Assembly (NCBI GenBank): GCA_024692605.1
Contig: JAILMQ010000133.1
Location: forward strand, 1 to 38,507
Length of the DNA: 38,507 bases
Direction: 5' to 3'
DNA from: Eubacterium sp.
Lineage (GTDB): Bacteria > Bacillota > Clostridia > Lachnospirales > Lachnospiraceae
Shown in pieces: positions 1 to 38,507 of the stretch. Made by a program: the position numbers and the translations under genes. The notes below the pieces were generated by a model. That model made no database searches. It saw only the letters and a list, made by a program, of their open reading frames with translations, and was not told the origin of the DNA. Each line of letters opens with the position of its first letter. Within the stretch, counting starts at the first letter, position 1.

Positions 1-1
1 G

Positions 2-2392
2 GCAGCTGTTAAGGAGTTCTTTGGTTCATCACAGCTTTCTCAGTTCATGGATCAGAACAACCCTCTTGGTGAGCTGACTCACAAGAGACGTCTTTCAGCT
101 CTTGGTCCTGGCGGTCTTTCTAGAGACAGAGCTGGATTCGAGGTTCGAGACGTTCACTATACACACTATGGCCGTATGTGTCCTATCGAGACACCTGAAG
201 GTCCTAACATCGGACTTATCAACTCACTTGCTACATTTGCAAGAATTAATCAGTACGGCTTTATTGAGGCGCCATACAGAAGAGTAGACAAGACTGATCC
301 GGAAAATCCTGTAGTAACAGATGAAGTTGTTTATATGACAGCTGATGAAGAAGATCAGTACATCGTAGCTCAGGCTTCAGAACCACTTGATGAAGGAAAT
401 CATTTCATTAATAAGAATGTAGCCGGACGTCGTCGTGAAGAGACATCTGTATTCCCTAAGAGTACAATCGATTTCATGGACGTGTCTCCTAGAATGGTAT
501 TCTCAGTTGCTACATCAATGGTACCTTTCCTTCAGAACGACGATGCTAACCGTGCGCTGATGGGATCCAACATGCAGCGTCAGGCAGTGCCTCTTCTTAA
601 GACGGATGCACCGGTTGTTGGTACAGGTATGGAAGCAAAGGCAGCTATCGACTCAGGAGTAACAATCGTTGCTAAGCATGATGGTGTAGTTGAACTTTCA
701 TCCAGTGAGAAGATTATCGTTCGTACAGATGATAATTTAGTAGATGAGTACAATGTAATTAAGTTCTCCAGAAGTAACCAGGGTAACTGCATGAATCAGA
801 GACCTATCGTGTTCAAGGGAGACAGAGTTAAGGCGGGAGAAGTAATCGCAGATGGTGCTTCAACAGCAGGTGGTGAGCTTGCTCTTGGTAAGAACCCTCT
901 TATCGGATTCATGACCTGGGAAGGTTATAACTACGAGGATGCTGTACTTCTTTCAGAAAGACTTGTTAAAGATGATGTTTACACATCAGTACATATAGAA
1001 GAGTATGAATCAGATGCCAGAGATACAAAGCTGGGACCTGAAGAGATTACAAGAGACCTTGCCGGTCTTTCACAGGATGCACTTAAGAACCTGGATGAGA
1101 ACGGTATTATCCGTATCGGTGCTGAGGTTCGTGCCGGTGATATCCTTGTAGGTAAGGTTACACCTAAGGGTGAGACAGAGCTTACTGCTGAGGAGAAGCT
1201 TCTTAGAGCTATCTTCGGTGAGAAGGCAAGAGAAGTAAGAGATACATCACTGAGAGTTCCTCATGGTGCTTACGGTGTTGTAATGGATATTAAGATATTT
1301 ACAAGAGAGAACGGCGATGAACTTCCACCTGGAGTTACAAAGTCAGTTCGTGTATATATTGCTCAGAAGAGAAAGATATCAGTCGGAGATAAGATGGCCG
1401 GACGTCATGGTAACAAGGGTGTCGTTTCAAGAGTACTCCCTGCAGAAGATATGCCATTCCTTCCAAATGGTCGTCCTCTTGATATCGTACTTAACCCTCT
1501 CGGTGTTCCTTCACGTATGAACATAGGACAGGTACTTGAGCTTCACCTTGGACTTGCTTCTGAGGTTCTTGGTTTCAAGGTATCTACACCTATCTTCGAT
1601 GGAGCAAAGGAAGAGGATATTACAAAAGAATTAGAGATGGCCAACGACTATGTAAATACCGAATGGGAAGAGTTCGAGGCTAAATACAAGGATTACGTTG
1701 ATGAAAGCGTAATGAAATATCTGTATGATAACCGTGACCACCGTGAAGAGTGGAAGGGTGTTCCTATAGATAAGACAGGAAAGGTACAGCTCCGTGATGG
1801 ACGTACAGGAGAAGCAATTCCTGCACCGGTTTCTATCGGATTCATGCATTACCTCAAGCTGCACCACCTTGTTGATGATAAGATTCATGCTCGTTCAACC
1901 GGTCCTTACTCACTTGTAACTCAGCAGCCACTTGGTGGTAAGGCTCAATTCGGTGGACAGAGATTCGGAGAGATGGAGGTTTGGGCTCTTGAGGCATATG
2001 GTGCTTCATCAACACTTCAGGAGATCCTTACTGTTAAGTCCGATGATGTTGTAGGACGTGTTAAGACTTACGAAGCTATCATTAAGGGTGAGAATATCCC
2101 TGATCCTGGTACACCGGAATCCTTCAAGGTACTTCTTAAGGAATTCCAGTCACTTGGTCTGGATGTAAGAGTCCTCAAGGAAGATGGAGAGGAAGTAGAA
2201 CTTGGAGAGTCCGGCGAATACGACAGACAGACAAGAGCTATGCTGGAAGGTGAAGATGTTCGTTATGAAGGCGATCTTGCAGATAGCGGATATAACGAAG
2301 TTGATTCAGAAGGTGAATTCGTTAGCAATCCTGACAGTTTCTACGGCGAAGCAGATGACGGCTTTGATTCTTATGATGAGTCAGATGAATAA
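2..2392 (+). CDS. rpoB: RNA polymerase beta subunit, 3' part (5' end outside window)
   Basis: This is the catalytic beta subunit of DNA-directed RNA polymerase, which builds the active-centre cleft with beta'. The reading frame is open from base 2, so the apparent ATG at 47 is an internal methionine and about 796 of some 1,250-1,300 residues are present. The first 40 codons hold the rifampicin-resistance region ([14 protein letters not shown], then [13 protein letters not shown]). The Gln, Asp, His and Ser at the classical resistance positions are wild type, so a rifampicin-sensitive enzyme is inferred. Further conserved blocks are [10 protein letters not shown] (about base 566), GYNYEDAV (about 923), [16 protein letters not shown] (about 1372) and [24 protein letters not shown] near the C-terminal clamp. 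The protein ends in an acidic, Asp/Glu/Ser-rich tail of about 60 residues. rpoC follows after 19 bases, so the two are one transcription unit. Confidence 0.98.
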
Positions 2393-2411
2393 TTAAGGGA
2401 GGAAAGACAAA

Positions 2412-5400
2412 ATGGCAATTAATACAGATACAGAGCAGGAACAGCCTATATACTTTGATGCTATCAAGATTGGTCTTGCATCTCCTGAAAAAATCAGAGA
2501 ATGGTCATTCGGTGAGGTAACAAAGCCGGAGACAATTAACTATAGAACATGGAAACCTGAACGTGATGGACTTTTCTGTGAGAAGATTTTCGGACCTACA
2601 AAGGACTGGGAATGTCACTGTGGAAAGTACAAGAAGATACGTTTTAAGGGTATTGTCTGTGACAGATGTGGTGTTGAAGTAACAAAGTCAAGCGTTCGTC
2701 GTGAACGTATGGGACATATTGAACTTGGATGTCCGGTATCACATATCTGGTACTTCAAGGGTATCCCAAGTCGTATGGGACTTCTTCTTGACCTTTCACC
2801 ACGTGAACTTGAAAGAGTACTTTACTTCTCGGCTTATATCGTAACTGATCCGGGAGTTTCAGACCTTCATGAGAAGGATATTCTTTCAGAGCAGGATTAC
2901 AGAACAAAGCTCAGCCAGTATGGAAGCGACGGCTTTGAAGTTGGTATGGGTGCTGAGGCTATTAAAGAGCTTCTTAAAAAGGTAGATCTTGAGAAGGAAG
3001 CTACTGAGCTTCGTGAAGAGCTTGAGACTGCAACAGGTCAGAAGAAGACTAAGATCATCAAGAAGCTGGATGTTGTAGAAGCCTTCAGAAACTCAGGTAA
3101 CAAGCCTGAATGGATGATCCTTGATGTAATCCCTGTAATTCCACCGGATCTTCGTCCTATGGTACAGCTTGATGGTGGTAGATTTGCTACATCAGATCTT
3201 AATGATCTTTATAGAAGGATTATTAACAGAAATAATCGTCTTAAGAGACTTCTTGAGATTTCTGCTCCTGACATCATCGTTCGTAACGAGAAGAGAATGC
3301 TTCAGGAAGCAGTCGATTCACTTATTGATAATGGACGTCACGGACGTGCTGTTACAGGTCCGGGATCTCGTGCACTTAAATCTCTTTCTGAGATGCTTAA
3401 GGGTAAGCAGGGTAGATTCCGTCAGAACCTCCTTGGTAAGCGCGTTGACTACTCAGGACGTTCAGTTATCGTAGTAGGACCTGAACTTAAGATTTATCAG
3501 TGTGGTCTTCCTAAGGAAATGGCTATCGAGCTTTTCAAACCATTTGTTATGAAAGAGCTTGTTGCCAGAGGTAAGGCAGACAACATTAAGGCAGCTAAGA
3601 AGAAAGTTGAAAGACTTGAGAACGGTGTATGGGATATCCTTGAGGATGTTATCAAAGAGCATCCTGTTATGCTGAACCGTGCTCCTACACTTCACAGACT
3701 TGGTATTCAGGCATTTGAGCCAATTCTTGTAGAAGGTAAGGCTATCAAGCTTCATCCGCTGGTATGTATGGCATTTAATGCCGACTTCGATGGAGACCAG
3801 ATGGCGGTACATTTACCTCTTTCTGTTGAAGCTCAGGCTGAGTGTAGATTCCTTCTTCTTTCACCTAATAACCTGCTTAAGCCTTCAGATGGTGGTGTTG
3901 TTTCCGTTCCTTCACAGGATATGGTTCTTGGTATCTACTATCTGACAATGGATAAGTTTAAAGAAGTAGAATATACAGAAGATGAGATTAAGAAAGAGTA
4001 CCTTAAGGAAGATGAAGAGAAGAACCTTAAGGCTATCAAGAAGGATGCTGAGTCCGGTAAGATAGGTGCTTACGATAAGATCAGAGTTACAGTTATAAAG
4101 AAGCAGTCAAAGAAGGGTGATATCACATTCTTCAAGAATATTGTTTCTACTCCGGAGGATTTGCTTGGACGTAAATTCCTTGATCTGAATCGTGCGCTGC
4201 TTGCATTTGAAAATAAGGAAATCACTCTTCAGCAGAAGATTTATATTAAGAGAACTGCTGTAACTAACAGTGGTAAGGAAGTTTCAGGTTTTGTTGCTAC
4301 AACACTTGGAAAGCTTATCTTCAATGAGATGATCCCTCAGGATCTTGGATTTGTTGATAGAGATGATCCAAAGAAGGTTATTGAGCCTGAAGTTAACAAG
4401 CTTGTTAAGAAGGGTGATCTGAAGAAGATACTTAATAAATGTATCAATATCCATGGAGCTACAAAGACTGCAGAGGTTCTTGATGATATTAAGGCTCTTG
4501 GATATAAGTATTCAACTCTTAGTGGAATATCTGTTTCAATCGCAGATATGACAGTACCTGGCGATAAGAAGGAACTTCTGAATAGTGCTCAGGCTAAGGT
4601 TGATGAGATCAATCATTACTATGATATCGGATTCCTTACAGAGGAAGAGAGAAAGAGAACAGTTATTAAACAGTGGCAGATTGCGGATGACAGTCTTACA
4701 AAGGCCCTGCTTGATGGACTGGACAAATACAATAACATTTACATGATGGCCGATTCCGGTGCCCGTGGTTCTGATCAGCAGATCAAACAGCTGGCAGGTA
4801 TGCGTGGACTTATGGCTGATACAACAGGTAATACTATCGAGCTTCCTATCAAGTCTAACTTCCGTGAGGGTCTTGACGTACTGGAGTACTTCATGTCAGC
4901 CCACGGTGCTCGTAAGGGACTTTCTGATACAGCTCTTCGTACAGCCGATTCAGGTTATCTGACAAGACGTCTTGTTGATGTATCACAGGATCTTATTATC
5001 AGAGAAACTGATTGTTCAGCAGAGACACCGGACGTTAAGCCGGGTATCTATGTTAAGGCTTTCATGGATGGTGATGAACTTACAGAGAGCTTCCAGGAAA
5101 GAATTACCGGTCGTTATACAGCAGAGAGCATTTACAATGCTAAGGGTGAGAGGATTGTTAAAATCAACCATATGATCACTCCTGCAAGAGCAGAGAGAAT
5201 CATGAAGGAGGGTCTTGAGAATATTCCGGGACATGATCCTGAAGATCTTTCAGATCTTGCAGAACGTATACCATTTACTGATCCTGAAACCGGAGCACCA
5301 AGACGTAATGCTAAGCTCAAGATCAGATCTATACTTTCATGTAAGTGCCACCTTGGTATATGTGCTAAGTGTTATGGTGCTAACCTTGCAACAGGACAGC

Positions 5401-6389
5401 CTGTACAGGTTGGTGAGGCAGTTGGTATCATAGCTGCTCAGTCAATCGGTGAGCCTGGTACACAGCTTACGATGAGAACCTTCCACTCAGGTGGTGTTGC
5501 CGGTGGTGATATCACACAGGGTCTTCCTAGAGTAGAGGAGATTTTCGAAGCTCGTAAGCCTAAGGGACTTGCAATTATTTCTGACTTTGCCGGTAAAGTT
5601 GAGATCAGAGATACAAAGAAGAAGAGAGAAGTAGTTGTTTCAAATGCTGAGACAGGAGAGACTAAGGCATATCTTATTCCTTACGGATCACGTATTAAGG
5701 TTCAGGACGGTGAAGAGATTGCAGCCGGTGATGAGCTTACAGAAGGTTCTGTAAATCCTCATGATATCCTTAAGATTAAGGGTGTATCTGCAGTTCAGAA
5801 TTACATGCTTCGTGAGGTTCAGAAGGTTTACCGTTCTCAGGGTGTTGAGATTAACGATAAGCATATCGAGATTATTGTTCGTCAGATGCTTAAGAAGACA
5901 CGTATCGAGGATGCCGGAGATTCAGAATATCTTCCGGGAACACTTGCAGACGTACTTGATATAGAAGAGGTTAATGAGATTAACGAGGCAGAGGGTCTTC
6001 GTCCGGTAGTTGCAAATCGTATACTTCTGGGTATTACAAAGGCTTCACTTGCTACTAACTCATTCCTTTCAGCTGCTTCCTTCCAGGAGACAACAAGAGT
6101 TCTTACAGATGCAGCTATCAAGGGTAAGATTGATCCGCTTATCGGACTTAAGGAGAACGTTCTTATCGGTAAGCTTATACCTGCAGGTACAGGTATGAAG
6201 AGATATCGTACAGTTCATCTTGATTCTGATTATGCAAGAGATATCGAAGATGAAGAATTCGACTTCGAAGAAGGCGATGAATTTGTTGATGATGTAGAAC
6301 TTACAGATGATACAGCTGAAGATACTTTAGTATCTGAAGATGTGGCAGATGTAGAAGATACAGCTGAAGAAGAGACATCTGAAGAATAA
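2412..6389 (+). CDS. rpoC: RNA polymerase beta' subunit
   Basis: This is the beta' subunit, which carries the catalytic magnesium of RNA polymerase. It is 1,325 residues long and starts at an ATG 8-9 bases after AAGGGAGG. The N-terminal zinc finger has Cys68, Cys70, Cys83 and Cys86. The universal NADFDGDQ motif places the metal-binding aspartates at 458, 460 and 462. The second zinc site is visible as a Cys in RETDCSAE plus [11 protein letters not shown] near residue 980. The bridge-helix and trigger-loop region is recognisable as GARGS and [16 protein letters not shown]. The last 45-50 residues are almost entirely Asp, Glu, Val and Thr, an acidic tail beyond the usual end of the fold. A hairpin-plus-T-run terminator lies 35 bases after the stop, so the rpoBC operon probably ends here. 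Confidence 0.99.
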
Positions 6390-6402
6390 AACATAATTAT
6401 TT

Positions 6403-6419
6403 GTATGCAACGTGCATAC
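6403..6419. repeat. 7-bp perfect inverted repeat after rpoC
   Basis: The arms GTATGCA and TGCATAC are separated by ACG, just past the rpoC stop codon and before the terminator. No T-run follows it. It may be a protein-binding site, an RNA hairpin or chance. Its function is unknown. Confidence 0.4.
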
Positions 6420-6427
6420 CAATGAAA

Positions 6428-6463
6428 AAAGCTCTGATGATAAAATATCGTCAGAGCTTTTTT
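6428..6463 (+). terminator. Rho-independent terminator of rpoBC
   Basis: The arm AAAGCTCTGATGATA pairs with TATCGTCAGAGCTTT, with one G-U wobble and an AAA loop, and is followed by a run of T. The A-run in front makes it potentially active in both directions. It separates the RNA polymerase genes from the downstream envelope gene. Confidence 0.88.
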
Positions 6464-6498
6464 ACATAAAAATCTTGTGAAAAGAGAGGTTGATGCGT

Positions 6499-7731
6499 AT
6501 GGATAATATGAATAATAATATGAATGGCAATATGAATTATAAAGCTCCGGCTCCTAAGAATGGTAGTTCAGGACTTGGGATAGCGGCATTCATTCTTTCG
6601 CTTCTTGGATGTACATCATTTATTGGTCTTATACTTGCTATAATTGATATGGCTAGTAAGAATGGTAAGAAAAAAACATTTTCAATAATCGCTCTTGTGC
6701 TTAATGGTGTATGGCTTCTTATTGGTATAGCGGTTTTTGCGAGCGGAGGTACAAAGAATCTTACGGAGACCAAGAAGGGCTCGTCGCACGTTGCAGAAAC
6801 AGAAATGTCCGGAGATGATAAAAAAACGGATGCTTCATCAACTGATGATGCTGATTCTAATGATGATAGTGCCTCTAAAGATGAAAGCAGTAGCGATAGT
6901 GATAACAGCGGACCGCTTTCAGTTGGTGACACTTATACAAAGAGTGATTTCTCTATTACTTATGCTGAATTTGGTGAGTATAAAGACTATGAAGATTGGG
7001 CAGCACCTAAGGAAGGTAATAAAATTGCATATGCTATATTTAATGCAGTTAACAATGGTGACAGTGACTCTTATCTTTCGTTCTCTGACTTTGAAGGATA
7101 TGCAAATGGAACTAATGTTGAGAAATACTTTAGTATTGATTCTGAAACATCTGTAAATCTGTCAAAAGGAAGGGTTGGAACTGTAACTGTTGCTTTTGAA
7201 ATACCTGCGGATTGTGCCATGAGTGAGTTTGAAATTGAATATACTCCTAATATGTGGCTTGATGAGAAAATCATTTTCGTAGGTTCAGGTGATGGTACCC
7301 CTGTTGTGGCTGATAAATCAATGGTTGACATAACTGCAGATATTGATTCTGAAGTAATAAACGAGGGTGAGACATATGACGATAAAGATGTGAAAATTGA
7401 ATATGTTGAATGCGGCGAATTGACTGATTATGATGAGTGGAATGATCCGGGTGAAGGTAATAAAATAATATATGCGAAGTTTAATGTGGTAAATGAATCT
7501 GATTCTGACTTTACTCTTGCATACTGGGATTTCGAATGTTTTGCCGACAACAAGCAGGTTGAAGCAACCTATCCGGGAGATGAGTATTCATTTACTATAG
7601 ACCTTTCTAAGGGAAGAAACGGAAAGGGATCCGTTGCATTTGTTGTGCCAAAGGATGCTTCGGATATTCAGATCGAGTATTCGCCAAGTTTATGGTCAAA
7701 TAAACATATAATATTCCAATACAAAGAATAA
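6499..7731 (+). CDS. Membrane-anchored protein, DUF4190-like N-terminus with two DUF4352-like domains
   Basis: A 410-residue envelope protein of unknown function. The ATG at 6499 is chosen because AGAGAGG lies nine bases before it; upstream TTG and ATG codons at 6490 and 6493 are too close to that site. After an Asn/Met-rich start, two hydrophobic spans (about residues 20-75) resemble DUF4190 membrane proteins. An Asp/Ser-rich linker runs to about residue 140. Two clearly duplicated domains of about 120 residues follow (about 141-260 and 285-410). Both contain the pattern DY-x-x-W...P-x-EGNK, then a DF(E) strand, LSKGR and an IEY(T/S)P ending. This matches the immunoglobulin-like DUF4352 family found in extracellular proteins. 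The extracellular placement and the family call are inferred from sequence pattern only. It is flanked by terminators on both sides and so is monocistronic. Confidence 0.8.
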   Translation: MDNMNNNMNGNMNYKAPAPKNGSSGLGIAAFILSLLGCTSFIGLILAIIDMASKNGKKKTFSIIALVLNGVWLLIGIAVFASGGTKNLTETKKGSSHVAETEMSGDDKKTDASSTDDADSNDDSASKDESSSDSDNSGPLSVGDTYTKSDFSITYAEFGEYKDYEDWAAPKEGNKIAYAIFNAVNNGDSDSYLSFSDFEGYANGTNVEKYFSIDSETSVNLSKGRVGTVTVAFEIPADCAMSEFEIEYTPNMWLDEKIIFVGSGDGTPVVADKSMVDITADIDSEVINEGETYDDKDVKIEYVECGELTDYDEWNDPGEGNKIIYAKFNVVNESDSDFTLAYWDFECFADNKQVEATYPGDEYSFTIDLSKGRNGKGSVAFVVPKDASDIQIEYSPSLWSNKHIIFQYKE

Positions 7732-7750
7732 TAGCTAAATCATCCACCCG

Positions 7751-7790
7751 AAAGTGTACCATGGGGTCTGCCTCCTGTGGTACACTTTTT
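7751..7790 (+). terminator. Rho-independent terminator after the DUF4352-like gene
   Basis: The arms AAAGTGTACCA and TGGTACACTTT pair perfectly around a short GC-rich loop and end in TTTTT. It lies 20 bases after the upstream stop codon. Confidence 0.85.
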
Positions 7791-7797
7791 ATGTTTG

Positions 7798-7806
7798 TGT
7801 TAGAAT
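7798..7806 (+). promoter_or_regulatory. Possible extended -10 promoter for the NlpC/P60 gene
   Basis: TGTTAGAAT fits an extended -10 element (TGN plus TAGAAT), placed directly after the previous terminator and 56 bases before the start codon. No good -35 hexamer is visible at the right spacing. Confidence 0.35.
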
Positions 7807-7810
7807 AAAA

Positions 7811-7838
7811 AGTGGGTCAGGGGACAGTCCCTCTGGCA
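7811..7838. repeat. Short GGGGACAGTCCC palindromic element
   Basis: A GC-rich element with the core GGGAC-A-GTCCC lies in the leader of the NlpC/P60 gene. It resembles, but is not identical to, the GGGGTCAGACCCC elements at 21.5 and 24.5 kb. It would sit in the 5' untranslated RNA. Confidence 0.5.
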
Positions 7839-7861
7839 TCGTTTGGAGTGGAGGATTTGGT

Positions 7862-9175
7862 ATGGAATATATAAGTAGGGAAATGTGTGAGCCGGCGTTC
7901 TGGTATCAGAAGCAGATAAATCCGGGAGCTGTTCTTGCGGATTATGATCAGATAAAAGATATTAATAGATTGATTGCTGAAGATCCGGATACAGGGGTTC
8001 GTGATCTTAAGAAAGAACCGGAAACCTATGATGGTGCTGAGTTTAATAAGGAACTCCTTAGGATTGCAGAGGATAATATTGACTGGTATCTGGCACAGGC
8101 CAAAACCATGTATACTGATGGTGGAGAGACTCTTAATAAAGACTCTTTTGAGAATATTGTAAGAAATACCCAGAGCCGCATGGCTGAAAGCCGGCAGCCT
8201 GTGCAATATGGAATAGTAACTAACCGAACCTCCTTCAGAGGCCTTCCGACAGATATGATGATACTGGATGAGAAGACTGATTATAATTTTGATTATCTGT
8301 ACAGTGGTTCTATAAATGTAAATGAGCCACTTATTATTAAATCCCTTTCTGCAGATGGCATATATTACTATGCAATTGGAATTAACTGCGAAGGCTGGGT
8401 TCCTAAAGAAGATGTAGCTGTTTGCTCTGATAAAAAGAGCTGGCAGAGAGTCTGGGACATAGACCCGGCAGATGTGCTGGTTATATATGAAGATAAACTG
8501 ATCACTGAAACCACCAGGGTTGATAAAGAAATATCAAACCGTCTTCTGGGAATGGGAACTGTTCTTGAAAAGGTTTCAAAGGAAGAGTGCAGTAGCACTG
8601 TATCAAACAGGGTTCCGATTTTCAACCATGTGGTATGGATTCCAATCAGAAAAGAAGATGGTTCTTATGGAAGGTCCATGGCCTTGATACCATTTCACAA
8701 AAAGGTAAGCGAAGGATATCTTCCTCTTTCATATAAAAATATAGCTGAAGTAGCGTTTAATATGCTGGGCAATACATATGGATGGGGCGGTATGCTGGAT
8801 TCAAATGACTGCTCAGGATATATTTCAGACATATATAGGTGCTTTGGCCTGAGGTTAGCGAAAAATACGAGCTTCCAGTCAAAGATGCTGGTTAAAAAAT
8901 ATGATGTAAAAGATTCTTCTTCTGAAGAAAAGAAAGCATTTTTAGATAAGCTTCCTCTGGGAACGATACTTGTCTGGAGTGGGCACGAGGTGCTTTATCT
9001 GGGGAAGCGGGATGGAAGATATTATGTGATCAATTCTATCAGCTCTGCTGTTATACCTGACGGGAAGCTGAATAAAGTAAGAAATGTAATTATCAATTCA
9101 CTGGATGTGAAAAGGGTGTCCGGAGATACATGGCTGGACGCTGTGGAAACCATATTAGTTCCGTATATCATATAG
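7862..9175 (+). CDS. SH3-domain NlpC/P60 family cell-wall hydrolase
   Basis: A 437-residue probable peptidoglycan endopeptidase. The ATG at 7862 follows GGAGTGGAGG by seven bases. An in-frame upstream extension to 7754 is discarded because it would read through the preceding terminator. The order is: an N-terminal helical region; bacterial SH3-like segments of the NLPC N-terminal type (about 115-270, with NRTSFRGLPTD and GWVPKEDVAV); and the C-terminal NlpC/P60 papain-like domain. The catalytic Cys is Cys317 in NDCSGY, preceded by the typical YGWGG. The catalytic His is His375 in SGHEVLYLG. The third polar residue is probably in YYVINS. No clear signal peptide is present, which is unusual for a wall hydrolase: it may be exported by another route, or act on cytoplasmic muropeptides such as gamma-D-Glu-diamino acid peptides. 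Substrate specificity is not readable. Confidence 0.88.
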   Translation: MEYISREMCEPAFWYQKQINPGAVLADYDQIKDINRLIAEDPDTGVRDLKKEPETYDGAEFNKELLRIAEDNIDWYLAQAKTMYTDGGETLNKDSFENIVRNTQSRMAESRQPVQYGIVTNRTSFRGLPTDMMILDEKTDYNFDYLYSGSINVNEPLIIKSLSADGIYYYAIGINCEGWVPKEDVAVCSDKKSWQRVWDIDPADVLVIYEDKLITETTRVDKEISNRLLGMGTVLEKVSKEECSSTVSNRVPIFNHVVWIPIRKEDGSYGRSMALIPFHKKVSEGYLPLSYKNIAEVAFNMLGNTYGWGGMLDSNDCSGYISDIYRCFGLRLAKNTSFQSKMLVKKYDVKDSSSEEKKAFLDKLPLGTILVWSGHEVLYLGKRDGRYYVINSISSAVIPDGKLNKVRNVIINSLDVKRVSGDTWLDAVETILVPYII

Positions 9176-9212
9176 TAAACTGCTGTGTAAGGATGTGGAA
9201 TATAAAAAATGT

Positions 9213-9241
9213 TTGACATTGATATATCAAGTGAGTATAAT
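9213..9241 (+). promoter_or_regulatory. Consensus sigma-A promoter of the str operon
   Basis: TTGACA (9213-9218), a 17-base spacer and TATAAT (9236-9241) match the sigma-A consensus exactly. Transcription is expected to start near 9248, giving an rpsL leader of about 110 bases. Confidence 0.93.
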
Positions 9242-9243
9242 GG

Positions 9244-9324
9244 ATAGGCGTGCGTAAAAAGCGCGCCTATTTACGTGCATTTTTGGTTAGATGCACGGGT
9301 CCGCGTATAGAACTGATTTGCGGA
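9244..9324 (+). promoter_or_regulatory. Structured rpsL leader RNA
   Basis: Three hairpins can be drawn: ATAGGCGTGC/GCGCGCCTAT (9244-9270, one wobble), CGTGCAT/ATGCACG (9274-9297, perfect) and TCCGC/GCGGA (9300-9324). An alternative pairing of CGTAAA (about 9253-9258) with TTTACG (about 9270-9275) excludes the first two and is followed by GTGCATTTTT, a terminator-like ending. This suggests attenuation or ribosomal-protein feedback. It does not match a leader family I can name. Confidence 0.5.
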
Positions 9325-9356
9325 TTACTAAAATATAAAGATAAGGAGGTGAAAAC

Positions 9357-9776
9357 ATGCCAACATTTAACCAGTTAGTTAGAAAAGGAAGACAGGACGC
9401 TGTTAAGAAGTCTACAGCACCTGCACTTCAGAAGGGTTACAACTCTCTTAAGAAGAGACCTACAGATGCTTCTGCACCACAGAAGAGAGGTGTATGTACA
9501 GCTGTTAAGACAGCAACTCCTAAGAAGCCTAACTCAGCTCTGAGAAAAATTGCCAGAGTTCGTCTTTCTAACGGAATGGAAGTAACAAGCTATATTCCGG
9601 GTGAAGGTCACAACCTTCAGGAGCACAGCGTTGTTCTTATCCGTGGTGGAAGAGTAAAGGACCTTCCTGGTACAAGATACCACATTATCCGTGGAACTCT
9701 TGATACAGCAGGTGTTGCAAAGAGACGTCAGGCACGTTCAAAGTACGGTGCTAAGCGTCCAAAGGATGCTAAATAA
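9357..9776 (+). CDS. rpsL: 30S ribosomal protein S12
   Basis: S12 is part of the decoding centre of the small subunit. It is 139 residues long and starts at an ATG six bases after AAGGAGGTG. It carries the Firmicute-type insertion (about residues 28-41) absent from the 124-residue Escherichia coli protein. The conserved loops [11 protein letters not shown] and GGRVKDLPG are intact. Lys57, equivalent to E. coli Lys43 (numbered with Met1), and the Lys in RVKDLPG are wild type, so streptomycin sensitivity at this locus is inferred. It is the first gene of the str operon, directly under a perfect-consensus promoter. Confidence 0.99.
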
Positions 9777-9794
9777 GCAGCCGTAACAGTTAAT

Positions 9795-9852
9795 CACGCT
9801 GGTTAAACAAACCATGTTTTCATCAGCGCGAACACACATTCAAAGATGTGTG
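9795..9852 (+). promoter_or_regulatory. Structured rpsL-rpsG intercistronic region, candidate S7 feedback site
   Basis: A composite hairpin (CGCTG...CAGCG, 9797-9828, with an inner TGGTT/AACCA) is followed by a 7-bp stem CACACAT/ATGTGTG (9833-9852). In E. coli, S7 represses translation by binding the S12-S7 intercistronic RNA. Whether this one works the same way is inference. Confidence 0.4.
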
Positions 9853-9861
9853 AGTACCTAA

Positions 9862-10362
<501 letters not shown>

Positions 10363-10404
10363 TAACATTTTATTTGTTTTTAAAATATTAAGGAGGAAAC
10401 AGTC

Positions 10405-12546
10405 TTGGCTGGAAGAGAATATCCATTAGAGAGAACAAGAAATATCGGTATCATGGCTCACATCGATGCTGGTAAAACAACTCTTACAGAAAGAATCCTG
10501 TACTATACCGGAGTTAATCACAAGATTGGTGAGACTTACGAAGGTACAGCAACCATGGACTGGATGGAGCAGGAACAGGAGCGTGGTATCACTATCACAT
10601 CTGCTGCTACAACTTGTCACTGGACACTTCAGGAACAGAATAAGCCAAAGCCGGGTGCTCTTGAACATCGTATAAATATCATTGATACCCCAGGACACGT
10701 AGACTTCACTGTTGAGGTTGAGCGTTCACTTCGTGTACTTGACGGAGCTGTTGGTGTATTTGATGCAAAGGGTGGTGTTGAGCCACAGTCAGAGAACGTT
10801 TGGCGTCAGGCTGATACATATCACGTACCACGTATGGCATTCGTTAATAAGATGGACATACTTGGTGCTAACTTCTACAATACTGTAGAAGAAATCAAGA
10901 CTCGTCTTGGTAAGAAGCCGGTTGTTGTAAATATCCCAATCGGTAAAGAAGACTTTTTTGAAGGCGTTATCGATCTCTTTGAGATGAAGGAATACCTTTA
11001 CAACGATCATGAGGGTAAAGATATCTCAATCGTTGACATTCGTGATGATTATAAGGAAATAGCAGAAGAGTGGAGAAACAAACTCGTAGAAAACTGCTGT
11101 GAGCTTGATGATGATCTTATGATGGCTTACCTTGAAGGTGAGGAGCCTACAATTGATCAGCTTAAGGCAGCTCTTCGTGCAGGTACTTGTGCAGCTATCG
11201 ATACTCCGGAAGGAGAAAAGGAAAGAGTTGTACCTGTACTTTGCGGTTCTGCACATCAGAACAAGGGTATCCAGAAGCTTATCGATGCTGTAATCGAGTT
11301 CATGCCTGCTCCTACAGATATCCCTGATATCAAGGGTACAGATATGGATGGAAATGAGATTACTAAGAAGTCATCTGATGAAGAGCCATTCTCAGCACTT
11401 GCATTTAAGATCGTTGCAGATCCATTCGTTGGAAAGCTTGCATTCATCAGAGTATATTCAGGAACACTTAATAAGGGTTCATATGTACTTAATGCAACAA
11501 AGGATCACAAAGAGCGTGTTGGACGTATCGTTCAGATGCATGCTAATGATAGAACAGATATAGACAAGCTTTATGCAGGAGATATTGCTGCAGTAGTAGG
11601 TCTTAAGAATACTACAACAGGTGATACAATCTGTGATGACCAGCATCCTGTTATCCTTGAGTCTATGGAGTTCCCTGAGCCGGTTATCGAGCTCGCTATC
11701 GAGCCTAAGACAAAGGATGGCCAGGATAAGCTTGCTACAGCACTTGCTAAGCTTGCTGAAGAAGATCCTACATTCAGAACACATACAGATGCAGAGACCG
11801 GACAGACCATCATCGCCGGAATGGGTGAGCTTCACCTTGAGATCATCGTTGATCGTCTCCTTCGTGAGTTTAAGGTAGAGGCAAATGTTGGTGCTCCTCA
11901 GGTTGCTTACAAAGAAACATTTACAACACCTGTTGATATTGATTCTAAGTATGCTAAGCAGTCTGGTGGACGTGGTCAGTACGGACATTGTAAGGTTAGA
12001 TTTACACCTATGGATCCTAACGGTGAAGAGCAGTTCAAGTTCGAATCAACTGTAGTTGGTGGTAACATTCCTAAGGAATATATCCCGGCTGTAGGAGAGG
12101 GTATCGAAGAAGCTGCACAGGCCGGTATCCTTGGTGGATTCCAGGTACTCGGTGTTTCAGCTGAGGTTTATGATGGTTCATACCATGAAGTCGATTCATC
12201 TGAAATGGCATTCCATATTGCCGGATCTATGGCATTTAAGGATGCTATGAAGAAGGGTAATCCTGTACTTCTTGAGCCTATCATGAAGGTTGAGGTTGTT
12301 ATGCCTGAGCAGTACATGGGAGACGTTATCGGTGATATTAACAGTCGTCGTGGACGTATCGAGAGTATGGAAGACGTTGGTAACGGTAAGAAGGTTACAG
12401 CTTATGTACCACTTGCTGAGATGTTCGGATACTCTACAGACCTTCGTTCAAGAACTCAGGGACGTGGTAACTACTCAATGTTCTTCGAGAAGTATGAGCA
12501 GTGTCCAAAGAACGTTCAGGAAAAGGTTCTTAGTGCAAAGGCATAA
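10405..12546 (+). CDS. fusA: Elongation factor G
   Basis: EF-G is the GTPase that drives tRNA-mRNA translocation and, with RRF, ribosome recycling. It is 713 residues long, close to the usual 690-705. The start is a TTG eight bases after AAGGAGG; no alternative ATG fits the ribosome binding site. GTPase motifs are AHIDAGKTT (residues 18-26), RGITI, DTPGH and NKMD. The C-terminal domain IV/V region carries [11 protein letters not shown] and the DINSRRGRI loop. Position and context (rpsL-rpsG-fusA-tuf) identify it as the main translational EF-G rather than a TetM-like or EF-G2 paralogue. Confidence 0.98.
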
Positions 12547-12563
12547 ATAAAACATAAATATAC

Positions 12564-12592
12564 TTGAAATATTTATTAAGATTTAGTAAAAT
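12564..12592 (+). promoter_or_regulatory. Sigma-A promoter of tuf
   Basis: TTGAAA (12564-12569), 17 bases, TAAAAT (12587-12592), placed between fusA and tuf. It gives tuf an extra dose of transcription beyond read-through from the str promoter. Confidence 0.75.
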
Positions 12593-12605
12593 TGACTTTA
12601 GTGCT

Positions 12606-12659
12606 GTGGTCGGGGCATATCCGGTCCCGGTCACGAAGATAGAAAAACCGAAAAGGTTA
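12606..12659 (+). promoter_or_regulatory. Structured tuf leader
   Basis: A wobble-rich GC hairpin (left arm GTGGTCGGGG region, right arm TCCCGGTCAC, 12606-12634) is followed by AACC-GAAAA-GGTT (12646-12659), just before the AGGAGG of tuf. Function is not known; it could stabilise the abundant mRNA. Confidence 0.35.
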
Positions 12660-12681
12660 AATATTTAGGAGGACAATTAAA

Positions 12682-13866
12682 ATGGCAAAGGCTAAGTTTG
12701 AAAGAACAAAACCACATGTTAACATTGGTACAATTGGTCACGTTGACCACGGTAAGACAACTCTTACAGCTGCTATCACAAAGGTACTTTCAGAGAGAGT
12801 ATCAGGTAACTCAGCTGTAGATTTCGCAAACATTGATAAGGCTCCAGAAGAGAGAGAGCGTGGTATCACTATTTCAACAGCTCACGTTGAGTATGAGACA
12901 GAGAACAGACACTATGCACACGTTGACTGTCCAGGACATGCTGACTACGTTAAGAACATGATCACTGGTGCTGCTCAGATGGATGGTGCTATCCTCGTTG
13001 TTGCTGCTACTGACGGTGTTATGGCTCAGACAAGAGAGCATATCCTTCTTGCTCGTCAGGTTAACGTTCCTTACATCATCGTATTCCTAAACAAGTGTGA
13101 TATGGTTGATGATGATGAACTTGTTGAGCTTGTTGAGATGGAAGTTACAGAAGCTCTTGAAGAGTATGGATTCGAAGGATGCCCTATCATCAAGGGTTCA
13201 GCTCTTAAGGCTCTTGAAGGAGATCAGGCTTGGGGCGACAAGATTATGGAGCTTATGGATACAGTTGATAGCTATATCCCTACACCAGAGCGTGATACAG
13301 ATAAGCCATTCCTTATGCCTGTTGAGGACGTATTCACAATCACAGGTCGTGGTACAGTTGCTACAGGTAGAGTAGAGCGTGGTACTCTTCACCTCAATGA
13401 TCCACTTGAGATTCTTGGTATCAGTGAAGAGACACAGAATACTGTTGTTACAGGTATCGAGATGTTCAGAAAGCTTCTTGATGAGGCTCGTGCAGGTGAT
13501 AACATCGGTGCACTTCTCCGTGGTATCAACAGGGATCAGGTAGAAAAGGGACAGGTTCTTGCTAAGCCAGGTACAGTAACATGTCATAAGAAGTTTACTG
13601 CTCAGGTTTACGTTCTTACAAAGGACGCGGGTGGACGTCATACTCCATTCTTCAACAACTATCGTCAACAGTTCTACTTCAGAACAACAGACGTTACTGG
13701 TGTCTGCAATCTTCCTGCAGGTACAGAGATGTGCATGCCTGGAGATAACGTAGAGATGACAATCGAGCTTATCCATCCAGTAGCTATGGAGCAGGGACTT
13801 AGATTCGCTATCCGTGAGGGTGGTAGAACAGTTGGTTCAGGTTCTGTTGTATCTATCATCGAGTAA
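12682..13866 (+). CDS. tuf: Elongation factor Tu
   Basis: EF-Tu is the GTPase that delivers aminoacyl-tRNA to the ribosomal A site. It is 394 residues long, the standard size. The ATG lies nine bases after AGGAGG. Motifs are GHVDHGKTT (residues 18-26), RGITI, DCPGH, NKCD and a C-terminal GGRTVGSG. Codon use is strongly biased, as expected for the most abundant protein. The usual S10 operon does not follow: a terminator and a convergent accessory gene come next. Confidence 0.99.
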
Positions 13867-13891
13867 TTATTACTTAGATAGTAAATAGAGA

Positions 13892-13936
13892 TAAAAAAAA
13901 CTTCGGTGCAGCTTAGGCTGCAGCCGAAGTTTTTAT
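13892..13936. terminator. Bidirectional terminator shared by tuf and the acyltransferase gene
   Basis: The arm AAAAACTTCGGTGCAGC pairs with GCTGCAGCCGAAGTTTTT (one bulged base) around a TTAG loop, with A and T runs on both sides. The leftward gene's stop codon (complement of 13913-13915) lies in the loop, and its last six codons form one arm. Confidence 0.9.
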
Positions 13937-15049
13937 TTTTTTAATGATTATATTTATTAGTTTGCCCAGCTGTCTTCTGATCCAGTCAAGGATCCAGCAA
14001 CCGGCGTATATAATTAGTATTATCAGAAATATCTGTAGAAGATAGCCTTTTCTGGTATAGAATGCAGTGTTGTTAATAGGGAATATCTCGTTCCATATAA
14101 GGCTTCGTATCAGGGGATGCTCGTGGATCATATATATACCCAGGTTTCCGGCGCTTATATAGTTGATTACATTTCCCAGCTTTACAAATCTACGCATATC
14201 CAGCTTCTCAAAAAATCTGAATATGCAGGTGCATTGAAGAACTACCAATGGATTATCATTATATCCAACTACGGAATTGATTCCTTCATCAGGATAAAAG
14301 TAAACAAGTAATACATTTCCCAGTCCCAGAAGTAGAAATCCGGTAAGGTAAGTAAGTGGGTTGTTCCACAGATTCTTTTTGTCTCCCTCGTGACTGCTAA
14401 AGATGTGATACTTTCTGAGATACGCTCCCAGCAGATACATAAATATAAAATCGTATAGGCTTTTTCCTCCCTGGGTTGAGAGGATCTTTTTTATTCCGAA
14501 TATTCCCTCGAAGGGTTCCAGCATACTTAGGGGCTGCCATATTGAGAACATACAGAATGTTATGATTATCAGTCCCAGGAATTCTTTTCTGCTCAGGTTC
14601 TGTATCATTTTGTTAAGATAGGGTGACAGGATGAGCACCAGAAGGTACAAGGTCATAAAATACCAGGTTCTGGACAGAAATGGGAAAAATGCTTTTATAT
14701 ACTGCTCCTTTAGTACCTCCCCCGGTCGGAATAATCCATACAATACCGGAATGGATACGGAGTAAAAGTACATAGGAAGATAACATTTTAATAGTCGTTT
14801 CCGGTTGAAGCCGGATTTGGATTCGCTTAGGAAGTAGCCCATGATTATTACAAATACATAGACGGGGCACCGGCACATAAGCCAGATGACCCAGTAGGTC
14901 AGTTCGACTCGTCCCTCCACCTGGTTGGCGATATCTGTGTAATCTCCGTAATCCGATACATGCAGAAAGATTATCTGCAGCATCATTATTATGCGGAGTA
15001 GCTCGATGCTTGGGTTGCGCGTTAGTTTATTAGGTGTTTTGGTTTCCAT
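13913..15049 (-). CDS. Acyltransferase family 3 (WecH/OafA-like) membrane protein
   Basis: A 378-residue polytopic inner-membrane protein of the acyltransferase-3 family, which moves acetyl or other acyl groups onto surface polysaccharides or lipid-linked sugars. Family marks are the N-terminal pattern NPSIELLRIIMMLQIIFLHV, with the conserved arginine and histidine of that family, about ten hydrophobic spans, and the C-terminal GNLGIYMIHEHP. The ATG has AAGGAG five bases upstream. It follows the HTH gene after only 11 bases and is probably its co-transcribed partner. The last codons overlap the tuf terminator. The substrate cannot be told from sequence. Confidence 0.85.
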   Translation of the reverse strand: METKTPNKLTRNPSIELLRIIMMLQIIFLHVSDYGDYTDIANQVEGRVELTYWVIWLMCRCPVYVFVIIMGYFLSESKSGFNRKRLLKCYLPMYFYSVSIPVLYGLFRPGEVLKEQYIKAFFPFLSRTWYFMTLYLLVLILSPYLNKMIQNLSRKEFLGLIIITFCMFSIWQPLSMLEPFEGIFGIKKILSTQGGKSLYDFIFMYLLGAYLRKYHIFSSHEGDKKNLWNNPLTYLTGFLLLGLGNVLLVYFYPDEGINSVVGYNDNPLVVLQCTCIFRFFEKLDMRRFVKLGNVINYISAGNLGIYMIHEHPLIRSLIWNEIFPINNTAFYTRKGYLLQIFLIILIIYAGCWILDWIRRQLGKLINIIIKKIKTSAAA

Positions 15050-15060
15050 ATTGCTCCTTA

Positions 15061-15489
15061 TCAGTCGTCCAGAGTTGCTTCATTCTTAGAATAAAGGAGT
15101 TCATTTGTCTGTTGGACACTGTACTGTCTGTTGATAGCATAGATAATAAGTGAATCGCGAATATCCTTTGGATATAGAATCCCAAGCTGAAGAATCTCAA
15201 GATATCTAAGGGATTCAACCAGAGTGAGATGTGATGCGAGACACAGTGATATGGCATTGTTCCGCCCCGGCTTTCTGGTACCATTCAGTATCTGGTAGCA
15301 ATAGGTACGACTGATTCCGCTGGATTTGACCACATCGCTTTTGGATACTCCATGCTCTTTTCGTAATGTATCATAATACTTTATTGCATCTAAATCCTTA
15401 TACTTTTCCAAACCATTTAGATATTCATTCAGCCCTTCTTTATCATCTATATTATTTAATACATTCATTAAATCATTGGTTGTTTTCAT
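15061..15489 (-). CDS. Small helix-turn-helix DNA-binding protein
   Basis: A 142-residue probable transcriptional regulator. The ATG at 15489 is preferred over 15501 because GGAGA lies six bases before it, while 15501 has no ribosome binding site. The middle third (about residues 45-100) has an XRE/Cro-like helix-turn-helix: SKSDVVKSSGISRTYCYQIL, then GTRKPGRNNAISLC. The N-terminal helical part and the C-terminal region have no recognisable domain. It is divergent from a Ser/Thr kinase gene (105-base gap), a pairing that suggests the regulator is a kinase target or controls both transcripts. That link is inference. Confidence 0.75.
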   Translation of the reverse strand: MKTTNDLMNVLNNIDDKEGLNEYLNGLEKYKDLDAIKYYDTLRKEHGVSKSDVVKSSGISRTYCYQILNGTRKPGRNNAISLCLASHLTLVESLRYLEILQLGILYPKDIRDSLIIYAINRQYSVQQTNELLYSKNEATLDD

Positions 15490-15566
15490 ATTATTCTCCA
15501 TAGTTTACTACTTTGCTTTATAAGTTTTCATTTGAAGGCGTGTTTGTTATAATTACCAATATAAAT

Positions 15567-15595
15567 AGTATAATAACTTGGCGGTGGTATTGCAA
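15567..15595 (-). promoter_or_regulatory. Promoter of the HTH-acyltransferase operon
   Basis: On the minus strand TTGCAA (15595-15590), 17 bases, TATACT (15572-15567). It overlaps the start region of the divergent kinase gene, so transcription in the two directions could interfere. For the kinase, TATAAT at 15569-15574 on the plus strand is the best -10, with a poor -35. Confidence 0.6.
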
Positions 15596-16680
15596 TGTCT
15601 GATATTCAAAAGGTTATAACTAAATATCTGGATACAATATATGAAATCGTTCCCTGGTCCGGTAACAATGACAGGATAACTCTCATCAGAAGCAGAGTAG
15701 ACGGAAGGCTTTACATTCTGAAAAATGAAGGCCATTACGATATGAAGGTATATTCTGAATTAAAAAAGCAGGAGATTCCCGGAATTCCGAAAATGTATGA
15801 GCTGATCCAGGATAATAATAATCTTTTAGTTATAGAAGAATTTATAGAGGATGATGGTGTATATGAGAGATTATCTGATGAAAAATCCATATGTGAAGCC
15901 GCTATTATGATCTGTGACATCCTGACAAGGCTCCACAATCTTAAACCTCCCATTATCCATAGAGATATAAAGCCGGAGAATATCCTTGTATCAGGCAGTG
16001 GGGTTTATCTGATCGATTATAATATATCCAGAGCATTCAGAGGAGAGGCTGGGCAGGATACATTTATCATGGGAACCCAGGGATATGCGGCACCGGAGCA
16101 GTTTGGTTTTTCCGAGAGTGATGCAAGAACAGATATCTATGGTCTTGGGGCAACAATAAAAACATTAAAGGAAAAGGCTGGGATAGAAAGCTATAAGCTG
16201 GATAGAATAATAGATAAGGCTACTTCAATTGATCCAAGAAACAGATACCAGAATGCCGAGGAAATGAAGAGAGCATTAAAAGCTCAAAAAGGATATTCAG
16301 TCTTAAATGTATTAAAAAAATATGCTATTCCCGGCTATCGAAGCGGTAACTTTATCGTTATGTTTTTTGCAACAACCTTATACGCGTTTTGGGGCTATAT
16401 CTGTTTCGCCATGGAAATGACTCCTAATCCCTATCACGGGATATATGCTTCGATTTACAACTGGCTCGGGAGATTATATCTTCTGACTACAACATTTTTA
16501 GTGATTGCATTTTCGGGAAATTATCTTGGTGTTCGTGAAAAGCTTTTTCGGAAATGTAACATGGAAAAGCTGAATATATTTATTAAAATATTAATAATAG
16601 CACTGATGGATGCAATATTAATTGTGTTGATATTCGCGATTTATGCTTTTATAGCATATGCTGCGTTAGGAATTAGCTAA
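15595..16680 (+). CDS. Membrane-anchored Hanks-type serine/threonine protein kinase
   Basis: A 361-residue eukaryotic-like protein kinase. The kinase domain covers about residues 15-230. Visible motifs are the ATP-binding Lys43 in YILKNE, the catalytic HRDIKPEN with Asp124, the metal-binding Asp141 in a DYN variant of DFG, GTQGYAAPEQ in the activation segment and DIYGLGAT. The glycine loop is degenerate. About three hydrophobic spans follow (about 250-360), so the kinase domain is N-terminal and cytoplasmic with a C-terminal membrane anchor. No PASTA repeats are present, so it is not the PrkC/StkP wall-sensing type. The ATG at 15595 has a weak GGTGG ribosome site. It is divergent from the HTH-acyltransferase pair. 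Confidence 0.87.
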   Translation: MSDIQKVITKYLDTIYEIVPWSGNNDRITLIRSRVDGRLYILKNEGHYDMKVYSELKKQEIPGIPKMYELIQDNNNLLVIEEFIEDDGVYERLSDEKSICEAAIMICDILTRLHNLKPPIIHRDIKPENILVSGSGVYLIDYNISRAFRGEAGQDTFIMGTQGYAAPEQFGFSESDARTDIYGLGATIKTLKEKAGIESYKLDRIIDKATSIDPRNRYQNAEEMKRALKAQKGYSVLNVLKKYAIPGYRSGNFIVMFFATTLYAFWGYICFAMEMTPNPYHGIYASIYNWLGRLYLLTTTFLVIAFSGNYLGVREKLFRKCNMEKLNIFIKILIIALMDAILIVLIFAIYAFIAYAALGIS

Positions 16681-16708
16681 AAAATATGTTTTTTTTGTGA
16701 ATGAGTTT

Positions 16709-16717
16709 TGTTACAAT
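16709..16717 (+). promoter_or_regulatory. Extended -10 promoter for yitT-like gene
   Basis: TGTTACAAT is an extended -10 (TGN plus TACAAT) about 43 bases before the likely start codon. The -35 region is only a T-run. Confidence 0.45.
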
Positions 16718-16759
16718 GAACTATGAGACTATTTGAATAGATCATATGCATGGTTTGAT

Positions 16760-17668
16760 ATGGATAAAAGCAAAAAAGAAAAGAATAATAACAGAATAAA
16801 GGAAATGATATTATCCTGGGGAATGATAGTTGTGGGGGCTGTTATTGCGGCTTTTGCGCTGGAGGAATTCTTAGCTCCTAATCATATATTTGATGGTGGA
16901 GTAACAGGTGTGAGTATGATCCTCACACATTTTCTTCATGTTCCTCTTGGAGTGGTTGTGGTCATTCTGAATATTCCTTTTATCATAGTTGGAATTCGGA
17001 AGATGGGAAAGGGTTTCATTGTGAAGGTTATTGTGGCCATTGGAATATTTGCCCTTATGGCATCGATCTTTGAACGGATGGAGAATGCTACAAGAGATAT
17101 AATTCTGGCAACGGTATTCGGAGGTGTTCTTCTGGGAGTTGGTGTTGGTCTTGTGCTTCGGGGCGGTTCCTGTCTGGATGGCACTGAGATTGTGGCGATT
17201 CTTCTCAGTAAAAAACTATCCATATCTACGGGAAAGATTATTCTTTCCTTTAATGTTTTGATATATATTGTAGCCGGAATTGTCTTTGGACATGACCGGG
17301 GAATGTATTCCCTGCTTATGTATTTCATAACCTCAAAGGTTATAGATATAGTAGAAATAGGATGGGATAATACAAAGTCAGTTATGGTTATCACTGACAG
17401 AGGTAAAGAGCTTGCTCAGGCTATCTATGTAGGACTTGGACGTACAGTTACATTTATGAAGGGTGAAGGACTTGTCAGCAGTGAGCAGAAGGATATTCTT
17501 TATTGTGTTGTTACAAGAGCAGAGATGTTTGAGCTTAAACGTATAATCAATTCTGTGGAAGGTAGTACATTTACTACCATATCAGATGTTTCGGAAATAG
17601 TAGGAAACCATGTTAAGTCTGATCAGAAGAAGCAGCAGGTTATAAAAAATACGGAGGGCACTGAATAG
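16760..17668 (+). CDS. YitT family membrane protein (DUF161-DUF2179)
   Basis: A 302-residue membrane protein of the YitT family, whose transport role is not settled. The first in-frame ATG (16760) is used; a TTG at 16733 would add nine residues, and neither has a good ribosome site. Five or six hydrophobic spans cover residues about 15-195. Typical family marks are LAPNHIFDGGVTGVS near the start and RGGSCLDGTEIVA in the second half of the membrane part. The C-terminal soluble DUF2179 domain runs from about residue 205 (VMVITDRGKELAQAI) to 285 and has a PII-like fold in known relatives. The stop is one base before the next start, so the gene is translationally coupled to a diguanylate cyclase. 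Confidence 0.9.
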   Translation: MDKSKKEKNNNRIKEMILSWGMIVVGAVIAAFALEEFLAPNHIFDGGVTGVSMILTHFLHVPLGVVVVILNIPFIIVGIRKMGKGFIVKVIVAIGIFALMASIFERMENATRDIILATVFGGVLLGVGVGLVLRGGSCLDGTEIVAILLSKKLSISTGKIILSFNVLIYIVAGIVFGHDRGMYSLLMYFITSKVIDIVEIGWDNTKSVMVITDRGKELAQAIYVGLGRTVTFMKGEGLVSSEQKDILYCVVTRAEMFELKRIINSVEGSTFTTISDVSEIVGNHVKSDQKKQQVIKNTEGTE

Positions 17669-17669
17669 T

Positions 17670-19460
17670 ATGAAACAGTTCCAGTTTAAATATGAAAATG
17701 AAGAAAAGTTTGTTAATAGTCTTCATAAGATAAAGCAATGGTGTAATTCTTCTATAACATCCAAGGTGTTGTTTCAGGTGTATTCTGAGACTCTGGATAA
17801 GGAGAAGGTTACTGCTTTATGTGGTCTTATCGAGACCGAAATGCCTGATGCATTATATATGGGATGTTCTACCAACGGAAATATTATTATGGGTGAATAT
17901 AACGGAGATATGATTGATATTATATGTACCGTGTTTGAGTACCCATCCACTAATATTGATCTTCTTCAGTATTCTCTTGATGAAGAAAAAGCTCCATACG
18001 TTACAAATGATCTGATTAAAAAGGTCAAGGAAAGACCCTGGGTTAAAACTATTATGCTGAATACTACCATCAGAGGGATGTCAATGACAGGTTTCTGTGA
18101 CGAGTTACGGAAGCTTCCTAAAAAAATTGCACTTTTCGGTGGTGGTGCATTTTCAGAAGATATGAATGAGAATACAGCATTCGTTGTGTCTTCAGTGGGA
18201 GAAATCTCCGACCATGCAGTTGTTTTTGCACTTATAGGTGGAGATGATTACTATGTTAAAACTACTCATATTACCGGATGGAAGCCCCTTGGAAGAGAAC
18301 TTAAGGTGACAAAAGCCAGAGGAGCCATTCTCTACGAGCTGGATGGTAAGCCTGCATATGAGACTTACTATAAATATCTGAACATAAAGAATGATGAAAA
18401 CTTTTTCTATAATACCCTGGAGTTTCCGTTTTTCTATGAATCTCACGGGATGAATATTCTTCGTGCACCTATCGCAAGTAATGATGATGGTTCTCTTGTC
18501 ATGACAGCAGATATGGAGCAAAATGTAAGGGCCAGGATTGCGTATGGAGATCCCTGGACTATTCTTGAAAGTGTATACAACGGTGCAGTGGAACTTCAGG
18601 AGTTTGTTCCTGAAGCTATTACTGTGTTTTCCTGCGCTGCCAGAAGGACTTTCTGGGGTGCTGATGAAATAAGCTGTGAGACGATTCCCTTCCAGTCTCT
18701 GGCACCTACGTCAGGTTTCTATACATCAGGTGAATTTTTAAGGACCGGAGTTAATGTGTTCCAGCATAACGTTACTCTTGTAATCGGAGCACAGAGAGAG
18801 GGTAAGGCGGATTCAGGACAGACGGCTAAGGTTGATATGAACACTGAGGAGTTTTCAGGGAAGGTTTCGATGATCAACCGGTTGGCTACATTTATCCAGG
18901 CTGCTACCGAGGAACTGGCAGAGGCTAACAGACGCTTGGAGTTTGCTGCTATTTCCGACAGTCTGACAGGGCTTTTCAATCGTGGCGAAATACAGAGAAG
19001 GATAACTGACAAGGCACTTGAAGTTGCGGCTTCCGGAGCACATGGAATTTCCAAGGCCGGTGTTTCACTTATTATGATGGATATAGATAACTTCAAGGAA
19101 GTAAATGATACATTTGGCCATAAGGAAGGGGATATTGTTCTCAGAAAACTTTCGGAGATGCTGGAGAGAACTATTGAGGAAAATGTTCCTGATGCTGTTG
19201 CCGGAAGATGGGGCGGCGAGGAATTTATGGTGCTGCTGCCGAACTCAGATGAGAAGCGGGCAACTGAAGTGGCAGAACTTTTCAGACAGAACTTCGCTGC
19301 AATAGATTTTCCGAAGGCAAAAAACAGGACAATGAGTCTTGGTGTTACGGAGCTTATTGTTGGTGAGGATGCGGATATAGCTTGTATGAGAGTTGATTCA
19401 GCACTTTACGAAGCGAAGAAGACCGGGAAAAACAAGGTGGTTGTTTATCCTATGTTTTAA
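17670..19460 (+). CDS. FIST-domain diguanylate cyclase (GGDEF)
   Basis: A 596-residue sensor that makes the second messenger c-di-GMP. The N-terminal FIST domain (about 28-210, with YMGCSTNG and LFGGGAFSED) and FIST_C domain (about 225-375, ending in SGFYTSGE) are ligand-binding modules thought to sense small molecules such as amino acids. A helical linker (about 395-430) leads into a GGDEF domain with DSLTGLFNR, then DIDNFKEVND and the active-site GGEEF at residues 515-519. The RxxD product-inhibition site that normally precedes GGEEF is absent, so feedback inhibition is not expected. There is no transmembrane span, so it is cytoplasmic. It is coupled to the YitT-family gene, one base upstream. 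Confidence 0.93.
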   Translation: MKQFQFKYENEEKFVNSLHKIKQWCNSSITSKVLFQVYSETLDKEKVTALCGLIETEMPDALYMGCSTNGNIIMGEYNGDMIDIICTVFEYPSTNIDLLQYSLDEEKAPYVTNDLIKKVKERPWVKTIMLNTTIRGMSMTGFCDELRKLPKKIALFGGGAFSEDMNENTAFVVSSVGEISDHAVVFALIGGDDYYVKTTHITGWKPLGRELKVTKARGAILYELDGKPAYETYYKYLNIKNDENFFYNTLEFPFFYESHGMNILRAPIASNDDGSLVMTADMEQNVRARIAYGDPWTILESVYNGAVELQEFVPEAITVFSCAARRTFWGADEISCETIPFQSLAPTSGFYTSGEFLRTGVNVFQHNVTLVIGAQREGKADSGQTAKVDMNTEEFSGKVSMINRLATFIQAATEELAEANRRLEFAAISDSLTGLFNRGEIQRRITDKALEVAASGAHGISKAGVSLIMMDIDNFKEVNDTFGHKEGDIVLRKLSEMLERTIEENVPDAVAGRWGGEEFMVLLPNSDEKRATEVAELFRQNFAAIDFPKAKNRTMSLGVTELIVGEDADIACMRVDSALYEAKKTGKNKVVVYPMF

Positions 19461-19511
19461 TATGATTTGAAAGCTATGGCTTGATAATAAAATTAATTGT
19501 TTGGAGGAATC

Positions 19512-19955
19512 ATGAAGGTTATATGCAAATGCTGTCATAAGGCTTTTGATTATGATATGTATATGGGACTCTGCCCTAAGTGTGGAAGAGTCTATAGAAG
19601 AGGAAGAAGTCACTATTCAGAGATAGAAAAGAATATGATAGGAGATTTTCATCTGCATGCAGATGAAGGCGGCCTGAACAGGGGAATAGAAGGAGTGGTT
19701 TATAACCAGGGTACTCCACAGTCGATGCAGGCTATGGATACCATCGGTGAGGTGATCACAAAGAAGGCTCCCAATTCCTATTATTCTCCGGAACATCAGA
19801 CCAAAATCAACAGGGTTGTGGTAAATCAGAAGAACATGAATACTGCCACAAGATTAAACAATCCGAGGAATAATAAGAAGTCTTCAAGTGGGCTTGGATC
19901 GATTTTATTTGTCATCATATTTGTCATTGCAATATTGTATGGAATGTTCTCATAA
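19512..19955 (+). CDS. Zinc-ribbon protein with C-terminal membrane anchor
   Basis: A 147-residue protein without a named family. The ATG at 19512 follows TTGGAGG by four bases; an in-frame TTG at 19497 lies before that site and is rejected. The N-terminus has a zinc ribbon: Cys5-x-x-Cys8 and Cys21-x-x-Cys24 (CPKCG). A polar, Asn/Lys-rich middle follows, with a possible coiled or unstructured nature. The last 20 residues are hydrophobic (SILFVIIFVIAILYGMF), making it a tail-anchored membrane protein. Its position 51 bases after the cyclase gene may mean co-transcription. The role is unknown. Confidence 0.7.
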   Translation: MKVICKCCHKAFDYDMYMGLCPKCGRVYRRGRSHYSEIEKNMIGDFHLHADEGGLNRGIEGVVYNQGTPQSMQAMDTIGEVITKKAPNSYYSPEHQTKINRVVVNQKNMNTATRLNNPRNNKKSSSGLGSILFVIIFVIAILYGMFS

Positions 19956-19973
19956 AAACATCTTGTTTTTATG
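19951..19973. repeat. 10-bp perfect inverted repeat overlapping the guaB -35 box
   Basis: CATAAAAACA and TGTTTTTATG flank TCT. The left arm contains the stop codon of the zinc-ribbon gene and the right arm contains most of the guaB -35 hexamer. It could be a weak terminator or an operator controlling guaB. Confidence 0.6.
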
Positions 19974-19991
19974 ATGAAATTGGAGTATAAT
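19963..19991 (+). promoter_or_regulatory. Sigma-A promoter of guaB
   Basis: TTGTTT (19963-19968), 17 bases, TATAAT (19986-19991), about 37 bases before the GTG start. Confidence 0.78.
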
Positions 19992-20028
19992 TACGAGAAA
20001 TTTTTTTAAAAATCAGGAGGAAAAGAAC

Positions 20029-21537
20029 GTGGCAACATTTATTACTGAACCATCACACACATTTAACGAATATTTACTTATCCCTGGTTACTCATCAAGT
20101 GAATGCGTACCTGATAATGTAAGCCTTAAGACACCGCTTGTTAAGTTCAAGAAGGGTGAGAAACCTGCTATTGAGATGACCATCCCCATGGTATCTGCAA
20201 TAATGCAGTCAGTGTCCGGTGACAAACTGGCCATAGCCCTTGCGAAGTCAGGTGGTGTTTCATTTATTTACGGTTCTCAGAGTGTTGAAGATGAGGCGGC
20301 AATGGTTGCCAGAGTTAAAGCATATAAAGCAGGATTTGTTACAAGTGATTCAAATGTAAGTCCTGAAGCTACACTTGCTGATATTCTTGCATTAAAGGCA
20401 AAGAATGGACATTCTACAGTTGCAGTAACTGAGGATGGAACAGCAGAGGGTAAGCTGGTCGGTATCGTATCAAGCCGTGATTACAGAGTAAGTCGTATGG
20501 AGCCAACACTTAAGGTTAAAGATTTCATGACTCCGCTTGAGAAGCTCATTACTGCTAAGGATGGAACAACAATTTCCGAGGCTAACGATATCATCTGGGA
20601 TAACAAGCTTAATTCTCTTCCTATTATAGATGATGATGGCAGACTTGTAGCATTCGTATTCCGTAAGGATTATGATGAGCATAAGAACAATCCCGGCGAG
20701 TTGACAGATGATCAGAAGAGATATATAGTTGGTGCCGGAATCAATACAAGAGATTACGCTGAGAGAGTACCTGCACTTATAGAAGCAGGGGCTGATGTAC
20801 TTTGCATCGATTCTTCAGAAGGTTTCTCAGACTGGCAGAAATTTACTCTTCAGTGGATCAGAGAAAACTACGGCGATTCAGTAAAAGTCGGTGCCGGAAA
20901 TGTAGTTGATAGAGAAGGCTTCAGATTTCTTGCTGAGTGCGGAGCAGACTTTATCAAGGTTGGTATCGGCGGTGGTTCCATCTGTATCACAAGAGAGACA
21001 AAGGGTATCGGTCGTGGACAGGCTACAGCACTTATTGAAGTATGCCAGGCCAGAGATGAATACTTTAAAGAGACAGGCGTTTATATTCCTGTATGTTCAG
21101 ACGGTGGTATCGTATATGATCACCATATCACACTTGCACTTGCTATGGGAGCAGACTTCGTAATGCTTGGAAGATATTTCGCAAGATTCGACGAGAGCCC
21201 TACAGCTAAGCTGCTTGTAAACGGAAACTATGTAAAAGAGTACTGGGGCGAAGGTTCAAACCGAGCTCGTAACTGGCAGAGATATGACCTTGGTGGAGAT
21301 TCAAAGCTTCACTTTGAAGAGGGCGTTGATTCCTACGTTCCATATGCAGGACCACTTAAGGACAACGTTGACAGAACCCTCAGCAAAGTCAAATCAACAA
21401 TGTGTAACTGCGGCGCACTTACAATCAAAGACTTCCAGGATAAGGCAAAACTTACACTGGTATCTTCCGTAAGTATCGTAGAAGGCGGAGCACACGACGT
21501 AATCCGCAAAGACAGCAGCCAGACACAGGCAGAATAA
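20029..21537 (+). CDS. guaB: Inosine-5'-monophosphate dehydrogenase
   Basis: IMPDH oxidises IMP to XMP with NAD+, the committed step of guanine nucleotide synthesis. It is 502 residues long with a GTG start eight bases after AGGAGG. The beta/alpha barrel is interrupted by a pair of CBS domains (about 100-225). The catalytic loop is [20 protein letters not shown] with Cys319. The flap [12 protein letters not shown] carries the Arg418-Tyr419 pair. This loop differs from the common bacterial form (GPGSICTTR). From memory it matches Tritrichomonas foetus IMPDH, whose catalytic residues bear the same numbers. The C-terminal [11 protein letters not shown] and [10 protein letters not shown] are also of that subclass. 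It is monocistronic: own promoter and terminator. Confidence 0.96.
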
Positions 21538-21540
21538 AAT

Positions 21541-21581
21541 AAAAACAACCCATTGGGGTCAGACCCCTGTGGGTTGTTTTT
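21541..21581 (+). terminator. Terminator after guaB built from a GGGGTCAGACCCC palindrome
   Basis: The 41 bases form a near-perfect palindrome (AAAAACAACCCATTGGGGTC, A, GACCCCTGTGGGTTGTTTTT) with one mismatch and one wobble, ending in T5. It is a strong terminator that could act in both directions. The same sequence recurs at 24483. Confidence 0.9.
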
Positions 21582-21602
21582 GAAAAAAGGGGTAAAGGGG
21601 TT

Positions 21603-24479
21603 ATGAAAAAATTAACATATGTTTTAGGTTTTATTTCTTCTTTTATTTGTTTTTTAGTTTTATCATCTGGTTTTGTGGTTAATGCAGCCGACGATGTTGA
21701 AGATGTTTCGACGGTTGCCAATCCCAGAGTTTCCTATATGACCAGAGATAGTTTTTATTTTGGAAGCTACTGGCAGGAGGACACCAACGGAGACGGCGTT
21801 GCCGATAAGAATGATGAGAAAACGCCTATCAGATGGCAGATTCTGGAAAAAACCGATTATGATGCATTTATCATTTCAGACAGGGTAATTGATTCCATGC
21901 CCTACAATTCTGCCACAGAGGATGATGGTGCCTGTACCTGGGAAACTTCTTCCATCAGAGCATGGCTTAATGATGAGTTTTTAGAAGATGCATTTACCGC
22001 TGAAGAGCAGGCAATTATAAAAAATACTACTGTCAAGGATAATGGAAATATTAATTTTAGTGCAAATGGCGGAAATGATACACGTGACAAGATATACCTG
22101 ATTTCTCACAAGGAAATACTTGATACTAAATACGGATTTGATAAGCGTTTCAATTTTAGGGATAAGGTTAAGGTTGCCAAGGCAACTGATTATGCTCTTA
22201 ATAAAGAAGGGCTTGTTTATGATCTTAATACGTATACACTTGAACCTGGAAAAATGAATACTTATAGTGATGGAGCTTGTTACTGGTGGGGCAGAACAAT
22301 TGGATTTTATCAATGTAATGCTCTGACCATTAATCCTGAAGGTTCAGAGTGGGATACAGGTAACCTGATGGGAGTATATCAGGGAGTTCGCCCTGTTATG
22401 CATATTAAGATTAACGAGCTACCGGAATCCCAGCTGACTGATCCGGTAAAAGTGAAGATTGACGGAGTAAAATGGGACAGAATCAGTTTCGGAACATATA
22501 ATGACAAACCTCTCATCTGGCGTGTTCTTAAGGTGGATGGAAATGAAGCCATGCTCCTTTCGGAAGATGCTGTGAAGAATGATCGTTTTGATTTGAATCT
22601 TGATAAATATAGAGAGTATTATGACACTGCAAAATGGGACACATGTACCTTAAGACAGTGGCTGAATGAGGATTTTTATAATGAGGCATTTTCGAATGCG
22701 GAAAAGGATGCTATCCTGCTGACGGAACTGGAGAATAAGGGTAATTCTAATACAGGCGAGGCAGGGTGCGATAATACATTTGATCATGTCTATCTTCTTT
22801 CTTCTGATGATGTGACAAATGAAAGCTATGGTTTCCCAAAGGAAACATATGTTGAAAATAATTACAGAAAACTCCTCAGACCTGAAGGAGAAGACTATCA
22901 TGACTGGAAATGGTGGCTCAGAAGCCCGGGAGAAAAATATAATACTGCATTTGTACAGTCAAGTGACAGGCTGGATTGTTTTAATGGTGTTTTAGACTTT
23001 TCGGGTACAAACAATATGAATACTGCATATGTGAGACCTGTAATAAATGTGAATCTGACCAAATTATCGTCAGAAGCATATGAGGAAGAGTATTTTGAGC
23101 ATGAGCATACATTTGTATTAAATAAGTATGCTGCACCAACCTGCACCCAGCCCGGAAGGAAAGGATACTACGAATGCAGCTTGTGCCATTATGCTTACAC
23201 AACTGATGGTGAGGGCAACAAGTACGAAGTAAATCCGAATAATGTGGAGATTCCTGCAACCGGTCATACCGGCGGAACAGCAACCTGCTGCAAGAGAGCG
23301 GTCTGCACGAAATGTCGTCAGGAATACGGTGAATTCGATACTACAAAGCACGGTAAAACTGAAGTGCGTAATGTAAAGGAAGTAACCTGCACGGAAGATG
23401 GATACACAGGAGATACATACTGCAAGGATTGTAATACTAAGATAGAAGAGGGAAATGTAATTTCTGCTGAAGGTCACACAGGAGGAATTGCAAGTTGCTG
23501 TAAAAAGGCAGTCTGCGAAAGATGCCATCAGGAATATGGAGAAGTAGATCCGACGAATCATGGAGAAACAGAAGTAAGAGATGCAGTAGAAGTAACCTGT
23601 ACGGAAGATGGATATTCAGGAAATACATACTGCAAGGATTGTAATACAAAGATAGAAGAGGGAAATGTAATTCCCGCTGAAGGACATACAGGAGGAACTG
23701 CAAGTTGCTGCAAGAAGGCAATCTGTGAAAGGTGTCATCAGGAATATGGTGATGTTAACCCTGCAAAACATGGGGCTACAGAAGTAAGAGATGCAGTAGA
23801 AGCGACTTGTACAGAAGATGGATATTCGGGAGATACCTACTGCAAGGAATGTAATGAAAAGATAAATGAAGGAGAGATAGTACCGGCAACCGGTCATACC
23901 GGTGGTGAAGCAACTTGCTGCAAGAAGGCGGTCTGCACAAAATGCCACCAGGAATATGGAGAACTGAATCCTGATAATCACTCAAAATATACAGAAACCA
24001 TAAATAAGAAACCAGCGACAGAAACAGCAGAGGGATACTCCGGAGATATCTGCTGTAAGGATTGTGGAGTGGTATTAAAGAAGGGCGAGGTAATTCCAAA
24101 GTTAAAATCTTCAAAAGAAGAATCGACCACAAAAGCTGACAGCAAAGCAAAGGATGATTCCGGCAAGACAGATAAGCAGACGGTAACAGCGCCTGATAAG
24201 GCGAAGATAACAAAGCTGTCCAATATCAAGAAAAATAAATTCCTGCTGAAGTTCAAAGCAAAATCAGGTGCAAGCGGATACGAAATCCAGTATGCACAGA
24301 ATAAGAAATTTACAAAAGCTCTTAAGACTGTAAATACAAAGAAAACAAAATACACTGCCAAAAAGCTTAAAAAGAAAAAGACTTATTACGTAAGAGTAAG
24401 AGCTTATAATCTGGATGCTGACGGCAACAAAATCTACAGCAACTGGAGCACTGTTAAAAAAGTTAAAATCAAGAAGTAA
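21603..24479 (+). CDS. Secreted DUF6273 protein with Cys-rich repeats and a C-terminal fibronectin III-like domain
   Basis: A 958-residue secreted protein of unknown function. The signal peptide (KK, hydrophobic stretch, cleavage near VNA-AD at residue 28) is clear. Two DUF6273-like modules follow (about 38-275 and 285-485). Each begins with a FGSY or FGTY strand and I(R/W)WQ/RVL, contains S-x-I/L-R-x-WLN-x-x-F and ends in RPV(M/I). A Cys-rich array follows: four repeats whose HTGG motifs are at residues 555, 625, 695 and 765, exactly 70 apart. Each holds CC-x5-C-x2-C and a C...C-x2-C unit, seven cysteines in all. A Lys-rich linker (about 835-865) leads to a fibronectin III-like C-terminus (SGASGYEIQYA, YYVRVRAYN). 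No sortase motif is visible. Cell-surface binding is a guess from the architecture. Confidence 0.85.
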   Translation: MKKLTYVLGFISSFICFLVLSSGFVVNAADDVEDVSTVANPRVSYMTRDSFYFGSYWQEDTNGDGVADKNDEKTPIRWQILEKTDYDAFIISDRVIDSMPYNSATEDDGACTWETSSIRAWLNDEFLEDAFTAEEQAIIKNTTVKDNGNINFSANGGNDTRDKIYLISHKEILDTKYGFDKRFNFRDKVKVAKATDYALNKEGLVYDLNTYTLEPGKMNTYSDGACYWWGRTIGFYQCNALTINPEGSEWDTGNLMGVYQGVRPVMHIKINELPESQLTDPVKVKIDGVKWDRISFGTYNDKPLIWRVLKVDGNEAMLLSEDAVKNDRFDLNLDKYREYYDTAKWDTCTLRQWLNEDFYNEAFSNAEKDAILLTELENKGNSNTGEAGCDNTFDHVYLLSSDDVTNESYGFPKETYVENNYRKLLRPEGEDYHDWKWWLRSPGEKYNTAFVQSSDRLDCFNGVLDFSGTNNMNTAYVRPVINVNLTKLSSEAYEEEYFEHEHTFVLNKYAAPTCTQPGRKGYYECSLCHYAYTTDGEGNKYEVNPNNVEIPATGHTGGTATCCKRAVCTKCRQEYGEFDTTKHGKTEVRNVKEVTCTEDGYTGDTYCKDCNTKIEEGNVISAEGHTGGIASCCKKAVCERCHQEYGEVDPTNHGETEVRDAVEVTCTEDGYSGNTYCKDCNTKIEEGNVIPAEGHTGGTASCCKKAICERCHQEYGDVNPAKHGATEVRDAVEATCTEDGYSGDTYCKECNEKINEGEIVPATGHTGGEATCCKKAVCTKCHQEYGELNPDNHSKYTETINKKPATETAEGYSGDICCKDCGVVLKKGEVIPKLKSSKEESTTKADSKAKDDSGKTDKQTVTAPDKAKITKLSNIKKNKFLLKFKAKSGASGYEIQYAQNKKFTKALKTVNTKKTKYTAKKLKKKKTYYVRVRAYNLDADGNKIYSNWSTVKKVKIKK
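23265..24104 (+). repeat. Four tandem 210-bp coding repeats
   Basis: The HTGG codons begin at 23265, 23475, 23685 and 23895, an exact 210-base period. The middle two units are the most alike and the fourth is diverged in its second half. The exact period argues for recent duplication or unequal crossing-over. Confidence 0.9.
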
Positions 24480-24482
24480 AAT

Positions 24483-24560
24483 AAAAACAACCCATTGGGG
24501 TCAGACCCCTGTGGGTTAAAAAAATAACCCAGAGGGGTCTGACCCCAATGGGTTGTTTTT
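24483..24560. terminator. Bidirectional terminator made of two inverted copies of the 35-bp repeat
   Basis: The left copy (24483-24517) is identical to the first 35 bases of the guaB terminator. The right copy (24526-24560) is its reverse complement with one difference. Eight A/T bases separate them. It fills almost the whole gap between the two convergent stop codons. Confidence 0.9.
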
Positions 24561-25493
24561 TTATGCCATCTGTTTTTCAATCCAGTTGTTGATGTCAGCG
24601 TAGACGGTGGCTTTGTCGGGCTCGTTAAGGATTTCGTGTCTCATGCCGGGATATATCTTGCATTCGATATTGCTGATGCCGGCTTTCACGTATTGCTGGT
24701 AAACATTTTTAACACCCTTGCTCATGTTCCCTACAGGATCCATATCGCCTGATGTCAGGAGGATAGGGAGGTCGGTGGGAATCATGGAAATGTTCTTCTT
24801 CTGGTTTACATAAAGTACAGTAGAAAGAAGTGCTTCGTACCCGTTTAATGTAAATGTAAATGTGCATCTTGCATCGCTGAAGTATTTTTTCATTATTTCA
24901 GGATCGCTGCACACCCAGCTGTTTGTAGGATCATCTCCGGTAAGGTCATACTGCTTATAAGGACCACTGAAATTCAGACTTTTAATCTTTTCACTCCGGA
25001 AATGCCATCCCTTTGCCTGAGCTGTTGAACGAACCAGCATAAGACCGCTTCTGACCTTAACGTCGGGCTCACTGCCTGTTCCTACGATAATAGCTCCTGC
25101 CAGTCCGGGTCCCTTGTGAGCAAGGTATCTTCTGAGCAGATAGGAGCCCATACTGTGTCCAAGGATAAAATACGGTATATCCGGATATTTTTTCGAGGTA
25201 AGAACTCTGAGCTTATGTATATCCCTGACCAGGGATCTTGCCGGTGCGATTTCTGAAATATAACCCCAGTCCTCGACACTCCTTACAGACTGACCGTGAC
25301 CGAGATGGTCATGTCCGACTACCAGAAAACCCTGCTCATTAAGGAACTTAGCAAAGTTATCATATCTTTCGATATATTCAACCATTCCGTGCACAAGCTG
25401 GATAACTGCCTTCGGCTGACCGTCAGGTTTCAACATTACTGCATGAATATTAGTAATCCCATCAGATGAAAGAAAAGTAAGATTCTGTTTCAT
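24561..25493 (-). CDS. Alpha/beta hydrolase, monoacylglycerol lipase/lysophospholipase-like
   Basis: A 310-residue serine hydrolase of the Hydrolase_4 (S33) group that probably cleaves monoacylglycerols, lysophospholipids or similar esters. The start at 25493 is chosen because AAGGGGG lies nine bases upstream and a consensus promoter lies just before it; the frame extends to 25550 without support. The oxyanion motif is LVHGMVEYIERY. The nucleophile is Ser114 in GHSMGS, the acid is Asp252 in SGDMDPVG, and the base is His286 in GMRHEI. The HDHLGHGQS motif is typical of the group. There is no signal peptide, so it is cytoplasmic. It is monocistronic and shares a bidirectional terminator with the DUF6273 gene. 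Confidence 0.93.
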   Translation of the reverse strand: MKQNLTFLSSDGITNIHAVMLKPDGQPKAVIQLVHGMVEYIERYDNFAKFLNEQGFLVVGHDHLGHGQSVRSVEDWGYISEIAPARSLVRDIHKLRVLTSKKYPDIPYFILGHSMGSYLLRRYLAHKGPGLAGAIIVGTGSEPDVKVRSGLMLVRSTAQAKGWHFRSEKIKSLNFSGPYKQYDLTGDDPTNSWVCSDPEIMKKYFSDARCTFTFTLNGYEALLSTVLYVNQKKNISMIPTDLPILLTSGDMDPVGNMSKGVKNVYQQYVKAGISNIECKIYPGMRHEILNEPDKATVYADINNWIEKQMA

Positions 25494-25521
25494 ATGCCAA
25501 TGCCCCCTTAGGTTTTTTATG

Positions 25522-25550
25522 ATTATACATTCACTATGAAATAAAAGCAA
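25522..25550 (-). promoter_or_regulatory. Promoter of the alpha/beta hydrolase gene
   Basis: On the minus strand TTGCTT (25550-25545), 17 bases, TATAAT (25527-25522), about 29 bases before the start codon. Confidence 0.8.
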
Positions 25551-25633
25551 CCACTGACAGCCGGCGAAGTATTTATTTTAAAATACACTTTCGGGGGAAG
25601 TGATTGATAAAATCAAAAAGCATAATTGCCATC

Positions 25634-25661
25634 TTGACTTTTAAAACATGTGTGCTATTAT
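25634..25661 (+). promoter_or_regulatory. Promoter of the lipoprotein gene
   Basis: TTGACT (25634-25639), 16 bases, TATTAT (25656-25661), preceded by TGC as an extended -10. The start codon is about 55 bases downstream. Confidence 0.75.
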
Positions 25662-25715
25662 ACGATTGATTTGTGGCATAAGAAGTTTTAAATATAATAA
25701 AAAGGAGACTATATC

Positions 25716-27137
25716 ATGAGGAAGAGATTTTTAGCAGTTACAATGGCAACGTTAATTGCATGCTCTATGATGGCATGTGGAAAGAAAGAAACACCTGCAA
25801 CTACTGAAGAAGTTACAACAGCTACAGCGACTGAAGCTGAGGAAACAACTGAAGAAGAGAAATACGAATCTTCCGAAAAGTATGAGAGCAAGGACGGATG
25901 GTCAGTAAGATATATGCCATCATCTATTCAGGTAAATGAAGGTGATGACTTTACATCTTTCGTGTACACCGGAGAGTGCTCAGGAACTGATATGGTAAGT
26001 ATCTCTTATATAAAGAATAAGAACTCAAAGAGCTATCTCTATGAAAAGCTGGGAAATGATGAAGAAGCAAAGAAAAATGTTACAGAGGGCTCTTTCATCG
26101 GATATGAGGACAGATGGTGCTATGTATCTGTTATGGAGTCTGACGGAGCTGATTCCGGACTCTCAACAACTTATTTTTCATCAGAGTATAATGATGGAAC
26201 AATCTTTATTGAGGTTATAAATCATGCTGAAACTGATGAAGAAATCGGAATGGCAGTTTCTGACAGCCTTTCAATGATTGTTGATTCAATCTCACTTAAG
26301 GATCCACAGCCACAGAAGGAGCTTGCTTATATCCCCGGTGTATATAAGGAAACTGTAGAGACAGAGGTTAATGGAGAAAAGGTTAAGAAAGAGTACAAGA
26401 TCACACTTAACAAAGACCACACAGGAACCATGGAGATTCAGGAAAAATCAGATGTTACATGGTCAAGTGAGAAGATTACTCAGACAGGTACCGGAAATAC
26501 ATATGCATACTCAGTAAGCGGCACAGAACTCAAGATTAATCTGGGTGGTGCATGGTTTACATTTGACAAGTCTGACAAAGCAACAACAGAGGCGACAACA
26601 GAGGCAACTACAGAAAAGAAGGATGACAAGAAGGACAGCAAGGATAAGAAAGAATCTAAGAAGGAAAAGAAGAAAAAGGATAAAAAGAGTAACGGTGATA
26701 AGACGGACGAAAAGCAGGAAGAGACAACAACAGAGGCTACAAAGGAAGATACAACAGAAACAACAGAGCAGTCGGATGACGGACAGAATCCTGTAATGAA
26801 TTATGTAGGCAAATACGGTTCAGGCAGAGCAACTATTGAAGTTTCAGCAAAGGAAGGCTCAAAGGACGAAGCTGAGATTAAAATATCCTGGGCAAACACA
26901 GCTGCTGAAGTATTTGAATGGACAATGAGTGGTAAATTCGATCCGGATACACTCACTATTGAATATAAAGACTGTGTAAAGAAATCCATCACATATGATG
27001 AGAATGGACTGGTAGATAAAGAAACTGAGATTTACAAGAATGGCTCCGGCAAATTCACCTTCAGTGATAAGGACGGCTCCCTTACCTGGGATGATGACAA
27101 AGAAGATGCCGGAAAAGATATGACATTTACAATGTAA
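25716..27137 (+). CDS. Secreted lipoprotein with Lys/Glu/Thr-rich linker
   Basis: A 473-residue probable lipoprotein. The ATG follows AAGGAG by nine bases. A lipoprotein signal peptide ends at MMAC-GKK with the lipidated Cys at residue 21. A Thr/Glu-rich stretch (about 27-50) acts as a spacer. An N-terminal domain (about 58-200) and a second domain (about 205-288, with IPGVYKE, ITLNKDHTGTM and YSVSGTELKI) follow. The second has the look of small lipocalin-like calycin domains, but the match is weak. A highly charged low-complexity linker (about 288-350, TTEATTE then Lys/Asp/Glu runs) leads to a C-terminal domain with similar strand patterns (YVGKYGSGRATIEV). Ligand and role are unknown. Confidence 0.8.
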   Translation: MRKRFLAVTMATLIACSMMACGKKETPATTEEVTTATATEAEETTEEEKYESSEKYESKDGWSVRYMPSSIQVNEGDDFTSFVYTGECSGTDMVSISYIKNKNSKSYLYEKLGNDEEAKKNVTEGSFIGYEDRWCYVSVMESDGADSGLSTTYFSSEYNDGTIFIEVINHAETDEEIGMAVSDSLSMIVDSISLKDPQPQKELAYIPGVYKETVETEVNGEKVKKEYKITLNKDHTGTMEIQEKSDVTWSSEKITQTGTGNTYAYSVSGTELKINLGGAWFTFDKSDKATTEATTEATTEKKDDKKDSKDKKESKKEKKKKDKKSNGDKTDEKQEETTTEATKEDTTETTEQSDDGQNPVMNYVGKYGSGRATIEVSAKEGSKDEAEIKISWANTAAEVFEWTMSGKFDPDTLTIEYKDCVKKSITYDENGLVDKETEIYKNGSGKFTFSDKDGSLTWDDDKEDAGKDMTFTM

Positions 27138-27145
27138 ATATCCGG

Positions 27146-27193
27146 AAAAAAGATGCAGGTGTCAGAGGTGTTTCTGATACCTGCGTCTTTTTT
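27146..27193 (+). terminator. Rho-independent terminator after the lipoprotein gene
   Basis: AAAAAAGATGCAGGTGTCAGA pairs with TCTGATACCTGCGTCTTTTTT (two wobble pairs) around GGTGTT. The A-run and T-run suggest it can act in either direction. Confidence 0.92.
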
Positions 27194-27201
27194 CGTGATA
27201 C

Positions 27202-27238
27202 CATGGGCGATGCCGTGGGGACAGGGTGTATTCCCATG
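27202..27238. repeat. Hairpin enclosing a GTGGGGACAGGG element
   Basis: CATGGG and CCCATG close a loop containing CCGTGGGGACAGGGTGT. The core resembles the GGGGACAG element at 7.8 kb. It lies in the intergenic space before the membrane-protein gene. Confidence 0.4.
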
Positions 27239-27340
27239 ATCACAGAAGAATTTGGTAAAAATGATATATTTATGATAATATATATCTGCAGATTATTGAT
27301 AAATGTGCTTCTGAAGTAAGATGGTATACAGGAGAATAAA

Positions 27341-28468
27341 GTGAAAATCAAGAGTTTAAAGTTATATATAATTTCATTATTATGCATTCTGGTCTCTTCG
27401 TTTTTTGTGGGCGATATGATTGCTCGTGGGTTAGAATACTCTGCCGGAAGGGGAGAGGTTTTTAAAGATGCATTGCCTATACTTATTGTATTTGGAATTA
27501 GATATGCATTAGATAGAAAACTAATCAATAATAAGTTGAAGTTTAATATGTCCATGTTTATTTTTGACATGTTTATATCCATAGCTGTAGCTATACTATC
27601 TGTTGTGACGCTGGAAATGTATGCGTTATCTAAGCTGTCGATTAGATTAACAATAACTATATTAAGTCTGTTTATAACCTGCTATTTTGAACGACATATC
27701 TACCTTGAATTCAGTACGGCAGAATCAGATGAGTTTGAAGAAGATATGGAAAATGAGTCGGATGATAGTGAATCGGAATATGATGAATCGGAATATGATG
27801 AATCAGAATATGATGAATCAGAATATGATGAATCAGAAAATGAATATTCAGAATATGATAGCAATATAAGTACTAAAATGGTGAATAATATCATGAAAAA
27901 AAGATTGCTGCTTACTACAGGTGGAGCAATTCTTAAAATGGTTCCGTTTGTTGCGGCGATTCTCGTATTGGGAGATATAGCTGCGAGACGGTTTGGTGGA
28001 TTATATTATCTGCTGATTATTATCATGTTTATCTTTGCAGCGGGTGTAAAATCTGTAGTTCTATCTTTGAGTGATATTATAGGTATCGAAAAAAAATACG
28101 ATATTATTGGCTACATTATCCTTACAGCCATATTGGTAGTGTTTATATGCTTCAGATCTGTGCTCACCGGAATGATATTCTTGCTGGGTTCGGCACTTGT
28201 ACTGCTTGGAATTCCACTTTTGCTTGATAATATTGCTACCGGTGGAACAAACGTTGTTAGACAAAAGAAAGAACTTCTATCAAGACTTATGTTCAGGATT
28301 TTTAGTCTCATAATGCTTTCCGTAGCAGTTTGGCTGCTCAGCTACGGTGCTATATGGAGAGTAGATATATTGATAATATTGGTAATTGGGATTGGAAGTG
28401 TAGATATGTCACTGATTCATTCACGTTCAAGCTTGATGCAGGTTTCAGATACCATTAATAGTGATTAA
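27341..28468 (+). CDS. Polytopic membrane protein with acidic tandem-repeat loop
   Basis: A 375-residue membrane protein with no recognised family. The start is a GTG five bases after AGGAGA. About four hydrophobic spans lie before residue 125 and about six after residue 185. Between them is a very acidic soluble loop (about 127-180) containing repeated DESEY units encoded by a 15-base tandem repeat. The two membrane halves share a similar opening (VGDMIARGLE near residue 23 and LGDIAARRFG near 210), suggesting an ancient internal duplication. Only a weak promoter-like sequence (TTGGTA, 16 bases, GATAAT, 27252-27279) precedes it. The function is unknown. Confidence 0.72.
   Translation: MKIKSLKLYIISLLCILVSSFFVGDMIARGLEYSAGRGEVFKDALPILIVFGIRYALDRKLINNKLKFNMSMFIFDMFISIAVAILSVVTLEMYALSKLSIRLTITILSLFITCYFERHIYLEFSTAESDEFEEDMENESDDSESEYDESEYDESEYDESEYDESENEYSEYDSNISTKMVNNIMKKRLLLTTGGAILKMVPFVAAILVLGDIAARRFGGLYYLLIIIMFIFAAGVKSVVLSLSDIIGIEKKYDIIGYIILTAILVVFICFRSVLTGMIFLLGSALVLLGIPLLLDNIATGGTNVVRQKKELLSRLMFRIFSLIMLSVAVWLLSYGAIWRVDILIILVIGIGSVDMSLIHSRSSLMQVSDTINSD
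27770..27859 (+). repeat. 15-bp tandem repeat, six units
   Basis: The unit GAATCRGAATATGAT occurs four times in a row (27770-27829) with only an A/G change, then twice in degenerate form (to 27859). Each unit encodes Glu-Ser-Glu-Tyr-Asp, and changes in copy number would keep the frame. Confidence 0.93.
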
Positions 28469-28587
28469 TTATGAACAAAGTATGACAATAGCGTCTGTCA
28501 AGTTGCCATAATAACTATTATATGGTAAACTAAATTCAAATAGTTATGCCTAAAATGTATATAAAATCACTGTTTAATAAGAAAAGG

Positions 28588-28614
28588 TAACCCACAGTTT
28601 CCGGGGTCTGACAG
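28588..28614. repeat. Degenerate copy of the GGGGTCAGACCCC element in the pseudopilin leader
   Basis: AACCCACAG, a five-base interruption, then GGGGTCTGACAG. Read on the other strand it matches the right half of the terminator repeats at 21.5 and 24.5 kb, but it lacks the outer arms and T-run. Confidence 0.5.
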
Positions 28615-28652
28615 AGAAAGGACTGGCAGATTCAATCATAGGAGGTAGGCTT

Positions 28653-31600
28653 ATGGTTAATAAAGAAACTAAAAGGGTGGTTGGTAAGGTATTGTATAAG
28701 GAATCCGGATCTAAGATGGCAGAAGGTATGGGCGTGCAGCATATGAGAAAAATATCCGGTAACAGAATATCAAAGAGTATTAGCTCCCAGAAGAATTCTA
28801 AAAAAGGATTCACACTCGTGGAGCTTATTGTCGTGCTTGTAATCCTTACAATTCTTACAGCAGTGGCAGTTCCTGTTATGTTAGGAGTAATCAATCACAC
28901 AAGAGAGAAGAATATAAAAGTAAATGCTGATGCTGCCTTAAAGGCTGCTCAGGCAGAGCTTACTGAATTATATAATAATTGTTCCAATACATTATATCCC
29001 AGACTTAGAACAAAAATAATGGATAATTCAGGTCATACGGCAGATGATGGAAGTGCCTTTTGGATTTGGACCGGAAAGGATTTGAAAGACGGACAGACTA
29101 CCAGTATTCAGGAGAATATTGCTTCATATACTATAGTTGCAGCACTTTATAAAGAGAAAGGTGCTTATTATTTCTATGATGGAAATGAATGGAATAAGAT
29201 AGCAGATACCAAAACCGATGAAGCTACAGTAGTTGAAAATGCGAAAAACAAAGCAGGTGCCGCCGGCATAACCGGTTCTGCTATAGCAAGATCAACTTTA
29301 CTTATCTGGCCTGGTTTTACGGAGAAAATGACTGACGTGGCATATGGTGCTACACATGATGATGAAGGTGGTTATGGTGGAGATGATCCTGCTCAAACCA
29401 TAACTAAAACCTTGCATTTAATAGCTAATGAGCAGGATGGCGACGAAAATCTTGTTTCATTTAAAACTGACGGTAATATAGAAAGACAACAAATTGATAT
29501 TGAATTCAAGTTTGATTCAAACACTCTTCAATATAAAAGTGATACGTGGGATGGAAGCAAGTATACGGTTGAAGAAGGTGGAGAAACTAATTCATATTCC
29601 TTCAATATAAATGAAGATTATATTTTTGATGAGTGGGAACTCATAAATGGCGGGGATGAGACCTATAAAGCTACAGGCTCAGGAGTTACCTCCGCTGAAA
29701 AAGCAACTAATGCGGTAAATCAGCTGAAAACATATATATTCTCTCAAACAAATAAGAGCGAGTTTACGTTTAAGGCTAATATAACCGAAATCGAGATTGA
29801 AAAAACCGCAATTTTTAAGACTTGTAATAGTGAAGAACTGCCATTTGGTAAAAATAATTCAATCGAGGTGAAGTTTATCCAGAAGAAGCATCATCCGGAT
29901 AATATTTCAGCTGAAAATTGGGATAAAGTAACTGCTGCTCTGGATAACCTGCAACCATGGGGTCTCAGAGGCTGGTTTACGAGTGACGATTATTCGAAGG
30001 ACGAGAATGGTATAGGAGTTACAACAATAACTGCCGGAGCAGATAAAGGATATAGTGATATATGCAGTATGTTATTTGGAGATGGTTCTTCAGAAGGCAC
30101 ATTAACATTTACAACAGCTATGCAGCTCCAAAAAACTGCAAATCTTAATATTGATACCAGAATTCTTGAAAAATTGAATAAACCGGAAGTACAAAATCCT
30201 TATCCTGAATCTGTGGCAGTCAGCTATACAAGGTATCTTCCGGAAGATTTTATATCTGATAACTGGAACACACAAATCGATGCGACACTTGGAAAAGAAA
30301 TCGTAAGTGTGGTTCCTTTGGATGCATCGGAAAAACCGTTACTTAGAGAAGATGATAAGGAGCTTGAATTAAAGAAGGCTATAAGGGCAGATGTAAAAAC
30401 CATTATAAAGACACTCTTATATGAGGGGCGAATTACGCCTGTTTTACGAGTGCTTAAAGGTGGACAGGTATTAAAAAAGTATAATAATGAGAATTTGACT
30501 ATTGAAGCAGGTGCCACATCTATTGATGTTTCTGAAATAACAAGTATGTCGTTTAATGCAGTTGGCGGACTTACATATGCTATGTTCTTTGCTGATTTTG
30601 GTGATTGGGATACTTCTAACCATCTTCATCAATATGCTGATATGGTTGGATTCCAAAGATATACAGAACATATAGATGACCCGGAAAGTGCCGGCTGGAC
30701 TGATATAAGTATAGGTGGTGCTAACGATAGCTATAAAGATAAGTACGATCCATCGGTGGCTTCATATGTTCAGGAGTATAATCCCAATACGGTTTGGGGT
30801 AAATATGATACCGCAACAAAAATTTATTATTGGTATACAGAAGCTGACAAAGTATATTTGAATCCATATAGTTCGGAAATGTTTTGCGATTGTAAGAAGC
30901 TTACGAATATTGATTTCTTGGGAATGGATGCCGGTAAGGTTTGTGATATAGAGTACAGAGATGCAAAGAAGGAAGGAATTCATAATAGTGGATTTTTACA
31001 GTTTTTCTATAATACAACCAGTTTGAACAGTTTATCGAATTTCCATGATTTTATAGCCACAGCAAATTGTGGAACTTATCGGAATATGTTTAGAAATTCT
31101 GCGGTTTCCAATATAGACAATACCGGAATGGTTGATGTGGGAATTATTAATCTGGATGGAGTAACTCCTAATCTTTCAAAGATGTTTTTGGAAAAGGTTA
31201 GAACTTCTTCAACCCAAATTAAAATTTCTTTTTCCGGAACTCCAAATGTAGTTTGTGAGTTCTGGCAGGTATTAGACTCATTTAACAGTTGTACCAGTGC
31301 GACCTTTGACTTTTCTATGTTTGATGTTACAAAGGGTAATTTCGAAAAACTTTTGCGAAATAGAGGTGGTGGTGATAATGATGCTATTGATTATCTGAAG
31401 CTTGTATTTGCGGGAGATGATCAAGTGAATTTCAAGACGATTCTTCATAACAGCACTAATACTGAAATTAAAAAAGTTAAACATTTTTGTCTGGATTTAT
31501 CTAATTACAATTATTCTAATATAGATTTTTCGTATCTGTTATATGGACAGAATGTGTTAAAAACTGTTGAAATAAATGGTTTTGATAACAAGGTAAAAAA

Positions 31601-32243
31601 TACTGCGTATATGTTTTATGACGCTTATAACGTAGTAGCTTCTGATAGCTTATGGACCAGCAATATGAATCTTTGGAACACTTCCGGCGTTACCAATATG
31701 AATTATATGTTTTATCAATCTAATGGTAATTATAAAGTTGATAGAATGTCTATGATAAATCAGATAGTTAATTGGAATGTTGAAAATGTTAAAACTGCAA
31801 TTTATATGTTCTGTAATTTTAATACAACAAATAATACTAATTATGAATTTGATTTTACTGGGTGGGATTTAAAAAGCTTAGAAAAGGCATCCCATATGTT
31901 TGATGTTTGGTCATCGAAAAGCAAAATAACATTAAAAACAGGCAGTTCATTGGAAAAACTTGAGGATGCAAATCAAATGTTGAAGGCTATGAGATTATCA
32001 AAAGAGAGTTTAGATGATTTCTTTTCTAAAGTTAAAATTGGCGGATTTACCAATATGGTGACAAAGGATAATCAGGAGACAAAGGATAATCATATAATAA
32101 TAGGGCAGACGGATAACCAAAAATGGAGCAGAGAATGTACTACTTATGATAATTATAAGGTAACTATTAATATGAATTATGATAAGGGTACAATTACGTC
32201 CATAGTAGCTCCTGACGGAACAGTAGTATATTCGAGACCGTGA
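28653..32243 (+). CDS. Pseudopilin-like surface protein with C-terminal BspA/DUF285-like repeats
   Basis: A 1,196-residue protein with a type IV prepilin signal. The ATG follows AGGAGG by eight bases, so the unusually long 52-residue basic leader appears real. Prepilin peptidase should cut at KKG52/F53 in GFTLVELIVVLVILTILTAV, with the conserved Glu at +5 and a hydrophobic N-terminal helix. A pilin-like helical segment (to about 110) and several beta-rich regions follow. From about residue 640 there are repeats of the DUF285/BspA type (MFCDCKKLTNIDF, TSGVTNMNYMFYQ, NVENVKTAIYMF), a leucine-rich-like solenoid seen in surface adhesins. It is the first gene of an operon with the next giant pseudopilin (14-base gap). 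Assembly into a pilus or display on the cell surface is inferred; no pilus machinery genes are in view. Confidence 0.85.
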   Translation: MVNKETKRVVGKVLYKESGSKMAEGMGVQHMRKISGNRISKSISSQKNSKKGFTLVELIVVLVILTILTAVAVPVMLGVINHTREKNIKVNADAALKAAQAELTELYNNCSNTLYPRLRTKIMDNSGHTADDGSAFWIWTGKDLKDGQTTSIQENIASYTIVAALYKEKGAYYFYDGNEWNKIADTKTDEATVVENAKNKAGAAGITGSAIARSTLLIWPGFTEKMTDVAYGATHDDEGGYGGDDPAQTITKTLHLIANEQDGDENLVSFKTDGNIERQQIDIEFKFDSNTLQYKSDTWDGSKYTVEEGGETNSYSFNINEDYIFDEWELINGGDETYKATGSGVTSAEKATNAVNQLKTYIFSQTNKSEFTFKANITEIEIEKTAIFKTCNSEELPFGKNNSIEVKFIQKKHHPDNISAENWDKVTAALDNLQPWGLRGWFTSDDYSKDENGIGVTTITAGADKGYSDICSMLFGDGSSEGTLTFTTAMQLQKTANLNIDTRILEKLNKPEVQNPYPESVAVSYTRYLPEDFISDNWNTQIDATLGKEIVSVVPLDASEKPLLREDDKELELKKAIRADVKTIIKTLLYEGRITPVLRVLKGGQVLKKYNNENLTIEAGATSIDVSEITSMSFNAVGGLTYAMFFADFGDWDTSNHLHQYADMVGFQRYTEHIDDPESAGWTDISIGGANDSYKDKYDPSVASYVQEYNPNTVWGKYDTATKIYYWYTEADKVYLNPYSSEMFCDCKKLTNIDFLGMDAGKVCDIEYRDAKKEGIHNSGFLQFFYNTTSLNSLSNFHDFIATANCGTYRNMFRNSAVSNIDNTGMVDVGIINLDGVTPNLSKMFLEKVRTSSTQIKISFSGTPNVVCEFWQVLDSFNSCTSATFDFSMFDVTKGNFEKLLRNRGGGDNDAIDYLKLVFAGDDQVNFKTILHNSTNTEIKKVKHFCLDLSNYNYSNIDFSYLLYGQNVLKTVEINGFDNKVKNTAYMFYDAYNVVASDSLWTSNMNLWNTSGVTNMNYMFYQSNGNYKVDRMSMINQIVNWNVENVKTAIYMFCNFNTTNNTNYEFDFTGWDLKSLEKASHMFDVWSSKSKITLKTGSSLEKLEDANQMLKAMRLSKESLDDFFSKVKIGGFTNMVTKDNQETKDNHIIIGQTDNQKWSRECTTYDNYKVTINMNYDKGTITSIVAPDGTVVYSRP

Positions 32244-32257
32244 TGAGGTAAAATAAT

Positions 32258-35200
32258 ATGAGATTCTTTTCAACATTAAAATTAAATAAAGAAACTCATA
32301 AGAGTGATAATAAAGGCTTTACCTTGGTAGAGCTTATCGTAGTTCTGGTTATTATAGTCATAATGGCTGCGGTAGGTACTTTTGGTGTTCTTGGTTGGCA
32401 GGACTGGTCACGTTTTCAGCATGAAAATGCTGTTGCTGAGGAAATCTTTTTTGCTGCTCAGATTCAGCTGACCGAGCTTGACAGTAGTGGTGCATTTGAA
32501 AACAGGATTACAGAACCGCTTAAGAGAGCAAGCGATAAGGATACAGATAAGTATCTGGATACAGGGTATGCTTCTAAATATATTCTAAGTAAGGAACTGT
32601 TAGGAGCTATATCCTATGAAGGCGAAGGGGACAATAGTGTCTATTATAATTGGAATACTATATGGAAACTTAGTACGAATAAAGATAAACAGAATGATTC
32701 TATAGTTCGTATCAGAGCAAACAAAGGAGACTATAAAAAGTATATTGAGGGAAAACTATTAGATGGAATCAACTATGATTCGGCCTTATCTAAGGAGCAG
32801 CTTCAAAAGGTTGGAGCAAAACTGCTTTTCGATTTAGTGGCAAGTTATGTATCTGACACATCTGTTCTAAACGGTGCTATAGTTCTTGAATTTTCGCCGG
32901 ACTCCTGTCAGGTCTTTTCGGTATGCTTTACAGATATGGCAGATGGATTTATCTATGATGGAGATATAGGTAAAGAAACCGGAGATTCTGACAAATATTT
33001 AATAAGTGCTATAGATAGAACTTTGCATACACGTAGCGGACTTATGTTTGGCTACTATAGTGTAGATCAACTTACTGATAAAATCAGGGGCAGAGGTAAT
33101 AGAAGCACAGATATAATCCTTGAACTGAAGAACTCTGATGTTTTGGATCTTATAGTACATGATAATGCTGCAAATGAGGATAAGAAACTTTCTGCTGAGA
33201 CTTCTGATACTTTGGATTTTTCAATCTTTAATGGTGTTACAGATACAAAGGTTATGACGTTCACTGTTAAAATCAGCGACTTTAAGGATACTGTAAATAC
33301 AATCGAAAAAGCTGCTGCTAAGCCTGTGGATGTTAAGATTAGTTTTGAAGACGGTACTCCTGATACCACTTACAGACTCCCTATGTACAAGGAGGGGGAT
33401 GATTATCATATTATTCTGGATGCTGCTGATGTTCAGGCACAGACTTTGTCCTTACAGGAAAGCTTAAAAATACTTGGAGACAGCGACACTGATAATGATG
33501 ATGAAGCAACATTTCTTAATACCTACAGCTTCCACAGATTTAGAATTAATGCAGAGAAGATATATGCATCTGTAGATATATATAAAGACGGGATGAGTGC
33601 TGGAACAACAACCAGTACAAGAGAGTTTGGAGATAATTATATATATGAGGATTCAGCCGGAAACCAGATTACGGAATCTACATGCTTTGCTTCAGATCCT
33701 ATCGCAGGTGATGCTATACCTGAAAATACCTACAGAATAGAAAATGGAAGACATTTATATAATGTCAGATATAAGACCGAATATAAATCAACGACTGATG
33801 CAGGGTATACATTTGAACTTGTAAAGGATATTGACTGGAATGATTTCATAGGGAAAACTGAAGATAATACAACAAATTATTTTCTTAATTCTTACGATAC
33901 TACCAAAGGAGCAGCTCATATAGCATCAGGAATAGATTATGATGGGCTGAGTGTTGCAACCGGAGTATGTAATGAAGTACCTGCAAGTGGAAATTTAGAG
34001 AAAACGGTTTATTACTCTCTTAGAACAGAAGATGTATATAACACTGCAAATTATCCTTTCCCCGGCTTCAGGTGTTTAGGAAAAGATGACAAATTCTGCT
34101 CTAAAGAGAGTGCGGATAAGAAAATTTATACAATAAGTAATCTTCATATAACCATAACCGGTAATATTCTGTATGGAGTATATGATACAGACACCAGGCA
34201 AATTAAAGACGCTTGCGTAAAAACCTCAGGTGAAGGCGATAACAAGGTGGTATATGATGATTATACTGCTGTTCTTGGACTTAAAGATGCGGATGCTGTT
34301 AATGGTTCAGGATCCAAATATGCAAGAGCGGGTCTTACGCCACTTGGACTTTTTGCAGAGAACCTCGGTACGATAGAAGATGTAGCCTTGAATAAACATA
34401 TAGTTGAAGGTATGCAGAGGGTATATTCAAATAATAAATATACTGTTGTGTATAGTTGTATGGTTGGAGGATTTGCCGGAAATAATATAGGTACTGTATC
34501 AGGTCTGACTCTTTATGATAATGAGAAGAATAATGCTACGTCTGCTCAGGCAAAGATAACACATATAAATGGACGAACAGATGTAGGTGGAATTATAGGA
34601 AGAGAATCATTTGCTCTTAATGAAAATGCAGATGTAACTCTTGAAAAACTTAATAATTACGGAAATGTCAGCGGAATGGAAAATGTCGGTGGCATAGTTG
34701 GTCGTGCCTATGTTCATTATGTAGGGGACGATAGTGAATATAATACTTCGGAGTATACAGGTGTTGGATATGGTACCAATAATACAATTACTGATGAAGA
34801 AGGTAGATGCAGATATGAGTTTTATCATGATGGATATGATATAACTGACTCGTTCAAATCTATGACAGGAACTTCTGTCCATAGGGCTAAGACGGTAAAA
34901 ATCAAAGATTGTTTAAATAGAGGAGTAGTTGAAGGAGACAGTATCGTACATAACAGTTCGGTGAACTCTACTTATGCTGTAGATACAGATTTACATCATT
35001 ATTATGAAAGTAAAACGGATTATACCAGATATTATACTCAGACAAATTATAGTCTTAAAGAAGATAATAAAAAGGTTTACAGGTTAACTACGCCATATTT
35101 AGGAAAATGCGCATTTATAGGTGGCATTGCAGGTATAATTCAGGACGGGTTCATAATAGATGACTCGTTACATACTTATAAAAGGAATAACAATTCAAAT

Positions 35201-38200
35201 AGTTATGAGTATGATGTTTACTATGACCGTGGATATTTTGATGGAACATTTCAAACTGCATCTATAGAGGATTGCGATAGTGTCATGTTATATGATGATT
35301 CGTCAGCGAATGCAATTATTAATTCAATAAATAATACAAACGAAAATAAAAAATTCTTTAATGATATGTTTGTCGGTGGAACAGTTGGTTATGCAAGACT
35401 ATGTGCAGTAAAGAATTGCAAGTTTGATGAATCAAAAGATAATACTTTTGGTGGAAAATGTGAACCTCATGTATTTGGATACAGGTATGTAGGTGGTTTT
35501 GCAGGATGCTCAGACTTTGCCAGATATGACGAGAGTGAAAATAGTAACGATTATATAGTTGAAAACAACAGTACTGTTCTTGGAAGATATAATGTCGGAG
35601 GAATAGCAGGCGCTTTCGGTATAGGTGACTCTATGCAGGAAGGTTTATCGTTTAGAGAACCAAGCAGAAATGAAGCTGGACGTTCTTCTCAAAATCGTAG
35701 AAATGGCAGTACTCCTGCAAATATAATTGTAAAAAAACTTCTTAATTCAGGAGTTGTTCTTGGAATTGATAAGAATAAAACTGCTTTTCAAAACGGAGTT
35801 CTTGAAAATGGTAATGAATTAAAAGACATTAATTATTATTATAGTGCATGCATAGGCGGAATAGCTGGAGAAACAAAGGTCGCTCTTGTTGATTGTGATA
35901 ACATACAATCTGAAGAAACAAAAAATAAAGCTATCAAGCTGATATTTGGTAACAATTACGATATTGATGCTTTAAATAATCTAAGCACTGCACAGATTGT
36001 TGCTATGTCGGTAAATTCTAGGTTTGGAGGATCCTGTGTTGGTGGTATAGTTGGAAAAACTCGTACATATAATAATAATAATCCATCTGAAAACTTAGCT
36101 GGTATAAATGGGCTTGATTATCAAAATAATTCCGGCTCAGAAAAGTATCATTCTAATGTTGATGCTATAGTATTTGGCGGTGATTATGTTGGTGGTGCGA
36201 TAGGTTTTAATAGCAGCCATAGTAATAATCTGTATCCTTATAAAGCAGATGCTTCTTCAACAGGTCTCATGGTAATAGGTAGAGATGCTATAGGCGGAAT
36301 AGTGGGATTAAATGCTCAGGAAAATAATAATAGAACTTGCTCGCTTAATAATATTGAAAGAGGCTACTATGATAGTGAAAGAACGATTGATACTCCATAT
36401 AGGGTATATGGAAGATATGGAGTAGGTGGAGTAGTCGGAAAATATGATGAGCAGGAATGTAGGATTAGTACAGCTTTAGAAGATAGTGATAGGATTAGCG
36501 TAAATGGACTTGCTTATGTTGGGGCATTTGCCGGAGTTGCTAAAAACTCAGAAATGAAGCTTTTTGGAAATCTATCTAATGTTGATGTAAATTCTGAATA
36601 TTTTGCAGGCGGATATACAGGAGCTGTTACTTCAAATGAAAGTATATCCAAAATATTTAATGATTATATAACTAATGATGGATCTAAAAAACTCAATACT
36701 TCGAATATAGTTATTAATAGTAATGCTTTTTCTGGTGGATTTTCCGGACTTGTTACAGTACGTGATTTGAATAATAATGACAGCCAGCTGCATAAAGTTG
36801 CTAAAAAACTTATAACTGAAACAGGTTCTTATCAAAATAAAGATATAAGTTATGATGTTCAATCCGACTTAAAGACAGCATATGATTCAATAGTTGCAGC
36901 TGACATAGATAATATGACAAGTGTATTTAATACAAATAATACTATCGAAAATGTATTTACTGGTACCAGCAAAGATTCTACGAAGGAAGATCGAAATTAT
37001 GTAATAGAAGGAATTGAAGTCAATGCAGGAATCTTTGCAGGAGGTATGTTTGGTTATGTGCCTAATGGTATGAAGCTGGAAGTAAGGGACTTTACAAATA
37101 ACTGTTCTGTCAAGGCGACTTCCTCTGTGAACGGAGTATCTGAAAGCTATGATTCAAACGTGAATTATGCTTATCTGGGTGGTATTGTAGGACGTGTTCC
37201 TATGAATACCAAGCTTTATAATTGTAAAAATCTGGCATATGGAGAAGATGACGGACAAGATGGAGCATACTATGTAGCTGACGCAGCTGATTATATAGGC
37301 GGGCTTACAGAGGTAAATGCAGGTTATATAGGCGGAACTGTTAATAACAGTGGGGATGTTACATATCTGGAAAATGATACACCATATGAATATCCGGGTA
37401 AAAAGGTGGGAGCTTTTGCCGGAGTAAATGGTACAGTAAATACTAAAGGAAACTCTACAGAGGAAAAGACCACTGCTACCCAGGGCTCTGATGGAACCAC
37501 TACAACGAATGTTGAGACTATATATCATTTTTCTGGAGTTATAGAACATTGTATTAATAATGTTGCCATATCAGGTGATGATGCGGCAGGCGTTTCGGCA
37601 GGTATTGGTGGTAAATCTGACATTAATGATTGCATAAATAAAGGAAATATAAATGGAACTTCATTATCCGCCGGTATAGTTGGTGACTGTATATCAAGCT
37701 CCATGTCGGAGAATGTGGCGATGGATGATAATAATGAATATGGCATTAATATAAATAATTGTATAAACCTTGGTGGAATTGCAGAGGATGCTGAGTCAAG
37801 CTCCGGTATCGCAGGCAATACATATGGTTGTGGAAATATTCAGCTTTGCAGAAATTATGGCACTGGAGCTGAGTATGGTATAACTTCAGGCGAAGCGTCA
37901 ACCGTCACGAAAAACCTTGAAGCAAGTGGACTTAACGAAGAAAATGATGCCAATCCTATAGGCCCGGGAGTAACTACTGCATTGAACTTTTATATTTATG
38001 ATGATACAAGTGTTACTCCTGAATATAACACCGGTGGCGGCGAAGGAGGAGAACAAGGAGGAGAAGAACAAGAAGAGCAGGTTGAGAAGATCTATACTAA
38101 CATTGACTTCTCTAAATATTTAGGCAAACATAATGATTGGTCAAAGAATTATGAAGATAGATATAATGATGGTTCATCAAATCCAATTAGTAGGCAGTAT

Positions 38201-38507
38201 TTGATAGATAAAATAAATTCTTATAAGAATAATTATGAAGATGGTTTGTATACTTCTGCTGATGATTGGTTTATAGACGGCATATACAAGAAATTTGGTG
38301 AGAATGTTGAAACGACTATAAAGTATTGTTCTTTTGTATATGCAGCATTTGTTGTTACTGAGCGAGCTAATGGTACATATCAGGATACCAATGAATCATT
38401 CTACAAATATATAAAAGATATAGTCGAGTCCCACAAGCTTCCAGGTGTTTCTGATGATAATATGAAATATAGATCTGATGGATCTCTTAACAGTGCTCCT
38501 ATAGTAG
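32258..38507 (+). CDS. Giant pseudopilin-like protein with GLUG-type glycine repeats (3' end outside window)
   Basis: The frame is open from the ATG at 32258 to the end of the window, over 2,083 residues with no stop. GATGAGGT precedes the ATG by eight bases. The N-terminus is a 20-residue leader and prepilin cleavage site NKG20/F21 in GFTLVELIVVLVIIVIMAAV, with Glu at +5. A mixed region to about residue 700 has no named domain. From about 736 to 1720 there are roughly 20 motifs of the form (V/I)GG(I/F)(A/V)G, about every 30-80 residues. These are typical of GLUG-motif beta-helix adhesins and peptidase-associated surface proteins. A Gly/Glu-rich hinge (about base 38030-38080) precedes a further C-terminal domain that is cut off. 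Composition is AT-rich, unlike the ribosomal genes. A surface filament or adhesin is the likely role. Confidence 0.88.
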   Translation, partial: MRFFSTLKLNKETHKSDNKGFTLVELIVVLVIIVIMAAVGTFGVLGWQDWSRFQHENAVAEEIFFAAQIQLTELDSSGAFENRITEPLKRASDKDTDKYLDTGYASKYILSKELLGAISYEGEGDNSVYYNWNTIWKLSTNKDKQNDSIVRIRANKGDYKKYIEGKLLDGINYDSALSKEQLQKVGAKLLFDLVASYVSDTSVLNGAIVLEFSPDSCQVFSVCFTDMADGFIYDGDIGKETGDSDKYLISAIDRTLHTRSGLMFGYYSVDQLTDKIRGRGNRSTDIILELKNSDVLDLIVHDNAANEDKKLSAETSDTLDFSIFNGVTDTKVMTFTVKISDFKDTVNTIEKAAAKPVDVKISFEDGTPDTTYRLPMYKEGDDYHIILDAADVQAQTLSLQESLKILGDSDTDNDDEATFLNTYSFHRFRINAEKIYASVDIYKDGMSAGTTTSTREFGDNYIYEDSAGNQITESTCFASDPIAGDAIPENTYRIENGRHLYNVRYKTEYKSTTDAGYTFELVKDIDWNDFIGKTEDNTTNYFLNSYDTTKGAAHIASGIDYDGLSVATGVCNEVPASGNLEKTVYYSLRTEDVYNTANYPFPGFRCLGKDDKFCSKESADKKIYTISNLHITITGNILYGVYDTDTRQIKDACVKTSGEGDNKVVYDDYTAVLGLKDADAVNGSGSKYARAGLTPLGLFAENLGTIEDVALNKHIVEGMQRVYSNNKYTVVYSCMVGGFAGNNIGTVSGLTLYDNEKNNATSAQAKITHINGRTDVGGIIGRESFALNENADVTLEKLNNYGNVSGMENVGGIVGRAYVHYVGDDSEYNTSEYTGVGYGTNNTITDEEGRCRYEFYHDGYDITDSFKSMTGTSVHRAKTVKIKDCLNRGVVEGDSIVHNSSVNSTYAVDTDLHHYYESKTDYTRYYTQTNYSLKEDNKKVYRLTTPYLGKCAFIGGIAGIIQDGFIIDDSLHTYKRNNNSNSYEYDVYYDRGYFDGTFQTASIEDCDSVMLYDDSSANAIINSINNTNENKKFFNDMFVGGTVGYARLCAVKNCKFDESKDNTFGGKCEPHVFGYRYVGGFAGCSDFARYDESENSNDYIVENNSTVLGRYNVGGIAGAFGIGDSMQEGLSFREPSRNEAGRSSQNRRNGSTPANIIVKKLLNSGVVLGIDKNKTAFQNGVLENGNELKDINYYYSACIGGIAGETKVALVDCDNIQSEETKNKAIKLIFGNNYDIDALNNLSTAQIVAMSVNSRFGGSCVGGIVGKTRTYNNNNPSENLAGINGLDYQNNSGSEKYHSNVDAIVFGGDYVGGAIGFNSSHSNNLYPYKADASSTGLMVIGRDAIGGIVGLNAQENNNRTCSLNNIERGYYDSERTIDTPYRVYGRYGVGGVVGKYDEQECRISTALEDSDRISVNGLAYVGAFAGVAKNSEMKLFGNLSNVDVNSEYFAGGYTGAVTSNESISKIFNDYITNDGSKKLNTSNIVINSNAFSGGFSGLVTVRDLNNNDSQLHKVAKKLITETGSYQNKDISYDVQSDLKTAYDSIVAADIDNMTSVFNTNNTIENVFTGTSKDSTKEDRNYVIEGIEVNAGIFAGGMFGYVPNGMKLEVRDFTNNCSVKATSSVNGVSESYDSNVNYAYLGGIVGRVPMNTKLYNCKNLAYGEDDGQDGAYYVADAADYIGGLTEVNAGYIGGTVNNSGDVTYLENDTPYEYPGKKVGAFAGVNGTVNTKGNSTEEKTTATQGSDGTTTTNVETIYHFSGVIEHCINNVAISGDDAAGVSAGIGGKSDINDCINKGNINGTSLSAGIVGDCISSSMSENVAMDDNNEYGININNCINLGGIAEDAESSSGIAGNTYGCGNIQLCRNYGTGAEYGITSGEASTVTKNLEASGLNEENDANPIGPGVTTALNFYIYDDTSVTPEYNTGGGEGGEQGGEEQEEQVEKIYTNIDFSKYLGKHNDWSKNYEDRYNDGSSNPISRQYLIDKINSYKNNYEDGLYTSADDWFIDGIYKKFGENVETTIKYCSFVYAAFVVTERANGTYQDTNESFYKYIKDIVESHKLPGVSDDNMKYRSDGSLNSAPIV

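Follow-up and report, generated by a model that had tools for sequence, protein, structure and literature searches.

A pair of giant prepilin-type proteins, candidate modular minor subunits of a type IV pilus, in Eubacterium sp. (Lachnospiraceae)

The Giant Gene Pair

The window, 38,507 nucleotides of DNA from Eubacterium sp. (GCA_024692605.1), is one whole contig (JAILMQ010000133.1) from a bin of 271 contigs with 5% contamination. Two very large genes, here named giant 1 and giant 2, lie at its end on the + strand and are separated by 14 bases (Table 1), as the original prediction had it. Giant 1 encodes 1,196 aa and carries AGGAGGT 6 bases ahead of its ATG. Giant 2, with GAGGT 8 bases ahead of its ATG, is open from 32258 to 38506 and has no stop before the contig end, so that its 2,083 aa are a minimum length. 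The mature proteins would be of ~128.6 kDa (pI 4.8) for giant 1 and at least 225 kDa for giant 2. No Rfam family matched the window at its gathering score, and the two matches at 28400-28700 were at chance level (E 2.2 and 4.4). The promoter and terminator scan was uninformative: shuffled sequence gave 25 promoter-like sites and 2.2 terminator-like sites, and the window gave 20 and 1.

Table 1. Features of the giant gene pair and its upstream neighbor in the window.
Feature	Position	Strand	Basis
Conserved membrane protein with acidic tract, upstream of giant 1	27341..28468	+	homologues in relatives
Giant 1, candidate modular prepilin	28653..32243	+	ORF, PF07963, PF03382, first of pair at operon head in relatives
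Giant 1 leader (long), 52 residues, ends KKG before FTLVE	28653..28808	+	sequence
Giant 1 putative pilin module, residues ~53-226, boundary approximate	28809..29330	+	blastp
Giant 1 best DUF285 (BspA-like) stretch, residues 1003-1113	31659..31991	+	PF03382
Giant 2, candidate modular prepilin, contig ends inside gene	32258..38507	+	ORF, PF07963, orthologues in relatives
Giant 2 leader, 20 residues, ends NKG before FTLVE	32258..32317	+	PF07963 at residues 16-39
Giant 2 putative pilin module, residues 21-268	32318..33061	+	short orthologues, alignment A4
Giant 2 added module: conserved region, then GG-repeat region	33062..38506	+	motif count, alignment A1

Both proteins begin with a class III prepilin signal, with predicted cleavage at G52|FTLVE in giant 1 and G20|FTLVE in giant 2, and Glu at +5 in both. 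The signal was recognized by PF07963 (32.7 and 28.9 bits, respectively; cut-off 21.2) and TIGR02532 (27.4 and 25.6 bits; cut-off 16.3). For the long leader of giant 1, blastp alignments with giant 1 of two relatives (G012 and G005) start at residue 1. The prepilin motif in the giants is not due to chance, and both are confirmed as real prepilin-type fusions, which bears out the central claim of the original prediction. That prediction also placed repeats where the pilin should be, and here it has to be corrected: each giant keeps a pilin-sized module of ~175 residues (giant 1) or 248 residues (giant 2) ahead of the added module. The relatives of solved structure are pilins for both N-termini, and leucine-rich-repeat proteins for giant 1.

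The pilin module of giant 1, recognized from sequence, aligns through residues 50-194 with a 170-aa pilin; it matches the major pilin of its own genome (60.7% over 61 aa, blastp) and the short pilins of two other loci (L124 and L120), and it is followed by a Gly/Asp-rich linker. Several of the giant 1 matches among relatives span only this module. The added part belongs to the DUF285/BspA-like proteins, as predicted: PF03382 scored 33 bits (cut-off 25) in two stretches, the best of which covers only residues 1003-1113, and it matched 10/10 giant 1 sequences in alignment A3, which include one fragment. LRR_5 was found in four of these ten sequences.

The pilin module of giant 2 is delimited by three short orthologues of 210-237 aa in the same operon slot (L125, L126, and L144), which stop near giant 2 residue ~268 (alignment A4). 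The repeats of giant 2 are real: 19 xGGxxG motifs were counted past residue 270, the first at residue 736, and 2,000 shuffles averaged 2.0 and never exceeded 7. Their spacing suggests a solenoid fold. The GLUG label once given to them was rejected as unproved, since PF07581 stayed below its cut-off: no Pfam domain was detected in the added region of the window protein, where PF07581 had no match at E<=1, and only 1/11 members of alignment A1 gave one (E 0.039). Among three more distant giants that were scanned, a Cuneatibacter homologue (L127) was above the cut-off (30.4 vs 20.5 bits). The orthologues in relatives have 2,063-2,495 aa, with one more cut by its contig at 1,621 aa and a divergent copy of 2,114 aa in G031, and the largest homologue retrieved has 3,910 aa. 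Giant 2 was found in at least 16 of 36 genomes, a lower bound because the search missed the divergent copy of G031.

The Pilus Operon in Relatives

Relatives were taken in for 80 of 100, and slots were assigned with the loci L117, L122, L123, and L143 set aside. The operon of the relatives runs from giant 1 and giant 2 through K-, I-, and J-like minor pilins, a small membrane protein, a prepilin peptidase slot, PilC, a PilM-like protein, a PilO-like protein, and PilB to the major pilin. PilB, PilC, the small major pilin, and the minor pilins are thus found in one operon, on the basis of Pfam in G005 and of similarity in the other relatives. The pair heads this operon, which supports the earlier proposal that links the production of the prepilin-type proteins to that of a type IV pilus machine. 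In relatives, the homologous pair is followed by the pil genes that were expected past base 38507, where the window contig ends.

The giants are adjacent and co-directional, with gaps of 3-81 bp, in 11 of the 12 relatives with listed regions; the contig of the remaining one (G035) measures 5.5 kb and holds giant 2 alone. A K-like gene directly follows giant 2 in all ten of the eleven pair-bearing relatives whose contig continues, and the region is complete through the major pilin in eight of these ten. Among 23 named loci, some of them from the same genomes, the K-like gene directly follows a giant-2-type frame of >1,500 aa in 17, five have the giant at another place of the operon, and a 159-aa frame precedes K in one. 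Foreign genes lie within the operon in three relatives (G017, G020, and G023). The frame caller was greedy for the longest frame and may hide genes under overlaps, as happened in G002 with a 150-aa protein and with the A24_N gene, which is known from a PF06750 profile search. The K-, I-, and J-like proteins were named by gene order, size, and the state of Glu5, and not all of them pass N_methyl; Glu5 is kept in the I-like (10/10), J-like (10/10), and major pilins (8/8), and is absent from 10/10 K-like minor pilins.

Among congeners at least 90% complete, treated as independent although related, giant 2 was found in 11/12 with the operon-type PilB and in 1/7 without it (Fisher p 0.0017). In a quick tree of 43 PilC rows, with a long outgroup branch and an uncertain root, giant-bearing operons lie on several branches, and the three loci with a short or no giant 2 slot (L125, L128, and L144) form one clade.

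The Pilus Machine

In the genome of the window itself, the stretch from PilC to the pilin lies on contig C171, a PilW-like fragment followed by unrelated genes on C69, and the peptidase on C73; the operon is thus spread over several contigs. PilB carries an MshEN domain in a relative, and the own-genome PilB matches NF053729 (42 bits, cut-off 38); this MshE-type c-di-GMP motif suggests that pilus extension is probably tuned by c-di-GMP. PilT is encoded in another operon of the own genome (C84 and C224; TIGR01420, 481.3 and 477.1 bits, cut-off 319.1). The PilO-like protein of the G005 operon scored 16.5 bits, below the cut-off of 22. No Pfam or NCBIfam family was above its cut-off for the PilM-like protein, which gave weak matches to PilM in PDB (E 0.0018), to PilM_2 in 2/8 sequences (best E 0.0011), and to PilN in 1/8 (E 0.037). 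A hydrophobic stretch at ~324-342 of its 490 residues is present in 9/9, and its length is enough to include PilN.

The Prepilin Peptidase

The own genome encodes a PF01478 prepilin peptidase with both catalytic motifs, so the objection foreseen by the original prediction, a genome devoid of such an enzyme, does not apply. In this genus the separate peptidase keeps the catalytic Asp motifs and has lost all four zinc cysteines of the methylase, and the operon holds the A24_N methylase domain (PF06750) as a stand-alone gene; PF06750 had no match in the own genome. A24_N and Peptidase_A24 at one place, as in a bifunctional PilD, were found in 0/36 congeners (E<=0.001). In genomes of other families with PF06750, PF01478 lies right beside it in 15/15, within one open frame in 14. 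The genus therefore appears, from these domain searches, to have divided its prepilin peptidase into two genes.

A further, tentative proposal, to which we give less than even odds, is that a PilD-type enzyme degenerated complementarily into a general peptidase and a separate zinc methylase, that the methylase was retained only where the giant-pilin operon is present and acts on the giant-tipped pilus alone, and that this pilus, with tips of up to ~3,900 residues, would form a distinct class. With peptidase and methylase separate, cleavage and N-methylation may be genetically separable. The role of pilin methylation has been called a mystery after >40 years (PMC10191384), and if the split is as proposed it could be tested by one deletion. 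The divided peptidase is a sharper point than the giants themselves: nature seems here to have parted leader cleavage from N-methylation. Searches of the open-access literature listed no description of either a stand-alone A24_N protein or giants this large.

Proposed Function of the Giants

Modular pilins were defined by Raynaud et al. (2021) with >1,200 proteins in 264 architectures (PMC8179133), and the class is therefore not undescribed, contrary to what the original prediction had supposed. Both giants have three of its features, namely a class III signal, a pilin module at the level of sequence, and an extra C-terminal domain non-specific to pili, which in giant 2 is a long extra region. 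To judge from these features the giants belong to the modular pilins, and they are much larger than the most extreme member reported in PMC8179133, of 860 residues. Taken as a whole, the earlier interpretation is partly supported.

The best explanation, to which we assign a probability of about 0.75, is that both giants serve as modular minor pilins in a type IV pilus and present two giant adhesive modules at its tip. The giants would be inserted by the pilin helix with the module outside, and the stand-alone peptidase would remove the leader. They would then be built into the K/I/J-like priming complex of the pilus and come to lie at the tip. The two long arms, of LRR type in giant 1 and of GG-repeat type in giant 2, may attach to a surface, for instance plant fiber, the mucus of a host, or other microbes. 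The place at the tip is proposed by analogy: the K protein of known HIJK complexes is without Glu5 and caps the tip, and two modular pilins of S. sanguinis share one modelled tip complex (both PMC9934059). Adhesion by the giants is inferred. One modular pilin was shown to be an adhesin (PMC8179133).

It is unlikely, but has some points in its favor, that the pilin helix serves as a membrane anchor only and that the giants are surface adhesins outside any filament. Modules of ~1,000 to 3,600 residues are a heavy load for a filament subunit, and neither of the two window proteins showed a wall anchor of the LPxTG type (giant 2 being incomplete at the contig end), so that another anchor would be needed. 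Glu5 is important for filament packing. Against a mere anchor, it is kept in 19/19 giants checked (9/9 for giant 1 and 10/10 for giant 2), and the gene pair stays next to the genes for assembly and for the K/I/J-like pilins.

Far less probable is a machine of the type II kind, a secretion pseudopilus with the giants as its parts or cargo. GspL is known to have the length of PilM plus PilN, as has the PilM-like protein here, and the own-genome PilB and PilC score higher with the GspE/GspF models than with the PilB/PilC models. Both missed the GspE and GspF equivalog cut-offs, however (539.7 bits against 630.25 for GspE, 314.2 bits against 424 for GspF), and type II secretion membership was rejected on these scores. 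In addition, the best-scoring solved relatives of PilB are type IV pilus ATPases, PilT/PilU-family ATPases lie directly before giant 2 within the giant-pilin operon of G416 and G419 (431.3 and 438.4 bits, cut-off 319.1), and the Lachnospiraceae, the host family, are monoderm. That the fusions are an assembly or frame artefact, for which the fragmented and slightly contaminated bin gives some ground, is refuted by G002 (AC2029) and G005, each a single-contig genome with the same pair, which is also present in at least nine further relatives.

Comparison With Known Systems

The entry IPR026906 we take to be that of the BspA-type leucine-rich repeats. It is among the 15 commonest extra domains of modular pilins (PMC8179133). 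Giant 1 resembles the BspA-like/DUF285 leucine-rich surface proteins in PF03382 and LRR_5, and differs from them in that the repeats sit on a pilin module. A close likeness of architecture is to PilB and PilC of S. sanguinis, which have a class III signal, a pilin module, and a large C-terminal module non-specific to pili (PMC8179133; PMC9934059); that species likewise has two modular pilins and a Glu5-less minor pilin in one monoderm pilus operon. Compared by the published description of the modules, the S. sanguinis proteins are of ~50 kDa and their module is a vWA or a lectin domain, whereas here 1,100-3,900 residues carry LRR or GG repeats, and the K/I/J-like set is kept where S. sanguinis has PilA instead.

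The T4aP loci of C. difficile and C. perfringens as reported in PMC6916266 likewise have PilB, PilC, and pilin genes in a monoderm, together with PilM, PilN, and PilO, of which putative counterparts occur here. They differ in that here a giant pilin pair stands at the operon head, the PilM-like protein has a PilN-inclusive length, and the prepilin peptidase appears split; the operon of this genus also has no PilT. The diderm tip adhesin PilC/PilY1 (PMC9934059) is likewise a very large effector on a minor pilin complex, the tip place here being putative; PilY1, which monoderms lack, is no pilin, whereas the giants bear the pilin helix themselves. With homologues of up to 3,910 aa, several times longer than the modular pilins named in PMC8179133 and PMC9934059, the giants offer a test of how heavily the tip of a type IV pilus can be loaded. 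They also bear on possible ways of attachment of Lachnospiraceae in rumen and gut, and the operon supplies adhesin candidates with a clear partner set. The membrane protein with the acidic tract ahead of giant 1 had no Pfam family above its cut-off, and homologues lie upstream of the operon in seven relatives, directly so in four.

Architecture of the two giant prepilins

The window is the entire contig C6 of a 2.7 Mb bin (271 contigs, 89% complete). As predicted, it ends in two plus-strand genes 14 bases apart, each preceded by a ribosome-binding sequence. The prepilin signals proposed for both products were recovered by Pfam with 32.7 bits in giant 1 and 28.9 bits in giant 2 (cut-off 21.2); cleavage is predicted to leave FTLVE with Glu5 in both, after leaders of 52 and 20 residues, respectively. 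The leader of giant 1 (window 28653-28808, 52 residues) aligns from its very start with giant 1 of G012 and G005, and the leaders of nine orthologues range from 16 to 57 residues.

Coordinates of the giant prepilin genes and of the genes of the apparently split prepilin peptidase
Feature	Location	Strand	Remarks
Giant 1	window 28653-32243	+	1,196 aa open frame
Giant 2	window 32258-38506	+	2,083 aa, frame still open at contig end
Split-enzyme gene, own genome	L030:9072-9926		284 aa, contig C73
Split-enzyme genes, including putative intermediate	L115:22646-23071; L194:9929-10330 and 16507-17361; L193:11044-11919		

The DUF285 repeats expected in giant 1 were detected (33 bits, cut-off 25), and this profile matches all 10 sequences of the giant 1 alignment (best 1.5e-125). 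The GLUG-type repeats attributed to giant 2 could not be upheld, since the GLUG model had no match in the window protein; it matched weakly in one of the 11 members of the giant 2 alignment and was passed by the Cuneatibacter giant, one of three more distant giants scanned. Beyond residue 270, giant 2 contains 19 xGGxxG motifs, against a mean of 2.0 and a maximum of 7 in 2,000 shuffles.

The original prediction had repeats standing in place of a pilin; each giant in fact consists of a pilin module and an added module. Giant 2 orthologues of only 210-237 aa, located directly 5' of the K-like pilin gene in three named loci (L125, L126, L144), stop near giant 2 residue 268 when aligned with the giants, and giant 1 aligns to pilins (residues 47-107, 61% identity with the major pilin of its own genome; residues 50-194, 28% with the 170-aa pilin of L124); both are therefore pilins with an added module rather than a signal glued to repeats. 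The pilin helix is the best-kept part, with a mean pairwise identity of 61% in the giant 2 and 62% in the giant 1 alignment. Giant 2 remains at 32-44% as far as residue 1950, and the added module of giant 1 drops to 21-30%.

The giant-pilin operon

At E<=1e-10, homologues of giant 1 were found in 18 and those of giant 2 in at least 16 of 36 congeners, and neither in any of 24 genomes of other families. Operon regions were fetched from 12 relatives and their open frames listed. In 11 of them the two giant genes are direct neighbours on one strand (gaps of 3-81 bp), the twelfth region being a fragment, and K-like, I-like and J-like pilin genes, named from gene order, size and Glu5, come next in all 10 regions that continue past giant 2. 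Glu5 is missing in 10/10 K-like proteins and present in every I-like and J-like protein (10/10 each). The pil genes anticipated beyond the pair were looked for in these relatives and do lie 3' of it: in the eight regions reaching the major pilin, the J-like gene is followed by a membrane protein of about 150 aa, the methylase domain A24_N (PF06750), PilC, a PilM-like protein of about 490 aa, a PilO-like protein, PilB and a pilin of 143-178 aa (the small membrane protein is masked in the G002 frame listing, and A24_N of G002 and G020 comes from the PF06750 search). Three of the operons contain foreign genes, those of G017 and G020 3' of the J-like gene and that of G023 5' of the pilin gene.

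In the G005 operon, Pfam confirmed A24_N, T2SSF, T2SSE with MshEN, and N_methyl; PilO stayed under its cut-off, and no family passed its threshold in the K-like protein, the PilM-like protein or the 150-aa protein. The small membrane protein (L115:22188-22628 and homologues, 141-168 aa) has a conserved AKNVRMALRSADIEMYGKGKTIYN-like stretch in many operon copies. A profile built from eight PilM-like proteins gave one solved-structure match, PilM of 3jc8 (E 0.0018), and weak Pfam matches were to PilM_2 (2/8) and PilN (1/8). A hydrophobic segment near residues 324-342, present in 9/9 PilM-like proteins, would be compatible with a fusion of PilM and PilN.

In the own genome, the genes from PilC to the pilin lie on C171, a PilW-like fragment followed by unrelated genes lies on C69, and A24_N had no match in the assembly. 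Its PilB carries an MshE-type c-di-GMP motif (42 bits, cut-off 38), and the pilus may be under c-di-GMP control.

Co-occurrence and taxonomic reach

Of the 36 congeners, 17 have an operon-type PilB, either full length or cut by a contig end, with 75-91% identity. The E<=1e-10 search found giant 2 in 13 of them, against 3 of the 19 others; when only the 19 congeners with a completeness of at least 90% are counted, the figures are 11/12 and 1/7 (Fisher p 0.0017, relatedness ignored). The exceptions are a divergent giant 2 missed by that search (G031), a visible giant 2 tail (G026), regions cut by contig ends (G004, G033), a contig that carries both A24_N and giant 2 but lacks PilB (G025), and giant 2 without operon-type PilB (G021, G035).

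Against named genomes, the giant 2 alignment matched at least 78 loci, mostly Lachnospiraceae MAGs and isolates. The listed matches include AC2029, NE2001, Cuneatibacter caecimuris, Eubacterium sp. MSJ-21 and an Anaerostipes MAG, together with Oscillospiraceae, Ruminococcus and Saccharofermentans loci that align at the N-terminal part only. Of the listed named loci, 23 have a giant-2-type frame longer than 1,500 aa, and in 17 of these a K-like gene comes next; the giant is elsewhere in the operon in five (L131, L132, L133, L147, L168), and L175 has a 159-aa frame between the two. In an order-wide sample of 393 genomes, all at least 90% complete save the window's own, profile matches at E<=1e-20 occurred in 21 genomes and 13 of 174 genera, four of the 21 being from another family. 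The largest homologue fetched has 3,910 aa (L203:4184-15916; prepilin signal 28.7 bits). In G416 and G419, the space separating PilB from giant 2 is taken by an ATPase that passes the PilT/PilU cut-off of 319 bits (431 and 438 bits), which points to retractable pili there.

An apparently split prepilin peptidase

A prepilin peptidase, on whose presence the prediction depended, exists in the own genome with D..IP and GGGD. Among the congeners, PF06750 occurs in 17/36, where its open frames measure 137-167 aa but for a single one of 302 aa, and the peptidase domain PF01478 in 32/36, never co-located with PF06750; in other families PF01478 lies right beside PF06750 in all 15 genomes with PF06750, in one open frame in 14, and G037 looks frame-broken. 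Three aligned peptidases (own genome, G018, G032) keep D..IP and GGGD and have lost all four cysteines, which four aligned A24_N proteins all keep. By sequence, the enzyme appears to be split: the methylase domain forms a protein of its own, encoded in the giant-pilin operon, and the peptidase, encoded elsewhere, has no zinc cysteines. An apparent intermediate is the 291-aa protein of G031, whose A24_N half is intact and whose other half lacks GGGD and has no PF01478 match. A24_N and operon-type PilB occur together in 16/36 congeners, each alone in one and neither in 18 (Fisher p 6e-8, relatedness ignored).

In wider relatives, the A24_N slot holds a full-length enzyme in L127, L136 and L164 (both domains by Pfam), L134 and L140 (by alignment) and L178 (by length). 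At the locus of the 3,910-aa pilin it holds a 163-aa peptidase domain alone (L203:18096-18587; PF01478 71.1 bits, no A24_N match), and in L116, L118, L120, L124 and L151 nothing labelled. Decay of the slot has therefore taken several routes, and A24_N might likewise be a relic. Enzymes without a methylase domain have been described (TadV); methylation was reported to require zinc and cleavage to do without it, and why pilins are methylated was called a mystery (PMC10191384). No report of a stand-alone methylase domain was found in the literature searched.

A possible tip complex

A primed tip is the starting point from which a type IV filament grows. The minor pilins H, I, J and K are described as initiating the filament in known systems, with K, which lacks Glu5, as its cap; for Streptococcus sanguinis, a model places two modular adhesive pilins and the Glu5-lacking PilA in a single tip complex, the modules spread like open wings (PMC9934059). 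Here, two giant modular pilins with Glu5 are directly followed by K/I/J-like genes. From this we infer that giants 1 and 2, once processed, would sit just under K at the pilus tip, holding out two long modules. The LRR and GG-repeat regions are plausible candidate binding surfaces, and the modules may serve in adhesion. What the sequences show are the signals, the modules, the operon and the co-occurrence; leader processing, the tip position, adhesion and regulation by c-di-GMP are proposed.

The original prediction took the assembly and function of such fusions to be undescribed. The modular-pilin principle is known, with more than 1,200 proteins in 264 architectures; the text of PMC8179133 gives as its most extreme case a protein of 860 residues that has 12 repeats. 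As far as the literature searched shows, what is new are the giant pairs with a fixed place in a pilus operon (1,100-2,500 residues, with single homologues reaching 3,900), the short orthologues marking the junction of pilin and added module, and the split prepilin peptidase.

Neighbouring genes and other pilus-like loci

The membrane protein encoded at window 27341-28468 has an acidic tract, DESEYDESEY, and its homologues lie 5' of the giant pair in seven relatives, immediately so in four. Window 25716-27137 encodes a predicted lipoprotein with ACGKK near its N-terminus and Lys/Glu/Thr-rich low-complexity stretches (no Pfam family over cut-off), and window 21603-24479, also 5' of the pair, encodes a protein with DUF6273 (162.7 bits, two stretches) and an fn3 domain. 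In four relatives, a membrane protein of 1,495-1,720 aa adjoins the major pilin gene (L096:10929-15554 and the same place in G002, where it is cut, G007, on the opposite strand, and G017). We take it to resemble YfhO, and pilin glycosylation is therefore conceivable.

The own genome has two ATPases over the PilT/PilU cut-off (481 and 477 bits; cut-off 319) on other contigs, C84 and C224, which carry PilB-PilT-PilC. A further pilus-like locus lies on C138 (L031) and is cut at both ends. Besides proteins that look PilM-like and PilO-like, it encodes a pseudopilin of 588 residues (GFSLVEIIIAIA) and at least 447 residues of a PilX-like protein. A second pilin family, with GFSLVEL mostly followed by a APALIRYIDKSR-like stretch, comprises seven genes, some paired beside unrelated genes, on C224, C139, C42, C195 and C240 (L027, L028, L029, L032 and L033, respectively).
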